From Amazonocrinis nigriterrae CENA67 (GTDB taxonomy: Bacteria > Cyanobacteriota > Cyanobacteriia > Cyanobacteriales > Nostocaceae), in the NCBI RefSeq assembly GCF_016056305.1, contig NZ_JAECZC010000019.1, forward strand, positions 1 to 64,000: a stretch of DNA of 64,000 nt, given 5' to 3'. A program made the translations under genes and the position numbers. Shown one piece after another: positions 1 to 64,000 of this stretch. The first letter of the stretch is position 1, and the number at the start of each line of letters is the position of its first letter. The notes beneath the pieces were generated by a model. It made no database searches. It was not told where the DNA came from and saw only the letters and a program-made list of their open reading frames with translations.

Positions 1-1989
1 GATAGGGGGATGGGGGGATGTTGATATTACTCCCTCATCTTCCCCTGCTCCCCCTGCTCCCCTGCTCCCCTGCTCAAAAGCTCCCCTGCTTTCCCCCAGT
101 CGTCGCGCTAAAGCTTCCAAGGGACGTGCGCCAGGACGCAAACTTTTAATCAACCAAGAATCACTACCAGGCAGTTGTTTACCTAGGCGTAGTTGGGCAA
201 TTAATCCCGCTTGCACAACGGAAGATTTACCACTACCAGAAGCACCCACCACAGCAAGAAATGACTTGTGAGCTAACTGAGCAATCAACTGCTGAGTTAA
301 GGATTCTCTACCGTAGAAATACTGAGCATCTTCTTCATTAAAAGCTTTTAATCCACGGTAGGGGCAAATTCTTAAATCCAACGCTGCTGTTTTGTGACTG
401 CGTACACCAGCGATCGCAGGTATGATTTCAATTACTCCTTGTGTACCTGATAGCCAACTATAAAGTGGTGGAGATAGCAGAATTTGTGTTTGTGCTGCTA
501 AGTAGACTTGTAATTGACTAATCCAAGCAGCTACTGATAAGCCATCAGGTTGACAGCCAGCTTTCAAAGTGTTAATCAAAGCTTGGGCAAATAGTTCTGG
601 ATTGTCTTTTGCAAAAGCTGCGGCGATAATACACTGTCCTTTTTCGGAGCCTAGTTGCAAATCTTCAACCCATTCTTGTAGAGGCGTACAGCTGTACGCC
701 CCTACTTGCGCCCCTACAGGACAATCTAAGATAATAATCTGTTGGGTAATCTGAGAACGGCGTAACTGTTGTCTTAACCAAGAACGACTCAGCCAGATAT
801 CATCTAACAAAACTAATGCCGCTTCTCCAGATGGAGTTTCTTCAAGCCGTCCGCGCAGATATAACAATACTGTTGCTGGTTCTTCAGGATTGTGTCGTAG
901 TGGTTGACTAGCAACACGCAGACATTGTTTGATAGTTTCGCGGATTTCTCTAGCGGTCGTGGTTCCAGAGCGGGGTAAATATTCCAACTCAAATACACCT
1001 GCACCAGCCAAAACTTTACTGAAATCTAGTGCTGTTTGAGAGTTGCTAATTCCCTCTATTACTAATGCTGTTCTGGGAGGGAGTGATTGAGCGATCGCAG
1101 GTATTGCACCTAAAATTAATTCTCCAATTCCTTCTACAATTCGTTTAGGGGTTTGGAGTGGATATTCACTATAGAGTTGGATATCACCTTTACCTCTTTT
1201 TTGTTGATTAATTAATCGTAATTGTTGATTGGTTTTATCAATATATTGTAGTGTTTGGTGATAAACATAGCGATAAAGTCCATCAGCAGAAATTACACCT
1301 TGAGTATCTGCGGCGTCACCACGTAACCCCCGCATCAAATAATAAGTAAATACCCCATGTCCCAATTCAGGAAACTCCCAAGATTGCTGGTCTGTATCGC
1401 AGGAAAGCAAAGCATAAAAACCTTTGCTTTTAGCAGCGCGTTGTTGCAATACTTCTACTAATTGCGGTGTGGGATTTAATAAATCTCCAGAACTTCTTAG
1501 GGTCATTCCACCACTATGACAAGCATCCAGCCAAACTAATTGATTTTGTACCCCACTATTACCCAGGAGTTGCAATAATTCCTTGACAGCTAAACCTGTA
1601 TTTTGCAAATTATCTTTCTGGGTATCTGCTAAACACAAAAATGCTTGCTGAGTACTTGGCTGAAGCATTCCATGTCCAGAAAAATAAAATAGAATTGTGT
1701 CTGATGGTTGAGCAGCATTAGTTATTTGTTGTAAATTATTACGAACAGTATCTAGAAGTGGTAATTGATCTGCAAAATCGTGAAAAATTTTGATTTCTTT
1801 TTGTGTAAATAGCTCTTGTGTTGCGCTTGTTAAGGCTTCTGCTAATACCTGACAATCAACTGCTGAGTAACGTAGACAAGGAAGTTGCTCATTTAGGTAT
1901 TGATTCACACCCACTAGTAGTAACCAAAGTTTGGGGCTAATTGTTGGTTGAGTTTGAGTTGATTGACTGGTAGCAAGACCGCGTGGCAT
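1..1989 (-). CDS. Caspase-family protein with P-loop NTPase (nSTAND-like) domain, partial
   Basis: The frame is open from an ATG at 1989 to the left window edge, so the C-terminus is missing. The N-terminal third is a caspase/metacaspase-like (peptidase C14) domain. It has the catalytic His in SGHG (residue 106) and the catalytic Cys in DACHSGG (residue 157). A Walker A motif, GASGSGKSS, lies at about residues 582-590 and is typical of the STAND-type NTPase that follows the caspase domain in cyanobacterial proteins; WD40 or other repeats often come next but would be outside the window. Such proteins are proposed signalling or conflict-system proteases, but no substrate can be named. The last visible codons run through a low-complexity tract of repeated CTGCTCCC-type units (about 30-90). 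Alternative: a caspase-WD40 protein of unknown role. Confidence 0.85.
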
Positions 1990-2285
1990 TTTATTTAAGG
2001 TTATTCAGGAGACTTATCTTGAAAAGTTGACATAATTCATTATGTTTATTGGTTTGCTTTTATGCGCTAAATATCAATAAAATTATATTTTTATTAAATA
2101 ATCGGTATTTTTGATTGTAAAAGATAATTAAATTTTATATTGTAGTGACGTGACACAGCTAAAATAGAGTATAAAATCTACCTGTTGTGGTGTGGGTATC
2201 TTACCGCAACGGACGGGCGAGACGCCCATCCTACAAGAAAATCTTAATTTACCAATATTAAAGCGACGCGAGGAGAATTAAATAT

Positions 2286-2525
2286 ATGTTAGGTTTCGAC
2301 CGCATTACATTTGACCCACGCATTATGGCTGGGCAAGCTTGTATTCGTGGGATGCGAGTTCCGGTTTCATTAATTTTGAATTTGGTCGCCAACGACAAAA
2401 CTGTCGCTGAAATCATAGAAGATTATCCATATTTGGAACCAGAAGATATTCAGCAATCATTGATGTATGCAGCATGGTTGGCACGAGAACAAGTTTTTCC
2501 CATAGTTGGTGAGCAAGCCGGATGA
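2286..2525 (+). CDS. DUF433 antitoxin-like protein
   Basis: This is a 79-residue protein of the DUF433 family. It shows the characteristic opening FDRITFDPRIMAGQACIRG and the helical stretch VAEIIEDYPYLEPEDIQQSL. DUF433 proteins are small winged-helix antitoxins that usually precede a DUF5615 PIN-like toxin, and one follows here: the stop codon overlaps the ATG of the next frame (ATGA at 2522-2525), implying translational coupling. A purine-rich GAGGAG lies at about 2270-2275, upstream of the start. The partner toxin frame is broken, so this antitoxin may be an orphan. Confidence 0.85.
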   Translation: MLGFDRITFDPRIMAGQACIRGMRVPVSLILNLVANDKTVAEIIEDYPYLEPEDIQQSLMYAAWLAREQVFPIVGEQAG

Positions 2526-2884
2526 AATTTTTAGCAGATATGGGCATCTCACCACGTACTGTAAATTAGCTAAAGACTGCTGGTTATGATGCAGTACATT
2601 TGGTTGATGAAGGTCTAGAAAGATTAGCTGATGATCAAATTTTATTGAAAGCTCGGTTTGAAGGGCGAATTTTATTAACAGTAGATTTGGATTTTGGTTA
2701 CTTATTAGCAGTAAGTGGAGCCACATTACCAAGTGTAATTCTGTTTAGATTGGGGAATGAAAGTTACGAAATCATCAATGGACGTTTAGCCGAAGTTTTG
2801 AATCGGTTTGAGCCAGATTTAATAGCAGGTGCGATTATCTCTGTCAGTGATCGCGATTTTCTAGTAAGACAATTGCTAATATAA
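2522..2884 (+). pseudogene. DUF5615 PIN-like toxin interrupted by an in-frame stop
   Basis: Reading from the ATG that overlaps the DUF433 stop gives MKFLADMGISPRTVN, then TAG at 2567-2569, then LKTAGYDAVHLVDEGLERLA and a normal DUF5615 body to 2884. The family pattern is visible on both sides of the stop: an acidic residue near position 6, DAVH, ADDQIL and LTVDLDFG. One base change (for example CAG to TAG) explains the interruption. Restarting at the ATG at 2600 would give a 94-residue protein lacking the first strand and its acidic residue, so loss of toxin activity is likely. Alternatives are stop-codon readthrough or a sequencing error. Confidence 0.8.
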
Positions 2885-3244
2885 GAGCAAGCAACAAGTA
2901 AGAAACATCGGCTCTCTTAAATTTGTAGTTGGCGCAATGTAAGCGTTAAGAGTGCCAATGCTGCTCCCCTTTCTTGCCCGGTTGAAGCAGGGGAGAACGT
3001 ATTATCTATAGTTCAAGAATGGGGAAACATCCTCAAGCCCGACAAGAATGGCAAAACTTCTTAAATCTCAAAAAGGAAAATGCCTTCACTGCAGATTGAT
3101 GTTTAAATTAGTACTTAAAAATTACTTTATAAATGAACTTTAAGTTCTGATTAATCTAGAAGCAATTCATGAATTGCCTCTACAAATATCGCATTTTCAT
3201 CATTGCAAGCGATCGCCTAAGTTCAACTTCTAGATTATTAATTT
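2885..3244. other. Intergenic stretch without a recognisable gene
   Basis: This 360-bp region separates the broken toxin from the convergent Uma2 gene. A 26-codon open frame at 3019-3099 (MGKHPQARQEWQNFLNL...) has no recognisable family and could be the remnant of a larger gene. No terminator or RNA was recognised. Confidence 0.4.
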
Positions 3245-4054
3245 TTATAAACTATCGGGATCAATATTCAATTCCCGTAGTTTTGCTGCTAAACGTTCGG
3301 CGCGTTGCTTTTCTTGTTCGGCGCGTTGTGCTTCTTGTTCGGCGCGTTGTGCTTCTTGTTCGGCGCGTTGTGCTTCTTGTTCGGCGCGTTGTGCTTCTTG
3401 TTCGGCGCGTTGTGCTTCTTGTTCGGCGCGTTGTGCTTCTTGTTCGGCGCGTTGCGCTTCCCATTCTGCCATTTGTTCAGGTGTAGGAATTAGAGTTCCT
3501 TCCGCAGTAAAATAGCGCAACTGATTTTCATGAACACCCAGATACAAACTTAGTTGCTGACTCCACAATAATCCTTGGGGATTAGCTTCTATAGATTCAT
3601 ATCTACCACCCATTAAGATAAACCCAGCAAATTCTAAATTCTTGGGATCAAACCAAAAATATTCTGGGGTGCGAAAGATATCTTGATAAATTTGTTTTTT
3701 TAAGCCTTTGTCTATTGCTGCTGTTGAAGGAGAAAGCAGTTCTATAATCAAATTTGGATATTTACCGTCTTCTTCCCAAACAACCCAACTGTCACGGTGT
3801 TTGTGTTCAGTATCTAACACCACAAAAAAATCTGGGCCTCGGAAGTCTTCTGACTTGCGCTGGCGCGGACTATAATTAATGGTAAGATTACCACCAACAA
3901 AAAAATTGTTAACTTTGTTGTGGTCTCGCCACCACCACTCCAGGCATTTGATCAACAGCAGCATTTGCTGCAAATGTAAAGATGTTTCCAATGGCGGTTC
4001 GTCACTATATAGATCCCCTTGAGGAAATATTACATCATCTTTGGCGACGGACAT
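3245..4054 (-). CDS. Uma2-family (DUF820) putative endonuclease with C-terminal heptad-like repeats
   Basis: This is a 269-residue protein. The first ~190 residues match the Uma2/DUF820 fold (PD-(D/E)xK nuclease superfamily) that is hugely expanded in cyanobacteria. Visible motifs are GPDFFVVLDTEHK and NLIIELLSPSTAAIDKGLKKQIYQ, giving the D...E-x-x core. After residue ~190 comes a charged helix of seven EAQRAEQ units plus one EKQRAER unit, encoded by 21-bp DNA repeats and likely to form a coiled coil; the end is LAAKLRELNIDPDSL. Uma2 proteins often carry such tails. The biological role is not established. Confidence 0.85.
   Translation of the reverse strand: MSVAKDDVIFPQGDLYSDEPPLETSLHLQQMLLLIKCLEWWWRDHNKVNNFFVGGNLTINYSPRQRKSEDFRGPDFFVVLDTEHKHRDSWVVWEEDGKYPNLIIELLSPSTAAIDKGLKKQIYQDIFRTPEYFWFDPKNLEFAGFILMGGRYESIEANPQGLLWSQQLSLYLGVHENQLRYFTAEGTLIPTPEQMAEWEAQRAEQEAQRAEQEAQRAEQEAQRAEQEAQRAEQEAQRAEQEAQRAEQEKQRAERLAAKLRELNIDPDSL
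3299..3467. repeat. 21-bp tandem repeat inside the Uma2 gene
   Basis: GCGCGTTG recurs eight times at exactly 21-bp spacing (3300, 3321, 3342, 3363, 3384, 3405, 3426, 3447). Six units also share TGCTTCTTGTTCG. The unit length preserves frame, so copy number can change without disrupting the protein. Confidence 0.95.
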
Positions 4055-4111
4055 GGCTACAAGTTTGAGTTTTATATAAGTCTAGCGTAGCAGTTGGAAT
4101 AAGAGCCTAGT

Positions 4112-4900
4112 TTATGTACAAAACTGAAACATAAACTTTTCCGTAACAGTGCATAGATGTTCATTTAAATGAGATAATGTTAGCTGAGCGATCGCTTCTG
4201 GTACACCACCATAAAAAGCTTGAGCAATAGCACCTGTCATACAAGCAATGGTGTCACTGTCACCGCCAATTGACACTGCATTGCGGATAGCATCTTCAAA
4301 ATCGGTAGATTCTAGAAAGGCGATGATTGCCTGGGGTACAGAACCTTGACAGCTAGAATCATATTGGTAGGTAGGTCGGATTTGGTTGAGGGTTTGCCTC
4401 AAGTCATAGCCAAAGGTAGCCTGAATATAGGACTTAATACCAACTTTATCCTCGCCTAGACGTGCTAAAAAAATGGCTGCTGCTATTGCTTGAGCGCCCT
4501 TGATGCCTTCAGGATGGCTATGGGTAACTTCTGCACTACGCTGGGCTTCCCGTAACACAGTATCTAAATCATTGAAGGCAAAGCCAATGGGACTGACTCG
4601 CATGGCTGCACCGTTACCATAACTTTTGTATGGTTCGTTGCTGTTAGATTTTGCCCATTCTCTAAAGTTACGCCCGTAACCAGCATAAGCATAACGACGG
4701 TAATACCACTGGAATTGCTCAGTGTATTTACTAGTGTACACGAATTTATTAGCGTTCAAAATCACATCTGCGACTGCGACCGTCAGCACTGTGTCATCAG
4801 TGAAGCGACATTCTCTGTTGAACAGAGGGAAATCCTTTATTTTGAAATTTTTTCCCTCATATACCGAACCAATTATGTCACCTGCGATCGCTCCAAGCAT
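4112..4900 (-). CDS. ADP-ribosylglycohydrolase family protein
   Basis: This is a 262-residue protein of the ADP-ribosylglycohydrolase (DraG/ARH) family, which removes ADP-ribose from proteins or related adducts using two metal ions. The N-terminus MLGAIAGDIIGSVYEG and the metal-binding FTDDTVLTVAVAD (from about residue 32) are diagnostic. The second metal motif, GGDSDTIACMTGAIAQAFYG, lies at about residues 208-227. Length is normal and nothing appears missing. The next gene on the same strand (FdhF-like) ends only 22 bp upstream, so the two may be co-transcribed. No nitrogenase genes are nearby, so a DraG-specific role is not supported. Confidence 0.9.
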   Translation of the reverse strand: MLGAIAGDIIGSVYEGKNFKIKDFPLFNRECRFTDDTVLTVAVADVILNANKFVYTSKYTEQFQWYYRRYAYAGYGRNFREWAKSNSNEPYKSYGNGAAMRVSPIGFAFNDLDTVLREAQRSAEVTHSHPEGIKGAQAIAAAIFLARLGEDKVGIKSYIQATFGYDLRQTLNQIRPTYQYDSSCQGSVPQAIIAFLESTDFEDAIRNAVSIGGDSDTIACMTGAIAQAFYGGVPEAIAQLTLSHLNEHLCTVTEKFMFQFCT

Positions 4901-4922
4901 ACTTATCTTCTGACTGTAATAT

Positions 4923-7145
4923 TTATTGTTTTTCTAGGCGTACTACTGCGTTATAATCTGGGACACCTTCAAGCGATCGCTTCGTTTTATCTAATAGTAC
5001 ATTGCCTTCGGGCCAATGTATCTGCAAATTTCCTGATTGAATTGGTGCAATATATACTTGTCCCTTAAACTCGCCCAACTCATTCTTCAGAATTACCGCA
5101 TCTCCATCTTTTAACCCCAAACTTGCTGCATCAGAGGGATTGATCAACACCGCCTCGCGCACAGCCCCAGTAATTGCATCTTTGCGTTCCTGCACCATAC
5201 TATTAAACTGTTTACCTCGGCGCGTTGCTACTAAAAAACAATTCTCTGGTAATTCTGTTTGCGGTGGTGACAGTGGAGTAAAGTGTGCTTTCCCGTCGGG
5301 TGTGGGGAAGTTCCAGCCAAAGCATAAATGTGACCCGCCATACTGAAACTGATCTCCTGCTTGCTGTAAGTGTTGAATACCAGCGTATTGCGGGACGACT
5401 TGGGCAATTTCTTGGCGGATGGCGGCTGTATCAGCAAAAGTCAAGTTATCTGCTAAATCTGGTCGCACCCGCCTTGCCAATTCCAGAAATACTTCCCACT
5501 CTGGACGTGCTTCTCCAATACGGGGCCCTGGAATTTCCGGACTAAAAATTACTCGCCGTTCGGTGTTCGTTTCTGTCACCCCTCCCGGTATTTCGTAGCG
5601 AGTAGTCGCAGGTAACAGCACCACTGTATCAGCAGGTTCCACCAACATTTGACTGGAAAGGACAATATCTATATGTACCCGCAACGGTATATTTTTTAAA
5701 GCATCTTCTACATAATCTGGTTCTGGGAGAACTTCGAGGAAATTCCCACCTACAGAGAATAATACATCTAAGTTTCCTTGATATGCTGCATCAATCATTT
5801 CTGGAGCAATTAAACCCTTAGTTGCAGGGACTTCAAAACCCCAAAGTTTACTTAACTGGGCAGCATTTTCTGAGTTGATAGGCTTACCACCAGGAAAGAC
5901 GGTGGCATAACATCCCATCTCTGCACCACCTTGTACCCCAGAGTGACCGCGAATTGGCATTAAACCGCAGCCTTCACGACCAACAAAACCTTTGGTAAGA
6001 GCTAGATTGATGATACTGCGGACATTATCTTCGCCACACTCATGTTGAGTAATTCCCATACTCCAGACAAATACAGCTTTGCTGGCTTCGCCGACCATTT
6101 TGGCAAAGGCGTACATTTCATCGCGGGATGCACCAGAAAGCCGTTCTAATTCTTCCCAAGATTGGTTTTCTAGTAATGCCTTGAGTTCTGCAAAGCCAGT
6201 GGTGTAGCGATCGATAAATGACTGGTCTACCCAGTCGTTAGCAATCATATGCTTAATCGTACCATTCAAAAATGCCATATCTCCACCCATGTTTACCAAA
6301 AAGAAGTCTTCGGCAAACTTGGTACCAAAAAGGGCACTTTCTACAATTGAGGGCACCCAATACCGTTCCATTCCTGGCTCACGGTAAGTATTAATCACTA
6401 CAATCTTCGTGTCAGCTTTTTTAGCATAGTGGAGATACTTAACGGTGACAGGCTGATTGTTAGCAACATTAGAGCCGATGAACACCAACAAATCAGTACC
6501 AATCCAGTCTTTATAAGAACAAGTAGTAGCGGCTGCACCAAGGGAACTCTTTAGCCCCGCTGTGCTAGGAGAATGGCAAATACGGGCAGCATTATCAATA
6601 TTATTGCATCCGATTGCCCGCACAGCTTTTTGGGTAGCGTAGTAAGTTTCGTTGACAGTGCCGCGACTGGTAACATAGAAACTGAGGCGGTCTGGTGTAG
6701 TAGCGCGGATACGACTAGCAATTACCTCTAAAGCCTGATCCCAGCTAACACGGCGAAAACCTTTTTCTCCTCGTTGACGCATCATCGGATAGGGAAGCCT
6801 TCCCAAGTCCCGTAATTGGGCGCTTTTGTGCTTTTGCAACCCAGAGACATCTTCTAGCAAAACAGGGTCAAAAGCTGGCATAGTATTCATCCGCAACAAC
6901 CGCAGCCGGACATTGCACAGATGGATGCCATCTAACGTCCAATCTTTCATCCCAGTAGTTCCCAACGCGCAACCGTCGCATACACCTTGATTTAGGATGT
7001 TCCACGCATAAGGCAGTTGGTCGCGGGACAACCAGATAGCCCGAATAACTTCCCAATAGTTATTCGGGTACTGTTCGCCAATGCCAAAGGGCTTCCAGCT
7101 TGCCCAGTGCTGAGGAGTCCAATTATTCTTGGGTTTCGGTAACAT
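4923..7145 (-). CDS. FdhF/YdeP-family molybdopterin oxidoreductase
   Basis: This is a 740-residue protein of the molybdopterin-dependent oxidoreductase superfamily, FdhF/YdeP branch. The N-terminal GVCDGCALGTTGMKDWTLDG (cysteines 56 and 59, with C77 following) is typical of that branch. The body contains the bis-MGD domain, with RICHSPSTAG (C190) where the Mo/W ligand is expected and GSNVANNQPVT later on. The C-terminal domain has the VLINPSDAASLGLKDGDAV type motif. YdeP-like enzymes are annotated as formate dehydrogenase-like but their substrate is generally unproven. It starts at ATG 7145, with a long non-coding region upstream. A fragment of an oxalate/formate-type transporter lies 0.9 kb upstream, which may be meaningful. 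Confidence 0.88.
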   Translation of the reverse strand: MLPKPKNNWTPQHWASWKPFGIGEQYPNNYWEVIRAIWLSRDQLPYAWNILNQGVCDGCALGTTGMKDWTLDGIHLCNVRLRLLRMNTMPAFDPVLLEDVSGLQKHKSAQLRDLGRLPYPMMRQRGEKGFRRVSWDQALEVIASRIRATTPDRLSFYVTSRGTVNETYYATQKAVRAIGCNNIDNAARICHSPSTAGLKSSLGAAATTCSYKDWIGTDLLVFIGSNVANNQPVTVKYLHYAKKADTKIVVINTYREPGMERYWVPSIVESALFGTKFAEDFFLVNMGGDMAFLNGTIKHMIANDWVDQSFIDRYTTGFAELKALLENQSWEELERLSGASRDEMYAFAKMVGEASKAVFVWSMGITQHECGEDNVRSIINLALTKGFVGREGCGLMPIRGHSGVQGGAEMGCYATVFPGGKPINSENAAQLSKLWGFEVPATKGLIAPEMIDAAYQGNLDVLFSVGGNFLEVLPEPDYVEDALKNIPLRVHIDIVLSSQMLVEPADTVVLLPATTRYEIPGGVTETNTERRVIFSPEIPGPRIGEARPEWEVFLELARRVRPDLADNLTFADTAAIRQEIAQVVPQYAGIQHLQQAGDQFQYGGSHLCFGWNFPTPDGKAHFTPLSPPQTELPENCFLVATRRGKQFNSMVQERKDAITGAVREAVLINPSDAASLGLKDGDAVILKNELGEFKGQVYIAPIQSGNLQIHWPEGNVLLDKTKRSLEGVPDYNAVVRLEKQ

Positions 7146-8027
7146 AATGATATGTGGAAATGATTAGACCACCACTCTAAGGCTATCGTTTTGAGTAGAA
7201 ATTTAGTAGTAAATTAATAGGAAATTCGTAGTCAAACTATAAACTATTTTAAATTTAACTTAATCTTTTTTTAAACGAAACTTTTCCCTGTGAAAATCTA
7301 CCACACAGACCTAAAAAGCTTGTATTGAAAGCAATACAGCCTTTTGCTTTATTACTTGTATCACGGCTCAATAGCAAAATGCTTGAACTTCACGTTTTTG
7401 GTAAAAAGCCTTATGCTGCTACCTCGCTTACATAATCTCTACATTTGTAGACAAGGTAGCAGCCTGGGATAGCGAAGCGCTGAGCGCAATTTCTAGGCAA
7501 GCCAACCAAAGCGCAATACGGTTCAGTTAAGGTCAAAACTATTTGTAAAAGTCAATTTTTTTTAACGAACCGCTAAGGACGCCAAGGACACAAAGAGAAG
7601 AAAGAAATGCTTAATTGAACTGTATTGAACCAAAGCGTCAACCCTGGCCCTTTTGTTAGTAGACCCGCAGAAGTTTAGCCAAATGATTGCAATTCCCCCG
7701 GATTGTATGGAATGGATGGGGTGACGTTGGGGTTGTGCGATCGCTAGCAATCAAGAGTGGGGCATCGCTAACTCTAGTCAGGAACTGCGATCGCCTCACC
7801 GCCAAGTTTTGCTGAAAAACTGGTGCTGATGTGGCATTTTCTCACAATTAAAATGCTGTGAAAAAAAAGATTAGGGTTAAATTTAACAGAAAATATAAAC
7901 AGATATTTCTATTTAGTAAAAGATAAATAATTGTTCATAAATGCTGGGTTCAAGGCTGAATAAGATACAGCAAGTATTTCATTAAAGACTTTAGATTTCT
8001 TTAAGCTTAACCACTTTCAATCTGCCG
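7146..8027. other. Long intergenic region containing one MITE-like element
   Basis: This 880-bp stretch lies between divergent genes. It holds the promoter side of the FdhF-like gene, HIP1 sites and a short element with terminal inverted repeats (7514-7627, listed separately). No further gene was recognised. Confidence 0.5.
7514..7627. repeat. MITE-like element, family D (CAATACGGTTCAGTTAAG ends)
   Basis: The left end CAATACGGTTCAGTTAAG (7514-7531) and right end CTTAATTGAACTGTATTG (7610-7627) are inverted repeats matching at 16 of 18 positions. A related element lies at 38296-38456, sharing the ends and the AACC / GAAGAAATGCTTAA interior. There is no coding capacity. Confidence 0.75.
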
Positions 8028-8402
8028 ATGACGAAACTTATTGGCATTACTCAATCAGCACCAACAGATTGGAACTTGCCAACTCTGGGGTGGATATTTT
8101 TTAGTGCGATCGCCTTTGTCGGAATTTCTGCGGCTGTATTTGGTAAATGGGTGGAAAAACAAGGCCCGCGCAAAGCGATGTTTGTTGCAGCGCTGTGCTT
8201 TAGCGGTGGCTTCTTCATTTCTGCGATGGGAGTATATTTACATCAAATTGTGCTGGTTTATCTTGGTTACGGTGTATTGGGCGGGATTGGGTTAGGTATT
8301 GGCTACATCTGTTTGGTATCAACGTTAATCAAGTGGTTTCCTGACCGTCCAGGGATGGCAACAGGGATGGCAATTATGGGATTTGGTGGCAGTGTATCTT
8401 AG
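8028..8402 (+). pseudogene. Internal fragment of an oxalate/formate-antiporter-type MFS transporter
   Basis: These 124 residues match the interior of the first half of an MFS transporter of the OFA type. Visible are GWIFFSAIAFVGISAAVFGKWVE, the loop motif GPRKAMFVAALCF and WFPDRPGMATGMAIMGFGG. Full-length family members are about 400-450 residues. Here the first membrane helix is absent and the frame stops straight after FGGSVS, where the sequence switches to an unrelated convergent gene. It therefore looks like a deletion relic. Its start codon has no clear ribosome-binding site. Confidence 0.8.
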
Positions 8403-8713
8403 GGTACTGACTTTTTCAGCTTATCTAAACTTTCAAGCCTGTTTCGATTTACCCAACGATTGATAACTTCTTTGTTGGGTCTGTACACCTTGATTTGTAC
8501 TTGCTTTGAGCCTAGCTTGACTATTTCGGCAGGAATTCTTTGAACATCGGCAGAATCTGCACGAGGCTTGTAAAGCCAAGTGACTTTTTGTCCAACTTCA
8601 AAGTAGTCAGCATTGCTAATCAAGTCAGGAGGTCTTTCTGCCCAAGATGGGCAGGCAATTACTAAGTTGACTAAAAACATTAAGACCACTAGAACAATTT
8701 GGAAAAGTTTCAT
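8399..8713 (-). CDS. Small secreted protein of unknown function
   Basis: The frame is open from 8752, but the ATG at 8713 begins a clean signal peptide (MKLFQIVLVVLMFLVNLVIA, with likely cleavage after SWA), so this start is preferred. The mature ~80 residues (ERPPDLISNADYFEVGQKVTWLY...) look like a small beta-rich domain; no family was recognised. Its 3' end overlaps the end of the MFS fragment by 4 bp in convergent orientation. Confidence 0.6.
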   Translation of the reverse strand: MKLFQIVLVVLMFLVNLVIACPSWAERPPDLISNADYFEVGQKVTWLYKPRADSADVQRIPAEIVKLGSKQVQIKVYRPNKEVINRWVNRNRLESLDKLKKSVP

Positions 8714-8752
8714 GAATACTACACCTGTCTTGGTCTGACTTTTATCGACCAA

Positions 8753-9400
8753 TCAGCTTCTCAACAATTTTGTTATTGTCTACATTTGGTTGGTCAAGGG
8801 TAAAAGTTGCTCGTCGGAAGTTTCTTGAAGGAATTTACTATTAGTTTGGACGTGGAGTCCTGGCAATACACTTACTGTAACGTCTGAAAAACGATAGAAG
8901 CAAATATTCTTTATTTTTAAAACAATAAAAAAAAATAATGAATAAGTCTAAATCAGTATCCGAAGAAGAAAAGATGCAATTTTGACCATTAAAGCGATAC
9001 CCTGAGACTATATAGCAGGGTTAGATAGGCGATCGCATGGTCAAAACTGGTGCAAACTCTTGGTATATTTTTCTTGTAAACCAGCACTAATGTCATCTCT
9101 TCATGATTTCTTGAATGAAATCATGTGATTTATACTGTTGCATCAACAGTTTAAGTGCTTGATGCTATATTAAGTTACTTAAAAATAAAGCCTACACGGG
9201 CACGAAAAAGGTGATTTTTAGTCTATTTATGATGAAGGGTGTGATTCACAACTTTATCAAAAACGATTTCAGAAAGTAGGAGAAAATGAATTTACCCCCG
9301 GAAAGTGAAGAACTTTTTGGGTAAAGTTACCACTAATTCTTCAAACGGGGGTAAAATTTTTTTCTACAAAGACCAAATATATCAAGGAGGAAAATGAATC
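8753..9400. other. Intergenic region with a long imperfect hairpin
   Basis: This 650-bp AT-rich region is upstream of the ribbon-helix-helix gene. It contains a strong inverted repeat at 9291-9355 (listed separately). No gene was recognised. Confidence 0.5.
9291..9355. promoter_or_regulatory. Long hairpin upstream of the ribbon-helix-helix gene
   Basis: TTTACCCCCG (9291-9300) pairs perfectly with CGGGGGTAAA (9346-9355). Inside, TGAAGAA pairs with TTCTTCA, giving about 17 pairs with a small asymmetric bulge. It ends 46 bp before the ATG of the RHH gene and could be an operator, a leader structure or a mobile-element remnant. Confidence 0.55.
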
Positions 9401-9586
9401 ATGAATAAAAAATGGGCTGTTAAGCGACTGACCGTAAATCTCACATCAAGCGAGGTGGAGAAGCTTGAACAATATTGCTCAAAAACAGGAAGACCTGCAA
9501 CCGATACAATTAGGGAGTTAATCCGGTCTCTTCCAGTTGACACGTCTTCAGCAGTAATTCCGAAACCAGCGGTCGGGGAAACTTAA
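9401..9586 (+). CDS. Ribbon-helix-helix (CopG-like) small protein
   Basis: This 61-residue protein has a predicted RHH fold: a basic strand (KRLTVNL) followed by two helices (SSEVEKLEQYCSKTG and ATDTIRELIRSLP). Such proteins are DNA-binding dimers, often antitoxins or plasmid/operon regulators. An excellent ribosome-binding site, AAGGAGG, precedes the ATG at 9401 and supports expression. It faces a paralogue of identical length on the other strand, and their stop codons overlap (9583-9586). No toxin-like gene is adjacent. Confidence 0.75.
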   Translation: MNKKWAVKRLTVNLTSSEVEKLEQYCSKTGRPATDTIRELIRSLPVDTSSAVIPKPAVGET

Positions 9587-9768
9587 CCACTATGGTGTTT
9601 CTCTAAGCCTGTTGGTAAAGAATCCGGGTAATCAGGTAGTTTGCGAATCAGTTCGTGAATCACATCAGTTTCGGTTTTTCTTGTCTGATTACAGTGTTTT
9701 TCCAGCCTTTCGGCTTCATCTAATTCTAAGTCAAGATGAATTTGCTGAATGGTTAAACTTTTACTCAT
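9583..9768 (-). CDS. Ribbon-helix-helix small protein, convergent paralogue
   Basis: This 61-residue protein aligns without gaps to its convergent neighbour: RLEKHCNQTRKTETDVIHELIRKLP here against KLEQYCSKTGRPATDTIRELIRSLP there. The strand region is IQQIHLDLEL. The same family and fold (RHH, likely DNA-binding dimer) are inferred. The 4-bp tail-to-tail overlap means transcripts of the pair would be complementary at their 3' ends unless terminated. Function unknown. Confidence 0.72.
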   Translation of the reverse strand: MSKSLTIQQIHLDLELDEAERLEKHCNQTRKTETDVIHELIRKLPDYPDSLPTGLEKHHSG

Positions 9769-10457
9769 GTGATACCAACAATGTAGAAATTATACTTGGA
9801 TATTACCAACTTTGTACGGTGTTTTGGACAAAGGCTTGAGATAGAGAGATTCTATCTCAAACTTTTGTTAAGGTTTTCTCAGATGTAGTCATCGCATCCT
9901 ACTCTGAATTTATGGATTATTAAGCTAGATATTTGCAAATTTGCGAATATCTTTACCAGTGAAGATATTGATTTTGAAGAGGAACTTAAGCTTTTTTGTC
10001 TTTTGCTGTTCATTGGTATCAAGTACAAGGATTAGCACAAGCAAATAGCTTGATAATACTCTCAAATAATACAATATATTAATTACTGGGAAAACAAAAC
10101 AGCTGATCTCAATCCAATTGCCGTATATCCAACATAAGTAGACTTTTTGCAAAAGGCACTTTTGCAGTTTTGTAGGGAAAGGACAAAAGTGAAGGGTAAA
10201 AGCAAAATTCCACTTTTTTCACCCTTCCCCCTTGCCCTTTTCTCGACTAATGCCACCAAGTCTCTGGCAATATTAGAGCTAGTGTGACCTTGGTTGCAGT
10301 TGCTAGGGTTGGTAAGCGATCGCAGCAATGCCAAAGTGACAACAGTTAAATTATCCTGATTGAAGTTGATGATTGATGACTGTGAACTGCGTCAGTCCTG
10401 CTTGTCTTTCACCTGAGATTTGCATCAAACAATAAATTAGCCAATAACACAAAACCT
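9769..10457. other. Intergenic region, no gene recognised
   Basis: This is 690 bp of AT-rich DNA between the RHH pair and the glycosyltransferase. Short frames on the minus strand (around 9925-10334) show no family resemblance. A purine/pyrimidine mirror stretch near 10180-10240 (AAGGGTAAAAG ... CTTTTTTCACCCTT) may fold weakly. Confidence 0.4.
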
Positions 10458-11543
10458 TTGACTGCTTCTGCCAAAACTCTGAAACTACTGTTTGTTTCCA
10501 CTCCCGTTGGCCCTTTAGGTAGTGGACTCGGTGGCGGTGTGGAATTGACTTTGTATAACATCGCCCAAGAAATGATTAGGCGAGGTCATCAACTGCAAAT
10601 TGTTGCTCCTTTTGGTTCCACTTGGAATGATATGCCCTTGGTGCAAATTCCTGGCAATTTACAAATCATTGCTCAAAGTCAAGAACGCACAGCCCCAGTT
10701 ACCATGCCAGAAAACTCGCTGCTGGCGAATATGTGGGATTATGCTCGTCAGGTTCAGGCTGACTATGACTTGATTGTGAATTTTGCTTACGATTGGTTAC
10801 CATTCTACCTCACACCTTTTTTCCATCAAGCGATCGCTCACTTAGTGAGTATGGGTTCACTGAGTAACGCCCAAGACCAAATTATCAAGCAACTAGCAAA
10901 GCAGTTTCCTGATACGATTGGCTTCCATACTCAAACCCAAGCTGACACTTTTGCTTTGGAACAGCAGTGTCCGATTCTCAGTAATGGTATTGATGTCTCA
11001 CTGTATGATTTTTGCAGCCAACCAAAACAACAGTTGGCTTGGGTAGGTAGAATTGCCCCAGAAAAAGGTTTAGAGGATGCGGTAGCAGCATCACAAAGCA
11101 CAAACATTCCCCTAAAGATTATGGGTAAAATCCAGGATGAATCATACTGGCAACAAATTCAACAAAATTACCCAAATGCACCTTGGGAATATTTAGGATT
11201 TTTATCAACCCATGAAATGCAACAGGTAATGCGTGAGTGTCAGGCATTACTAATGACACCTCGTTGGGTAGAAGCTTTTGGCAATGTCGCAATTGAAAGC
11301 CTAGCTTGCGGAGTACCGGTGATTTCCTATCGTCGGGGTGGGCCTGCGGAAATTATTCAAGATGGCAAAACAGGCTTTTTGGTAGAACCGGATAGTGTTC
11401 CTGGCTTGATCGATGCGATCGCACGTCTATTTCAAATCGACCGTAAAACCTGTCGCCAGCAAGCCCAAACAGAATTTTCTCTCTTGGCGCTGGGCGATCG
11501 CTTTGAAAACTGGTTCTACAAGATTCTAGATATTCATGGATGA
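10458..11543 (+). CDS. GT4-family glycosyltransferase, BGluT-like
   Basis: This is a 361-residue GT-B glycosyltransferase. The N-terminal Rossmann half has FVSTPVGPLGSGLGGGVELT and RRGHQL; the C-terminal half carries WVGRIAPEKGLEDAV and the E-x7-E donor motif in EAFGNVAIESLACGVPVISY. The opening STPVGPLGSGLGGGVELTL is as I recall from cyanobacterial UDP-glucose:tetrahydrobiopterin glucosyltransferases, so glucosylation of a pterin is a plausible role. That assignment rests on memory of the family, and another GT4 activity cannot be excluded. Translation appears to start at TTG 10458, with no in-frame ATG before the conserved core. No signal peptide, so it is cytoplasmic. It stands alone. Confidence 0.8.
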   Translation: MTASAKTLKLLFVSTPVGPLGSGLGGGVELTLYNIAQEMIRRGHQLQIVAPFGSTWNDMPLVQIPGNLQIIAQSQERTAPVTMPENSLLANMWDYARQVQADYDLIVNFAYDWLPFYLTPFFHQAIAHLVSMGSLSNAQDQIIKQLAKQFPDTIGFHTQTQADTFALEQQCPILSNGIDVSLYDFCSQPKQQLAWVGRIAPEKGLEDAVAASQSTNIPLKIMGKIQDESYWQQIQQNYPNAPWEYLGFLSTHEMQQVMRECQALLMTPRWVEAFGNVAIESLACGVPVISYRRGGPAEIIQDGKTGFLVEPDSVPGLIDAIARLFQIDRKTCRQQAQTEFSLLALGDRFENWFYKILDIHG

Positions 11544-11589
11544 GTAATTGATAACTGGTAATAACTAGTGGTAAAAAATAATTACTAAC

Positions 11590-11751
11590 ATCATGTCCGT
11601 TTAAATACTGCTGATATTTGTGGAGGTCGGTAATTGGTAATTGGGAATTGGTAATTGGATTTTACTATTAGTCATCACATCTTACCCATTACCCATTACC
11701 CATTACCAGGCAAACCGACTATATCGTAAGTAATTAGCCGAACTTGATATA
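11590..11751 (-). repeat. MITE-like element B with a heptamer-repeat core (copy 1)
   Basis: This is the reverse complement of the sequences at 34034-34202 and 41382-41558. Shared arms are ATATCAAGTTCGGCTAATTA and CATGTCCGTTTAAA, with a core of TACCCAT-like and CCAATTC-like heptamers that varies between copies. The outer ends (ATATCAAGTTCGG and ATATCATGTCCG, read inwards) form imperfect terminal inverted repeats. Confidence 0.75.
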
Positions 11752-11771
11752 AATCCTGACTTGTTTAATTC

Positions 11772-12668
11772 ATGCAATCCAAAATCTTACCCCCGCCTCT
11801 GCAACCTGGTGACTTGCTGCGAGTCATTGCCCCTAGTGGTGCTTTGCGAGAATTTGAGGCGTTGGGACAGAGTGTGAGAATTTGGCGATCGCGTGGTTAT
11901 CAAGTAGAAATCTTCCCTAAGATAGATGACAAATGGGGATATTTAGCAGGTAAAGATGAAAACCGCACTCAGCAACTAGCAGCAGCATGGCAAGACCCAG
12001 ATTGTCGTGGTATCCTTTGCGTTAGAGGCGGTTTCGGCAGCACCCGCATTTTGGAAAATTGGAATTGGCAGACAAACTCAACATCTCCAAAATGGCTAAT
12101 TGGTTTTTCAGACATCACTGCTTTGTTATGGAGTCTTTACACCGCGGGGATTTCCAGCGTTCATGCTCCCGTGTTGACTACCTTGGTAGATGAGCCAGAT
12201 TGGTCAACGCAACGATTATTCGATTTGGTGGAAGGTCGCCCTTTAACTCCTCTCAAAGGTTGCGGTTGGGGCGGTGGGATTGCTCGTGGCATGTTATTAC
12301 CAGGTAATCTCACGGTAGCCACCCATCTTTTAGCTACACCCATACTACCGAATTTAGATGGTGTAATTCTGGCTTTGGAGGATGTCACAGAAGCACCATA
12401 CCGTATTGACAGAATGCTAACGCAGTGGCGTTTAAGTGGCGCTTTGCAAAAACTGCGAGGTATTGCTTTAGGAAGCTTTTATCGATGCGAAGCGCCACAG
12501 AACATTCCCAGTTTTACTGTAGGGGAAGTTTTGCGCGATCGCTTGGGTGATTTGGGTATTCCTATCGTCTCTGATTTGCCCTTTGGTCATGATATCCCCA
12601 ATGCCGCCTTACCAGTGGGTGTCCAGGTGACATTAGATGCAGATCAGGGAATATTGGATTTCAGCTAA
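11772..12668 (+). CDS. ldcA: LD-carboxypeptidase (peptidase S66)
   Basis: This is a 298-residue S66 serine peptidase, the muramoyltetrapeptide LD-carboxypeptidase family, which trims D-alanine from cytoplasmic murein tetrapeptides during peptidoglycan recycling. The oxyanion/nucleophile region is intact: GILCVRGGFGSTRIL, then IGFSDITALLW with the nucleophile Ser113. The Glu of the triad lies in LALEDVTEAPYRIDRML, and the catalytic His is in LPFGHDIPNAALPVG near the C-terminus. No signal peptide, which agrees with a cytoplasmic enzyme. It starts at ATG 11772. MITE B lies just upstream. Confidence 0.9.
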   Translation: MQSKILPPPLQPGDLLRVIAPSGALREFEALGQSVRIWRSRGYQVEIFPKIDDKWGYLAGKDENRTQQLAAAWQDPDCRGILCVRGGFGSTRILENWNWQTNSTSPKWLIGFSDITALLWSLYTAGISSVHAPVLTTLVDEPDWSTQRLFDLVEGRPLTPLKGCGWGGGIARGMLLPGNLTVATHLLATPILPNLDGVILALEDVTEAPYRIDRMLTQWRLSGALQKLRGIALGSFYRCEAPQNIPSFTVGEVLRDRLGDLGIPIVSDLPFGHDIPNAALPVGVQVTLDADQGILDFS

Positions 12669-12800
12669 TAGTAGCTTAGGAAACAGAGGAGCAAAAGGGG
12701 AAGAATTGGTTAAAAGAAATCGTCAACAGGAGTACGAAGGTATTGCTGTTAATGAATAAATGGTATATCTATAAAGAACGAAAGACTGGCAGGATAGGAC

Positions 12801-13430
12801 GTGAAGCAGATTGTTTTTTGCGACTTTGACGGCACTATCACAGTTGAGGAAACATTTGTTGCGGTTTTCAAAAAATTTTCACCTGAACTTTCTGCCCAAT
12901 TACTGCCTGAAATGTATGCACGACGGGTGACACTGCAAGAAGGAGTCAGGAAAATCTTGGAATCAATTCCATCTTCAAGCTATGGCGAAATTTTGGAATT
13001 TACTCAACCCCAAGCAATGCGCCCAGGATTTTTAGAACTGTTAGATTTTCTGGAGTTTCACAAAGTTCCTTTAGTCGTAGTTTCTGGAGGACTACGGGGA
13101 ATGGTGGAAGTTGTCCTAGATAGTTTAGTTGAGCGGGTTCATGGCATCTATGCTATTGATGTGGATACCAGTGGTTCTTATCTAAAAGTACACTCTGATT
13201 ATGAGGGTGGTACAGAAATGGTGGCGAAAGTGCAGGTGATGGCACAGTATCCAGCTGAGCAAAAAATTGCGATCGGCGATTCCCTCACTGACCTCAATAT
13301 GGCCCTTGAAGCTTCTGTAGTGTTTGCTCGTTCAAGCCTAGCTAAATATTTAAATGAATACCAAAAACCCTACATTCCCTGGAATGATTTCTTGGAAGTG
13401 CGTAACCATCTAGCTCAGTTATGGCAGTAA
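12801..13430 (+). CDS. mtnX: 2-hydroxy-3-keto-5-methylthiopentenyl-1-phosphate phosphatase (MtnX-like)
   Basis: This 209-residue HAD-superfamily phosphatase has the motif I DFDGT (nucleophile Asp8, acid Asp10), motif II VVSGG and motif IV IGDSLTDLNMA. The family assignment to MtnX comes from overall length, the FCDFDGTIT start and the adjacent mtnB gene. MtnX dephosphorylates an enol intermediate of the methionine salvage pathway to the acireductone. Translation starts at GTG 12801 after AGGATAGGA. mtnB follows about 95 bp downstream, so they are likely an operon. The next pathway enzyme, acireductone dioxygenase (mtnD), is not in this stretch. Confidence 0.87.
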   Translation: MKQIVFCDFDGTITVEETFVAVFKKFSPELSAQLLPEMYARRVTLQEGVRKILESIPSSSYGEILEFTQPQAMRPGFLELLDFLEFHKVPLVVVSGGLRGMVEVVLDSLVERVHGIYAIDVDTSGSYLKVHSDYEGGTEMVAKVQVMAQYPAEQKIAIGDSLTDLNMALEASVVFARSSLAKYLNEYQKPYIPWNDFLEVRNHLAQLWQ

Positions 13431-13525
13431 TTATAAACTAATGCACATTTAACTTGCATATTGTTTATTTTCGAGAAAAAGCGTCAATCCTTCTCTCCTG
13501 CACCCCTGCACCCCTGCTTGATGCC

Positions 13526-14167
13526 ATGACCAGCCACACTCCAAGCGATCGCCGTCTTGAACTCATCGCAACTGCTCGTCATTTTTACCAACAAGGTTGG
13601 ATGGTGGGAACTGCGGGCAATCTTTCAGCACGTTTACCTGATGGTAGTTTCTGGATTACAGCTAGTGGTCGGTCTAAAGGAGAATTGTTACTCAGTGACT
13701 TTGTTCGCATTTATCCAGATGGAAAAGAGGAGTCGTCAGCAGATTTAAAACCATCGGCTGAAACTGCTATTCACCAAGTACTTTATACCCTCTTTCCCCA
13801 AGCACAAGCTTGTTACCACGTCCATTCAATTGAGGCAAATTTGGTTTCTCGCTTTGTTGTGGGAGATTCTTTACCCTTACCGCCCTTGGAGATGCTCAAA
13901 GGTTTGGGAATTTGGCAAGAGAATCCTTGTTGCGTGCTTCCCATCTTTGCCAATCATTTACAAGTCTCCCGCATTGCAACTGAGATTCAAGAACGTTTTA
14001 CAATTAACTTGCCCCAAGTGCCAGCTTTACTCATCCGTGACCACGGCGTTACAGTTTGGGCATCCTCTTGCGAAACAGCTCGTAACTACATCGAGTTGGT
14101 AGAATACATCTTCCGCTATATGGTAGCTGCCCGTGGCATCTGGGGGGATGAGGGGAATAACAACTGA
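13526..14167 (+). CDS. mtnB: Methylthioribulose-1-phosphate dehydratase
   Basis: This 213-residue class II aldolase/adducin-fold enzyme dehydrates methylthioribulose-1-phosphate in methionine salvage. Zn-binding histidines are visible in YHVHSIEANL and in LIRDHGVTVWA; GTAGNLSARLPDG is the phosphate-binding loop. The frame opens earlier, at TTG 13454, but the upstream 24 codons run through CACCCCTG repeats, and homology begins at the ATG at 13526 (MTSHTPSDRRLELI), which is preferred. It lies downstream of mtnX on the same strand. Confidence 0.9.
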   Translation: MTSHTPSDRRLELIATARHFYQQGWMVGTAGNLSARLPDGSFWITASGRSKGELLLSDFVRIYPDGKEESSADLKPSAETAIHQVLYTLFPQAQACYHVHSIEANLVSRFVVGDSLPLPPLEMLKGLGIWQENPCCVLPIFANHLQVSRIATEIQERFTINLPQVPALLIRDHGVTVWASSCETARNYIELVEYIFRYMVAARGIWGDEGNNN

Positions 14168-14191
14168 CAACTGACCACTGACAACTGACAA

Positions 14192-14491
14192 ATGACAAAC
14201 CAAACCATTCGTGTAGTAGCCCGTGTAATTGCTTTACCTGAAAAAGTAGAAGAACTTAAAGCTGTACTGTTGGAACTCATTGAGCCAACCCTACAGGAAG
14301 CAGGTGCAATTAAGTATGAACTTTTGCAAAACCAGTCTGACCCCACAGATTTTACTTTTGTGGAAGAATGGAGTTCTAATGAAGCCCTTAATGCTCATCT
14401 TCAATCACCTCATCTCCAAGCCGGAGCTGCTAAACTCGAAGGTTTAGTGGCTGCTGCACCGGACATCGGCCGCTATCATCTTGTGCTGTAG
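14192..14491 (+). CDS. Putative quinol monooxygenase (antibiotic biosynthesis monooxygenase family)
   Basis: This 99-residue protein has the dimeric alpha/beta-barrel ABM fold: RVVARVIALPEKVEELKAVLLELI, then TFVEEWSSNEALNAHLQSPHL and a short C-terminal strand. YgiN-type members oxidise quinols without a cofactor; many others are uncharacterised. It follows mtnB by 24 bp across a CAACTGA-type repeat and may be in the same transcript. No catalytic residue is diagnostic in this family, so the substrate is unknown. Confidence 0.8.
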   Translation: MTNQTIRVVARVIALPEKVEELKAVLLELIEPTLQEAGAIKYELLQNQSDPTDFTFVEEWSSNEALNAHLQSPHLQAGAAKLEGLVAAAPDIGRYHLVL

Positions 14492-14645
14492 TGCAAAATT
14501 TACAGGCGTTGGCAAACTGAAGTACTTACCTTGTGTTGGGGAGCAGTAAAATCTCCAGATTGAAGCGATCGCTCCAGAATTGATGTAGCAATCTGAAGTA
14601 TCTTAATCCTCAGAGATTAATCGAAATTCAACAGATGCAACATCC

Positions 14646-15425
14646 ATGTGCCAATTATTGGGAATGAATTGCAATGTTCCAACAGATATTTGCTTTTCTT
14701 TTGAAGGCTTTTCTGCACGAGGAGGAAAAACTGATCATCATAGTGATGGTTGGGGCATTGCTTTCTTTGAAGGAAAGGGATGTCGCCTATTTTTAGATGA
14801 AAAACCCTCTATTACTTCTCCCATCGCAGAGTTGGTGCGATGCTATCCCATCCACTCTACTCATGTGATTGCTCATATCCGCAAAGCTACTCAAGGCGAA
14901 GTCGCCCTACACAACTGCCATCCTTTCCGCAGAGAACTATGGGGAAGGTATTGGGTATTTGCCCACAACGGTAATTTACCAGATTTTGTTCCTGAAAATA
15001 TGGGTTTCTATCAAGCTGTGGGTGACACCGATAGTGAAAAAGCATTCTGTATGATCCTAGAAACTCTGCGAGAACACTTTCCTGACGGTAAGCCTCCCCT
15101 AGAAAAACTGTATTCTGTCCTGCGTAAAGTTACTGATAAATTAGCAGCAAAAGGAATTTTTAACTACTTACTTTCCGATGGAGAAGACTTTTTTGCCTAT
15201 TGCTCAACCAAACTCAGCTACATTGTACGTCAAGCACCCTTTGCTGCTGCCCATTTGATCGACCAAGACATGACTGTAGATTTTCGAGAAGTGACTACTG
15301 AACGCGATCGCGTCGCTGTGATTGCCACTACGCCTCTGACTGACAACGAAGTTTGGACGCAGATTGAACCAGGAGAACTACTAGTGTTTCAAGATGGTTT
15401 GCCTCTGAAATATGCATCTAGTTAA
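14646..15425 (+). CDS. Class II glutamine amidotransferase (YafJ-like)
   Basis: This is a 259-residue N-terminal-nucleophile amidotransferase domain with Cys2 directly after the initiator Met (MCQLLGMNCN), as the mechanism requires. Further landmarks are HHSDGWGIAFFEG, THVIAHIRKATQG, VFAHNGNLP and GDTDSEKAF, all typical of the YafJ/DUG3-like group. It would release ammonia from glutamine or cleave a gamma-glutamyl bond, but no synthase domain is attached and the acceptor is unknown. The length is normal for the stand-alone group. The gene ends shortly before a bidirectional terminator. Confidence 0.88.
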   Translation: MCQLLGMNCNVPTDICFSFEGFSARGGKTDHHSDGWGIAFFEGKGCRLFLDEKPSITSPIAELVRCYPIHSTHVIAHIRKATQGEVALHNCHPFRRELWGRYWVFAHNGNLPDFVPENMGFYQAVGDTDSEKAFCMILETLREHFPDGKPPLEKLYSVLRKVTDKLAAKGIFNYLLSDGEDFFAYCSTKLSYIVRQAPFAAAHLIDQDMTVDFREVTTERDRVAVIATTPLTDNEVWTQIEPGELLVFQDGLPLKYASS

Positions 15426-15433
15426 GAAATAGT

Positions 15434-15466
15434 GTAGGTTGGCTAAAATTTTTTCATCCAACCTAC
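15434..15466. terminator. Bidirectional terminator-like hairpin between convergent genes
   Basis: GTAGGTTGG (15434-15442) pairs with CCAACCTAC (15458-15466), with T-rich sequence in the loop and downstream. A near-identical hairpin with the same TTTTTTCAT loop and TCTCTTCA flank occurs at 50750-50781, also between convergent genes. Confidence 0.75.
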
Positions 15467-15517
15467 CCTTTCTTCTCTTCAGCTAAAATCTCATAATGTT
15501 TTGAATTCAATTAAAGT

Positions 15518-15784
15518 TTACAGATTCTTGTGATAACCATCACAAAATGGAGCATTATTAGTGTATTTGCACTGACAAATAGCAACAGATTTCTTCTCAG
15601 TAATCTCGAATTTAACTGGTTTAAATTCAGTCCCTTTGTGAGCGCCATTGCAGAAGGGTTGATTGCTAGAGTACCCGCAGCTACACCATAGATATGTGCC
15701 AGGTTCCAGTTCCATTACTATTGGTTTTTTATCAATGATCACACGTTCTTTTGCTTGCTCATTGACCAAATTTGTTTCGCTCAT
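15518..15784 (-). CDS. CDGSH iron-sulfur domain protein with two CDGSH motifs
   Basis: This 88-residue protein carries two CDGSH-type [2Fe-2S] sites: CSCGYSSNQPFCNGAH and CQCKYTNNAPFCDGYH. Each has the 3-Cys, 1-His ligand set of the mitoNEET family. The tandem arrangement resembles the CISD3/Miner2 type, which is soluble; no membrane helix is present here either. Roles in electron transfer or Fe-S handling are likely but unproven in bacteria. It starts at ATG 15784. Confidence 0.92.
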   Translation of the reverse strand: MSETNLVNEQAKERVIIDKKPIVMELEPGTYLWCSCGYSSNQPFCNGAHKGTEFKPVKFEITEKKSVAICQCKYTNNAPFCDGYHKNL

Positions 15785-16483
15785 TCTATTTTCCTTGTTA
15801 ATATCTTATTGATGAGAAAGTTTTTTCGTGTGTGGAATAATATCGTCAATATGAGTAGCGTTAAAGCCACAAATAGACATCTGCTAATCATTTTTTTGCT
15901 TACATCAATAATTGTTTACTTTTTTTTAATTTTGGAGTAGAGAAGATCGATAAATTAAGGATAATTTTAAGAATATAGATTACCCGGATTTCTCACAAAG
16001 AGATAAAAAAGGGGGTCAAAAACTGCGAAAATGTATATTTAGCAAGCATTTCAGTAGTTGTAAAGCATAACCTCTATAACAACGCCCTATATACCAAAAC
16101 AGTTCAGATTTGAACAGCCAAAGTCAGTCCCAGTGGTAGTTACTTTTAAGGGTGGACGGGTAACATCGGATGCAGGTTTAAGCTTGATTGCTGAAATAGA
16201 TAGAAAACTGCAAATCACCTCACAGTACCGAAAGTCACATCGAATAAATTGATTTTTTATTGTTTGTGAGAAATAGGGGTTTTAACTGGTCGCGCCCAGA
16301 ATTCTGCAATTTCAGCAAGCGCAAGTTAAAAACGGCATTTGCTTTTCCAGCAAAATAACCATCAATAATTCTCGTTTTACCCCTCTCTAACCCTACCCCC
16401 TGAAATCCCTCCTTAGTAAGCTATGCATAACCTACATCTTTCTTTACAATCTTGAAACCCTGGCTTTAGCTTCAAACAAATGT
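15785..16483. other. Intergenic region with a possible 42-residue membrane peptide
   Basis: This is 700 bp between divergent genes. A frame at 15812-15940 would encode a 42-residue peptide with one hydrophobic helix (LLIIFLLTSIIVYFFLIL), but it has no ribosome-binding site and no known family. The rest is AT-rich with nothing recognised. Confidence 0.35.
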
Positions 16484-16975
16484 ATGAACAAAATCTTACT
16501 AGGACGTAAATTGATTATTGTTGCGGCTATTCTCACGATCATTGTGCCGATTGGTGTGGATGGTTTTCTACTTGCCAAGGCACACATGGCAAATCCACTT
16601 TGGTTACCACATGCGAAATTACACTGTGCCATGTCCTTCTTTGCAGCAATCAGTCTTGGGGTGAGTTCTCTTGCTGTACTCATGACCCGTCCAGTGATTG
16701 ACCGCACGAATGCAGCGATCGCTACCTTTCTTTCAACTACTTTCTGGCTAGGTCTAGTTTTTGCAGGTATTTTGCCAGGTACATCTTACGGCTTTCTCAA
16801 TGATCCCAACCTCACCAATCTGAAGCCACCGATTGTATTCGGGATACCTATTGAACTCAACTTAGCTACGGCAATCCTCAGTATTATTGTTGGTTGGTTC
16901 GGTTTTACACTAATTTTTCAAGGAGTTGAACAACATAAAAAAACCAGACTACGCTCAGGGGTTGCCAAAAAATAA
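16484..16975 (+). CDS. Four-helix integral membrane protein of unknown function
   Basis: This 163-residue protein has four clear hydrophobic segments: near residues 8-30, 48-66, 77-97 and 125-148. The C-terminal tail is basic (HKKTRLRSGVAKK), suggesting it lies in the cytoplasm. The second segment is preceded by PHAKLHCAMSFF, whose histidines might bind a metal or haem, though this is speculation. I do not recognise the family with confidence. No neighbour suggests a function. Confidence 0.65.
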   Translation: MNKILLGRKLIIVAAILTIIVPIGVDGFLLAKAHMANPLWLPHAKLHCAMSFFAAISLGVSSLAVLMTRPVIDRTNAAIATFLSTTFWLGLVFAGILPGTSYGFLNDPNLTNLKPPIVFGIPIELNLATAILSIIVGWFGFTLIFQGVEQHKKTRLRSGVAKK

Positions 16976-17151
16976 ACCATCCAACTTTTGAGCAAGAGTT
17001 GGAAAAGCTGCTGTCGCCAGCCAGAGCGCTAGCCAGAGCGATCGCATCTCAATTACTCTTGATCACAAGCAACGAACTTTTGGCCTATCACAGTAATCAC
17101 GTCAGTAGGAGAGGCAAAAAGCGAGGACACTGCGCCCTTGGTGGTTCCCAC

Positions 17152-17192
17152 GGCAGTGCGGTCTTGGGGGTCTCCTCCAAGACCGCACTGCC
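17152..17192. repeat. 16-bp perfect inverted repeat
   Basis: GGCAGTGCGGTCTTGG (17152-17167) and CCAAGACCGCACTGCC (17177-17192) are exact reverse complements around a 9-nt loop. An outer, imperfect pairing of GGACACTGCG with CGCAAGTGTCC extends it. A relative sits at about 38366-38412. Confidence 0.9.
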
Positions 17193-17273
17193 TCCCCGTT
17201 GTCGCAAGTGTCCGGGCGTGGATGTTCCTCCCGCTTTATTGCCTGTGTTATGCCGTAGGAATCACGCACCACC

Positions 17274-17327
17274 CCAGATACAAGGGTACGTTAAGAGGCT
17301 TTGTCCATAACGCACCCTTGTATCTGG
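17274..17327. repeat. 20-bp inverted repeat with one mismatch
   Basis: CCAGATACAAGGGTACGTTA (17274-17293) pairs with TAACGCACCCTTGTATCTGG (17308-17327), with a 14-nt loop. It looks like a mobile palindromic unit rather than a terminator, as no T-tract follows. Confidence 0.85.
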
Positions 17328-17708
17328 GAAGAATTGGTTAGGGCTAGGTTCGGTCGAACAAATGTTAAATTTGTTCCTAACATCAGGATCTTCTCTGGTC
17401 AAAAGTTTTTTGAAAGTCAAAGCTGTACTCAAATCTCAATTTAAGATCAAAAATGCTTCCAGATGTTGAAATAGTCTTGCCTCTAGCAAACATAGACAAA
17501 GCCCATAATTTAGGTCAAAAAGAGCAAATACGCGTTAAAATTGTGCTGCAAGTCGTCGATTAATGCTGATTTCATCTTTTTGCTTTCACTTTAATCAAAA
17601 AATTAGGTTAAATATACTCATTCGGTTGCGGTATATTTTGCCTCTACAAAACCAGTACTTGCTGACATTCAAAATACGAAAAAAATTGGTATTTCAGCCT
17701 TGAATCTC

Positions 17709-19541
17709 ATGATGCGAACCTTAAACATGCGTTTGAATCTGATCAGTGGGATGAGTATCCTTTATTTGATTGTCCTAGGTGTTCCTGCTTTAGCTGAAAT
17801 ATCAGAACCTACGAACATCGGGCTTGAAGGAACTGTCACTAACGATAGTATTTCTCCTACCATCTCTACGACTTCTAAAGCAACCGAAACAACAATCACA
17901 CCAAGTGCAACTCAACTGTCCCAGCTAGCCCCAGTCAGTTATTCTCAAAATCAGGCCGCTTTTTTGACTACTGCTAACAACCAGTCTGTGTTTGACATAA
18001 CGACAACGCCTACTGATGAAACTGACAGTTTACTACTTCCTTTTACTCTTGTTCAAAATGCCCAAACAAACACAGATAGTGATGCCCCAATGGCACAAGT
18101 CACTTCTGTGTCTCAACTAAAAGATGTACAACCAACAGATTGGGCTTTTAATGCGTTACAGTCTTTAGTTGAACGATATGGTTGCATTGCAGGGTATCCA
18201 GATAATCTCTACAGAGGCAATCGAGCCTTGACAAGATATGAGTTTGCAGCCGGATTAAATGCTTGTTTAGAGCGAGTCAACGAACTAATTGCCACGGCAA
18301 CTTCTGACTTAGTTAAAACAGAAGATTTAGCCACAATTAAGCGCCTGCAAGAAGAATTTGCGGCAGAATTAGCTACGCTGCGGGGTCGTATAGATACTTT
18401 AGAAGCCCGTACCGCAGAATTAGAGGCAAATCAGTTCTCCACAACCACCAAGCTCAGTGGTCAAGTAATTATAGCAGTGAATTCAGGAGGATTTAGTGGA
18501 GAACGCATCATCGACCCCACAGGTAAAGAAATTGCTAGTTCTGACCCAAATACTACAGTGGTTTATCGAGCTGCTATAGACTTAGACACAAGCTTTTTTG
18601 GCACAGACCAGTTAAAAATCCGTCTTGATACAGGCAACAATAATGGTATCAATAATACGCCAGGATTCTTAGAGCCGAACTTTGGTAGTGTTCTAGACTT
18701 TTCAATTAAACCACCCACTAATAGCAACCTTGGTGTGTCACGGCTATACTACACTTTTAAGCCATTCCAAGATTTCACGGTGTCTGTGGGGCCTGAAATT
18801 CGTACTACAGATTATGTAGACTACAACAGCTACGCTTACCTGAGCTTTCGAGACTTTAGCACTTTCGCATTTATAAATAACCAACTTCTTTTCCCTGTCA
18901 ACGGCCCAAGCGCAGGTGCTGCAATTGATTGGAAGCCAGGAGGAGGAGCATTGACAGTAAGGGCTTTGTATGCGGCAGCAGAAGCAAACAATCCAGGTAG
19001 CAATGGATTTGTCAGAGGTGTAGCGCCATTCACTCGGTTGTTGTATCCTGCTGGTGGTGGCCAACTAGGTTTATTTGGCGACACATATCAAGGTACTGTT
19101 GAACTAGAGTATGCGCCATCGAAAGTTTTTGCTATACGCCTTCAATACAGTAATGGAGAATTATTCAATAACCACTATGACGTGTTTGGCGCAAATTTTG
19201 AGTTAACTTTTTCACCGAAACTAGCCATATTTGGTCGCTATGGCTATGGTAATTACGATAACACTAGCTTTGGTGACATCAAACCTAACTACTGGATGGC
19301 AGGAGTGGCTTTCCCTGACTTGTTTTCCCGTGGTGCTTTAGCTGGTATTGCAGTTGGTCAACCTTTTATTGCTAGTGAAATTGGTAATAACACTCAAACC
19401 AACTTTGAAGGATTCTACAACTTTAGAGTCAGTGACAACATCCAAGTTACTCCTTTGATTCAGGTAATTACTAATTCTTCCAACCAGGATGCCAATGGTA
19501 CAATCGTTACAGGTACTCTCAGAACAGTCTTTTCTTTCTAG
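17709..19541 (+). CDS. Iron-uptake porin (SLH-OprB type)
   Basis: This is a ~610-residue outer-membrane protein of the cyanobacterial SomA/SomB class, now often annotated as iron uptake porin. Order: a signal peptide (hydrophobic ISGMSILYLIVLGVPALA), a low-complexity Thr/Ser-rich linker of ~100 residues, an SLH domain at about residues 136-187 (LKDVQPTDWAFNALQSLVE ... GYPDNLYRGNRALTRYE), a short coiled coil (LRGRIDTLEARTAELEANQ), then an OprB-like beta-barrel ending in Phe (TLRTVFSF). The SLH domain attaches to the peptidoglycan-linked polymer. A TTG at 17700 opens the frame slightly earlier; ATG 17709 is preferred. The linker is longer than usual. A strong hairpin follows the stop. Confidence 0.9.
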   Translation: MMRTLNMRLNLISGMSILYLIVLGVPALAEISEPTNIGLEGTVTNDSISPTISTTSKATETTITPSATQLSQLAPVSYSQNQAAFLTTANNQSVFDITTTPTDETDSLLLPFTLVQNAQTNTDSDAPMAQVTSVSQLKDVQPTDWAFNALQSLVERYGCIAGYPDNLYRGNRALTRYEFAAGLNACLERVNELIATATSDLVKTEDLATIKRLQEEFAAELATLRGRIDTLEARTAELEANQFSTTTKLSGQVIIAVNSGGFSGERIIDPTGKEIASSDPNTTVVYRAAIDLDTSFFGTDQLKIRLDTGNNNGINNTPGFLEPNFGSVLDFSIKPPTNSNLGVSRLYYTFKPFQDFTVSVGPEIRTTDYVDYNSYAYLSFRDFSTFAFINNQLLFPVNGPSAGAAIDWKPGGGALTVRALYAAAEANNPGSNGFVRGVAPFTRLLYPAGGGQLGLFGDTYQGTVELEYAPSKVFAIRLQYSNGELFNNHYDVFGANFELTFSPKLAIFGRYGYGNYDNTSFGDIKPNYWMAGVAFPDLFSRGALAGIAVGQPFIASEIGNNTQTNFEGFYNFRVSDNIQVTPLIQVITNSSNQDANGTIVTGTLRTVFSF

Positions 19542-19589
19542 TTGCAGTAGAACTATCGTTTTTTAATCATTCCCAGGTCGAGTTATAGG

Positions 19590-19631
19590 AAAGTGCTGAG
19601 TGCTGAATAGAAATCCAGCACTCAGCACTTT
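19590..19631 (+). terminator. Porin terminator-like hairpin
   Basis: AAAGTGCTGAGTGCTG (19590-19605) and CAGCACTCAGCACTTT (19616-19631) are perfect 16-bp reverse complements with a 10-nt loop, 48 bp after the porin stop. The same CAGCACTCAGCACTTT motif recurs near 24797-24812 and, altered, at 36343, so it is also a dispersed repeat. Confidence 0.7.
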
Positions 19632-19815
19632 ACCATATGATTATTTCCAGACTTATACTACCAATTTGAAAAAAGAATACTACAGATAGATTGACTAAAC
19701 TAACATGAGTCTCCGTTGGAGACTCACGTTAAACCAAGACGCACAAAGCGATTTACAACAATCCCGAATCCCAAATCCCAAATCTCAAATAGTATTATTT
19801 TTTGGCACTCCTATG

Positions 19816-19975
19816 AACAGCCTTAACTTCAGTAATAAAATGTAGATCTTTGCTGGTAAAGACAAGTTTAAAATGAAACAATAATAACGATATCAATTTT
19901 ATTCTTGAATGCCAGATACCACAGTAAAACACAGAGGCGAAAATTTAACTTTTTATTTTATTTTCGCCTTTTCTA
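19816..19975 (+). promoter_or_regulatory. Duplicated upstream block of tal-pgi with a covarying hairpin
   Basis: About 160 bp here (starting AACAGCCTTAACTTCAG) is repeated at 38611-38768, ahead of the relic tal-pgi end. Both copies contain a 10-bp stem: AGGCGAAAAT/ATTTTCGCCT here (19935-19944 with 19960-19969), and AGGCGAAAAG/CTTTTCGCCT there. The T-A to G-C change keeps the pairing, suggesting a selected RNA or DNA hairpin (leader, terminator or operator). Confidence 0.6.
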
Positions 19976-20535
19976 TCTGACTCAATTTTGATTCTCTTTT
20001 TTGGTTTTTAAGCTCATCAAATAAAATCCTTGTGTTCACCTAGTTAATACTAATTGGACATCATTAAATATCAAATGCCAAAGAGAGAAACTCACTGATT
20101 ACAAGGCTTTTACTTCCTACCTCTTACTTAACATGAAAACTTGTTAAGGCTTGGATGCCTTTAGAGACTTCCAAGTCAATAACTATTCTATCGCTCTTAG
20201 CAAGCTGGAGTCTTTGCACTCCAAGCAAATGGAATAATTTAACGTCAGTTTGATGAACCTCTTTCCCCCCAACCCCACTATCGTGGGGGCCCCTAAGCCC
20301 CCCAAGCTTCCTCGCCTAAAAGGCGAGGGAAGAGAAACGAAAAAATCACGGTTTTACTCCCCTCTCCTTGTAAGGGAGAGGCCGGGGGAGAAGTCAAAAC
20401 AGCACTTGTCGAACTCACGCTAATTTAATTTTTGGAAGTCCTTTAATGAAATTGCAGAATAAATTTGGCTTCATCCCTGAGAATATCTTCTTCCTAGTCA
20501 AGGCGCAATTAGCAAAAGCTTAAGGAGACCAAATC

Positions 20536-23412
20536 ATGACCGTTTCGGAAACTATAACGAACCCTTTACAAGCATTGCAAAATTATGGACAGTCCATATG
20601 GCTAGACTATATCCGGCGTAGCCTGATTACTAGTGGTGAACTGCAACGCCTAATTGATGAAGATGGGGTACGAGGAGTCACATCTAACCCAGCAATTTTT
20701 CAGAAAGCCATTGCAGGTAGTATTGACTACGATGATGCTATTAAGGCAATTGAGGATAGTCACGATCAAGATGCGATTTCGCTCTATGAACAGTTAGCAA
20801 TTGAAGACATCCAAGCCACAGCGGATATCTTACAACCTATTTACCAACAAACCAACAGACAAGATGGTTACGTCAGCCTGGAAGTCTCACCCTATTTAGC
20901 TCACGACACCGAGCAAACTATTTCAGAAGGACATCGGCTTTGGCAAGCGATAAAAAGACCCAACCTGATGATTAAGGTTCCTGGTACACCTGCTGGTATC
21001 CCTGCCATTCAACAACTGATCAGCGATCGCATCAATGTCAATGTGACACTGCTGTTCTCTCAAGAAGTTTATGAACAAGTTGCGAATGCTTACATTGCAG
21101 GGTTAGAGGCACTTGCTGCTACTGGTGGAGATGTCAGTCAAGTCAATAGTGTTGCCAGTTTCTTCATTAGCCGGATTGATACTGCCATTGATCATCTGAT
21201 CATGACTCGGCTGAAAACAATCAGCAACAAGGATGAGCGGGAATTACTAGAGGAGATACTAGGGAAAATAGCGATCGCCAACGCCAAGCTAACTTATCAG
21301 CGCTACCAAGAGATTTATCAAAGCGATCGCTGGAAAAAACTAGCTCGATTGGGCGCTAAACCCCAACGACTTCTATGGGCAAGTACAGCTACTAAAAATC
21401 CCCTATACAGCGATGTTTTGTATGTGGAAGAACTAATTGGTCAAAACACCGTCAATACAATTCCACCTACAACTTTGGCAGCTTTTGCCGACCACGGACA
21501 GCCTCGCCCTAGTTTGTTAGAGAACCTTGATGTTGCTGAGGAGATGATGCTGAAACTCGAAAGAGCAGGTATTTCCTTCAAAAGCATCACAGACAAATTG
21601 TTAGTTGAAGGATTGGATTTATTTTCCGATGCCTTTGATCAATTGTTGGGTGCAGTAGAGAAAAAGCGAGAAATAGTTTTAGGGGCAAAACTTGACTCCT
21701 TGTCCTACAAACTGCCAGAAGACCTCAATACTAGCGTTCAAGCGTACCTAGAAGACTGGCGCGTTAATGGCAAAATCCGCAGACTGTGGTCGCATGACGC
21801 TTCTTTGTGGACAGGCGCGGATGAAAATCGCTGGTTAGGTTGGCTTGGGATTACTGAAGATCAGTTAGCGCAGATTGATCACCTCAAACAGCTAGCACAA
21901 GAAGTTAAGGACTTGCGCTTCTCTCACGTTGTGCTGCTTGGTATGGGTGGGTCGTCACTCTGCCCAGAAGTGATGAAGCTGACTTTTGGTAAAATAGCAG
22001 GTTATCCAGAACTGTTGGTACTAGATTCAACCGACCCTGCTCAGATTCAGACACTGTTAAATCAAATCAACCTGACCACAACTTTATTTATTGTCTCTAG
22101 TAAGTCTGGCAGCACCCTAGAACCAAACATTTTCAAGCAATATTTCTTTGATCAGGTGCAGCAAATTCTGGGGGCAGAATCGGCAGGAAACCGTTTCATT
22201 GCCATCACAGACCCTGGTTCTCATCTGCAACACATTGCAGAGGGTGACGACTTCCGTCATATCTTCTTTGGTGTACCTAGTATTGGTGGTCGCTATTCTG
22301 CCTTATCTAACTTTGGGATGGTGCCAGCTGCGGCAATGGGTGTTGATGTTGCCAAATTTTTAGACTTTGCTGAAGAGATGGTACATTCCTGCGCTCCTTC
22401 GGTTCCAGCAAAGGATAATCCTGGTGTGGTTCTTGGAACCATTCTAGGTGTATTGGCAAACCAAGGACGAGATAAAGTAACCCTGATTACCTCGCCCTTG
22501 ATTGCAGATTTGGGTGCATGGCTAGAGCAATTGCTAGCAGAGTCTACAGGTAAAGATAACTTGGGATTGATTCCAATAGACCGCGAACCATTAGGAGAAC
22601 CAAAAGTATACGGCAGCGATCGCTTGTTTGTATATATTCGTCTCGAATCTGACCCTGATCCAACTCAAGATGCTGCCTTTGCTGCCCTAGAACAGGCAGG
22701 ACAGCCCACCGTCCGTATTTCTGTTGCTCATCCATACCAACTAGGACAAGAGTTTTTCCGTTGGCAGATTGCAACTGCGGTTGCTGGGTCAATTATTGGC
22801 ATCAATGCCTTTAACCAACCTGATGTAGAAGCTAGCAAAATCGCTACTCGTCAATTGACCACTGAGTATGAAAAAACAGGAGCATTGCCAGCGGAAACAC
22901 CAATTTTCACAGAAGCAGGCATTAAGTTATTCACCGACCCCAAAAATGCAGTATTCCTAACAGAAGCAACGGGGCCCGACCAATCTTTAGTTGGTTATTT
23001 ACGCGCTCATCTAAATCGACTCCAACTTGGAGATTACTTTGCATTGCTAGCTTATATCGAAATGAACGAATCCCACCAAGAGCAATTGCAAGTGATTCGG
23101 CAGTTAGTTCGTGATTCAAAGCAAGTTGCAACTTGTTTGGGCTTCGGGCCGCGCTTTTTACACTCCACAGGACAGGCATACAAAGGTGGGCCCAACACTG
23201 GCGTTTTTCTGCAAATTACTTGTGATGATGCCGTTGATTTACCTGTAACTGGTCACAGATACAGCTTTGGAGTTGTCAAAGCAGCCCAAGCAAGGGGTGA
23301 TTTCCAGGTATTGGCAGAGCGAAATCGCCGAGTTCTCAGATTACATTTGGGTAAAGATGTGCAAGCAGGTTTAGAACTACTACAGAAAGTTATTAAGCAA
23401 GTTTTGGTCTAA
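20536..23412 (+). CDS. tal-pgi: Bifunctional transaldolase / glucose-6-phosphate isomerase
   Basis: This 958-residue fusion is known from cyanobacteria and some other bacteria. Residues 1-~370 are transaldolase (DGVRGVTSNPAIFQKA; the Schiff-base Lys147 in LMIKVPGTPAG). Residues ~400-958 are phosphoglucose isomerase (SIS fold: VVLLGMGGSSLCPEV, VSSKSGSTLEPN, GGRYSALSNFG). It interconverts pentose-phosphate and hexose-phosphate intermediates and turns fructose-6-phosphate into glucose-6-phosphate, the Zwf substrate. AAGGAG precedes the ATG. gnd and zwf follow on the same strand, forming an oxidative pentose-phosphate set. Both active-site regions look intact. A truncated second copy survives at 38776-38922. 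Confidence 0.97.
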   Translation: MTVSETITNPLQALQNYGQSIWLDYIRRSLITSGELQRLIDEDGVRGVTSNPAIFQKAIAGSIDYDDAIKAIEDSHDQDAISLYEQLAIEDIQATADILQPIYQQTNRQDGYVSLEVSPYLAHDTEQTISEGHRLWQAIKRPNLMIKVPGTPAGIPAIQQLISDRINVNVTLLFSQEVYEQVANAYIAGLEALAATGGDVSQVNSVASFFISRIDTAIDHLIMTRLKTISNKDERELLEEILGKIAIANAKLTYQRYQEIYQSDRWKKLARLGAKPQRLLWASTATKNPLYSDVLYVEELIGQNTVNTIPPTTLAAFADHGQPRPSLLENLDVAEEMMLKLERAGISFKSITDKLLVEGLDLFSDAFDQLLGAVEKKREIVLGAKLDSLSYKLPEDLNTSVQAYLEDWRVNGKIRRLWSHDASLWTGADENRWLGWLGITEDQLAQIDHLKQLAQEVKDLRFSHVVLLGMGGSSLCPEVMKLTFGKIAGYPELLVLDSTDPAQIQTLLNQINLTTTLFIVSSKSGSTLEPNIFKQYFFDQVQQILGAESAGNRFIAITDPGSHLQHIAEGDDFRHIFFGVPSIGGRYSALSNFGMVPAAAMGVDVAKFLDFAEEMVHSCAPSVPAKDNPGVVLGTILGVLANQGRDKVTLITSPLIADLGAWLEQLLAESTGKDNLGLIPIDREPLGEPKVYGSDRLFVYIRLESDPDPTQDAAFAALEQAGQPTVRISVAHPYQLGQEFFRWQIATAVAGSIIGINAFNQPDVEASKIATRQLTTEYEKTGALPAETPIFTEAGIKLFTDPKNAVFLTEATGPDQSLVGYLRAHLNRLQLGDYFALLAYIEMNESHQEQLQVIRQLVRDSKQVATCLGFGPRFLHSTGQAYKGGPNTGVFLQITCDDAVDLPVTGHRYSFGVVKAAQARGDFQVLAERNRRVLRLHLGKDVQAGLELLQKVIKQVLV

Positions 23413-23417
23413 GTTGC

Positions 23418-23462
23418 GGGGTATACAGGGATTCTACTTTATCAGTATTTCCCTGTGTACCC
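23418..23462 (+). terminator. Hairpin after tal-pgi
   Basis: GGGTATACAGGGA and TCCCTGTGTACCC (ending 23462) pair over 13 bp with one mismatch, starting a few bases after the stop. The 3' side lacks a good T-tract, so it may attenuate or stabilise rather than end the transcript running to gnd. Confidence 0.55.
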
Positions 23463-23551
23463 TGTCTGAAACTGCTTGGCGTTTAAATCTTTAAATGCAT
23501 TTTAGCTAATGGATTTCACAGCAAGTATTTAATCAACAGAGGAGAAAAATC

Positions 23552-24529
23552 ATGCAAATTGGTGTATTTGGTCTTGGGCGCATGGGTGCTAACATAGTTA
23601 GACGCTTAATGCGCGCTCAACATGAGTGTGTAGTCTTCAACCGCACCCCCGACAAAGTTCGACAGCTAGAAGGCGAAGGTGCCATAGCAGCCGCCTCACT
23701 CGCTCAATTTGTACATCTACTGGCAAAACCAAGAGTAGTTTGGGTGATGTTACCTGCTGGGGATGTAACTGAGCAAGCGATCGCGGCTTTGGCCGAAAAG
23801 CTGGAACCAGGTGATATAGTCATCGATGGTGGCAATTCCTACTATAAAGATGATGTCCGTCGTGCTAAATTAATCAACGCCAAAGGTATCAACTACATTG
23901 ATGTCGGTACCAGTGGTGGGGTATGGGGGTTAGAGCGGGGTTACTGCCTGATGATTGGCGGCAAACCAGAGATTGTCAACTACCTCGATCCCATTTTCAA
24001 ATCTCTTGCTCCCGGAATAGGAGATATTCCCAAGACACCCGGAAGAGAACACCTCAGCAGCACTGCCGAAATGGGCTATTTGCACTGTGGTTCTCATGGA
24101 GCAGGACATTTCGTCAAAATGGTGCATAATGGCGTTGAATATGCGCTAATGCAGGCATATGCCGAAGGGTTTGACATTTTCCGCAGTGCCAACTCTCAGG
24201 AACTGACTGAAGATTATCGTTATGACCTCAATATGGCAGACATTTCTGAAGTCTGGCGGCGGGGTAGTGTAGTGGGGTCTTGGCTGCTAGACTTGACCGC
24301 AATGGCACTGGCAGAGAATCCTACACTTTCTAACTACAGTGGGTATGTGCAGGACTCAGGCGAAGGACGCTGGACAATTATGGCGGCCATTGAAGAAGCC
24401 GTCCCTGCTGATGTACTATCGGCTGCTCTATATACTCGTTTCCGCTCCCGACAAGAGCATACTTTTGCAGAGAAAATTTTGTCTGCCATGCGCTACAAGT
24501 TTGGCGGACATGTTGAGCAACACAGCTAA
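23552..24529 (+). CDS. gnd: Decarboxylating 6-phosphogluconate dehydrogenase, short (NAD-type) form
   Basis: This 325-residue protein is the short GndA/YqeC-like form rather than the ~470-residue common enzyme. Motifs: Rossmann [40 protein letters not shown] and the catalytic [18 protein letters not shown]. It oxidises 6-phosphogluconate to ribulose-5-phosphate plus CO2. Short forms often prefer NAD+, which would give a catabolic rather than NADPH-making role; the cofactor cannot be proven by eye. GAGGAG precedes the ATG at 23552. A MITE-like element (24539-24716) separates it from zwf. Confidence 0.92.
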
Positions 24530-24538
24530 ATACTGATA

Positions 24539-24716
24539 GGGCTTACGCATACTCTACGAATTCTTGGCGCTCTTGGCGTTCTTGGTGAACCAGCGCTGTA
24601 GGCGGGTTTCCCGCCGTAGGCGACTGGTGTTACCAAGAGCGGTAGCGAGAAGCGCGAGCGTCACCCGGAGGGCGGTTCGTTAAATCAAGGTTTTTGGTAA
24701 TTTTTGCGTAAGTCCT
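24539..24716. repeat. MITE-like element C (ACTTACGCA ends), copy 1
   Basis: The ends GGGCTTACGCA and TGCGTAAGTCCT are inverted repeats. The interior holds a nested palindrome, GGCGGG-TTT-CCCGCC, with AACCAGCGC / GCGACTGGT arms. It sits between gnd and zwf. Confidence 0.8.
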
Positions 24717-24818
24717 AACTGATATAGCCGTAGCCACATCAGTGAAAACAGTGCTAATTACTCAAAGCTTTGAAGTAACTGGCTTTTTACTCAGCACTCA
24801 GCACTTTGCTATAAAATT

Positions 24819-26372
24819 ATGACTTTTGCAAAAGCAAATAATCTGAATCAATTGCTAGACCAACCAGCAAATCCCTGTGTGGTAGTGATTTTCGGTGCAG
24901 CTGGAGACTTAACTAAGCGCAAACTGATCCCTGCCCTCTACAACTTGGCACGCAGTAACTTGCTGCCTGAAGAGTTTGCCATAGTAGGGGTTACTCGTGC
25001 CCCCATGAGCAGCGAAGATTTTCGTATCCAAATGAGTCGGGATATCGAAAAATTCTCCACTAACGACGTTGACCCCCAACTGTGGCAGTGGTTTGAGAAG
25101 CGGCTGTATTACCTAGCAGGTGATTTTCAGGACACCGACACCTACAGTCGGCTCAAAGAGTTACTCATGCAGGTTGATCAGGAGCGTGACACCCAAGGCA
25201 ACTATCTTTACTATTTAGCAACTGCACCTCAATTCTTCTGTGACATCATCTGGCAACTAGGCTCTGTTGGACTTGCCCAAGAAGATGGTTACTGGCGGCG
25301 TGTGATTATTGAAAAGCCTTTTGGACAGGATTTAGAATCTGCTCGCGCACTGAACAAAAACATTAGCACAATTCTCAAAGAAAGTCAAATATACCGGATT
25401 GATCACTACCTGGGTAAGGAGACAGTACAGAACATTTTGGTCTTCCGCTTCGGCAACGGACTGTTTGAACCGATTTGGAATCACCATTATATCGATCATG
25501 TACAGATTACAGCTGCTGAGACTGTTGGGGTAGAAGGCAGAGGTGGCTACTATGAAGGAGCGGGGGCAATCCGCGACATGGTTCAAAACCATCTATTCCA
25601 ACTACTGGCGCTGGTGGCAATGGAGCCGCCTGTTTCCTTTGAAGCAGATGCAGTGCGGGATGAAAAGTCAAAAGTACTCAAGGCAATTCAACCCCTGACA
25701 CCCCAGGATGTGCTAACTCATACTGTTCGCGGGCAGTACGGCGAAGGCATAGTCAAGGGACAACATATACCTAATTACCGTTCGGAACCTCGCGTTGCTC
25801 CTGACTCTGGGACGGAAACCTTTACTGCTTTGAAGTTGACGATTGATAACTGGCGTTGGGCGGATGTACCTTTTTACTTACGTACAGGTAAATCTTTAGC
25901 ACAGCGTGTCACTGAAATTACCATCCAATTTAAGCGAGTACCAACCTTGCTTTTTAACAAAACCTCCATTGACCAGCTAGTTCCTAACTTTTTGGTAATT
26001 CGTATCCAGCCCAACGAGGGAATTAGTTTACAATTTGGGGCGAAAGTTCCTGGCCCAACGGTGCGAATGGGGGCGGTGGATATGGATTTTGCTTACACTG
26101 ACTACTTTAATAGTGCGCCCAGTACAGGCTATGAAACCTTACTCTATGACTGCATGATTGGTGATGCGACTCTGTTTCAGAGGGCAGATAATGTGGAATT
26201 GGGTTGGAAAGTCGTCAGTCCGATTCTAGATGTCTGGAAAGCTTTGCCACCACGTAACTTTCCCAACTATGCCGCAGGCACTTGGGGGCCGAAAGAAGCA
26301 GATGAGTTATTGCAGCATGATGGTCGGCAGTGGAGAACAAGTGCCGATTTGAGTGCCCCAGTCAAGGATTGA
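24819..26372 (+). CDS. zwf: Glucose-6-phosphate dehydrogenase
   Basis: This 517-residue G6PDH catalyses the first, NADP-linked step of the oxidative pentose-phosphate pathway. Visible are the coenzyme motif [20 protein letters not shown], the substrate site [20 protein letters not shown] and [13 protein letters not shown]. The length is normal. In most cyanobacteria zwf sits with opcA and fbp; here opcA is absent and the neighbours are gnd and a HAD phosphatase. It may thus be a second, specialised zwf, though that cannot be tested from one window. It starts at ATG 24819 just after a repeat-derived CAGCACTCAGCACTTT motif. Confidence 0.97.
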
Positions 26373-26410
26373 GTGAATGCGATCGCCTAAAAAATAAGAG
26401 TGACAGTATT

Positions 26411-27334
26411 ATGAATCAAACGATTGAGTTCAAACAATCTCAAATTTCTTTGCTCGTTGCCGATGTAGACGGCACTTTGGTTACTCGTGAGAAGATATTG
26501 ACAAATCGCACCCGTACAGCTGTCCAAAAGCTGAATGAGGCTGGTATTATCTTCACCATCACTAGTGGTCGCCCGCCTTTGGGCATGAAGATGATTGTCG
26601 ATGCACTGAATTTAACTGCCCCGATCGCTGGCTTTAATGGTGCAGTGTTCTTTAATTCTGACTTCTCCATTATTGATCAGAATGTACTGACTCAAGCGAT
26701 CGCTCAGCAGGTGGTTGAAATCATCACTGATCACGGTCTCGATGTTTGGATCTATCAAGGCAACGATTGGTTTGTACGTGAACGGCATGGTTCTCATGTT
26801 GACCGCGAAGAAAAGACAGTGCAATTCTCACCAACCGTTGTATCCAACTTTGACGGACTGCTAAACAACGTTGCCAAAATAGTCGGCGTCAGTGATGACA
26901 CAGAAGCAGTAGCACGCTGCGAGGCTGATGTGCAGCAAAAGTTCAGTGGACAAGTCTGCTGTCAGACCGGCACGAGTTCCCGTGATGGTGAGCAAGTCTC
27001 TGCTGCACGTTCCCAGCCCTACTATTTAGATGTCACCCACCCTCGCGCTAACAAAGGAGCGGTGATACAGCGCCTCTCTGAACTCCTGACAATTCCTACT
27101 CACGAGATTGCCACCATTGGGGATATGCCTAACGATGTACCAATGTTTGAACAAAGCGGTCTGAGCATTGCTATGGGCAACGCCAGTGTGCAGGTGCAGC
27201 GCCAGGCCCAGTATGTCACAACTTCCTATGAAGAGGAAGGATTTGCCAATGCAGTGGAACGGTTCATTTTGGGTGGTAACGGCTCAAAGCCAGTACTCGA
27301 TCAAAGCTTAAGGCAATCAGCAGCTACTAGTTAA
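26411..27334 (+). CDS. Cof-type HAD-IIB sugar-phosphatase-like hydrolase
   Basis: This 307-residue HAD hydrolase of the Cof/YidA group has motif I VADVDGTLVT, ITSGRPPLGM for motif II, a large C2 cap domain, and GDMPNDVPMFEQSGLSIAMGNA for motifs III/IV. Relatives dephosphorylate sugar phosphates and related metabolites with relaxed specificity. The frame extends back to 26330, but ATG 26411 (MNQTIEFKQSQ) is preferred because the upstream part overlaps zwf. It follows zwf by 38 bp and is immediately followed by the next ORF, so it is probably co-transcribed. Confidence 0.9.
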   Translation: MNQTIEFKQSQISLLVADVDGTLVTREKILTNRTRTAVQKLNEAGIIFTITSGRPPLGMKMIVDALNLTAPIAGFNGAVFFNSDFSIIDQNVLTQAIAQQVVEIITDHGLDVWIYQGNDWFVRERHGSHVDREEKTVQFSPTVVSNFDGLLNNVAKIVGVSDDTEAVARCEADVQQKFSGQVCCQTGTSSRDGEQVSAARSQPYYLDVTHPRANKGAVIQRLSELLTIPTHEIATIGDMPNDVPMFEQSGLSIAMGNASVQVQRQAQYVTTSYEEEGFANAVERFILGGNGSKPVLDQSLRQSAATS

Positions 27335-27538
27335 ATGCTACTAGTTAAATCCAGACCAACCTTTGAGGGGAAAAATTGTCCTTACTGCTCTGATAGAATG
27401 CTGCAACATATTCGGAATAACCATATTTACTGGTTCTGCCGCAGATGTTGGCAGGAAATGCCGTTGCTAGATGTAAAAACCCATAAATCATTCTCAGCTT
27501 CTCTTGTCAGTAGGTCATTAATTAAAAGAAAAAACTGA
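27335..27538 (+). CDS. Small zinc-ribbon protein
   Basis: This 67-residue protein has two Cys pairs, CPYC (residues 15-18) and CRRC (about 35-38), plus RHIYWFCRRCWQEMP-like spacing, giving a probable zinc ribbon. Its ATG directly abuts the stop codon of the HAD gene (TAA ATG), implying translational coupling and no room for its own ribosome-binding site. Similar small ribbon proteins occur in Nostocales, but I know of no assigned function. Its place in the sugar-phosphate operon suggests a regulatory or assembly role, which is speculation. Confidence 0.65.
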   Translation: MLLVKSRPTFEGKNCPYCSDRMLQHIRNNHIYWFCRRCWQEMPLLDVKTHKSFSASLVSRSLIKRKN

Positions 27539-27561
27539 TTGATTTATTTTGGAGAATTAAA

Positions 27562-28509
27562 ATGACCCAACAAGTTAAAGAAATTCTTAGTTGGTATGGC
27601 AGCGATAATCCAGGAACCCTAACTAACCTGGCACGACTACTCAATCATGGTAAGTTAGCAGGCACTGGTAAACTAGTTATCCTGCCCGTAGATCAAGGGT
27701 TTGAACACGGCCCTGCCCGTAGTTTTGCTGCTAACCCAGTTGCTTACAATCCTCATTATCATTTTGAGTTAGCAATTGAATCAGGCTGCAATGCCTATGC
27801 AGCACCTTTAGGATTCCTAGAAGCAGGTGCAAGAGAGTTCGCGGGTGACATTCCCCTGATTTTGAAAGTTAACGACCATGATGTACTGGTAGATGAAAAA
27901 GATCCCAGCCAAGCCTTGACTGGGAGTGTTCAAGATGCTTTAAGACTGGGTTGCGTGGGAATTGGTTTCACTATCTATCCTGGCTCAACTCATCGATTAG
28001 AGTTGTATGAACAAATTCGCGCTTACGCTGAAGAGGCAAAACGCCAAGGCTTAGTAGTGATTATTTGGTCTTACCCGCGTGGCTTTGGTTTGAGCAAATT
28101 GGGAGAAACTGCAATTGATGTGACGAGCTATGCTGCTCACATTGCTGCCCAACTTGGTGCCCACATTATTAAGGTGAAGCTACCAAGTGCCCATATTGAG
28201 CAAGAGGCAGCTCGTAAGGTCTATGAAAAAGAGCAAATTCCAATTGCCACTCTAGATGAGCGAGTACGGCATGTTGTGCAATGTACGTTTAATGGTCGGC
28301 GGATCGTGATTTTTTCAGGTGGCCCTACTGAAAGTGATGATGTGTTACTTGATGAAATTCGTGCCATCCACAAGGGTGGCGGATTCGGCTCTATCATCGG
28401 GCGCAATTCATTCCAACGTTTTAAACCAGATGCACTACGGCTACTGAATACAATTATGGATATTTACTCTGATGAATTAGCTCCAATTCCCAGCCAATTA
28501 CTCGCCTAG
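27562..28509 (+). CDS. fbaB: Class I fructose-bisphosphate aldolase (FbaB/DhnA type)
   Basis: This is a 315-residue archaeal/bacterial-type class I aldolase. Characteristic stretches are LVILPVDQGFEHGPARSFA, VGIGFTIYPGS, the Schiff-base Lys in AHIIKVKLPSA, and the C-terminal phosphate loop FSGGPTE with GGFGSIIGRNSFQR. It cleaves fructose-1,6-bisphosphate or condenses triose phosphates, and with the Tal domain it can regenerate pentose acceptors. A GGAG precedes the ATG at 27562 by 8 nt. It closes the co-directional run starting at tal-pgi. Confidence 0.93.
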   Translation: MTQQVKEILSWYGSDNPGTLTNLARLLNHGKLAGTGKLVILPVDQGFEHGPARSFAANPVAYNPHYHFELAIESGCNAYAAPLGFLEAGAREFAGDIPLILKVNDHDVLVDEKDPSQALTGSVQDALRLGCVGIGFTIYPGSTHRLELYEQIRAYAEEAKRQGLVVIIWSYPRGFGLSKLGETAIDVTSYAAHIAAQLGAHIIKVKLPSAHIEQEAARKVYEKEQIPIATLDERVRHVVQCTFNGRRIVIFSGGPTESDDVLLDEIRAIHKGGGFGSIIGRNSFQRFKPDALRLLNTIMDIYSDELAPIPSQLLA

Positions 28510-28525
28510 TAGTCTGGCAAGACAT

Positions 28526-28740
28526 CTAGTAGTCCACCAAGGGAAGTCTGCATGGTGAGCAGGGAGGCAGGAGGGGAAAGAGGGTTGTTAATTTAGGACT
28601 TACACACTCTTAAGGGAAGAACGAACCACAGAGGAGGCAGAGGACACGGAGGAATAAGGGTTTGAGAGTTTTTTTGCGTAAGTCCTATAATTGTTACTTC
28701 TTCTCTCCCCGTGCTACCTCTGCTTCCCCTGCTCAAAGTT
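28526..28740. repeat. Repeat A (CTAGTAGTCCACCAAGG end) with nested element C
   Basis: The left end CTAGTAGTCCACCAAGG starts at 28526. An ACTTACGCA-type element (28595-28687, TAGGACTTACACA ... TGCGTAAGTCCTA) lies inside it at TTGTTA/AATTGTTACTTCTTC. At 33964 and 41312 the same site holds element B instead. The right end, present in other copies, is missing here. Confidence 0.7.
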
Positions 28741-28788
28741 GAATTTGAGTTTACCCAGCAAAATTAATGAGACAGACCATTAGTTCTA

Positions 28789-29436
28789 TTAACGGCGTAA
28801 CACTTTTAACCCGACGTTTGGGAACATACCTGCAACAACAGCCATCTGCACCCAAATAGTTGCCAAAGACTCTAAAGTGCGTGCTATTACCAGTGGCCCA
28901 GCATCCACAGCTTCGTACCCGCTTTCTTTGATTAGCCCCGCAGTCACCTGTTTTGCTTGTTCATCATCACCACAGTAGAAAACACTGGGCTGTTCAGAAC
29001 CGAACTGCCGTGATTCAGATTGCAATATCTCTGCAAATGTCAGGTTGAACGCTTCCACGACTTTGGCTGATGGAGCCAACTGAGCAATTGTTTCCGCAGC
29101 AGAAATTTCCGAGAATGCTTGTAAACCTGTGGTCAGTCCCTTAAAGTCCGGTTTCAGAGGGCTGACACATGTGATCAATACTTTGTCATCGAGTGGCCCG
29201 GCAGCATTGAGTGCGTCTTTGAGCGCTACCCAAGGTACTGCAAGAAAAATTACTTCTCCAAACTGTGCTGCTTCAGCAGGTGTACCAACTAAAGCACTTG
29301 GAGCAATGGAATCAATAACAGCACGGAGATTGTTTGGATCACGCGAGTAGCTGAATAGCACTTTGTGACCATTTTTGCTCCAGATGCTTCCCAAGGCTTT
29401 GCCCATATTTCCCGAACCAATAATTCCAATATTCAT
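28789..29436 (-). CDS. NADP-oxidoreductase, coenzyme F420-dependent reductase-like
   Basis: This 215-residue single-Rossmann protein starts MNIGIIGSGNMGKALGSIWSKNGHKV, followed by an SRDP motif that could read the 2'-phosphate of NADP. The fold matches F420H2:NADP oxidoreductase-like proteins (FNO/YjgB type). Cyanobacteria are not generally F420-dependent in this way, so the electron partner is uncertain. The ScyD/ScyE-like gene ends 5 bp upstream on the same strand, so they are almost certainly one operon. Confidence 0.8.
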   Translation of the reverse strand: MNIGIIGSGNMGKALGSIWSKNGHKVLFSYSRDPNNLRAVIDSIAPSALVGTPAEAAQFGEVIFLAVPWVALKDALNAAGPLDDKVLITCVSPLKPDFKGLTTGLQAFSEISAAETIAQLAPSAKVVEAFNLTFAEILQSESRQFGSEQPSVFYCGDDEQAKQVTAGLIKESGYEAVDAGPLVIARTLESLATIWVQMAVVAGMFPNVGLKVLRR

Positions 29437-29441
29437 AAAAT

Positions 29442-30659
29442 TTAATTTTTAATCCTAATTTTGACTACTTCTCCAATACCAGCATATGAGCCGTAGTTTG
29501 AAATATAGATGTCTCCATCTGTACTAATTGTCATAGCGGTTGGGAAAACCAGTCCATCGCTTACCAGAGTCTTACGTTGCCCAGAAGGTGATAGATAGAT
29601 CAGCGCTCCGGTGGGATCACCTGATAACAGAGAGTGGGAGGCGTATTCGAGAACATATAGACCACCGTCAGGGGCGGCAGCCATATCTATGATTTGGGTG
29701 AAACCGTCAGCATAGACTTGTGGCACTTGCCCTGGTATGAAACGGAAGATACGTGCAACACCTTCTAAGAAAGGAAATCCAGATAATTCGCCTATATAGT
29801 AGGCTTTGTCTGAACCAAGTGTGATACTTGTGGGTACTGTTTGTACGGGAGTTTCTACGTCAGGAAAGTAACGCTGATGAAAAACTTCCTCTGTGGAGAT
29901 TTTGCCATCTTTATTCACCCGTAGAAGATCGTTAGCACCTCCATCAACAACCAAAGTGTCATTACCCTCGACTAAGATAGAGTAGGGATCACTAACGAGA
30001 TCGTCATAAGGTGGATTTTTTTGTAATTCATACTCTCCGAAGTCAGCGATTTTTTTGATCGACACGACTTTACCCTTTGGGGTTAAATTGATCTTCAGAA
30101 GTGACGCTAGATTTTCACCAGTGTAACCGAGGTTGCTTTTATAAAATGGATTAGTGGCATAACCAAGGATGATATAAGCATCTCCCTTTCGATCAAATGC
30201 TATGTCGGCAGCACCAAAAGTTTGGCTGCTACCATTGACAGACGGCACTAGCTGAGTTCCTTCGGGATCTACTGTTGTGGATGGTAAATCGGTGATGATA
30301 CGTTCTTGCACTCCTTTATAAACGCGAGTCACTGAACCATTCAAGCCAAAATTTAAAATCACGCCCGGCGCTGGCCCTGGAATTTGTGTTCCTTGCCCAT
30401 TGACACCAGCCTCTGTAATATAAAGTGCGCTGTCAGAACCAAAGGCAAGCCCCCGTGGATTATTTAGGTTTTTAGCAACTATACTCATCTTGACTTGTGA
30501 GTTGCTAGATGCAAAGCTTTCCTGTGCATTTACAGTTGGTATTAGTACCCTCGAAACCAGCATAGGTACTAGGACTGTTAAACCTAGAGACAGTAAAGAT
30601 ATCAACAATAATTTGAATTTGCTAGTTGTTCTTTCAAGCAAATGATACCAATTCAACAT
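29442..30659 (-). CDS. ScyD/ScyE-family exported beta-propeller protein
   Basis: This 405-residue protein resembles the ScyD/ScyE proteins of the scytonemin (sunscreen pigment) cluster. The N-terminus has a signal anchor (LLLISLLSLGLTVLVPMLV...VNAQ), so the body is periplasmic. The body has NHL-like repeats: NNPRGLAFGSDSALYITEAG, FGAADIAFDRKGDAYIILGY, IIDMAAAPDGGLYVLEYASH, FPTAMTISTDGDIYISNYGS. ScyD/E functions remain unresolved. No other scytonemin genes (ScyA, ScyB, ScyC) are visible here, so this is a stray paralogue. It is transcribed with the NADP-oxidoreductase downstream. Confidence 0.82.
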   Translation of the reverse strand: MLNWYHLLERTTSKFKLLLISLLSLGLTVLVPMLVSRVLIPTVNAQESFASSNSQVKMSIVAKNLNNPRGLAFGSDSALYITEAGVNGQGTQIPGPAPGVILNFGLNGSVTRVYKGVQERIITDLPSTTVDPEGTQLVPSVNGSSQTFGAADIAFDRKGDAYIILGYATNPFYKSNLGYTGENLASLLKINLTPKGKVVSIKKIADFGEYELQKNPPYDDLVSDPYSILVEGNDTLVVDGGANDLLRVNKDGKISTEEVFHQRYFPDVETPVQTVPTSITLGSDKAYYIGELSGFPFLEGVARIFRFIPGQVPQVYADGFTQIIDMAAAPDGGLYVLEYASHSLLSGDPTGALIYLSPSGQRKTLVSDGLVFPTAMTISTDGDIYISNYGSYAGIGEVVKIRIKN

Positions 30660-30966
30660 CTTCTTGTTCTTTTTAAGGTGGAAAAAATTCTAGATTCAGG
30701 ACTTATGAAACAACCTCTCATGACTCAGAACTTAATAGCACTCTTATGAAGCACAAATCCACTGTGTTGATGGCTTTTGGGTGTAGGGTGAGTGGATGTA
30801 GTAAACAATAAAGAAAAATAAAAATAAGTGCAAAGATCAATAAATCTTTGACTCAATAAACTTTGCACCCCACACCTTACACCCAGTCTAGACAAAGGTT
30901 TCAACTTTTATTTGTGCGATTTAAATCAAAACTCTCTTTGCATTCTTGAACTTTTAACTTTATAAA
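30660..30966. other. Gap between ScyD/E-like and NTF2-like genes
   Basis: This 307-bp region upstream of the ScyD/E-like gene has no recognised gene. A hairpin with GGGTGTAGGGTG near 30780 and CACCCCACACCTTACACCC near 30865-30884 may terminate the NTF2-like transcript. Confidence 0.45.
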
Positions 30967-31377
30967 TCAAGCAAATAGTGGACTAATATCCATATAAATT
31001 CCTAGTTCTTGGATTAAGTTACCTTTAAATTGAAAGAAATCCATCACAGGAAGTGTCACGGCAGTGCCATCAAGACGGTAGTAAGTGACTTCCATGTCCA
31101 GGAACACTACATCTCCAAACTCCCACTCTCGTTTGATGTCGTGATATATACTCTTTACCTGTTGGCAAAAATTCACTAAAGAGTCCTTAATGGCGTTGTG
31201 ACCAACCAAAGTATCGAAGTTACCAAACCGAAATTGTGCGCTTTCGGTAAGGAATGTCACATATCTTTCTGAGGACTGGATGGGAGTATTTGGCCCAGAT
31301 TCCAGCACTTCAAACAGGTTTTTGATTATTTGTGTTTTAGTTGATGTACCAGCTAAATTGGACATTGAAATTCTCAT
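30967..31377 (-). CDS. NTF2/SnoaL-like protein (stand-alone, divergent paralogue)
   Basis: This 136-residue protein has a cone-shaped NTF2-like (SnoaL) fold: helix VLESGPNTPIQSSERYVTFLTE, then FRFGNFDTLVGHNAIKDSL, SIYHDIKREWEFGDVVFLDMEVTYYRLDG and a final strand. It is clearly related to the proteins at 34568-35230 and to the C-terminus of the giant fusion (42705-45467), but is the most divergent and lacks their C-terminal tail. SnoaL-like proteins act as cyclases, isomerases or hydratases, or simply bind small ligands. It is divergent from the SDR gene, sharing the 725-bp intergenic region. Confidence 0.82.
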   Translation of the reverse strand: MRISMSNLAGTSTKTQIIKNLFEVLESGPNTPIQSSERYVTFLTESAQFRFGNFDTLVGHNAIKDSLVNFCQQVKSIYHDIKREWEFGDVVFLDMEVTYYRLDGTAVTLPVMDFFQFKGNLIQELGIYMDISPLFA

Positions 31378-32102
31378 AATTAAGATGTAAATTTAAGTTG
31401 CCTATTTTTCGCAAATTTAACAAGTCAAGTTCATTATTTTAAGGAAAACTTATGCCTTTGTTCAAAAAAATACTTAAACTTCATATTTTATTTAGTAATT
31501 TTACTGAGAAAATTAGCTGATATTAAAGTAATTTTTATATTACTCTACAGATAGAAATACAAAAAAGGCTGAAGGCAGAAAGGTAAAAATTGAGATAAGG
31601 CTTGAACCCCATCTTCCAGCTACCAAATCAGAGATTTTAGTGTCAGATTTAAACCCTTGTTTCCTGCTTTATCAGAGGCTATGCGAATGATCGCCAGAAG
31701 TTAAACTCTATAAAATAACCAAGTAAAAATTGCTACTAGCACTAATACTTACTAACTTCAGTCTCATCACACTGAAGAAATATTTTATTTAGATTGTAGT
31801 CTTTTTGAGATTCATGTTTTCTCGGCATTATGTAGCATAAATGCAAGAAAACTTAAACATTATTTAAAAACTTTGTAATAAAACATCATAACTTTATTCT
31901 TAAAATACAGAACTTTACTGGTGATTATTTCTCAGAATAGACAAACTAAATCTATCTTCTCACCGATGAGAATTACCACAAAATTGAATAAAGACGTATC
32001 ATCAACTCACAAAACATTAGCCGACCTAGGATTCGTCTTGCTTGTTACATATCGCACAACAAAGTTACAGAGTCTACAAAAATATAACCATGAGGTAAGT
32101 TC
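31378..32102. other. Divergent promoter region, no gene recognised
   Basis: This is 725 bp of AT-rich DNA between the divergent NTF2-like and SDR genes and presumably contains both promoters. An 87-codon frame (31921-32184) overlapping the SDR start has no family signature and is not called. Confidence 0.45.
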
Positions 32103-32906
32103 ATGGATTTACACTTACGTGATAAACGAGTTCTTATTACTGGTAGTAGTAGTGGACTTGGTGCAGCGATTGCTAAAGCTTTAGCAAAAGAGGGTGCGAT
32201 CACTATTATACACGGACGCAGAGAAGAGCAAGCCAGTAAAGTGGCTCAAGAGATTAATCAAGATGGTGGCAAAGCTTTTGTTGTTACTGGAGATTTGACA
32301 ACAAATGAAGGTGCAAATCAAGTTGTTGAAAAAGTACTATCAACTCTTGATGGTGTGGAAATTTTAGTCAATAATGCTGGCTCATACGAAGACCGAAGCT
32401 GGACTACTAGCCAACCAGAGGGATGGGCTGAAGTCTATAACGCCAACGTGATTTCTATGGTGAGATTAATTCAGCTTCTTGTACCCCAAATGAAGCACCT
32501 AGGTTGGGGACGTATTATCCAGATTGCTAGTGGTTTAGCCACTCAACCCAATGCTTCCTTGCCTGACTATCAAGCTACAAAAGCTGCAGTTTTAAATATG
32601 ACTGTGAGTCTTGCAAAAGAGTTATTCCAAACAGGCATTACAGTCAACACGGTGAGTCCTGGTCTAATTGCAACTGAAGGAGCAAAGAATATTTTTCATC
32701 AAATTGCTCTTCACAAAGGATGGGGTAAAGATTGGGCAGAGATTGAAAAGCACGCCATGCAAGAGTATTGGCCTAACCCAACTGGTCGTCTAGGACGACC
32801 AGAGGAAATAGCAAATATGATTGCATACTTAGCTAGTCCGCTGGCAGACTACATTAACGGTGCAAATATTCGGGTGGATGGTGGAGGCGTGGGAGCAATT
32901 AACTAA
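32103..32906 (+). CDS. Short-chain dehydrogenase/reductase
   Basis: This 267-residue classical SDR has the nucleotide motif TGSSSGLGAAIAKAL, NNAG (LVNNAGSYEDR), and a catalytic Ser in IIQIASGLATQ with YQATK giving Tyr and Lys. IHGRREEQ after the second strand suggests NADP(H) preference. The C-terminal VDGGGVGAIN closes the fold. Substrate unknown. A hydrolase gene follows 146 bp downstream. It starts at ATG 32103 after AGGTAAGTTC. Confidence 0.92.
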   Translation: MDLHLRDKRVLITGSSSGLGAAIAKALAKEGAITIIHGRREEQASKVAQEINQDGGKAFVVTGDLTTNEGANQVVEKVLSTLDGVEILVNNAGSYEDRSWTTSQPEGWAEVYNANVISMVRLIQLLVPQMKHLGWGRIIQIASGLATQPNASLPDYQATKAAVLNMTVSLAKELFQTGITVNTVSPGLIATEGAKNIFHQIALHKGWGKDWAEIEKHAMQEYWPNPTGRLGRPEEIANMIAYLASPLADYINGANIRVDGGGVGAIN

Positions 32907-33052
32907 TTTGCTCACCTCATATTTCTGACACAAGTGTAGAAATGACAGTGGTTGTATCAATCAGAGCAACCAAAAAATTCAAGAAGCTGCAAAAAGTATA
33001 ACCAGAGTCTGATTCACAAGACATCAACGCACTTTTATACAAAGGTACAACC

Positions 33053-33961
33053 ATGACAAGTTATTTGGCAGATACCAAAACGGCTCTCGAAGCAAAATTT
33101 ACCCATAAATATGCTTTTGTTAACGGCATACGTCTGCACTACGTAATAGGTGGGCAAGGCGATGCAATAGTTTTGTTGCATGGTTGGCCACATACTTGGT
33201 ATCAGTGGCATAAAGTGATGCCAGCCTTGGCAGAACACTATACAGTGATTGCGGTTGACATCCGTGGTTTTGGTGACTCTTCCAAGCCGGCTGTAGGCTA
33301 TGATAGCCGCACCGAAGCTGAAGATATTTACCAGTTAGTTCATTCTCTAGGTTTTGAGCGGGTTTTCTTAGTTGGGTCTGATTGGGGTGCGCCAGTCAAC
33401 TATGCCTATGCGGCAGCTCATCCAGAAGATGTACGTAGATTTGTTAACCTGGATGCAACACTTCCAGGGTTTGGCTGGGAAGACCTAGCGGGATATTCCT
33501 CTGAAACCTCACGCCAAGGAGGCGGAATTTGGCATTTTAACTTTAATGCTGTACCTGACCTGCCAGAGGCACTGATTGCAGGTAGAGAACGCATATTCAT
33601 TTCCTATTTTTTCAATAGATATTCTTACAACCCCTCTGGAATCTCTGAGGCTGAAATAGACGAGTATGTTCGTTGGTATTCTGCACCAGGAGCAGTACGC
33701 GCTTCTTTGGGACTTTACCGGGCTATTCACGAGTCGGTGGAACAAAATAAGCAAAATGCCAAAACAAAACTTCAAATACCTGTTCTAGTTCTTGGTGGCT
33801 CTCATGGTTTAGCCGATCGCCCAATTAAGGCGATGCAGGCAGTTGCTGTTGATGTTCGCGGTACAGTTATTCAAGGTTGCGGACATTTTATTCCAGAAGA
33901 ACAGCCAGAGTTCCTAATTGAACAGCTACTCCAATTCTTTGGTGAGGATTATAAATCCTAA
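33053..33961 (+). CDS. Alpha/beta hydrolase, epoxide hydrolase/dehalogenase type (copy 1)
   Basis: This 302-residue alpha/beta hydrolase has the oxyanion motif LLHGWPHTWYQW, a nucleophile Asp110 in VGSDWGAPV (Asp rather than Ser, so epoxide hydrolase or haloalkane dehalogenase class), lid region tyrosines (YFFNRYSYN), and the catalytic His278 in GCGHFIPEEQP. It is identical in protein sequence to 40401-41309, and the downstream 330 bp are almost identical too, whereas the ~100 bp upstream have diverged. The reaction is probably hydrolysis of an epoxide or ester-like metabolite. No signal peptide. Confidence 0.93.
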   Translation: MTSYLADTKTALEAKFTHKYAFVNGIRLHYVIGGQGDAIVLLHGWPHTWYQWHKVMPALAEHYTVIAVDIRGFGDSSKPAVGYDSRTEAEDIYQLVHSLGFERVFLVGSDWGAPVNYAYAAAHPEDVRRFVNLDATLPGFGWEDLAGYSSETSRQGGGIWHFNFNAVPDLPEALIAGRERIFISYFFNRYSYNPSGISEAEIDEYVRWYSAPGAVRASLGLYRAIHESVEQNKQNAKTKLQIPVLVLGGSHGLADRPIKAMQAVAVDVRGTVIQGCGHFIPEEQPEFLIEQLLQFFGEDYKS

Positions 33962-33963
33962 TT

Positions 33964-34258
33964 CTAGTAGTTCACCAAGGTAACTCTGCGTGGTGGTGAG
34001 CGCTTGGAGGCTGGGGGGGGAAAGAGAATTGTTATATCAAGTTCGGCTAATTACTTATGATATAGTCGGTTTGCCTGGTAATAGGTAATGGGTAATGAGT
34101 GATGGGTGATGGGTAATAAGTGATGACTAATAGTAAGATCCAATTCCCAATTCCCAATTACCCACCTTCGCAGATATCATAATTGTTTAAACGGACATGA
34201 TATTAATTGTTACTTCTTCGCTTTCCCTGCTTACCTTCACCTAGCAATGCAAGGGTTG
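33964..34258. repeat. Repeat A with nested element B (copy 1 of the duplicated segment)
   Basis: Repeat A runs from CTAGTAGTTCACCAAGG to AGCAATGCAAGGGTTG. Element B (34034-34202, ATATCAAGTTCGG ... CGGACATGATAT) is inserted within it, carrying TAATGGG-type heptamers. It is duplicated at 41312-41613. A compact version without inserts exists at 49139-49228 on the other strand. Confidence 0.75.
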
Positions 34259-34301
34259 CTTGAGTACTAGCTCTGTTACCTCTGTACAAAGCATTAATCA
34301 T

Positions 34302-34494
34302 AGGACTTACGCAAAAGTCACGTAAGAACATAGACGCGCAAGTGGTGAGTCAGCGCTGTCTTGGGGGTTCTCACCATGAGCGACTGGTATTAGCGAGCTT
34401 GCGATCGTCACCCAAACGACTTCCCGCAGGGTGCTACAAAGGACGCGAAGTACACAAACAAAAGAGGGTTTGAGACAGTTATTGCGTAAGTCCC
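34302..34494. repeat. MITE-like element C, copy with nested palindrome
   Basis: The ends AGGACTTACGCAA and TTGCGTAAGTCCC are inverted repeats. The interior includes a CAGCGCTG ... GCGACTGG palindrome, as in the 24.5-kb copy. This element follows only hydrolase copy 1, marking where the duplicated segment ends. Confidence 0.8.
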
Positions 34495-34567
34495 AGATTA
34501 TTTAGCTTCAGACGGAATTGATTACAACTATCCGCGCAATCAACTGAAGAAGGAAATAGTTTCTCTT

Positions 34568-35230
34568 ATGAACAGTCAGCTTTCTCTCTCCAACGGGAAA
34601 CAGAATATCAAGCCCGAACTATCTGTTTCAAATAACAGCGTTTTTAGTCAAACTTCAGACCAGACAAGTAATATTTCACAGAGACTACCAGGAACAGCAT
34701 CAGAGATTGTAACGCGCTTATTTGCTAGAGGCGAAGCATTTGACTCGGAAGGATTTATTGAATTTTTTACTGATACACCAGTGTATCAATTTGGCAACTA
34801 TGCACCATGTTTCACTAAAGCTGCTATCAAGCAATCTGTGGATGCCTTTTTCAGTCAAGTTTCTGCCTTGTACCATGAAATTAAGATGACGTGGGAAGTT
34901 GGTGAGGTAGTATTCGTTGAAATGGATGTGATTTACTGGCGCAAGGATGGCTCTGTAGTTACACTTCCTTGCTGCGATATTTTCAGGTTAGAGGGCGACA
35001 AATTCGCAGAATTGCGGATTTTTATGGATGCAAATCCTGTATCTAACCAAACGATTCCTGTTTCCAACACATCTTCCGTATTCACAATCAGCCAAGGACA
35101 TAGAATAACTCCAGTAGGCATCATGAAAAATTACTTCAGCGAACATGATGAAGGGAAACAACGTGTAGCAGCAGGATTTGTCCCCAAATGGTCTGAAGAA
35201 TTGTCTAAATGGTCGCTTATTAAGATATGA
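34568..35230 (+). CDS. NTF2/SnoaL-like protein with conserved C-terminal tail
   Basis: This 220-residue protein has a Ser/Asn-rich N-terminal extension (~45 residues), an NTF2-like domain (RLFARGEAFDSEGFIEFFTD, VYQFGNYAPCF, MTWEVGEVVFVEMDVIYWRK) and a ~50-residue tail with MKNYFSEHDEGKQRV...GFVPKWS. Domain and tail are closely similar to the last ~170 residues of the giant fusion at 42705-45467. The tail is not a standard part of SnoaL domains. The function is probably ligand binding or acid-base catalysis on a small organic metabolite. It is followed 36 bp later by the DUF4432 gene. Confidence 0.82.
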   Translation: MNSQLSLSNGKQNIKPELSVSNNSVFSQTSDQTSNISQRLPGTASEIVTRLFARGEAFDSEGFIEFFTDTPVYQFGNYAPCFTKAAIKQSVDAFFSQVSALYHEIKMTWEVGEVVFVEMDVIYWRKDGSVVTLPCCDIFRLEGDKFAELRIFMDANPVSNQTIPVSNTSSVFTISQGHRITPVGIMKNYFSEHDEGKQRVAAGFVPKWSEELSKWSLIKI

Positions 35231-35266
35231 CCTTCCGAACTTATAAAAAGGCATAAAGTGTAACTT

Positions 35267-36334
35267 ATGTACACGCACGGAAGAAAAGAGGGTTGTCGCA
35301 TTAGTTTAGATTACACCTACAAGAGTATGCAAATTGCATACCTGGAGAACGAGTTACTGCGGGTCGGAATACTACTGGAAAAAGGTGCAGACATCTTTGA
35401 CTTCACCTACAAGCCTTACAACTTGGATTTCATGTGGCAATCACCGATTCCTATGCGACGCCCCTTTGTTGCAACTAGTGCGCTACCCGAAGGAGCTTTC
35501 CATGATCACTACTACGGTGGTTGGCAGGAGATACTACCATCAGCAGGATGGGCGGCAGAACCCTACATGGGCACTTCTCAAGGTTTGCATGGTGAATTAG
35601 CACTCCTCCCTTTTGAGGCTACTATCTCTGAAGATACCCAAGAACAAGTCACTTTATACACACGTGTACGTCTTTACCGTTCACCGTTAATACTTGAACG
35701 CACGATGTCACTCAAACGTGGTATTGCTGGTTTGTTTATTCATGAACGTCTTGTCAACGAATCAATGGGTGAATTCGCCATCATGTGGGGTCATCATCCT
35801 GCTATTGGAGAGCCATTCCTGGATGATAGTTGCGTGGTTCAGACCCCAGCTTCCAAAGTTGAAGTGATGGCTTACCATAAAAATGGTCTGTGGGAACCAG
35901 GAGGAGATTATGATTTCCCTAAAGTCAAAAACCGACGTACCGGAGTCATACAAGATATTACCTCTATACTCTCTAGGGAAACTCAATCGGTTGATGTCGT
36001 CTTTTTCAAAGAATTAACTGAAGGTTGGTACGGTTTAACTAATCAAAGGAAAGGTGTAGGCTTTGGGATGGTTTGGGACAAAGATCTGTTTAAATATCTT
36101 TGGATGTGGCAGGTCTACGGTGGACATACTGACTATCCTTGGTATGGGCGTACATATAATTGCGCTCTTGAGCCATTCACTAGTTTTCCCCCTTCCGGAA
36201 TCAAGAATGCTGTTAAAAACGGTACAGCGTTGACAATGAAACCAGGCGAAGTCATTGAAACGGAATTAGTTGCTGTTGCTTACCAAGGAGAAGGTGTAAA
36301 ACGTATTACTCCTGATGGAGTTGTGGAGCAATAG
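35267..36334 (+). CDS. DUF4432 family aldose-1-epimerase-like protein
   Basis: This 355-residue protein matches the DUF4432/galactose-mutarotase-like fold: MYTHGRKEGCRISLDYTYK, ENELLRVGILLEKGADIFDFTYKP, WQEILPSAGWAAEPYMG, a carbohydrate-side IMWGHHPAIGEPFL, and a C-terminal beta-sandwich with LEPFTSFP. The HHP segment lies where mutarotases keep catalytic histidines. It likely binds or epimerises a sugar or sugar-like compound. The start at ATG 35267 agrees with the family's usual N-terminus. It is close behind the NTF2-like gene and ahead of an SDR, which fits a sugar-modifying pathway. Confidence 0.82.
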   Translation: MYTHGRKEGCRISLDYTYKSMQIAYLENELLRVGILLEKGADIFDFTYKPYNLDFMWQSPIPMRRPFVATSALPEGAFHDHYYGGWQEILPSAGWAAEPYMGTSQGLHGELALLPFEATISEDTQEQVTLYTRVRLYRSPLILERTMSLKRGIAGLFIHERLVNESMGEFAIMWGHHPAIGEPFLDDSCVVQTPASKVEVMAYHKNGLWEPGGDYDFPKVKNRRTGVIQDITSILSRETQSVDVVFFKELTEGWYGLTNQRKGVGFGMVWDKDLFKYLWMWQVYGGHTDYPWYGRTYNCALEPFTSFPPSGIKNAVKNGTALTMKPGEVIETELVAVAYQGEGVKRITPDGVVEQ

Positions 36335-36591
36335 TACAGTAAAGTGCTGAGGAGCCAGTGCGAAGAACGCGCTTCGCTGACAGCTGCGCATCTAGCGTTG
36401 CTGAGTAAAAAGCCAATTACTTAAAAGCTAGTAGCAATCACCACTGTCATAACCTATATGACTACGGCTATAAGAGACTGTTGGTCAATTCACGATGGGT
36501 TGACGCTATTTCCACGGCCCCCAAAACCTTGATTTTTTTCAGATGCATAAGTCTTAGTCCTGAGAAGTTGTGAATTTAGTGAGGCTGAATC
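36335..36591. repeat. Repeat-rich gap with degenerate element C end
   Basis: AAAGTGCTGAG at 36343 and GAGTAAAAAGCCAATTACTT near 36400 are reverse-complementary to the region before zwf (24720-24812). AGATGCATAAGTCTTAGTCC near 36540 is a decayed ACTTACGCA-type end. A palindrome (GCGAAGAACGCGCTTCGC) is nested. Confidence 0.55.
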
Positions 36592-37365
36592 ATGAAGCTA
36601 AAAGACAAAGTTGCCATTGTAACTGGTGGTTCAAAAGGCATTGGCTGGGGAGTTGCTACAGTTTTTGCCCAACAAGGAGCCAAAGTTAGTGTTGTGGCTC
36701 GTGATGCCAAAGCAGGTGAGCAAACAGCTGAAGAAATTCGCGACAAAGGCGGTGAAGCTATTTTCATCCCCTGCGATATTTCCAATGAAGAAGAAGTTAA
36801 AGCAATGGTCGCAACCACCATTGATGCTTTTGGGCAAATAGACATCTTAGTCAATAACGCAGGTGTTGGGGTTTACAAGTCAGTATTGGATACCACAAGC
36901 GAGGAATGGGATCGTTGTTTAGCTATTGACCTCAAAGGTGCATTTCTCTGCTCCAAATATACGATTCCTCATATGCAGGCGATCGGGAAAGGTGTGATTA
37001 TCAATATGTCTTCAGTACACTCTCATGCCACAGTTAACAGTGTCGCACCATATGCAGCTTCTAAAGGTGGGATGACTGCCTTAACCCGTAACATGGCTAT
37101 TGACTATGGCCCGACCATTCGGGTGAATGCAATTGCTCCTGGCTGGGTATGGACACCTCTGATTGAAAATCTCTTCAATAGCTATGACAACCCAGTTCAC
37201 CAACGAGAACTAGTAGAAAAAAGGCAGGTGATGAAGCGCCTTGGTACTCCTGAAGATATTGGTAATGCTGCTGCTTTCCTTGCTAGTGACGAGGCATCTT
37301 TCATTACTGGTACGCAGTTATTTGTAGATGGTGGTCTAACATCTGTGCTTGAAGAATCTTGGTAA
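36592..37365 (+). CDS. Short-chain dehydrogenase/reductase (glucose-dehydrogenase-like)
   Basis: This 257-residue classical SDR has TGGSKGIGWGVATVFAQQGA, VARDAK after the second strand, LVNNAGVGVYKS, catalytic Ser in INMSSVHSH and YAASKGG (Tyr, Lys). The end, GTQLFVDGGLTSV, is typical. Similar sequences are annotated as glucose 1-dehydrogenase or 3-oxoacyl reductase, but specificity cannot be read here. Its position between a mutarotase-like protein and an HbpS-VOC protein favours a small hydroxylated substrate. It starts at ATG 36592 after GAGGCTGAATC. Confidence 0.92.
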   Translation: MKLKDKVAIVTGGSKGIGWGVATVFAQQGAKVSVVARDAKAGEQTAEEIRDKGGEAIFIPCDISNEEEVKAMVATTIDAFGQIDILVNNAGVGVYKSVLDTTSEEWDRCLAIDLKGAFLCSKYTIPHMQAIGKGVIINMSSVHSHATVNSVAPYAASKGGMTALTRNMAIDYGPTIRVNAIAPGWVWTPLIENLFNSYDNPVHQRELVEKRQVMKRLGTPEDIGNAAAFLASDEASFITGTQLFVDGGLTSVLEESW

Positions 37366-37450
37366 AGCAGAAAAACACAGATATGAACAGTAAAGTCAGA
37401 CTGATCACCTCAAGATAACAAAAACAGCAAATTTGGAATAACTAATTGTC

Positions 37451-38293
37451 ATGCTTACACTCAAAGATGCACAAAAAATAGTTGCTTCTGCCGAACAAAA
37501 AGCTATTGAAATTGGTCAGCCAATGAATATAGCAGTAGTAGATCATGGGGGAAACTTAATTACTCATGTGCGTATGGATGAAGCCTGGATTGGCAGTATT
37601 GACATTGCCATTAAGAAAGCTTACACTGCCCGCGCCTTCAATATCTCCACCAAAGAATTAGCAGCACACAGTCAATGTGGAGGAGAGTTTTTTGGGATTC
37701 ATGCATCTAACAATGGCAAGGTGATGATTTTTGCTGGGGGGATTCCTCTCAAACAAAACGGTACAATTGTTGGAGCTATTGGCGTAAGTGGTGGTTCTGG
37801 TAAACAAGACCAAGAAGTTGCTGAAGCTGGGGTTGCAGGTTTGACAAACATTGAAGGAATCTTTCACTGCAACGTTAATTGTACTGATCTTGATCGCTCA
37901 CTCACGTTCTATGAAATGCTTGGCTTCAAGGTGATAACTGACTTCAGCAAAGGAATGAGTAGTGCTGCTATGGCTAAGGCATTTGGATTGCCATATGCAG
38001 AACTTCGAGGAGTCCATTTGACATTAGAAAATGATCCAAAAGCAACTCGAATTGACCTGGTTGAGTTTCTTGACCCCAAAACAGAAGGACAACCTTATCC
38101 TAATTTAAACCATACTGGAGTGGCTCGCATCTGCCTTCGTACCAATGACATTCATCAGGTATACGAAAATTTAAAGGCACGGAGTGTAAATTTCTTGTCT
38201 GAGCCTCAAAAATTGCCTGGAACAGATGCTACTATTGTTTGCTTCACTGATCCAGATGGGAATGTACTCGAACTGCTAGAGGGAGCCATATAA
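37451..38293 (+). CDS. HbpS/GlcG-like domain fused to a VOC (glyoxalase-fold) domain
   Basis: This is a 280-residue two-domain protein. Residues 1-~135 are a GlcG/HbpS (DUF336) domain (LTLKDAQKIVASAEQKAIEIG, AVVDHGGNLITHVRMDEAW, GGIPLKQNGTIVGAIGVSGG). Residues ~138-280 are a vicinal-oxygen-chelate domain (IFHCNVNCTDLDRSLTFYEMLGF, and FTDPDGNVLELLE at the end), with candidate metal ligands His and Glu. HbpS-like proteins bind haem or corrinoid/small ligands and are often found beside diol, glycolate or aromatic catabolic genes. VOC domains catalyse metal-dependent isomerisation or ring cleavage. The combination is unusual to my knowledge. Start ATG 37451. Confidence 0.88.
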   Translation: MLTLKDAQKIVASAEQKAIEIGQPMNIAVVDHGGNLITHVRMDEAWIGSIDIAIKKAYTARAFNISTKELAAHSQCGGEFFGIHASNNGKVMIFAGGIPLKQNGTIVGAIGVSGGSGKQDQEVAEAGVAGLTNIEGIFHCNVNCTDLDRSLTFYEMLGFKVITDFSKGMSSAAMAKAFGLPYAELRGVHLTLENDPKATRIDLVEFLDPKTEGQPYPNLNHTGVARICLRTNDIHQVYENLKARSVNFLSEPQKLPGTDATIVCFTDPDGNVLELLEGAI

Positions 38294-38295
38294 AC

Positions 38296-38456
38296 CAATA
38301 CAGTCCAGTTCGGACTAAAACTCTTTGTCAAAGTTAATTTTTGTAATGAACCGTTCCAGGCGCAGAGGAGGACACTTGCGTGCGGGGGTTCCTCCCCGTT
38401 GAGTAAAGTGTCTGTTCCACAGAGAGAAGGAAGAAATGCTTAACTGAACCGTATTG
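38296..38456. repeat. MITE-like element D, second copy
   Basis: The ends CAATACAGTCCAGTTCGG and CTTAACTGAACCGTATTG are imperfect inverted repeats related to 7514-7627. It carries an extra nested palindrome (GGACACTTGCG ... AAGTGTC) relative to that copy. It begins just after the HbpS-VOC stop. Confidence 0.65.
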
Positions 38457-38610
38457 CCATACAAATATAGTTTGATTACCTCTTTGATGGTGGTCTTTAA
38501 TTGGTAGTGGAAAGAGAGTTTTCCCAATTATCCTCGCACACCACACCCTTTGGATTGACGCGATCGCTAACTGGGATGCAAAAAAGCCAGATTTATCATG
38601 GGACTTCACT

Positions 38611-38768
38611 AACAGCCTTAACTTCAGCAATAACGTATAGATCTTTGCTGGTGAAAACGGGCTTGAAACGAAAGAATAATAACCATACCAATTCTGTTCT
38701 TGAATGCCGCATACCACAAAGACCAGAGGCGAAAAGTTAACTTTTTATTCTCTTTTCGCCTTTTCCAT
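38611..38768 (+). repeat. Second copy of the tal-pgi upstream block
   Basis: This is homologous to 19816-19975 and includes the hairpin AGGCGAAAAG/CTTTTCGCCT (38727-38736 with 38752-38761). It is fused to the relic tal-pgi end about 8 bp downstream. Confidence 0.75.
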
Positions 38769-38775
38769 ATTCCTC

Positions 38776-38922
38776 TTTGGAGTTCTCAAAGCGACATCAG
38801 CAAGGGGTGATTTTCAGGTATTAGCAGAGCAAAACCGTCGAACTCTCAGATTACATTTTGGTCAAAATTTGCCAGTAGGTTTAGAACTATTACAGACAAC
38901 TGTCAAGCAAATTTTGAACTAA
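38776..38922 (+). pseudogene. Relic C-terminus of a second tal-pgi gene
   Basis: The final 48 codons of a transaldolase/phosphoglucose isomerase fusion remain (FGVLKATSARGDFQVLAEQN...). They align in frame and without gaps to the end of the intact gene (FGVVKAAQARGDFQVLAERN...), with the stop codon at the same place. Everything from the upstream block to this point (more than 3 kb in the intact locus) has been deleted. An ORF running into it from 38704 is fortuitous. Divergence from the intact gene suggests an old paralogue rather than a recent copy. hxlB begins 88 bp further on. Confidence 0.85.
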
Positions 38923-39010
38923 GTTTTAGGTTAAACAAGTTTTTTTATAGCTTTAGTAGCAGTTGGTTCCATGAGTATCAAACTTTAGTAGTTGAGAGGA
39001 AAAAGTAATC

Positions 39011-39607
39011 ATGGCTAATATTGCTCAAACTGTCACTATCACAGACATTAAGGTAGGTCTTGATAAAGCGATTCAATTAGTATTAAACGAGAACAGAGGC
39101 GTTTTAGAAAAAATTAGCTACTTAGCAATTGCAGAACTTGGGCAAGCAATTATGAATGCCCAAAGAATCTTTGTGGCTGGCGAAGGTCGCAGTGGCTTAG
39201 TGATTCGGATGTTTGCCATGCGGTTGATGCATTTAGGTCGTCAGGTCTATGTAGTGGGTGAAACAATTACTCCGGCAATTCAGCAAGGAGATTTACTGAT
39301 TGATTTTTCTGGTTCGGGAAGCACAGAACATGTTTTAGAAATTGCTCACAAAGCGAAAGAATTTGGTGCATATATTGCTAGTGTCACAACCCAAGCAGAC
39401 TCTCCTTTAGCTAAGATTGCAGATTTTCTCATCATAATTGAAGCTGCAGCTAAACAAGACCATAGTCATCAACAGTCACAACAATTTAGTGGTTCTTTAT
39501 TCGAGCAATCATCCTTGCTACTATTTGATGCCTTGTTTCATGTTCTGTCTGAAAATTCCAGCAAAAGTTCTGAAAATCTTTGGTCTTTACACGCCAATCT
39601 TGAGTAA
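39011..39607 (+). CDS. hxlB: 6-phospho-3-hexuloisomerase
   Basis: This 198-residue SIS-fold isomerase is the PHI of the ribulose monophosphate pathway; it converts hexulose-6-phosphate to fructose-6-phosphate. Strong signatures: VAGEGRSGLVIRMFAMRLMHLG, VYVVGETITPAI, GDLLIDFSGSGSTEHVL, and the family's C-terminal SLFEQ ... LWSLHANLE. The length is normal. AGAGGAAAAAG lies upstream of the ATG. hxlA follows 63 bp downstream, the usual pairing, so co-transcription is expected. The deleted tal-pgi copy just upstream would have supplied the next enzyme. Confidence 0.95.
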   Translation: MANIAQTVTITDIKVGLDKAIQLVLNENRGVLEKISYLAIAELGQAIMNAQRIFVAGEGRSGLVIRMFAMRLMHLGRQVYVVGETITPAIQQGDLLIDFSGSGSTEHVLEIAHKAKEFGAYIASVTTQADSPLAKIADFLIIIEAAAKQDHSHQQSQQFSGSLFEQSSLLLFDALFHVLSENSSKSSENLWSLHANLE

Positions 39608-39670
39608 CTAAATTAAGGTTTTACTAGATTGTAGTAGAGTACAAAGTTACCACAAACATGAGGTGTTTTT

Positions 39671-40309
39671 ATGAAGTTACAAGTTTCTGTAGATTTGTTG
39701 TCATTAGAACAGGCAATGAACTTACTCCAAGAAGTTTCTCCTTATGTTGATATCATTGAGGCAGGTACCCCTCTAATCAAGCAAGAGGGACTGAAAGTTT
39801 TAACAACCTTCAAACAATATTTTCCCGATAAGCTAATTTTTGCAGATATGAAGACGATGGATGCTGGAGGCTTAGAAGCTGAGATGGCATTCAAAGCAGG
39901 AGCGGACTTTACAACAGTCTTAGCTGTATCGAATGACAGTACGATTGAGGGTGCCGTAACTGCTGCTCGTAAATACGGAAAGTATGTCACTGCTGATTTG
40001 ATTTCTGTTTCAGATCGTGTGTCACGTGCGCGTACATTAGAAAACCTAGGAGTTAATTACCTAGAACTACACTGCGGATTGGACGAACAGGCTAATCATT
40101 TGTGTACTTCTACCGCAGATGAACTCACGGCTCTACGAAATGCAGTCTCAATTTCTCTTTCGGCTGCTGGGGGCATTAATGAGAAAACAATTCAGGAAGT
40201 AGAAGCAGCAGGAGCTGATGTAGCAGCAGTTGGTGCTGCTATCTACAGTGCTAATTCTCCTGCAGAAGCTGCCCGTCGTTTACGGGAAAAGATTAATTCA
40301 CAAGGATAA
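39671..40309 (+). CDS. hxlA: 3-hexulose-6-phosphate synthase
   Basis: This 212-residue orotidine-decarboxylase-fold (OMPDC suprafamily) enzyme condenses formaldehyde with ribulose-5-phosphate. Features: LQVSVDLLSLEQAMNL, DIIEAGTPLIKQEGL, the catalytic cluster FADMKTMDAGG (D-x-K-x-x-D), YLELHCGLDEQA and the phosphate loop SAAGGINEKTI. The related keto-gulonate-phosphate decarboxylase is the main alternative, but the EAGTPLIK segment and the adjacent hxlB favour Hps. The reaction is reversible and can also release formaldehyde while making ribulose-5-phosphate. GAGG lies 9 bp before the ATG. Confidence 0.92.
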   Translation: MKLQVSVDLLSLEQAMNLLQEVSPYVDIIEAGTPLIKQEGLKVLTTFKQYFPDKLIFADMKTMDAGGLEAEMAFKAGADFTTVLAVSNDSTIEGAVTAARKYGKYVTADLISVSDRVSRARTLENLGVNYLELHCGLDEQANHLCTSTADELTALRNAVSISLSAAGGINEKTIQEVEAAGADVAAVGAAIYSANSPAEAARRLREKINSQG

Positions 40310-40400
40310 CAACTTCTGACACCAGTGTAGAAATGACGGTGGTTGTATTAATCAAAGCAACTAAAAACTCAACAAGCAGCAAAAACTATAATCAGAAACC

Positions 40401-41309
40401 ATGACAAGTTATTTGGCAGATACCAAAACGGCTCTCGAAGCAAAATTTACCCATAAATATGCTTTTGTTAACGGCATACGTCTGCACTACGTAATAGGTG
40501 GGCAAGGCGATGCAATAGTTTTGTTGCATGGTTGGCCACATACTTGGTATCAGTGGCATAAAGTGATGCCAGCCTTGGCAGAACACTATACAGTGATTGC
40601 GGTTGACATCCGTGGTTTTGGTGACTCTTCCAAGCCGGCTGTAGGCTATGATAGCCGCACCGAAGCTGAAGATATTTACCAGTTAGTTCATTCTCTAGGT
40701 TTTGAGCGGGTTTTCTTAGTTGGGTCTGATTGGGGTGCGCCAGTCAACTATGCCTATGCGGCAGCTCATCCAGAAGATGTACGTAGATTTGTTAACCTGG
40801 ATGCAACACTTCCAGGGTTTGGCTGGGAAGACCTAGCGGGATATTCCTCTGAAACCTCACGCCAAGGAGGCGGAATTTGGCATTTTAACTTTAATGCTGT
40901 ACCTGACCTGCCAGAGGCACTGATTGCAGGTAGAGAACGCATATTCATTTCCTATTTTTTCAATAGATATTCTTACAACCCCTCTGGAATCTCTGAGGCT
41001 GAAATAGACGAGTATGTTCGTTGGTATTCTGCACCAGGAGCAGTACGCGCTTCTTTGGGACTTTACCGGGCTATTCACGAGTCGGTGGAACAAAATAAGC
41101 AAAATGCCAAAACAAAACTTCAAATACCTGTTCTAGTTCTTGGTGGCTCTCATGGTTTAGCCGATCGCCCAATTAAGGCGATGCAGGCAGTTGCTGTTGA
41201 TGTTCGCGGTACAGTTATTCAAGGTTGCGGACATTTTATTCCAGAAGAACAGCCAGAGTTCCTAATTGAACAGCTACTCCAATTCTTTGGTGAGGATTAT
41301 AAATCCTAA
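40401..41309 (+). CDS. Alpha/beta hydrolase, epoxide hydrolase/dehalogenase type (copy 2)
   Basis: This 302-residue protein is identical to the one at 33053-33961 (nucleophile Asp110 in GSDWGA, His278 in GCGHF, HGWP oxyanion motif). The coding DNA also looks identical by eye. Only 91 bp separate it from hxlA, against 146 bp after the SDR for copy 1. The shared upstream stretch (TGACACCAGTGTAGAAATGA here) has several substitutions, and copy 1 carries ~40 bp more. It is likely read with hxlBA. Confidence 0.93.
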   Translation: MTSYLADTKTALEAKFTHKYAFVNGIRLHYVIGGQGDAIVLLHGWPHTWYQWHKVMPALAEHYTVIAVDIRGFGDSSKPAVGYDSRTEAEDIYQLVHSLGFERVFLVGSDWGAPVNYAYAAAHPEDVRRFVNLDATLPGFGWEDLAGYSSETSRQGGGIWHFNFNAVPDLPEALIAGRERIFISYFFNRYSYNPSGISEAEIDEYVRWYSAPGAVRASLGLYRAIHESVEQNKQNAKTKLQIPVLVLGGSHGLADRPIKAMQAVAVDVRGTVIQGCGHFIPEEQPEFLIEQLLQFFGEDYKS

Positions 41310-41311
41310 TT

Positions 41312-41613
41312 CTAGTAGTTCACCAAGGTAACTCTGCGTGGTGGTGAGCGCTTGGAGGCTGGGGGGGGAAAGAGAATTGTTATATCAAGTTCGGCTAATT
41401 ACTTATGATATAGTCGGTTTGCCTGGTAATAGGTAATGGGTAATAAGTGATGAGTGATGGGTAATGGGTAATAAGTGATGACTAATAGTAAGATCCAATT
41501 CCCAATTCCCAATTACCCACCTTCGCAGATATCATAATTGTTTAAAGGGACATGATATTAATTGTTACTTCTTCGCTCCCCCTGCTTACCTTCACCTAGC
41601 AATGCAAGGGTTG
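41312..41613. repeat. Repeat A with nested element B (copy 2 of the duplicated segment)
   Basis: This is nearly identical to 33964-34258. The difference is mainly in the number and order of TAATGGG/TAAGTGATGA-type heptamers inside element B (41382-41558). Similarity to the first copy stops at TACAAAGCATT (about 41650). Confidence 0.75.
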
Positions 41614-41769
41614 CTTGAGTACTAGCTCTGTTACCTCTGTACAAAGCATTCATAATTGAGCTTGCAGTCAAGGTTCATAAACTACTTGTGAACAAATACT
41701 GGCAAGTGTTACGTATACTTGCCAGCAGTTTACATTTTGAAAAATCCTAGCAGAGAAAGGAGAAATACA

Positions 41770-42243
41770 TTGGTAATTAAAACTAATCCGGTAGTGTCAC
41801 CAACAGGCGAAGGTCTTGTTTACTCAGTTGTGGGAGACACATACACTTTTAAAGCAGTTAGTGAAGATACTGGCGGAGCTTACTCAACATTTGAGTTTTA
41901 TATTCCATCCGGTCATGGTTCTCCACCTCACATTCATCATCGGGAAGACGAGACATTCTATATCCTAGAGGGGGAGTTATTGTTCCAGGTTGGAGATCAA
42001 AAGATAGTCTTATCGGCGGGTAGCTTTGTTCATGCACCTAAAGGTATTCCTCATTCCTTTACAAATGTTGGTACAACACCAGCAAGAACTTTCACAACAG
42101 CTATTCCTGCTGGGCTGGAAAACTTTTTTGAGGAAGTAGGTTATTTAGTGAAAGACAAAGATACACCCGTACCAATCGCCCTCGAAGACCAAATCAAAAA
42201 AATGCGTGAAGTTGGGCCAAAATATGGTGTTGAAATACTATAG
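41770..42243 (+). CDS. Cupin-domain protein
   Basis: This 157-residue single-domain cupin starts at TTG 41770, chosen because AAAGGAG sits 8 bp upstream and homology begins there; an upstream ATG-like opening at 41719 adds 17 unlikely residues. Cupin motif 1 is GHGSPPHIHHREDETFYILEGE (metal ligands His, His, Glu); motif 2 is HAPKGIPHSFTN (His). The protein resembles quercetinase/dioxygenase-like cupins, so a metal-dependent oxygenase, isomerase or ligand-binding role is possible. It lies between the hydrolase and the giant fusion gene. Confidence 0.87.
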   Translation: MVIKTNPVVSPTGEGLVYSVVGDTYTFKAVSEDTGGAYSTFEFYIPSGHGSPPHIHHREDETFYILEGELLFQVGDQKIVLSAGSFVHAPKGIPHSFTNVGTTPARTFTTAIPAGLENFFEEVGYLVKDKDTPVPIALEDQIKKMREVGPKYGVEIL

Positions 42244-42704
42244 TTCTCGCACTTGATATAACAAATATGGTAACTCCAAGAAATAAATTATCCTGGTTGA
42301 AGTTGTTGACTGATAACTGATAACTGCAAGCAGTGGAATATTTTTTTACTTGGAAGTTTCTATAAGATTAGTATCCCCGATTTTTTGAAGTAAGATGCTA
42401 AGGATTTCCCAAGCCCTGATTTTTTCGTTGGTCATTTTCATGAATTCATAACTAAGTTGTGGAAAAAAGCCACGCTGTTTCGTGGTTTGAGGACTTACTG
42501 TCAAAATTCAGGCAGGCTGCTTCAGCACGCTAAATAAGATTTTTAAGGGATTTCCAGAAAGTAAAAGCAAGAGCCGTCGCTTTCGCCCCTTCGGGGCGAA
42601 AGCGCCTCAGTCCTTGGGTTGAGCCAAAATATATTTGATACGGCTGGGCATTTTATTACTTGTAGGTGTCTAACCAGAGTAGTGTTGAATCAAGGAGATC
42701 TGCT
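42244..42704. other. Gap with a UUCG-capped hairpin and one arm of a 21-bp inverted repeat
   Basis: AATATTTTTTTACTTGGAAGT (42337-42357) is the exact reverse complement of 45734-45754, so the pair flanks the giant gene. CGCTTTCGCCCC (42578-42589) pairs perfectly with GGGGCGAAAGCG (42593-42604), 100 bp before the start codon. Confidence 0.6.
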
Positions 42705-45467
42705 ATGAAAGCAGTAACAAAAAAAGCCAATTATGCAATCCGAGATCAAAATGGCAAACTAGCTTTTTATGTTCTCTTGTGGAAAAGAAAAGGTATTTCT
42801 TTAGAGCTTTTTGACGATTACTGGAGAAATGTGCATGGGCCTCTGTGCGCGCGATTACCAGGTCAGCACCAATACTGGCAATTTCACCTAGATCATAATC
42901 AAGAGGGTAGTTTGTGGCCAAGGGTTCCAGGGATTGATTACACATATCAGACAGAAGATCAATTTGATGGCATTGCAGAATTAACCTTTGAAACCGAAAG
43001 CGATCGCCAAGCCTTTTTTCAATCGTCAGATCCTCTGATGGCTGACGAACACAACCTATTCAGCAAAGCAGTTGGCTATAATACCAACTATGGTAATTCC
43101 CAAACCTTCATTGATGGCATCCCCACAGGGGAACCAAACGGTAAGGTGGATGGGTTGAAATTCCATGTCATGCTGAAAAAAGCTGATGGCGTGGATGTAA
43201 GAGCCTTTCGCGAACATTTGACAGATTACTTTGCTCCTGCGATCGTCCAAAGTAATGCAGTCCTCAAGTTCCGATTGCATTTGTTTGATGAAATAGACAA
43301 TTCCCGCCCAGATGTTGCTGGGGTGTCTCATTGGGAACCACCAGAGAAGCAGTATCAAGCGGCGTTTGAAATTGCCTTTGCCAATCCTCTAGAAATGGAA
43401 GCATTCTTTGCTTCCCCAGAATATGCTGCTGCTTTCAAAAACTTAGCTAAATATGTAAAGCAGATTTTACCATTGCGAGAACGCAGTGCTTACACCTTTG
43501 TACATAACGGCAAATTGACCCTAGCAGGTCAGTGGAGTTCTAATGTTGCAGATTTGATCGTGAAAGTAGGAGCAACTAATCAATTAAATTCAGATACAGT
43601 TTCTCTAATGAACGGTAAAGAAACTGTTAAGCCAGGGTTAGGTCATTATCTGCAAGGAGTGCAACACGTTGGAGTTACAGTTCAAGATATGGAACAATCC
43701 CTCGAGTTTTACACAGAGGTATTAGGAGGGAAGATAGTTGTTGCAGAAAATAATCTCATGGGTGATGGGATACAAAACACTCTCTTTCAAAAAGAGGAGT
43801 TGGATGCATTAACCCAAGGAGTTAACCCCAAAACTTTTGGTATCCCTAATCTTAGAGATGCTAAAGAAGCCTTAGATATTAAATTCATCTCCTTTGGTAA
43901 TACCTGTATTGAACTCATTTATTTTCGAGATGCAGCAACACAAAATCCCCATCATTCAGCTGTTGAGCGCATTCCTTCCCATGTTGGTCATGTGAATGCT
44001 ATGCACATCTCTTTTCATGTAAAAGATGATGTGGATTTAAATTTTTTTGCCAAACTCTTAGAAGAAGAGTGCCAAATACGCGGCATAAAAAATGTTGTTT
44101 TTAATCGCGTAATTAGAGTAAAATCTGAAGAAGAAAGAAGAAAAGTTGCACTAAAATATAATTCTTCTAAATTTTGGGATGAACCAGATTCATTAAATGC
44201 AAATAATCAACCGGAGTCAGAATTTGGTGAATTAGAAGGTTGGGCATTGTTCTACTGTAAAGGGCCAAATGGAGAACAATTAGAATTCAACCAAGCCACT
44301 CGCACAGTTAAAAAACATTTTGTGAAAGCACAGAAGGAATATAGTATGGCAACTAATACACATTTCGCTGTTTTAAATTCTAAATCTTTTCAACAAATAG
44401 AAACATCAGAAAGAGTTTATGCCACACATAGCAGTTCTATCAATGCATCGTTATCAACTGTTTGGAATGTGTTACTAGATACCATTGAAAATCCAGGGCG
44501 CTACAATCCAGAAGCCTACAATTGTAAAATTCTGGAGAGATATCATAATGGCATACTGCGTCAAATTAAAGTTCTCAACATGACAGTTGAGGAAAAAATA
44601 ACTTGGAATGAAAAAACTGGAAAAATCCGACACACCTTAGTGAATAATCCTTTTTTCATTGGTCAAGGAACTAATAAAGTTATCCGCCCTACTAGTAACA
44701 ATCCTCATGAACCTCTAGTAATTAGCTATACCTGGGATTGGGAAGCTTACAATGAAGAGGGCCGAAAAGTTGCTCAAAAAATTCAAGAAAGCATTGCCGA
44801 AGCAGTTAAGCAAATTGTGCTGAATTTAAAAAGTATTTCTGAACAGCAGGAAAATAGAGTACAAAGTACAATTTTTAATGGCAAAATAGGAGCTAATTAC
44901 AAAAAATCTACTGCTGAAAAATTTCCCGGTACGACAACAGACTTGGTTAAGCGCTTATTCTCTAGAGGTGAGGCATTTGATTCGGAAGGATTCATAAACT
45001 TCTTTACTGACACACCAGTTTATCAGTTCGGCAATTTTGATGTGTGTTTAGATAAAGCAGCAATCAAGAAATCTGCGGATGCTTTCTTTAGTGGTATCTC
45101 TGCTGTCTACCATGACATCAAAATGATCTGGGAAGTTGGTGACGTAGTGTTTGTAGAAATGGATGTTACCTACTGGCGTAAAGATGGCTCAGTTGTGACA
45201 CTTCCTTGTTCCGATATCTTCCGCGTAGAAGGTGATAAATTCTCAGAACTGCGGATTTTTATGGATGTGAATCCTGTATTTGATCCTACAATTAACGTTC
45301 CCAATTCAGCCACTGTGTTCACTGTCAGTGAAGGTAAAAAACTGATTCCACCGAACACTATGAAAAATCACTTCGCTGAACATCCTGAAGGTAGACAAAG
45401 AGTACAAACTGGATTTGCTCCTAAATGGTCAACAGCCAACCCACCTAAGTGGTCAATAGGTAGGTAA
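42705..45467 (+). CDS. Giant fusion: EthD-EthD-VOC-SRPBCC(AtaL-like)-NTF2
   Basis: This 920-residue cytoplasmic protein starts at ATG 42705, with AAGGAG 8 bp upstream (the frame opens at GTG 42666). Order: two EthD-like dimeric alpha/beta-barrel halves (~15-300; DDYWRNVHGPLCARLPGQH, VDVRAFREHLTDYFAPAIV), a VOC domain (~317-552; GVQHVGVTVQDMEQSLEFYTEVLGG ... PNGEQLEFNQ), an SRPBCC/DUF1857 AtaL-like ligand-binding domain (~565-720; VWNVLLDTIENPGRYNPEA), and an NTF2-like domain with the KNHFAEHPEGRQRV tail (~755-920). Each domain type acts on or binds small, often aromatic or polyketide-like, molecules. The protein may channel one substrate through several steps; the reaction is unknown. An internal ATG at 44346 marks a likely ancestral gene boundary. 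Confidence 0.88.
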   Translation: MKAVTKKANYAIRDQNGKLAFYVLLWKRKGISLELFDDYWRNVHGPLCARLPGQHQYWQFHLDHNQEGSLWPRVPGIDYTYQTEDQFDGIAELTFETESDRQAFFQSSDPLMADEHNLFSKAVGYNTNYGNSQTFIDGIPTGEPNGKVDGLKFHVMLKKADGVDVRAFREHLTDYFAPAIVQSNAVLKFRLHLFDEIDNSRPDVAGVSHWEPPEKQYQAAFEIAFANPLEMEAFFASPEYAAAFKNLAKYVKQILPLRERSAYTFVHNGKLTLAGQWSSNVADLIVKVGATNQLNSDTVSLMNGKETVKPGLGHYLQGVQHVGVTVQDMEQSLEFYTEVLGGKIVVAENNLMGDGIQNTLFQKEELDALTQGVNPKTFGIPNLRDAKEALDIKFISFGNTCIELIYFRDAATQNPHHSAVERIPSHVGHVNAMHISFHVKDDVDLNFFAKLLEEECQIRGIKNVVFNRVIRVKSEEERRKVALKYNSSKFWDEPDSLNANNQPESEFGELEGWALFYCKGPNGEQLEFNQATRTVKKHFVKAQKEYSMATNTHFAVLNSKSFQQIETSERVYATHSSSINASLSTVWNVLLDTIENPGRYNPEAYNCKILERYHNGILRQIKVLNMTVEEKITWNEKTGKIRHTLVNNPFFIGQGTNKVIRPTSNNPHEPLVISYTWDWEAYNEEGRKVAQKIQESIAEAVKQIVLNLKSISEQQENRVQSTIFNGKIGANYKKSTAEKFPGTTTDLVKRLFSRGEAFDSEGFINFFTDTPVYQFGNFDVCLDKAAIKKSADAFFSGISAVYHDIKMIWEVGDVVFVEMDVTYWRKDGSVVTLPCSDIFRVEGDKFSELRIFMDVNPVFDPTINVPNSATVFTVSEGKKLIPPNTMKNHFAEHPEGRQRVQTGFAPKWSTANPPKWSIGR

Positions 45468-45833
45468 ACATAATTATACAATGTCATTGCGAATGGAGCG
45501 AAGCAAAATGTAGACGTAAAACTCGCAATGACTGTCAAGATTTTTGTGAATTTACTTAGGTATAAGTGATTTTATTCACTATTAATGTCAGGTGATGCGA
45601 TCGCAAACTGCTAAGAAAAGCCATAAGCAAGCTAGCACTACAATTTAAATGTAGGGAAGCCAGTGCGTTGCAGAGGTTCCCTCTAAAGCAACTGGCGTTG
45701 CGTTGTCGCCAAGGGCCGCACCGACAATAAGAGACTTCCAAGTAAAAAAATATTTTCAGCCTGAAATTTATATTTCTTTATATACATTGTCCCTTTTATT
45801 TAGGTAACACTTGATATTTCCAGGAGATTAACT
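45468..45833. other. Gap with GTCATTGCGA palindrome and the second 21-bp inverted-repeat arm
   Basis: GTCATTGCGA (45483-45492) and TCGCAATGAC (45523-45532) are perfect 10-bp inverted repeats of a 50-bp element. A CCAGTGCGTTGC ... GCAACTGGC palindrome lies at about 45660-45706. The arm ACTTCCAAGTAAAAAAATATT at 45734-45754 mirrors 42337-42357. Confidence 0.65.
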
Positions 45834-46757
45834 ATGGCAAAGGTCAATTATTCAGCACATGCTCAAGATGCGACAACAGTATTATATATACTGATTAAAA
45901 AGAGAGAAGACATAGATTTGCAAACATTCTATAGTTATTGGAAAAATGTTCATGGCCCTGTAAGTGCAAGAATACCAGGTCAATACCAGTATTGGCAGTA
46001 TCACTTGACCCATAATAGGGATAATATTTGGTCAAGTGTTGATAGCATAGAATACACAATTCCAAAAGAAGATCAATTAGATGGAATAGCAGAATTGACG
46101 TTTTTATCAGAAGGTGACTTACAAACTTGGATTAATAGTGCTGCTATTCTCGACTCTGACCAGCAGAATTTTGTTAGCCAAGCTATTATATACGGAACGA
46201 ATAATAGTAACTCTAAAACCTATGTTGACAGCATAGAAAATACTTATCCAATAGGCAATTTAGATGTCATCAAATTTCATGTTATGGTCAAAAAGGCAAA
46301 TACTATCACTGTTGAACAGTTTCGGGAATATATGGTAGATAGATTTGCTGAATCTGTTGTCAAAAGTGATTTAGTTATTAAGTTTAGACTACATCTACTT
46401 GAGGAGCATGATAATTCACTTCCACCAGCACCTGGAGTTTCTCATTACGAACCATTAGAAAAGCAATATCAAGCAGCGTTTGAAATTGCTTTTAAAAATC
46501 GGACAGATATGAAAACTTTCTTGAATTCAGAACCGTATACTTCTTTAGTAAAAGACCAGGGTAAGTACATAAAGCAATTTGCTTCTTTTTTAGAAGAGGG
46601 TACTTACACTTTAGTTCATAACGGTAAGTTAACCCTAGCCGGACAAAGAACTTCCACAGTAGCAGAACTGATCACAAACCTAGGTGCAACCAATCAAACA
46701 CAGGACAACATACTCAATCTTATCCTTGGCAAGGAGCAATCGACGCTTGTTGTTTAA
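45834..46757 (+). CDS. Double EthD-domain protein
   Basis: This 307-residue protein is a paralogue of the first ~310 residues of the giant fusion: YSYWKNVHGPVSARIPGQYQYWQYHL against DYWRNVHGPLCARLPGQHQYWQFHL, and YTLVHNGKLTLAGQ against YTFVHNGKLTLAGQ. Both contain two ferredoxin-like barrel halves, which could form an intramolecular pseudo-dimer. EthD was named from an ether (ETBE) degradation operon, but its catalytic role is unclear; related proteins shape or hold aromatic intermediates. AGGAG precedes the ATG. It has neither the VOC nor later domains. Confidence 0.85.
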   Translation: MAKVNYSAHAQDATTVLYILIKKREDIDLQTFYSYWKNVHGPVSARIPGQYQYWQYHLTHNRDNIWSSVDSIEYTIPKEDQLDGIAELTFLSEGDLQTWINSAAILDSDQQNFVSQAIIYGTNNSNSKTYVDSIENTYPIGNLDVIKFHVMVKKANTITVEQFREYMVDRFAESVVKSDLVIKFRLHLLEEHDNSLPPAPGVSHYEPLEKQYQAAFEIAFKNRTDMKTFLNSEPYTSLVKDQGKYIKQFASFLEEGTYTLVHNGKLTLAGQRTSTVAELITNLGATNQTQDNILNLILGKEQSTLVV

Positions 46758-47136
46758 CACTGAAACCACTTGTGTCTCAAAAATCTATTGCATCATTTTA
46801 GCCTGTTCGTGCCAGTAGGGTTTATGGATGTTAGTCCTAACCCACCGAAAATCAGTCATAGTGAAGCAACACTCTTGCTAGGGTTTCCCACCCCACCTGC
46901 AGACGACTGCAACAAGCCGAAGGGTGCGGCGCTACGTGACAACACACCTTACTAACTAGCTCACTATTGACAGCCTCAACTAAAAATTGATGACACTGGT
47001 GTAAGTCCTGAATTATTTATGAACAATAAGAATCCAGGTATATTGAAAATATCTGGATTCTGAAACTTTCAATTTTCTCAACTCCAATAGGATTGCTATA
47101 TCTAAAATCTCATCAATCCCATATTGTCAATCCCTC
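46758..47136. repeat. Gap carrying dispersed repeat F
   Basis: AATCAGTCATAGTGAAGCAA within 46806-46882 (flanked by GCCAGTAG ... CTTGCTAGGGT) matches 59131-59212 closely (GCCAGTAG ... AATCAGTCATGGTGAAGCAG ... CTTGTTAGGGT). The remainder has a TCCAGGTATATTG/AATATCTGGA hairpin near 47032-47062. Confidence 0.6.
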
Positions 47137-48834
47137 ATGTTGAAAAAAACTGTAGGCTACTTCTTAGGCATTATCTCCAGTATTGCCATTACTACCCCCG
47201 CATTAGGAGCAGATCGTATTGAATTCAATTATTCGCCTTTTGGTGAGTTTGATATTGCCACAAAAGATTTGGAATTATTTATTAATGAAGGCAAAATTTC
47301 CAAAGACTTTGCTTTTTATGCAAATCGTGCTAACCCAGAACAATTAGCACAAATGCGGGAGTTCCTCAGAACAAAATTTCAAGTTTCTCCAATTCTTGTG
47401 TCGCAGTTTACTTATTCTCCTATCGGGGAAGCAATGGTGCAACGCTTGGGTCAGTTTCTACAAACATCTAGTAAACAAAATGGTTTTTATGCCCTGCGTT
47501 CTGCACTAATATTATCAGCAGCTAGTCCAGAAGGATTGACTTTTGTTAATATCCTGAAAAGGTATCCTAGTCCCAGTATTCACCTGAATTTATCAGAAAC
47601 TTTACAGACAATGGGACAGTTATCAGAATTGCTGCAAAAAAGAGATTTAGTTGTTTCCCAAATACAGGGAATAGCAAATCAACAAGCTGCTAATTTGCTG
47701 CCAGTGGATTTTGCCGAAAAACCAGATCTTCGCAAATCTGGTGAATTTAATATCGAAAAATTTACCTTAACTTTACATGACCATTCTCGCGATCAACAGT
47801 CAAGACCTGTTTTAGAACGTAAATATGATGTTGATGTTTACTTACCCCAACCAAAATTAGCAACAACATCATTACCTTACTCGGTAATTGTGATTTCTCA
47901 CGGTTTAGCAGAAGACCGTAATAGCTTTGTTTATATAGCTCAACATTTGGCATCATACGGCTTTGTTGTTGCTGTTCCTGAACATCCTGTCACTGACTCC
48001 AAACAATTTCAACAATTTTTAGCAGGGTTTGCGAAGCCTCCCCAAGCTACCGAATTAATTGACCGTCCTTTGGATGTGAAATACCTCTTGGATGAACTCC
48101 AACATCTTTCTGAAACTGACTCCAGATTTAAAAATAAATTAAATCTGCAACAAGTTGGTTTAATTGGACATTCACTTGGTGGTTATACATCTTTAGCCTT
48201 GGCTGGAGGAACCTTTGATTTTGAAAAAATTCGCAAAGTTTGCAATCCTAATCGCTCTTTAAATCTCTCAATTTTTTTGCAATGTCGTGCTAACGATCTC
48301 AAACCTAGCAACTATCATATCAAAGACGATCGCATTAAAGCGATTATGGTTATGAATCCTTTAAATAGCACTTTGTTGGGCGAAAAAGGAATGAGTCAAA
48401 TACAAGTTCCCGTGATGATGGTGGCTGGGAGTCAAGATATATTTACCCCCGCAGTTCCTGAACAAATTCGACCTTTTACCGAATTATCCAGCAAAGATAA
48501 ATATTTGGCTCTCATAGAAAATGCTACTCATTTTTCTGTAGAATCCGACTCACCATTTAGCCCAAAAGCTATCCCTGTACCGCAAGGATTGCTGGGGCCG
48601 GATAGAAAAAGTGTCTATTCTTATATGAATGCTTTGAGTGTTGCCTTTTTCAAAACCCATCTTGATAATCAACAAGAATATCGTCCTTATCTAACTGCTT
48701 CCTACGGTCAATTTATCAGTCAAGCGCCTTTAAATTTGAGTCTCGTGAATTCTGCAAGTGGAGAAGTGATTTATCAACTGTTAAATAGGGTTTACTCAAA
48801 TCTTGCATCTACCCAATTTACCGCCAAGAAATAA
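47137..48834 (+). CDS. Exported alpha/beta hydrolase with N-terminal DUF1400
   Basis: This 565-residue protein has a signal peptide (LGIISSIAITTPALGA), a DUF1400 domain in the first ~160 residues (RIEFNYSPFGEFDIATKDLELFINEG), and a C-terminal alpha/beta hydrolase with the PAF-acetylhydrolase/dienelactone-hydrolase look: VIVISHGLAEDRNSFVYIAQHLASYGFVVAVPEHP, nucleophile elbow GHSLGGYTSLALAG, later Asp in VAGSQDIFTPA and His in NATHFSVES. The set is a complete Ser-Asp-His triad. It is probably a periplasmic lipase/esterase; cyanobacteria carry several such DUF1400 hydrolases. Start ATG 47137. Confidence 0.88.
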   Translation: MLKKTVGYFLGIISSIAITTPALGADRIEFNYSPFGEFDIATKDLELFINEGKISKDFAFYANRANPEQLAQMREFLRTKFQVSPILVSQFTYSPIGEAMVQRLGQFLQTSSKQNGFYALRSALILSAASPEGLTFVNILKRYPSPSIHLNLSETLQTMGQLSELLQKRDLVVSQIQGIANQQAANLLPVDFAEKPDLRKSGEFNIEKFTLTLHDHSRDQQSRPVLERKYDVDVYLPQPKLATTSLPYSVIVISHGLAEDRNSFVYIAQHLASYGFVVAVPEHPVTDSKQFQQFLAGFAKPPQATELIDRPLDVKYLLDELQHLSETDSRFKNKLNLQQVGLIGHSLGGYTSLALAGGTFDFEKIRKVCNPNRSLNLSIFLQCRANDLKPSNYHIKDDRIKAIMVMNPLNSTLLGEKGMSQIQVPVMMVAGSQDIFTPAVPEQIRPFTELSSKDKYLALIENATHFSVESDSPFSPKAIPVPQGLLGPDRKSVYSYMNALSVAFFKTHLDNQQEYRPYLTASYGQFISQAPLNLSLVNSASGEVIYQLLNRVYSNLASTQFTAKK

Positions 48835-49296
48835 ATTTCTTGGCTCAAAGCTGAAGTAAGCTTCAACTTATTAAAATCAATTCCAGTCCATTTTTGCGGA
48901 CTTGATCTATAAGCCTTGAACTGAAGTTCAAGGCGTACTCAGGGGAAGGTGTAAGATCCGAATACGTAAAAATCCTCAAAAAATTTACCGAATTTTGGGA
49001 TTACCTGACTTAGCTAGGACTTACGCACTGGTGACGAAAAACTAAGCTTTTGCGATTACTTCGCTAGGCTCGTAATGACGTAAAATTGTAGTCTGTGCGT
49101 AAGTCCTGTTAGTACCTGATATGCACCTAGTACTCGACCAACCCTTGCATTGCCAGGTGGAGGCAGGGGGAGAAAAAGATTTTTCTTGGGCTATCAAGCC
49201 TGCTTGAGTTGCCTTGGTGGACTACTAGAGGTTGATGTTTATCCCTGATTTTCTGAGATTATGAGAGGAATATGAGATTATTGACATGTAAAACAA
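48835..49296. repeat. Gap with element C (49016-49107) and a compact repeat A (49139-49228)
   Basis: AGGACTTACGCA ... TGCGTAAGTCCT form perfect ends of a 92-bp element. Next, CAACCCTTGCATTGCCAGG to CCTTGGTGGACTACTAG is repeat A in reverse orientation, only ~90 bp and without nested inserts, so it approximates the empty form. Confidence 0.75.
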
Positions 49297-50604
49297 ATGA
49301 CTCATTTTAAAAATCCCCCCAGTCTCCCGGAAGTTCACCGCAGTATTGTAATTCCCAATAGTAAAAGCTTTTGGCGCAAGATGCTGGCTTATGCAGGGCC
49401 AGGGTATCTGGTTTCAGTGGGATATATAGACCCTGGAAACTGGGCCACAGATATTGCTGGTGGGTCTAAGTTTGGCTATGCCCTCTTGACAGTAATTCTA
49501 CTGTCTAACTTGATGGCAATATTGTTGCAATCGCTATGTGTGCGTTTAGGTGTTGCTACAGGGCGAGATTTGGCACAAGCTTGCCGGGATTATTTTAATG
49601 CAAGGGTTAGCTTTTGTTTGTGGGTAATGTGTGAGATTGCCATTGCTGCTTGTGACTTGGCAGAATTATTAGGAAGTGCGATCGCTCTACAACTTTTATT
49701 TGGTATTCCCTTAGTATGGGGTGTGTGTATCACTGCGCTTGATGTCCTGGTATTGTTATTTTTGCAACATAAAGGCTTTCGCTATACAGAAGCTTTGGTA
49801 ATAATTCTGGTGACAACTGTAGGCATCTGTTTCATTGCAGAAATTCTGTTCTCTCGACCTGATATAGAGGGGATAATGTTTGGATATCTGCCCAAGCAAG
49901 AAATTTTACAAAACCCAGAAATGCTCTACATTGCTATTGGCATTTTAGGCGCAACAGTAATGCCTCATAACTTATATTTACACTCTTCTATTGTGCAAAC
50001 CCGTGATTGGCAACCGAGTACAGAAAAAAGATGGGAAGCAATTAAGTTTGGCACAATTGATTCAACTTTCGCTTTGTCGTTGGCACTATTTATCAACTCA
50101 GCGATTTTAATTGTATCTGCTGCAACATTCCATTTTTCTGGTAATTATAATGTGGCAGAAATTCAAGATGCTTATAAACTACTTTCATCATTCTTAGGTG
50201 TGAGTGCTGCTAGTACCATCTTTGGAATTGCCTTACTTGCTTCCGGTCAAAGTTCAACACTAACTGCAACCCTGGCTGGACAGATTGTCATGGAAGGGTT
50301 TTTACAATTTCGTCTTCCATCGTGGTTACGCCGTTTACTTACCCGTTTGCTTGCAATCGTTCCAGCATTAATTACAATTATTATCTTTGGTGAACATAGT
50401 ACCAGCAAACTTATAGTTCTAAGTCAAGTTATCCTCAGTTTGCAGTTACCGTTTGCAGTCATTCCTTTGGTGATGTTTACAAGTAATCGCTGCTTAATGG
50501 GTGAGTTTGTAAATCCGTTATGGCTCAAATTTTTAGCTTGGGCAGTTGCTATTGTAATCGTTGGGCTAAATGTTTGGTTGCTATTACAAAGTATTTTGAG
50601 TTAA
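49297..50604 (+). CDS. mntH: Nramp-family divalent metal (Mn/Fe) transporter
   Basis: This 435-residue protein has about eleven membrane helices. The two metal-binding motifs are intact: DPGNWATDIAGGSKFG in helix 1 (Asp, Asn) and MPHNLYLHSSIVQTR in helix 6 (Met, His). These define Nramp/MntH proton-coupled Mn2+/Fe2+ uptake. The short N-terminus (IVIPNSKSFWRKMLAYAGPGYLVSVGY) is usual. It stands alone, with a terminator-like hairpin shared with the convergent TauE gene downstream. Metal specificity (Mn against Fe or Co) cannot be read by eye. Confidence 0.93.
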   Translation: MTHFKNPPSLPEVHRSIVIPNSKSFWRKMLAYAGPGYLVSVGYIDPGNWATDIAGGSKFGYALLTVILLSNLMAILLQSLCVRLGVATGRDLAQACRDYFNARVSFCLWVMCEIAIAACDLAELLGSAIALQLLFGIPLVWGVCITALDVLVLLFLQHKGFRYTEALVIILVTTVGICFIAEILFSRPDIEGIMFGYLPKQEILQNPEMLYIAIGILGATVMPHNLYLHSSIVQTRDWQPSTEKRWEAIKFGTIDSTFALSLALFINSAILIVSAATFHFSGNYNVAEIQDAYKLLSSFLGVSAASTIFGIALLASGQSSTLTATLAGQIVMEGFLQFRLPSWLRRLLTRLLAIVPALITIIIFGEHSTSKLIVLSQVILSLQLPFAVIPLVMFTSNRCLMGEFVNPLWLKFLAWAVAIVIVGLNVWLLLQSILS

Positions 50605-50749
50605 CTAGGTTTTTAGCGTTAAACCGCTGAGATAACTCCCATAAATAAATTGTTTTAGTTGAATTTGTTGACTGATGACTGATAACTGATGAATGCTGAA
50701 TTTTCCAAGATGGTTTGTCCTGAAAATATGCACGTAGATAAAAATTAGT

Positions 50750-50781
50750 GTAGGTTGGCGAGATTTTTTCATCCAACCTAC
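50750..50781. terminator. Bidirectional terminator-like hairpin (second copy)
   Basis: GTAGGTTGG (50750-50758) pairs with CCAACCTAC (50773-50781), followed by GCTTTTTTCTCTTC. It is a close copy of the hairpin at 15434-15466, in the same convergent setting. Confidence 0.8.
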
Positions 50782-50793
50782 GCTTTTTTCTCT

Positions 50794-51549
50794 TCACCTG
50801 ACATCTAATAATGTCTTAAATGCAAGTGCTATGACTGTAATCAGAAAAATCCGGCGCAACCAAATATTACTGAGTTTAATGGCAATGCCTGAACCAATGA
50901 CTCCGCCAATGAACATGGTAGCACTTAGAATAATTCCGAGTTTATAATCAACTATGCCACGTGAAATAAAGATGATAGTGGCAATTAGTGAAGAAAAAAT
51001 ATTGATTAACTTTGTATTGGCAACTGCCTCAAGAAACGTCATGCGAAATAAGCTAACATAGGCAGTTGTCAATATAGTGATGTAGCCACCACTAAAGAAA
51101 CCTCCATAAATACCAAGCACAAAAGTTGCTGCGTGTCCTCCAAATTCTGCTAATCTTGATGGGCTACCTGTTGGCGGAATTACTCCAACATTCCGGTTGG
51201 TAATTGAGAATATAGCAACTGCAATCATCAAAATAGAAATAATTAATGGCATCAATTTTACTGGCACGGTCAGCACAATTACAGCACCCCAGATTGAGCC
51301 TGCAAGTGTCAAAACAATTAGTAGTGGCAAGCGACTATGGTCAATGGTTTTTTTGCCAATAAAAGGCAAAGTTCCACCCATACTCATGAAGGTTAATGCC
51401 AGCATATTGGTGGCTAGAGCCGTGCGCGGTTCAATACCTAATTGCAGCATCACTGGTACAGTAATTAGGGAAGTACTACCAGTTACTACACTTATTATAC
51501 TTGTGATAAGAAACACGATAATAAGGATGAGCAACTGAATATTTGACAT
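50794..51549 (-). CDS. TauE/SafE-family membrane permease
   Basis: This 251-residue polytopic protein has about eight hydrophobic segments. The family repeat is visible: near the N-terminus GSTSLITVPVMLQLGIEPRTALATNMLALT, and in the second half GIYGGFFSGGYITILTTAYVSLFRMTFLEAVANTKLINIFSS. TauE/SafE proteins move sulfite, sulfonates or other organic anions across the cytoplasmic membrane. The sulfate importer genes 5 kb away make a sulfur role conceivable, but they are not co-transcribed. The start at 51549 is an ATG at the beginning of the first helix. Confidence 0.87.
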   Translation of the reverse strand: MSNIQLLILIIVFLITSIISVVTGSTSLITVPVMLQLGIEPRTALATNMLALTFMSMGGTLPFIGKKTIDHSRLPLLIVLTLAGSIWGAVIVLTVPVKLMPLIISILMIAVAIFSITNRNVGVIPPTGSPSRLAEFGGHAATFVLGIYGGFFSGGYITILTTAYVSLFRMTFLEAVANTKLINIFSSLIATIIFISRGIVDYKLGIILSATMFIGGVIGSGIAIKLSNIWLRRIFLITVIALAFKTLLDVR

Positions 51550-51832
51550 AATATTGTTCTTAATGTGATTGGCAATACATTTTTGGAAGTTAATTACAAT
51601 AGTTAACAGATAACTTCAAACTTTTATTTACTAGCATTACCGTCAATTTATTTTTAAAATAAAACAGATGAAACCCAGTGTCAAACAAATATTTTTTACC
51701 AACTAAATTAGTAGAAAATATAAAAGTTGGTAACAAATAAGTTGGTATAAATCACCAATATTAGAATTTCAAGTTTGCAAAATTAATAGTTATCAAATCT
51801 GATACTATTCTTTCTATATATACTGAGCAATA

Positions 51833-53047
51833 TCAACTGATTAATTCAGCAACCCTAATTGCAGAAGTTATTGCTCCTTCATGCAAACCATCTCCAAGAT
51901 AAGCTCCTACATAATAAGTATTGTTTTCACCATTTGTGATGATAACTTCATCCCTATACATAAAGGATTCAGTAGTATATAAAGGAGTGTGGTGTTCTTG
52001 TATGTGAATGATTTTGTCTTGAGCAATCAAATTATCCAAGTTAAAAGCCAGACTGTATTGAAGAGATGATGATATTCCACAAAGTTGGTTTAAATAAGCG
52101 TTATAACCCCATCCATTATTTGTATGGAAGAAATCAAATTCTGAAGATTGTTTAACACCATAACTCCCATACATTGAGGGATCTGTGTGTATTACAGTTG
52201 TTGCTGAGTTTTTCTGCCATCCAGAGAATCTTTTAATTTCGTCCTTAGTCGGGGTAGATAATAACTTTATTATTTGATCGGGTGGTGTTGCAAAAACCAC
52301 TTTGTCAAACAGATACTTTTGACCGTCTGATAGTACGATAGTCACAGAATTAGTTTTTCTGAATATTTCTGTAACTTCTACGTTAAGAAAAACTTCACCC
52401 TGAAAACATTCGAGAATTTTTTCAATATAAGAGTAAACCCCTCCTTTAATTCTTACCCAGTTAGTAAAGATATAATCTCGGAGAACCGGAATAGCCATCT
52501 GGGCTGGAAAGTCGTTGATTCGCTCAAATGCCATTGAGTAACTATACATTATCAACAACTTTAACCAGTAGTTTCGGATACACTGGGTTTTAAAAAATTG
52601 AGATATTGGCAGGTTATATAATTGGTGTATTTGAGTAAAATTTGTTTTTAAAAATAGTCCAGCAGCATTTGCATAGAGAGTATTCAGCTTCAGAGATTCA
52701 ATCAAACCATGAATGCCTGTAAAATTTCTTTGAATGGCTACAGATGAAAGAAAATAATCGCCATTTGGTAAGAATATTGCTGAACCAATATCAACAGGTT
52801 CTAATTCTACCCCCAAATCTTTCATTAAACCTAAAAAGTTGTGAAACTTAAGAGGAAATTCAAGCACACCACTTTCTAAAATTTGGTCACAATCAGATTG
52901 ATTTGGTTTAACATTTTTATTTAATGTCCTAATATGTCCACCCAAAATAGATTGTTTTTCAAAAACCGTGACGTGATGACCATTTTTGCCAAGCAGGTAT
53001 GCCGTTACCATACCGCTTGCTCCGCCTCCAATAATAGCTATTTTCAT
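51833..53047 (-). CDS. FAD-dependent amine-oxidase-like protein
   Basis: This 404-residue flavoprotein has the N-terminal dinucleotide motif IAIIGGGASGMVTAYLLGKNGHHVTVFEKQSILGGH and the C-terminal FAD site YVGAYLGDGLHEGAITSAIRVAELI. The pattern (GDGLHEGA, small first domain) resembles the COG2907-type predicted NAD/FAD-binding proteins, which sit near cyclopropane-fatty-acid and carotenoid genes. The substrate is unknown. It is followed upstream, on the same strand, by a CrtI-like gene 243 bp away, so they may work together on a hydrophobic substrate. Confidence 0.85.
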   Translation of the reverse strand: MKIAIIGGGASGMVTAYLLGKNGHHVTVFEKQSILGGHIRTLNKNVKPNQSDCDQILESGVLEFPLKFHNFLGLMKDLGVELEPVDIGSAIFLPNGDYFLSSVAIQRNFTGIHGLIESLKLNTLYANAAGLFLKTNFTQIHQLYNLPISQFFKTQCIRNYWLKLLIMYSYSMAFERINDFPAQMAIPVLRDYIFTNWVRIKGGVYSYIEKILECFQGEVFLNVEVTEIFRKTNSVTIVLSDGQKYLFDKVVFATPPDQIIKLLSTPTKDEIKRFSGWQKNSATTVIHTDPSMYGSYGVKQSSEFDFFHTNNGWGYNAYLNQLCGISSSLQYSLAFNLDNLIAQDKIIHIQEHHTPLYTTESFMYRDEVIITNGENNTYYVGAYLGDGLHEGAITSAIRVAELIS

Positions 53048-53290
53048 ATTGCACCACTAAACTAATGGAATGCTTTGAGAATTACACAAGAATTTAGAGG
53101 ACAGAATCAATCAGTCTAGTGAACATCACATAGAAGAATTACTAAATTAAAAATTTAGTGTAGTATTTCACTATATATTTATCGCTGAACATACAAATCT
53201 TATACGTTCATAATGAACGTAGGTTGAGCATTTTGAATTTTGATTCTGACTTTCAAATTCCGTTTTGATAATTGATTACAAAACTTTTTG

Positions 53291-54826
53291 TTACTTTGCT
53301 AGAATCACATCTCTTGATAATTTTTGATACAGATTTGCTCCAGTCCAGAAGGTAGCTGCAAAGCCTGGATATCCAGATGAAGCATTACAAAAGTAAAAAT
53401 TATGTAAAGATGTCTCGTAAGTTAATCTACCAATACCCATATTTTTAGGGGTCAGGTTAGAACCATAAGAGTTGCCTTTGGGACTCCAACAAAACCGCTC
53501 ATTAGTTGTTGGTGTCCCAGTGATTTTAAAAATCAGATATTTTCTAAAATCAGGAATATAATTTTTTTCTACTACATTGAGAATTGAATTAAAAATTTCT
53601 TCTTTTTTTCGTCGATAAGCTTTTCTATTAGTTTGTTTTAGTTTTTGAAAATAATCATAATTAGCAACTGTCAAAAATTCAATTACTTGACATCCTTCGG
53701 GACAATCGCGCTCATAATTTGTTATTAAAGTAGGTGTTGTAATAGCAAAACTGGGGTTAGAAAAGTCATGCTTTTCGTACATTTGAGAAAATGCTTCATT
53801 TAAATCCTGATGACCAGTATGAAAGGTATTCCATTTTCCAAAGCCGTAATCTCGCAAATCAATATCTTTAACAACGCAGTAGGCCATATAGTTGGAAGGG
53901 GAATACTCGTAGTTGAGTTTTTTACGTATCTTGTTTGAAAAGTTTTCAATTCCTATCATCTGGGCAGCTTTTTGAGGATCTATATTACAGATAATAGTTT
54001 CAGCAGTAAATTCATAATTTTGATGATTGAGTCTGTTAGTCGCCTTAACTCCAGTTATAGTTTTATTGTTGAGTATAAAATTAGTAACTTCTAAATTTAG
54101 CAAAACTTCGCCTCTATTTTCTTCAATAACCTTCACCAAAGAATTAATTACATGCTCAAAATGCTGTGTAGGATAGAAAGCTCCTTTTTGATAGCTAGTA
54201 AATAAAATTACCCAAGCGTAAAAAGAAAGTTGAGCAGGTGGCAACAAAAAGTCAGGCCATTGCAAAGCTAAAAGTGTTTGTGCTTCTTTAACTAATTTGA
54301 ATTGATTAAAAACATCTTGAAGCGTACTATTCAAATATTTTAAAGCAGATGATACTTCAGCAAAATGTTGGAATAATTCAGCAGGAATGATTGGTGGTGA
54401 TAATATCTTTAATCCTTCACTGACATTCTCAACTTCAAGTATAAATTTACTAATTTGCTTGGCATTTTCTGGAAAAAGATGAGATAAACGCCAGATTAAC
54501 TCTTGCGGTTCTGAGGGAATATCTAGCGAATAATCAGGCATTCTCATGTGGTCAAAGCCATCAGGATCATATCGCTCAAAAGTTACTTGTTTATCCAAGT
54601 TTAATTTTTTCAGAACTCTATTGACAGTTTGTCCTTCACCACAATCCCAAACATAATGCAGTTGAGCATTAAACTTATATTTTTTTGCCATTGTAAATGT
54701 ATGACCAAAGCCTCCTGGATGTTCATGAGACTCCAATACTTGAACTTTTTTACCAGATTTGGCCATCAAAGACCCAAATACTAATGCTGACAAGCCACTG
54801 CCTACAATCAGGTAATCTGTTTTCAT
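53291..54826 (-). CDS. Phytoene-desaturase/carotenoid-isomerase-like FAD oxidoreductase
   Basis: This 511-residue flavoprotein of the CrtI/CrtISO/RetSat group starts TDYLIVGSGLSALVFGSLMAKSGKKVQVLESHEHPGGFGHTF, the FAD-binding beta-alpha-beta unit. It ends with the second FAD motif, LHNFYFCNASSGYPGFAATFWTGANLY. This group desaturates, isomerises or saturates polyenes such as carotenoids and retinol. The essential cyanobacterial CrtH/CrtP enzymes have other landmarks, so this is probably a specialised paralogue. The lower GC and AT-rich codons compared with neighbours may indicate transfer. Confidence 0.83.
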   Translation of the reverse strand: MKTDYLIVGSGLSALVFGSLMAKSGKKVQVLESHEHPGGFGHTFTMAKKYKFNAQLHYVWDCGEGQTVNRVLKKLNLDKQVTFERYDPDGFDHMRMPDYSLDIPSEPQELIWRLSHLFPENAKQISKFILEVENVSEGLKILSPPIIPAELFQHFAEVSSALKYLNSTLQDVFNQFKLVKEAQTLLALQWPDFLLPPAQLSFYAWVILFTSYQKGAFYPTQHFEHVINSLVKVIEENRGEVLLNLEVTNFILNNKTITGVKATNRLNHQNYEFTAETIICNIDPQKAAQMIGIENFSNKIRKKLNYEYSPSNYMAYCVVKDIDLRDYGFGKWNTFHTGHQDLNEAFSQMYEKHDFSNPSFAITTPTLITNYERDCPEGCQVIEFLTVANYDYFQKLKQTNRKAYRRKKEEIFNSILNVVEKNYIPDFRKYLIFKITGTPTTNERFCWSPKGNSYGSNLTPKNMGIGRLTYETSLHNFYFCNASSGYPGFAATFWTGANLYQKLSRDVILAK

Positions 54827-55442
54827 TACTGTGGCATTAAAAGTATATAAATTTAATCTGCATTATCTTCAAATGGTTTTTCATGAATCTTTGGATAGAT
54901 TTATAGGTTTTGATTCAAGGCTAAAAAATTGATCTGCGATCGCTATCAACCACTACCATATTTCAGCACTCGTTCCCATTACCAACGCTATGCTGTTTCT
55001 ACCGTTATTTCTTGACCACGAATTGGAATACCATAGAGACAATTCATGAATTATCTTTACATGAAAATAGATATCTGCATACAAATGTCAACTAATTGAC
55101 GTTTTTGCCTGTACATGGATGAGCGATCGCGCCATAAGGCAAATATGTTGTTAAAGTAAGCTTGATATACAAGTCTTCTAGTAAAAACCGACTTTCCTCG
55201 AAAATCAGCCATTCTCTAACAAGCTTCATTAGACACGCAGTAGCGCATTGTGAGGAAAATTTGAGACTTGAGAGCAAAAGTATTTTTAATTGCTCAGTAA
55301 ACTGCTAGAATCTCCATATTGTCTATCGAGAATATGAAGTTATTATTTTTTCGTAATTTTGATACCAGTAATCATCTATTACTTTAGACTGTATATAACT
55401 ATATATCGATCGACTAACAGTAGATTGAAAGGAGGAAATGGA
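54827..55442. other. Divergent promoter region, no gene recognised
   Basis: This 616-bp region lies between the CrtI-like gene and sbpA. A minus-strand frame at 55092-55277 has no family signature. TATATAACTATATATCGATCGA just before sbpA is palindromic and AT-rich, and may be part of its promoter. Confidence 0.4.
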
Positions 55443-56588
55443 ATGACTTTGTGGCAACATCAACTGCGGAAATTACAAGCCATCGCCGAGCAGAGAAGAT
55501 ACAGATTCAGGCTAAAATCGGTCAAAGGCTTTGTATCGCTGGCACTGGTAGGGGCGATTTTGAGTGTAGCGATCGCCGCCTGTTCTGGTAATAATACAAA
55601 TAATTCTTCTGCTGAAACCCCTAATGCTAGTCCTGTGGCTGCTAGCAAAGATAACATAGAATTAACATTGGTTTCCTTTTCCGTTACTAAAGCAGCTCAT
55701 GAAGCCATCATTCCCAAATTTGTGGAACAGTGGAAGAAAGAACATAACCAAACAGTCATCTTTAAACAAAGCTACGGCGGATCTGGTTCCCAAACTCGTG
55801 CCGTCATCGACGGTTTAGAAGCAGATGTTGTACATTTAGCATTAGCTGGCGACACATCTAAAATTGAGAAAGCAGGACTGATTCAACCAGGATGGGAGAA
55901 AGAAGTTCCTAACGATGGTATCGTCTCCAAAACAGTGGCAGCGTTAGTTACCCGTCCAGGGAACCCCAAAGGCCTCAAAACCTGGGCAGACTTAGGAAAA
56001 GATGGTGTAAAACTGATTACCGCTGACCCCAAAACATCAGGTATTGCTAAGTGGAATTTCTTAGCACTGTGGAACTCCGTAATCAAAACTGGTGGCGATG
56101 ACGCTAAAGCCACTGAATTTGTCACCAAAGTTTATCAAAATGTACCAATACTGACAAAAGATGCACGGGAAGCCACTGACACATTTGCCAAGCAAGGTCA
56201 GGGAGATGCCTTAATCAACTATGAAAACGAGGTGATTTTGGCAAAACAAAAAGGCGAGAAAGTTGAGTATGTTGTTCCCGATGTGAACATATCCATCGAC
56301 AACCCCGTCGCCGTGGTAGATAAAAACGTTGATAAGCATGGTACCCGCGAAGTTGCTGAAGGTTTTGTCAAATTCCTCTATACTCCAGAAGCACAGCAGG
56401 AGTTTGTCAAACTGGGATTCCGACCAGTGGATGAGAAATTAGCCCAAACTAAAGAAGTTACAGACAAATTTCCCAAAGTAAAAACTCTAGGTACAGTTCA
56501 AGACTTCGGCGGATGGAGTGAAATTGATAAGAAGTTCTTCGCAGATGGCGGTGTGTTTGACCAAGTTCAAGCCAAAATCAAACGGTAA
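55443..56588 (+). CDS. sbpA: Sulfate ABC transporter substrate-binding lipoprotein
   Basis: This ~381-residue periplasmic sulfate-binding protein starts at ATG 55443, with AAAGGAGG 9 bp upstream; an earlier open frame from 55359 is not used. The N-terminus has a basic region and a lipobox (SVAIAACSG), so it is a lipoprotein. The Sbp signature is clear: LTLVSFSVTKAAHEAIIPKF, KQSYGGSGSQTRAVIDGLEADVV, and the sulfate-site region LITADPKTSGIAKWNFLALW. It feeds the CysT/CysW permease encoded next. cysA is absent from the window, so the ATPase must lie elsewhere. Confidence 0.95.
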   Translation: MTLWQHQLRKLQAIAEQRRYRFRLKSVKGFVSLALVGAILSVAIAACSGNNTNNSSAETPNASPVAASKDNIELTLVSFSVTKAAHEAIIPKFVEQWKKEHNQTVIFKQSYGGSGSQTRAVIDGLEADVVHLALAGDTSKIEKAGLIQPGWEKEVPNDGIVSKTVAALVTRPGNPKGLKTWADLGKDGVKLITADPKTSGIAKWNFLALWNSVIKTGGDDAKATEFVTKVYQNVPILTKDAREATDTFAKQGQGDALINYENEVILAKQKGEKVEYVVPDVNISIDNPVAVVDKNVDKHGTREVAEGFVKFLYTPEAQQEFVKLGFRPVDEKLAQTKEVTDKFPKVKTLGTVQDFGGWSEIDKKFFADGGVFDQVQAKIKR

Positions 56589-56949
56589 TTAGTCAATTGT
56601 CAGTGGTCAGTAGTCAGACCCTTCGGGTAGGGAAAAGGTTAAAGGGGAAAGGGAAAAGGGAACCCCATAACTCAAGTTAGTTGCTCTGGTATGAGGACGC
56701 TGTATTTCTCGTACCCTCCGGGTTCGCCAGTTGCCTGCAAAGGGAGACCCTCCCGCAGCACTGGACTCACTACGTCAGAGCGAAATACATCTTTAACTTT
56801 GCTCCATGTTTGAAAACTCTTTCTTGTACCCCTTCCCCCTTCCCCTTTCCCCCTTCCCCCTCTTTGGTCAGTAGTCAGTGGAAAAACTAACAACTAACAA
56901 CTGACAACTAACAACTAACAAACCTCTTTGAAATTTTCAATTGTTAACT
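56589..56949. repeat. Gap with palindrome and heptamer array between sbpA and cysT
   Basis: A CCAGTTGCCTGC-AAAGGGAGACCCTCCC-GCAGCACTGG palindrome occupies about 56728-56765. CCTTCCCC-type repeats and AACTAACAACTGACA heptamers (56885-56922) follow. An sbpA-cysT transcript would have to run through these. Confidence 0.6.
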
Positions 56950-57819
56950 ATGACTCTATCCCCTACTGTAGAAGGTGAAGGTAATACTCCCACCCCGAAA
57001 GCGTTCTGGCAACAGTTGGTGCGGCTTCCTTGGACTTGGCGAATCACTTTAATATACCTAACAGTGATGTTGTTTCTACCCATAGCTGCCATGTTCCTGA
57101 AAGCAAGTACGCAACCTCCAGCTAGGTTTTGGGCGATCGCTACTAGTCCGCTGGCCTTGGCTACATATAATGTCACATTTGTTACCTCAATACTTGCGGC
57201 TCTGCTCAATGGCGTTTTTGGTACTCTGATTGCTTGGGTTTTGGTTCGCTACGACTTTCCCTTAAAACGCTTGGTTGATGCCACAGTCGATTTACCCTTT
57301 GCCTTACCAACTTCAGTAGCAGGGTTAACACTGGCAACAGTTTACAGCGATAACGGCTGGATTGGTTCACTATTGGCACCTTTAGGAATAAAGATATCTT
57401 TCACTCGTGCGGGTGTGGCGGTGGCAATGATATTTATCTCCTTGCCTTTTGTGGTGAGGACTGTACAACCGGTGCTGCAAGAAATGGAACATGAGATAGA
57501 AGAAGCCGCCTGGAGTTTGGGTGCTTCTCAGTGGCAGACCTTTTGGAAAGTGATTTTGCCGCCTTTATTTCCGACAATTTTGACAGGTATTGCCTTGGGC
57601 TTCTCTCGTGCGGTGGGGGAGTATGGCTCGACTGTGATTATTTCTTCTAATACACCTTACCAAGATTTAATCGCACCTGTGCTGATTTTTCAACGTTTGG
57701 AGCAGTATGACTATTCTGGCGCCACAGTAATTGGCATAGTTCTACTATCAATTTCTTTGGTGCTGCTTTTAGCAATTAACTTCTTACAAGCGTGGGCAAG
57801 ACGATATGACAGTAGATAA
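56950..57819 (+). CDS. cysT: Sulfate ABC transporter permease CysT (CysU)
   Basis: This 289-residue inner-membrane permease has six predicted helices; the first starts at [22 protein letters not shown]. The ABC-permease EAA loop reads [30 protein letters not shown], and [17 protein letters not shown] is typical of the CysT/U subunit. ATG 56950 is preferred over TTG 56941. The stop overlaps the cysW start by 14 bp, so translation is coupled. It forms a heterodimer with CysW and imports sulfate or thiosulfate. Confidence 0.94.
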
Positions 57820-58681
57820 GCCTAGTTTACACTCAACTGCATCTGATAGAGATATAGCCAAACCTAGACAGCAAAAGAGTTGGGTACCAGCACTTTTGAT
57901 TGGGATAGCGATCGCTTACTTAGCCCTGGTTCAATATATACCAGCGCTCAACGTTTTTGTCCAAGCTTTCGCTAAGGGAGTAGGGCCGTTTTTATCCAAC
58001 CTCAGCAGACCTGCCTTTCTCCATGCAGCTTGGCTGACACTGATATTAGCTGTAATAGCTGTGCCTATAAATACAGTATTTGGACTTTGTGCTGCTTGGG
58101 CGATCGCTCGGCACAAATTCCCAGGACGCGCTTTAGTATTAAGTATTATTGACCTGCCCTTTTCAATTTCCCCAGTGGTTGCAGGATTGATGATTGTCCT
58201 ACTCTACGGGCGCAATGGGTGGTTTGGCCCTTGGCTGCAAGCACACGATATCAAAATTATCTTTGCCTTTCCCGGTATGGTGCTAGCTACAGCGTTCGTA
58301 AGTATGCCCTTTGTCGCCCGTGAGGTTATTCCAATTTTAGAAGAGTTCGGTAAAGATCAAGAAGAAGCTGCTAAAATTCTCGGTGCAAATGATTGGCAAG
58401 TATTTTGGCGCGTCACCCTACCCAGCATTCGCTGGGGTTTACTATACGGCTTAATTTTGACAAACGCCAGAGCAATGGGTGAATTTGGCGCGGTTTCAGT
58501 AGTATCTGGCAACATTGCCGATAAAACCCAAAGCTTACCACTGTTTGTAGAAGATGCTTACAAACAATATGAAACCGAGGCTGCCTTTTCTGCGGCTGTA
58601 CTGTTGGCACTGTTAGCAGTAGTAACCTTGGTACTCAAAGAGATTTTAGAACGCAAAACCCGTATTAAAGATGTTGAATAA
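57806..58681 (+). CDS. cysW: Sulfate ABC transporter permease CysW
   Basis: This is a 291-residue permease with six predicted helices. The EAA loop is [30 protein letters not shown], and [19 protein letters not shown] is the CysW counterpart of the CysT motif. [18 protein letters not shown] is highly characteristic of CysW. It overlaps cysT by 14 bp. Downstream, a heptamer array and a NIL-domain gene follow. Confidence 0.95.
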
Positions 58682-58732
58682 GTGATTGGCGAGCAGGGGA
58701 GATGAGGGAGATGAGGGGGATAGGGAGAATAT

Positions 58733-58827
58733 CAATTCCCAATTCCCAATTCCCAATGCCCCATTCCCTATTCCCAATTCCCAATTCCCAATTCCCAATT
58801 CCCAATTCCCAATTCCCAATTCCCAAT
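58733..58827. repeat. Heptamer (AATTCCC) tandem array
   Basis: About thirteen AATTCCC-type units with a few variants (AATGCCC, CATTCCC, TATTCCC) run directly into the NIL gene's ATG. This is the STRR class known from heterocystous cyanobacteria. Confidence 0.93.
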
Positions 58828-59094
58828 ATGGCTAGTGACAATACGCTTATCCATAAACGGATTCGAGTTAGAATTCCTAAGGACTATCACCAAGAACCTG
58901 TGATTTCTCGCTTGGTGTCCGACTACGGTTTGATTGTGAACATCACTGCGGCAATTCTGGGAGCTAATGCTGTCGGAGATGGTTGGTTTGACCTGGAATT
59001 GCAAGGAACAAAAGAACAAATTCAGAATGGATTAACCTATCTCCATGACTTAGAACTAGAAGTCTGGGATGACACCAAAATAGCTAATTGGTAA
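58828..59094 (+). CDS. NIL-domain protein
   Basis: This 88-residue protein is a stand-alone NIL (ferredoxin-like, ACT-related) domain ([41 protein letters not shown]...[20 protein letters not shown]). NIL domains are usually at the C-terminus of the methionine importer ATPase MetN, where they sense ligand. A free copy beside sulfate importer genes suggests a sulfur-linked regulatory partner; that is inference. ATG 58828 is chosen because upstream sequence is a heptamer repeat array, although the frame stays open through it. No ribosome-binding site is visible. Confidence 0.82.
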
Positions 59095-59130
59095 AAAAGT
59101 GCTTTGATATCATCTCCGTATTTGAGCCAA

Positions 59131-59212
59131 GCCACGCCAGTAGCGTGCGTTATGGACTCTTGTCCTAACGCACCAAAAATCAGTCATGGTGAAGCAGCGC
59201 TCTTGTTAGGGT
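59131..59212. repeat. Dispersed repeat F, second copy
   Basis: It shares GCCAGTAG, CCTAACGCACC and AATCAGTCATGGTGAAGCAG with 46806-46882. It is non-coding and lies just upstream of the peroxiredoxin gene. Confidence 0.6.
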
Positions 59213-59282
59213 ACATTCTGGTGTACCCCACAGTACTCAATAATTGTAAACTTATGTAAAAGTTCTATTTTTGGTCTATACG

Positions 59283-59840
59283 ATGATTTCTCGTCGCACT
59301 TTTTTAAGCATATTATTTGCCACTTGTTTTGCTGTGATGAGTTGGTTGAATTTTGCCCCCAAAGCAATAGCATTGGGTGGTAAACTTCCTGCAATTAATC
59401 AACCAGCACCAGATTTTATCTTGCCAACCAACACAGGGAATGGCAAACTATCCCTATCTGATTTGCGCGGTAAGTGGGTAGTCCTCTACTTTTATCCCAA
59501 AGACTTTACCTCTGGTTGCACTATCGAAGCTCGTCGTTTTCAGCAAGATTTACCGAAATACATAGAGAAAAACACTCAGATTATTGGCGTTAGTGCTGAT
59601 AATGTAGACTCTCATGCTGAATTCTGCGATTCCGAGGGGCTAAAATTTCCTCTCTTGGCTGATACTACCGGTGCAGTAAGTAAAGCTTACGGATCTTGGA
59701 TTGGTTACGTATCCATGCGCCACAGTTTTATCATCGACCCCCAAGGCATCCTGCGCGAGACTTTTGTCAAGGTTAACCCATCCATCCACAGCACAGAAGT
59801 GCTAGCACAACTGGAAAAATTGCAGTCTTCAGCCTCTTAG
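59283..59840 (+). CDS. Tat-exported peroxiredoxin (Bcp/PrxQ-like), atypical resolving Cys
   Basis: This 185-residue protein has a twin-arginine signal (SRRTFLS, then a hydrophobic stretch to KAIALG), so it is probably folded before export to the periplasm or thylakoid lumen. The thioredoxin-fold peroxiredoxin domain has PAPDFILPTN, VVLYFYPKDFTSGCT with peroxidatic Cys79, and SWIGYVSMRHSFIIDPQG. In the PrxQ class the resolving Cys usually sits five residues after the first; here it is Arg84. Cys115 (AEFCDSEGL) could substitute, or the enzyme may be 1-Cys. ATG 59283 is preferred to TTG 59271. Confidence 0.9.
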   Translation: MISRRTFLSILFATCFAVMSWLNFAPKAIALGGKLPAINQPAPDFILPTNTGNGKLSLSDLRGKWVVLYFYPKDFTSGCTIEARRFQQDLPKYIEKNTQIIGVSADNVDSHAEFCDSEGLKFPLLADTTGAVSKAYGSWIGYVSMRHSFIIDPQGILRETFVKVNPSIHSTEVLAQLEKLQSSAS

Positions 59841-59852
59841 GGGAAGATGGGG

Positions 59853-59941
59853 AGATAGGGGGATGGGGGGATGGGGGGATAAGGAAGAAATAACTAATAC
59901 CCAATTCCCCATTCCCAATTCCCAATTCCCAATTCCCAATT
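59853..59941. repeat. Heptamer arrays (GGGGGAT and AATTCCC types)
   Basis: GGGGGATGGGGGGATGGGGG units at 59853-59883, then CCCAATTCCCC/AATTCCC units at 59899-59941. Both are short tandem repeats between genes. Confidence 0.85.
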
Positions 59942-60008
59942 TTGATATTTGCGTAGCCCTTAACTGATTAGCTAGGCTATTGATATCGTGCTTTTTGTAA
60001 GGCGTGCT

Positions 60009-60506
60009 ATGGATTTTGAAAGCGAAGCTACCGCCCCGACTGCTACAGACCAGACAGAATTTGCTCAGCCAACGAGTGTTCGTAAGCCACTGGAATTATT
60101 ACAAAATACTGAAGCTTTGCTACGCCGCCCCACCGTAGCAGCACTGACGCCAATTTTACCGCCAAATCTCAGCCACAAATTGCAAGTAGCTTCAACACTA
60201 GCAGATAATTCCTTAAAGGAACTTGCAGAAATTGATATTGAGCAAATTAGCGATTTTGAACTACGACCTGCAAGAATTTTTGTTGGTTTAAGCTTTGTTG
60301 GTTTTGGGGCGCTGATGATACTTGTGCTGCTGCTTTATTTACACACGTTACATGCAGAACTCAGTACAATTGAACAGATTCGACATTTTTGGTATCAATA
60401 TGTTTGGTTTGTCTGTTTGGGTGTTGCGGGCATGTTTATTTTAGGTCGAGAAGCGATGCGTCCTATGCCAAAACAGCCAAAATCAAGAAACCGTAAGTTT
60501 TCGTAA
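60009..60506 (+). CDS. Two-helix membrane protein of unknown function
   Basis: This 165-residue protein (from ATG 60009; the frame opens at GTG 59988) has a soluble acidic N-terminal ~90 residues containing ELLQNTEALLRRPTVAALTPILPPN and LKELAEIDIEQISDFE. Two membrane helices follow (FVGLSFVGFGALMILVLLLYL and YQYVWFVCLGVAGMFIL), and the tail is basic (KQPKSRNRKFS). The family is not recognised. It lies between a peroxiredoxin and PPK2 with no obvious link to either. Confidence 0.7.
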   Translation: MDFESEATAPTATDQTEFAQPTSVRKPLELLQNTEALLRRPTVAALTPILPPNLSHKLQVASTLADNSLKELAEIDIEQISDFELRPARIFVGLSFVGFGALMILVLLLYLHTLHAELSTIEQIRHFWYQYVWFVCLGVAGMFILGREAMRPMPKQPKSRNRKFS

Positions 60507-60528
60507 TTCGTAATTCGTAATTCGTAAT
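60507..60528. repeat. CGTAATT heptamer array
   Basis: Three to four CGTAATT units follow the stop codon at once (from TCGTAATTCG). This is the same repeat class as the other heptamers. Confidence 0.8.
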
Positions 60529-60583
60529 TAATACTCAAAACAGTTTAATAACTGTATTTTCACGACATTTGGTATAATTTGAT

Positions 60584-61453
60584 ATGAATCATGATGCTTT
60601 TATTGTTCCACCAGGTGCAAAGATTTCTCTGAAAAAAAACTATGACCCAGCTTATAAGATAGAATTTGCAGAAAAGAATGATGCCGGAATAAAATTACAA
60701 AAAGATATTGAACAAATAGCAAAGTATCAAGATATTCTCTATGCTCAAAATACTTATGCATTGCTAATTATTTTCCAGGCAATGGATGCCGCCGGCAAAG
60801 ATAGCACAATTAAACATGTAATGTCTGGTGTGAATCCCCAAGGATTTCAGGTATTTAGTTTTAAAGCACCTAGTACGGAAGAATTAGACCATGACTATCT
60901 ATGGCGAAATATGAAGGCTTTGCCAGAACGCGGTCGTATTGGCATATTCAACCGTTCCTATTATGAAGAAGTGCTAGTGGCTCGTGTTCATCCAGAAATT
61001 CTGAAAAAGCAGCAATTGCCTGAATATCCTCCAGGAAATAAAATTTGGAAGCAGCGGTTTGAAGAAATCAATAATTTTGAAAAATATTTGGTAAATAATG
61101 GAATTATTGTACTTAAATTTTTTCTGAATGTTTCTAAAGCTGAACAGAAAAAACGTTTTCTTGCTCGCATTGACTCACCAGATAAAAACTGGAAATTTTC
61201 AGTAAATGATGTCAAGGAAAGAGCTTTTTGGGATGATTATATGGATGCTTATGAAGATGTTTTTAATAATACTAGCAGTTCCTGGGCACCTTGGTATGTT
61301 ATTCCTGCCGATCGCAAATGGTTTACACGCCTTGTAGTTGCCGATATCATCTGCACAAAGTTAGAATCACTCAAATTAAAATATCCAACAGTTAGTGAAG
61401 CAGATAAGCAGCGACTTGTGGAAGCAAAGCATATGCTAGAACAAGAAAATTAG
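60584..61453 (+). CDS. Polyphosphate kinase 2 family protein
   Basis: This 289-residue PPK2 uses polyphosphate to phosphorylate nucleotides (or the reverse). Walker A is IIFQAMDAAGKDSTIKHVM (GKDS near residue 71); Walker B/lid is RIGIFNRSYYEEVLVARVHPE, with KFFLNVSKAEQKKRFLARIDSPDKNWKFS following. The AMP/ADP preference (class I, II or III) cannot be set by eye, though the length fits the single-domain classes. No signal peptide. Heptamer repeats (GTCAGTT) follow at 61503-61535. Confidence 0.92.
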   Translation: MNHDAFIVPPGAKISLKKNYDPAYKIEFAEKNDAGIKLQKDIEQIAKYQDILYAQNTYALLIIFQAMDAAGKDSTIKHVMSGVNPQGFQVFSFKAPSTEELDHDYLWRNMKALPERGRIGIFNRSYYEEVLVARVHPEILKKQQLPEYPPGNKIWKQRFEEINNFEKYLVNNGIIVLKFFLNVSKAEQKKRFLARIDSPDKNWKFSVNDVKERAFWDDYMDAYEDVFNNTSSSWAPWYVIPADRKWFTRLVVADIICTKLESLKLKYPTVSEADKQRLVEAKHMLEQEN

Positions 61454-61574
61454 GCGTTGCTCAATTGTAAGTAGGGCGGCGCAAATAAAGTTAAATGTGA
61501 GGATCGTCAGTTGTCAGTTGTCAGTTGACAGTTGTCATTAGTTATTTATAGTCCCCATTGCCCCTTATCCCCAG

Positions 61575-61621
61575 AGGGGGCCCCGAATTTCCCATTCCCC
61601 ATTCCCAATTCCCAATTCCCC
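61575..61621. repeat. AATTCCC-type heptamers before the ClC gene end
   Basis: CCCATTCCCCATTCCCAATTCCCAA-type units between PPK2 and the convergent ClC gene. It follows a GTCAGTT array at 61503-61535. No T-tract terminator is visible. Confidence 0.8.
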
Positions 61622-61627
61622 AACTTT

Positions 61628-64000
61628 TTAATCATTAATCGCACCCCTGACCAATATAACCGTACTTTCTACACCAGAAGCGATCGCTTCAGGAATATTA
61701 CCTTGAATTGCCTGTTGTAATAATCCCTCCCGCGAAGCTCCTAAAACAACAACATCGTAACCTTCAGTTTTCACCAAGTTAATTACGCCTTCGGCAACTG
61801 AATTCGCTTGTACTGGCACAGCAACCACTGTACTAGACAGTTTGCGGTGACGCATGAGTTGACGGATGGCTTGTTCTAAAACTGTCATATCTGGTTTGAT
61901 TTCAGATGACTTAAACACCTGTGTCAAGCGAATTTCCGCTTCATCGCCTAATGTCACTAAAGCGGGTAACAACTTCAGCGCCACCCTAGAATTGGGGCCT
62001 CCAGCCATTGGTAATAGCCAGCGGTTGAATTGGGGAGTCGGGAGTGGGGAGTCGGGAGTGGGGGAAGATGAGGGGGATGAGGTAGAATTTTCTCCCCAGT
62101 TCCCCAGCTCCCCATCTCCCCAGCTCCTCTGCTCCCCAGCTCCTCTGCCTAGCTTTACCAATACAACATCGCAGGTAGCTTGGCGAATTAAAGTATCTAC
62201 GACACTACCAAAAATCCTACCAGGGGTAGATGTGCTACCTTTCCATCCCATCAACAGTAAATCTATGTGTCGTTCGTTAATTGTCTCTAAGATTGCTTGG
62301 GCGGCATCGTGGGCGACTCGAATCTGTGTATGCACGGGAATTCGCCACTTTTTCGCCAAAACTTCTGCCTGTCTGAGCAAGCGGCGACTTTTTGCGGTTC
62401 TGACTTGTGTTTCTGTGGGAGAACTATGACGCGATACTAACATCACTTGTACACACTCTATTTCATAATGGCGATCGCGGGCAATGGCTGCTGCCATTTG
62501 TAAGAGGGTGGCTGCGGTTTCAGGATTCGCCACTGGTACTAATAATCTACCTCTACCAATGCTGGGCGATCGCGTTTGGTAAACTACATAAGAAGGTTCT
62601 GCTTGCAGTTTTGGGGTAGCATGTTCACAATTGAGATGCTCTACTTCTGCACGAATTATATCTGCACGAGTAATAATGCCAATTAATTTCCTACCTTCCA
62701 CCACTGGTAAACGACTAATTTGATAGCGATCTAGTAAATACAGTACATTCCTGAGATTGTGTAAGGGTGTTACCGTGATCGGGCTAGCAACCATAATTTC
62801 CCTCAACCGTGTATCATTAGGCATGTTGCGATTGTGGATCTTGGTTAAATCCGATTGCGTCACAATCCCTACTAGCTTGCAGTCCTCAACTACTGGGAAA
62901 CCGCGATGATGAGAACGAGAAAATGCCTGCTTTGCTTCATCCAAGGTCATGTCTGCGTCTAGAGTCTCTACCTGTTGCTGCATGACATCTTTAGCAGTGA
63001 GATTTCTCAGGATGCCATCGCTAGGCGCTGCTTTAGTGATAATGATACCGTTTAATTGTAAAAGTTTATCGTAAAGCGATCCCTGTGCTACTTTATCAGC
63101 AACTAGGTAAGCTACTACAGACACAATCATCAAAGGCAGTACTAAATTGAAATCTGTAGTCATTTCAAACACAATCACAATTGCTGTGATTGGCACTTTA
63201 GAAACAGCGCTAAAAAAACCCCCCATTCCCGCTAAAGCATAGGTAGTAGAGGAACCAACTCCCAACAACTGGGACTCGCACACACCAACCAAATGCCCTA
63301 AGCAAGAACCTAATATCAAGCTAGGGGCGAATAAACCTCCTGGTGCCCCGGAACCAAATGCTATGAGGGTAAGAATAAACTGAGCTACAAATACCATCAC
63401 CGCCAAGGATGGATTTGCATTACCAGTAATTATATACTCTCGCAAACCAGTATTATCACGAAAATACTCAGGGAGTATTGCTACTATAATACCGGAAACA
63501 AATCCAGCTAAAGCCACTCTTAGCGGCAAACTCACATGTAATTGTTTATAACATTTTATACTTTTAATAATGCCATGATTAAACAAAGCACCTAGTAACC
63601 CTGCTAAGATGCCCAACAGGAGGAATAAAGGAATTTCTGGCAGAGAAAACTTGCTCTTGTAATTAAGTAACTGTAGGTTGAGTTCTAGACTACCACCACC
63701 CAACAGCCGAGATACCACCCCACCAATGAAAGAAGCAACGATGGCAGTACCTAGGGTTATTCCAGATAAATCTTGAAGTAACTCCTCAACGATAAATAAT
63801 ACACCCGCCAGCGGGGCATTGAAAGCCGCTGCCAAACCAGCACCAGCACCAGCAGCAATCATCTGCCGTCGATGATCTGGGGAAGTGGGAACCCAACGAC
63901 TCATTCCCGCTGCCAAACTTGCCCCTACTTGCACGGTGGGGCCTTGCCTTCCTAAAGTGATACCTGAACCTAAAGCAATCATGGCACTAAGTAGCTTGAC
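61628..64000 (-). CDS. ClC chloride channel/antiporter with CBS pair and two Usp domains, partial
   Basis: The frame stays open past 63982 to the window edge (VKLLSA precedes MIALGSG), so the N-terminus is outside. The visible ~790 residues contain ClC filter segments LGSGITLGRQGPTVQ and GSGAPGGLFAPSLILGS, several membrane helices, two CBS motifs (LTAKDVMQQQVETLDADM and MVASPITVTPLHNL...), then two universal-stress-protein-like domains (LLVPVANPETAATLL and LLPMAGGPNSRVALKLL). Usp 1 and Usp 2 are separated by a ~35-residue Gly/Ser/Pro-rich linker encoded by heptamer-like repeats (62030-62150). CBS and Usp parts suggest nucleotide-regulated anion transport. Confidence 0.92.
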   Translation of the reverse strand, partial: VKLLSAMIALGSGITLGRQGPTVQVGASLAAGMSRWVPTSPDHRRQMIAAGAGAGLAAAFNAPLAGVLFIVEELLQDLSGITLGTAIVASFIGGVVSRLLGGGSLELNLQLLNYKSKFSLPEIPLFLLLGILAGLLGALFNHGIIKSIKCYKQLHVSLPLRVALAGFVSGIIVAILPEYFRDNTGLREYIITGNANPSLAVMVFVAQFILTLIAFGSGAPGGLFAPSLILGSCLGHLVGVCESQLLGVGSSTTYALAGMGGFFSAVSKVPITAIVIVFEMTTDFNLVLPLMIVSVVAYLVADKVAQGSLYDKLLQLNGIIITKAAPSDGILRNLTAKDVMQQQVETLDADMTLDEAKQAFSRSHHRGFPVVEDCKLVGIVTQSDLTKIHNRNMPNDTRLREIMVASPITVTPLHNLRNVLYLLDRYQISRLPVVEGRKLIGIITRADIIRAEVEHLNCEHATPKLQAEPSYVVYQTRSPSIGRGRLLVPVANPETAATLLQMAAAIARDRHYEIECVQVMLVSRHSSPTETQVRTAKSRRLLRQAEVLAKKWRIPVHTQIRVAHDAAQAILETINERHIDLLLMGWKGSTSTPGRIFGSVVDTLIRQATCDVVLVKLGRGAGEQRSWGDGELGNWGENSTSSPSSSPTPDSPLPTPQFNRWLLPMAGGPNSRVALKLLPALVTLGDEAEIRLTQVFKSSEIKPDMTVLEQAIRQLMRHRKLSSTVVAVPVQANSVAEGVINLVKTEGYDVVVLGASREGLLQQAIQGNIPEAIASGVESTVILVRGAIND

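Follow-up and report, generated by a model that had tools for sequence, protein, structure and literature searches.

A cyanobacterial EthD-EthD-VOC-SRPBCC-SnoaL fusion protein as a candidate set of tethered enzymes in a sugar-linked pathway

In Amazonocrinis nigriterrae CENA67, a single open reading frame of 920 codons strings together two EthD domains, a VOC domain, an SRPBCC domain and a SnoaL domain (Table 1). Two questions follow: is such a chain a real protein and, if so, what might its domains accomplish in one another's company? The window analysed here comprises positions 1 to 64,000 of the forward strand of NZ_JAECZC010000019.1. The fusion frame begins with ATG, contains no internal stop, and is preceded by AAGGAG 7 bases 5' of that codon; a GTG codon lies 13 codons farther 5', at 42666. 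Around the gene, motifs resembling promoters or terminators were no more frequent than in shuffled sequence. The window belongs to a 114-contig draft assembly and carries a near-identical 1.25-kb duplication near the fusion, both of which would suit an artefact, be it a frameshift, an assembly join or misassembled adjacent genes. However, within the genus, a genome assembled as one contig encodes an end-to-end homologue at 91% identity, and the chain recurs in further species (full-length relatives at 91, 88 and 86%). Further, the whole-chain dN/dS is 0.17-0.24, with purifying selection in every domain. The relatives and the dN/dS values together exclude a chance open reading frame and also the frameshift or assembly join that the earlier note on this DNA had named as fatal to its claim; the chance of an artefact is negligible. 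The fusion is thus a real multi-domain protein, and its predicted product is almost certainly an enzyme.

The same note had read the chain as EthD-EthD-VOC-SRPBCC-NTF2, and in the intact frame every domain exceeds its Pfam gathering score: EthD (PF07110) at 62.6 bits over two stretches (cut-off 22), glyoxalase/VOC at 36.4 (20.6), AtaL (PF08982) at 32.3 (27) and SnoaL_2 (PF12680) at 35.1 (27). AtaL, the SRPBCC family that we take to be the former DUF1857, falls slightly below the cut-off in one relative, L033 (25.9). Two separate proteins in the window, already suspected of being stand-alone pieces of the fusion, are true homologues of it: 45837-46739 shares 50% identity with fusion residues 6-307, and 34610-35218 matches residues 718-918 at 62% identity.

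Table 1. Features of the window discussed in the text
Feature	Coordinates	Strand	Basis
Sugar operon: OprB porin, Tal-PGI, Gnd, Zwf, HAD, class I aldolase	17700..28509	+	
Separate SnoaL protein, 136 aa	30967..31377	-	homology to fusion
Separate SnoaL-plus-tail protein	34568..35230	+	Pfam, homology; tail as in fusion
DUF4432 protein, mutarotase-like	35267..36334	+	Pfam; NIES-3756 fusion's neighbour annotated aldose 1-epimerase
SDR oxidoreductase, glucose-1-dehydrogenase-like	36592..37365	+	NCBIfam PRK07231, 266.8 bits, cut-off 215
HbpS-like + VOC protein	37451..38293	+	Pfam
HxlB, 6-phospho-3-hexuloisomerase	39011..39607	+	TIGR03127, 236.9 bits, cut-off 160
HxlA, 3-hexulose-6-phosphate synthase	39671..40309	+	TIGR03128, 244.2 bits, cut-off 200
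Alpha/beta hydrolase	40401..41309	+	Pfam; identical protein at 33053-33961
Cupin protein	41719..42243	+	Pfam
Lost N-terminal CMD remnant, piece 1	42512..42546	+	tblastn/blastn to L032 fused CMD, 73% aa / 91% nt
CMD remnant, piece 2 (C-terminal end), now 5' of ATG	42666..42704	+	77% aa to L032 residues 116-128
Fusion ORF, 920 aa, EthD-EthD-VOC-SRPBCC-SnoaL-tail	42705..45467	+	ORF call, Pfam, relatives, dN/dS
EthD domain 1, residues 8-140	42726..43124	+	Pfam PF07110; H44 kept in 37/38 rows
EthD domain 2, residues 145-308	43137..43628	+	second EthD stretch; H192 in 38/38 rows
VOC domain, residues 309-562; H321, E403, H434, E527 invariant	43629..44390	+	Pfam PF00903, AF2 model, Foldseek
SRPBCC/AtaL domain, residues 566-722	44400..44870	+	Pfam PF08982; aromatase/cyclase fold match
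SnoaL/NTF2 domain, residues 732-866	44898..45302	+	Pfam PF12680; limonene epoxide hydrolase fold match
Conserved C-terminal tail, residues 867-920	45303..45464	+	14 invariant positions/15 rows; shared with 34568 protein
Separate EthD-EthD protein, 307 aa	45834..46757	+	Pfam, homology to fusion

Members of the VOC superfamily place metal ligands in an H-E-H-E pattern at four positions. The corresponding fusion residues, H321, E403, H434 and E527, are retained in all 35 sequences compared (23 fusions and 12 VOC-alone proteins). This is the only domain of the fusion with a clear predicted metal site. Its AF2 model (pTM 0.70) finds VOC proteins as best Foldseek matches (E 2.4e-6); the superposition is loose, the top match having an rmsd of 6.7. 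The full-length model has a pTM of 0.39, such that the relative placement of the domains is unreliable; the Foldseek rows shown for it concern SnoaL and SRPBCC only, and the EthD fold rests on the VIA rows. There, the EthD pair matches an anthrone-oxidase-like protein, with sulfur oxygenase reductases scoring almost equally; no convincing sequence relative of the pair was found in the PDB.

The SRPBCC domain shares its fold with the polyketide aromatase/cyclases WhiE-ORFVI, TcmN and ZhuI (Z 16-17, rmsd 2.3-2.7), at an identity of 14-15%; the likeness is one of fold alone, catalytic residues left aside. The SnoaL domain resembles limonene-1,2-epoxide hydrolase (Z ~15, with rmsd 1.9-2.1 among the top rows; the profile match is weak, E 6e-5). 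We take the catalytic residues of that enzyme to be Y53, N55, R99, D101 and D132. In the profile alignment, read by eye, Y53 falls on Y773 (Y in 24 of 25 rows), D101 on D820 (21 D, 4 E) and D132 on D854 (22 D, 3 N); N55 falls on F775 (F in all 25), and R99 has no counterpart position. With two of five catalytic positions lacking a counterpart, we reject limonene epoxide hydrolase activity for this domain. It has an invariant polar set of its own: all 25 rows carry H803, R825, D827, D837 and E848.

The architecture search proposed in the earlier note returned 23 distinct EthD-EthD-VOC fusions, all cyanobacterial, together with 15 EthD-EthD-alone and 12 VOC-alone proteins (the counts leave out open reading frames truncated at the edge of a locus and take identical proteins as one). 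The window architecture is therefore not unique. That it was undescribed holds for the searched literature, where we found no paper on this domain architecture and no title or abstract start dealing with this locus, but not for the databases, which contain homologues. The SRPBCC domain occurs in 13 of the 23 fusions and is missing in the other 10, and 18 bear an extra N-terminal CMD domain (in L039, a partial N-terminal piece). The window fusion has lost its CMD domain and keeps a remnant upstream. A plasmid of Nostoc sp. NIES-3756 encodes an “AtaL-like protein” (WP_082727432.1) that, like the fusion, carries EthD-EthD-SRPBCC-SnoaL-tail in one chain but, unlike it, has no VOC domain; its gene adjoins those for aldose 1-epimerase and glucose 1-dehydrogenase.

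Other cyanobacteria encode EthD-EthD, VOC, CMD and SnoaL as separate, clustered genes, and small genomes of the same class hold the parts unfused but close-set (L069-L071). We built a tree of 31 chosen EthD pairs, drawn from the VOC fusions (15 of 23, and L050 besides), the EthD-EthD-SnoaLx proteins (4 of 23) and pairs that stand alone (11); 11 of its 28 inner branches are open. The fused pairs do not form one clade, and those of L041 and L048 group with the adjacent EthD-EthD-SnoaLx gene (100/100 and 100/99). A single origin of the fusion is thus unsupported; there was more than one event of fusion or gene conversion, joining and splitting have recurred, and the parts can replace one another.

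The genomic company of the relatives points toward carbohydrates. Within 10 kb of the 23 fusions (several flanks are shorter), we found an AGE-family epimerase in 16 loci, GlgX in 16, DJ-1 in 17, a separate CMD in 17 and a SnoaLx homologue in 20, with SnoaLx and the other neighbour labels assigned by single-sequence phmmer at hand-set thresholds; the label CupCHRD, which any similar cupin receives, carries no weight here. The loci with AGE and GlgX resemble the icfG operon of Synechocystis. The gene order in L044 agrees with the icfG order as published, AGE-STAS-GlgX-STAS-phosphatase-kinase, in two papers that also tie the region to carbon and glucose control (PMC8670252, PMC12329169). In Synechocystis (slr1852-slr1861), the order of AGE, STAS, GlgX, STAS, SpoIIE-type phosphatase and HATPase is that of L044, and CMD is slr1853 (PMC3564720, PMC3479031). 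This comparison rests on descriptions rather than on Synechocystis sequences; in the parts available, these descriptions name neither a fusion nor EthD genes, and the icfG-region papers state no role for slr1852-1855 (PMC8670252, PMC12329169).

Unlike many of its relatives, the window fusion does not lie beside an icfG-type operon (AGE-STAS-GlgX-STAS-SpoIIE phosphatase-HATPase). AGE, GlgX and DJ-1 are all lacking within 10 kb of it, which counts against the reading proposed below; in its own genome they reside with a CMD on another contig (C25). Its neighbours are instead HxlB-HxlA and the OprB/Tal-PGI/Gnd/Zwf/aldolase operon. A block of the latter kind recurs in three further genomes: in G001 and G429 it lies near the fusion, in G430 next to EthD-EthD.

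These observations lead us to a tentative explanation, to which we assign a probability of roughly 0.4. The fusion may be a set of tethered enzymes that act one after another on a single labile small molecule, within a pathway linked to sugars, and may have arisen by the joining of genes that many cyanobacteria keep separate in an icfG-type carbohydrate-linked locus (CMD, EthD-EthD, VOC and SnoaL with DJ-1, AGE epimerase, STAS proteins and GlgX). Each domain would use its own pocket for one step, and tethering would hold the intermediate near and supply the parts in equal amounts. Most likely, the EthD pair would perform a cofactor-free decarboxylation or oxygenation; the VOC domain would isomerise, eliminate or cleave by means of its metal site; and the SRPBCC and SnoaL domains would use acid-base catalysis to direct a cyclisation or dehydration. 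The likeliest substrate would be an enolic or dicarbonyl product of sugar breakdown, which could become ring-shaped or phenolic. The clustering of separate genes for the same domains fits successive steps of one pathway, as the earlier note had supposed. The joining of homologues of genes like those of slr1852-1855 (CMD and, in a sister protein, SnoaLx) to EthD, VOC and SRPBCC likewise suggests one metabolic route. The absence of SRPBCC from 10 fusions implies that not all steps are essential or that the pathway varies.

That note had also thought the intermediate possibly aromatic, and here the evidence points both ways. The fusion could act on a phenolic or polyketide-like precursor by decarboxylation, oxidation and cyclisation, with a laccase oxidising what results, as in fungal clusters that pair EthD with laccase for pigment synthesis. 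The aromatase/cyclase fold of the SRPBCC domain and the anthrone-oxidase-like match of the EthD pair are in keeping with such a role. Fungal EthD proteins (MdpH, ClaH) are reported as decarboxylases, and EthD genes lie beside laccases in pigment clusters (PMC10890192, PMC11942773). MdpH and ClaH, with the pigment-cluster proteins FwA and Mr-EthD, have the EthD domain in common with the fusion and belong to polyketide pigment pathways; we liken them to the fusion by description, not by sequence. Their association with oxidases recurs in some cyanobacterial loci: in 119 scanned sequences (87 with an EthD or VOC match, many overlapping), 11 loci, counted with repeats merged, have a laccase-type (multicopper) oxidase at a distance of 0-7 kb from an EthD or VOC gene (L038, L042, L051=L085, L069, L070=L059, L071, L080, L081, L087, L088 and L098). 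An additional weak oxidase match is present in L041. Moreover, among the proteins of the plasmid collection, the SRPBCC domain has its nearest stand-alone homologue in Crinalium, an AtaL-like protein (38% identity) encoded within a type I PKS cluster, and a distant Caballeronia SRPBCC and NTF2 gene pair (22%) lies near gentisate and ring-hydroxylating dioxygenases. A ScyA-related TPP enzyme with a FabH-like partner occurs close to CMD/DJ-1/GlgX/AGE in the same genome as the window and near EthD in Gloeothece. However, across the 119 sequences, the type I PKS query found no locus besides the one it came from (L101), matches to the FabH-like/TPP pair were confined to L093 and L098, and the window has no multicopper oxidase match. 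The commonest neighbours of the fusions are glucan and sugar enzymes (GlgX, AGE), and those in the window (DUF4432, SDR, Zwf, Gnd, Tal-PGI, aldolase, HxlAB) are carbohydrate genes; fold likeness does not show function. The aromatic character is thus partly supported and unsettled, and we regard a tailoring role on aromatic natural products as somewhat unlikely.

The domains could instead act in parallel, clearing reactive, sugar-derived carbonyls under stress regulation. The intact VOC metal set, DJ-1 near the relatives, the HbpS-VOC protein in the window and, for some relatives, a nearby Rsb-like STAS/SpoIIE/HATPase module are all compatible with this idea. To our knowledge, however, EthD, SRPBCC and SnoaL are not usual folds for carbonyl detoxification, and parallel action leaves the co-fusion of the same domains unexplained. 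Expression data are divided: exposure to ethanol, butanol or hexane raises slr1853 and/or slr1854 (PMC3564720, PMC3726282, PMC3479031), but slr1852-1862 is reportedly repressed by salt (PMC8670252), and a producer strain is listed with Slr1854 at 0.43-0.54 of the wild-type level (PMC4526308). On balance, carbonyl clearing seems distinctly unlikely to us. The regulators raise a different thought, that the fusion has no enzymatic role and instead senses ligands through its several pockets, or acts as a scaffold, as an input to the partner-switching regulators. STAS genes occur within 10 kb of 13 of the 23 fusions (SpoIIE, 3; HATPase, 4), and START/NTF2-type folds often bind ligands. The invariant VOC and SnoaL residues argue against this notion, as does the lack of any regulatory domain by Pfam in the two chains scanned (window and L033), and we consider it very improbable.

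Within the preferred framework of tethered, sugar-linked steps, a more specific pathway can be sketched, though we think it quite doubtful. A sugar-derived intermediate would undergo decarboxylation by CMD/EthD, metal-dependent cleavage by VOC and cyclisation by SRPBCC/SnoaL, giving a ring-shaped, laccase-oxidisable product by a route as yet undescribed. One carbon would be lost as formaldehyde and recaptured by HxlA/HxlB; the linked Zwf-Gnd-Tal-PGI operon would complete a dissimilatory ribulose monophosphate cycle; and icfG-type partner switching would serve as the switch in other species. Of the 23 loci, only 2 have HxlAB next to the fusion, which also tells against the broader sugar reading, and HxlA was found (E <= 1e-30) in 3 of 376 genomes, this one included. 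In G193 it lies apart from the EthD genes, and the 4-kb contig that carries it in G326 is too short to tell; this distribution weakens the formaldehyde idea.

Whatever its substrate, this fusion family displays whole domains that have been swapped repeatedly. The fusion supplies a single protein for a substrate hunt, by which a question of carbon regulation in cyanobacteria becomes directly testable.

The reading frame at positions 42705-45467 is open across 920 codons, and the domains that it encodes exceed the Pfam gathering scores (see table), which bears out the five-domain architecture proposed in the earlier note. The genome carrying it comprises 8.26 Mb in 114 contigs (the window lies on contig C35), and among named homologues of the protein the closest come from Nostoc records. 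A genome of the same genus that is assembled as one contig encodes a chain that is 91% identical from end to end, and those of the related loci L037 and L032 share 88 and 86% identity with it. Whole-chain dN/dS values against these three are 0.166, 0.214 and 0.237, with a range of 0.02-0.32 for the individual domains. The fusion is real and under selection. Its tail of about 54 residues, conserved with 14 invariant positions in an alignment of 15 rows, is also the end of a separate SnoaL protein in the window.

Coordinates of features in the window and, where a locus is named, in related gene regions
Feature	Location	Basis or remark
EthD, two stretches	fusion ORF, 42705-45467	Pfam, above gathering score
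Glyoxalase (VOC) domain	fusion ORF, 42705-45467	Pfam, above gathering score
AtaL (SRPBCC) domain	fusion ORF, 42705-45467	Pfam, above gathering score
SnoaL_2 domain	fusion ORF, 42705-45467	Pfam, above gathering score
Separate SnoaL protein	34568	same tail as fusion
Two CMD pieces	42512-42546; 42666-42704	upstream of fusion ATG; match end of L032's fused CMD
Remnant of second Tal-PGI, C-terminal end	38770-38916	directly before HxlB; 65% identity over 49 residues
OprB, Tal-PGI, Gnd, Zwf, class I aldolase, HxlB/HxlA	17700-28509; 39011-40309	dissimilatory ribulose monophosphate cycle genes
Direct duplication, 1.25 kb	33049-34295; 40397-41650	99.1% identical
FabH-like and ScyA-related TPP enzyme pair	L093, 7098-10195 (contig C25); L098, 5632-8498	
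Tryptophan-halogenase-like protein and O-methyltransferase	L084, 14824-17581	between AGE and STAS/GlgX

The protein belongs to a genuine family of modular fusions. Our census of 104 sequences (the window and 103 loci, with ORFs cut by locus ends dropped and identical proteins merged) contains 23 distinct EthD-EthD-VOC fusions, each from a cyanobacterial record or a genome in the same class as the window, alongside 23 EthD-EthD-SnoaLx, 15 EthD-EthD-alone and 12 VOC-alone proteins. An N-terminal CMD domain is present in 18 of the 23 fusions (partial in one), SRPBCC in 13 and an additional C-terminal SnoaL domain in 15; the exact order of the window is found in three, namely the window itself, L006 and L037. 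A literature search for this domain architecture found no paper on it. Any match occurs in 28 of 388 genomes evenly drawn from the class and the fusion, judged from the matched span, in three; among 60 relatives, the figures are ten and four (own genome included throughout).

Because CMD pieces persist upstream of the fusion's ATG, and are kept in L037 and the genus relative as well, the window form is a descendant of a CMD-bearing fusion that lost this domain. In a tree built from 31 selected EthD pairs, the fused ones require three changes, and those of L041 and L048 group with the neighbouring EthD gene. By this tree, fusion or gene conversion happened repeatedly.

In relatives, the fusion locus is mostly sugar-linked. 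Counting genes no more than 10 kb from the 23 fusions (several flanks being shorter), we found AGE (an AGE-family epimerase) and GlgX at 16 each, DJ-1 and a separate CMD at 17 each, SnoaLx at 20 and STAS at 13. These names are backed by Pfam and NCBIfam in the members scanned, except that AGE has no NCBIfam match. The order AGE-STAS-GlgX-STAS-SpoIIE-HATPase at L044 equals that of Synechocystis icfG as given in two papers: slr1855 epimerase, slr1856 and slr1859 antagonists, slr1857 isoamylase, slr1860 IcfG and slr1861 kinase (PMC8670252, PMC12329169). The gene set is not confined to cyanobacteria, since an Ignavibacteria record (L052) groups EthD-EthD, CMD, GlgX, AGE-STAS and DJ-1 with a GMC oxidoreductase in a single cluster. 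In small genomes from the same class as the window (L069-L071), the parts occur as separate genes near one another, and not all of them are found in each genome. At L084, a halogenase-like protein and an O-methyltransferase are also encoded.

A search for AGE, GlgX and DJ-1 within 10 kb of the window fusion found none there; in this genome they lie together with a CMD on contig C25. The neighbours in the window are DUF4432, SDR, HbpS-VOC, HxlB and HxlA, the last two both above NCBIfam cut-offs. Farther upstream lie OprB, Tal-PGI, Gnd, Zwf, a HAD hydrolase and a class I aldolase, an operon that is also near a fusion in two further genomes (G001, G429) and adjoins EthD-EthD in a third (G430). 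HxlA occurs in few genomes of the class (3 of 376, own included); the G193 copy has no EthD genes beside it, and in G326 its contig is too short to judge linkage. Both Hxl genes are near the fusion at 2 of the 23 fusion loci. The dissimilatory ribulose monophosphate cycle genes thus named in the table share one cyanobacterial stretch. The 1.25-kb copies, which encode identical 302-aa alpha/beta hydrolases, reflect recent duplication or gene conversion.

Because the full-length model (47 rows; mean pLDDT 71) has a pTM of 0.39, relative domain packing is not readable from it. The EthD pair resembles an anthrone-oxidase-like protein (Z 15.4, rmsd 3.8, 219 aligned), with sulfur oxygenase reductases nearly as good (Z 14.5). 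The SRPBCC domain has the fold of the WhiE, TcmN and ZhuI aromatase/cyclases (Z 16-17). The SnoaL domain resembles limonene epoxide hydrolases (Z 15.3), but lacks counterparts for two of their five catalytic residues. Modelled alone, the VOC domain reaches a pTM of 0.70 and finds VOC proteins with loose superposition. H321, E403, H434 and E527, the set of four ligands seen in metal VOC enzymes, are invariant in 35/35 sequences (all 23 fusions and the 12 VOC-alone proteins). Two rhizobial VOC proteins (L099, L103; 42-44% identity to this domain) have the same four ligands, and their genes are followed by one annotated as a putative quinol monooxygenase.

Part of the evidence points to an aromatic substrate or product, as in the tailoring of an aromatic natural product, and part speaks against it. 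Multicopper oxidases are encoded no more than 7 kb from EthD or VOC genes at 11 loci (repeats merged), but a scan of the window found none. Fungal EthD proteins, found with laccases in pigment clusters, have been reported to act as decarboxylases. A Crinalium AtaL-like protein 38% identical to the SRPBCC domain sits within a type I PKS cluster, yet a PKS query among 119 sequences matched its own locus alone. Also in favour of an aromatic compound, a distant SRPBCC-NTF2 gene pair in Caballeronia is near gentisate dioxygenase genes, and a FabH-like protein paired with a ScyA-related TPP enzyme is encoded near CMD in the window's genome and near EthD in Gloeothece. At L093 and L098, this pair is close to CMD/DJ-1/GlgX/AGE or EthD genes and is possibly a natural-product branch.

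The carbohydrate neighbours of the fusion, in relatives and in the window, speak for a sugar-linked role. Its exact chemistry we can only infer; our preferred reading, at a probability of roughly 40%, is that the fusion tethers enzymes that act one after another on a single labile small molecule.
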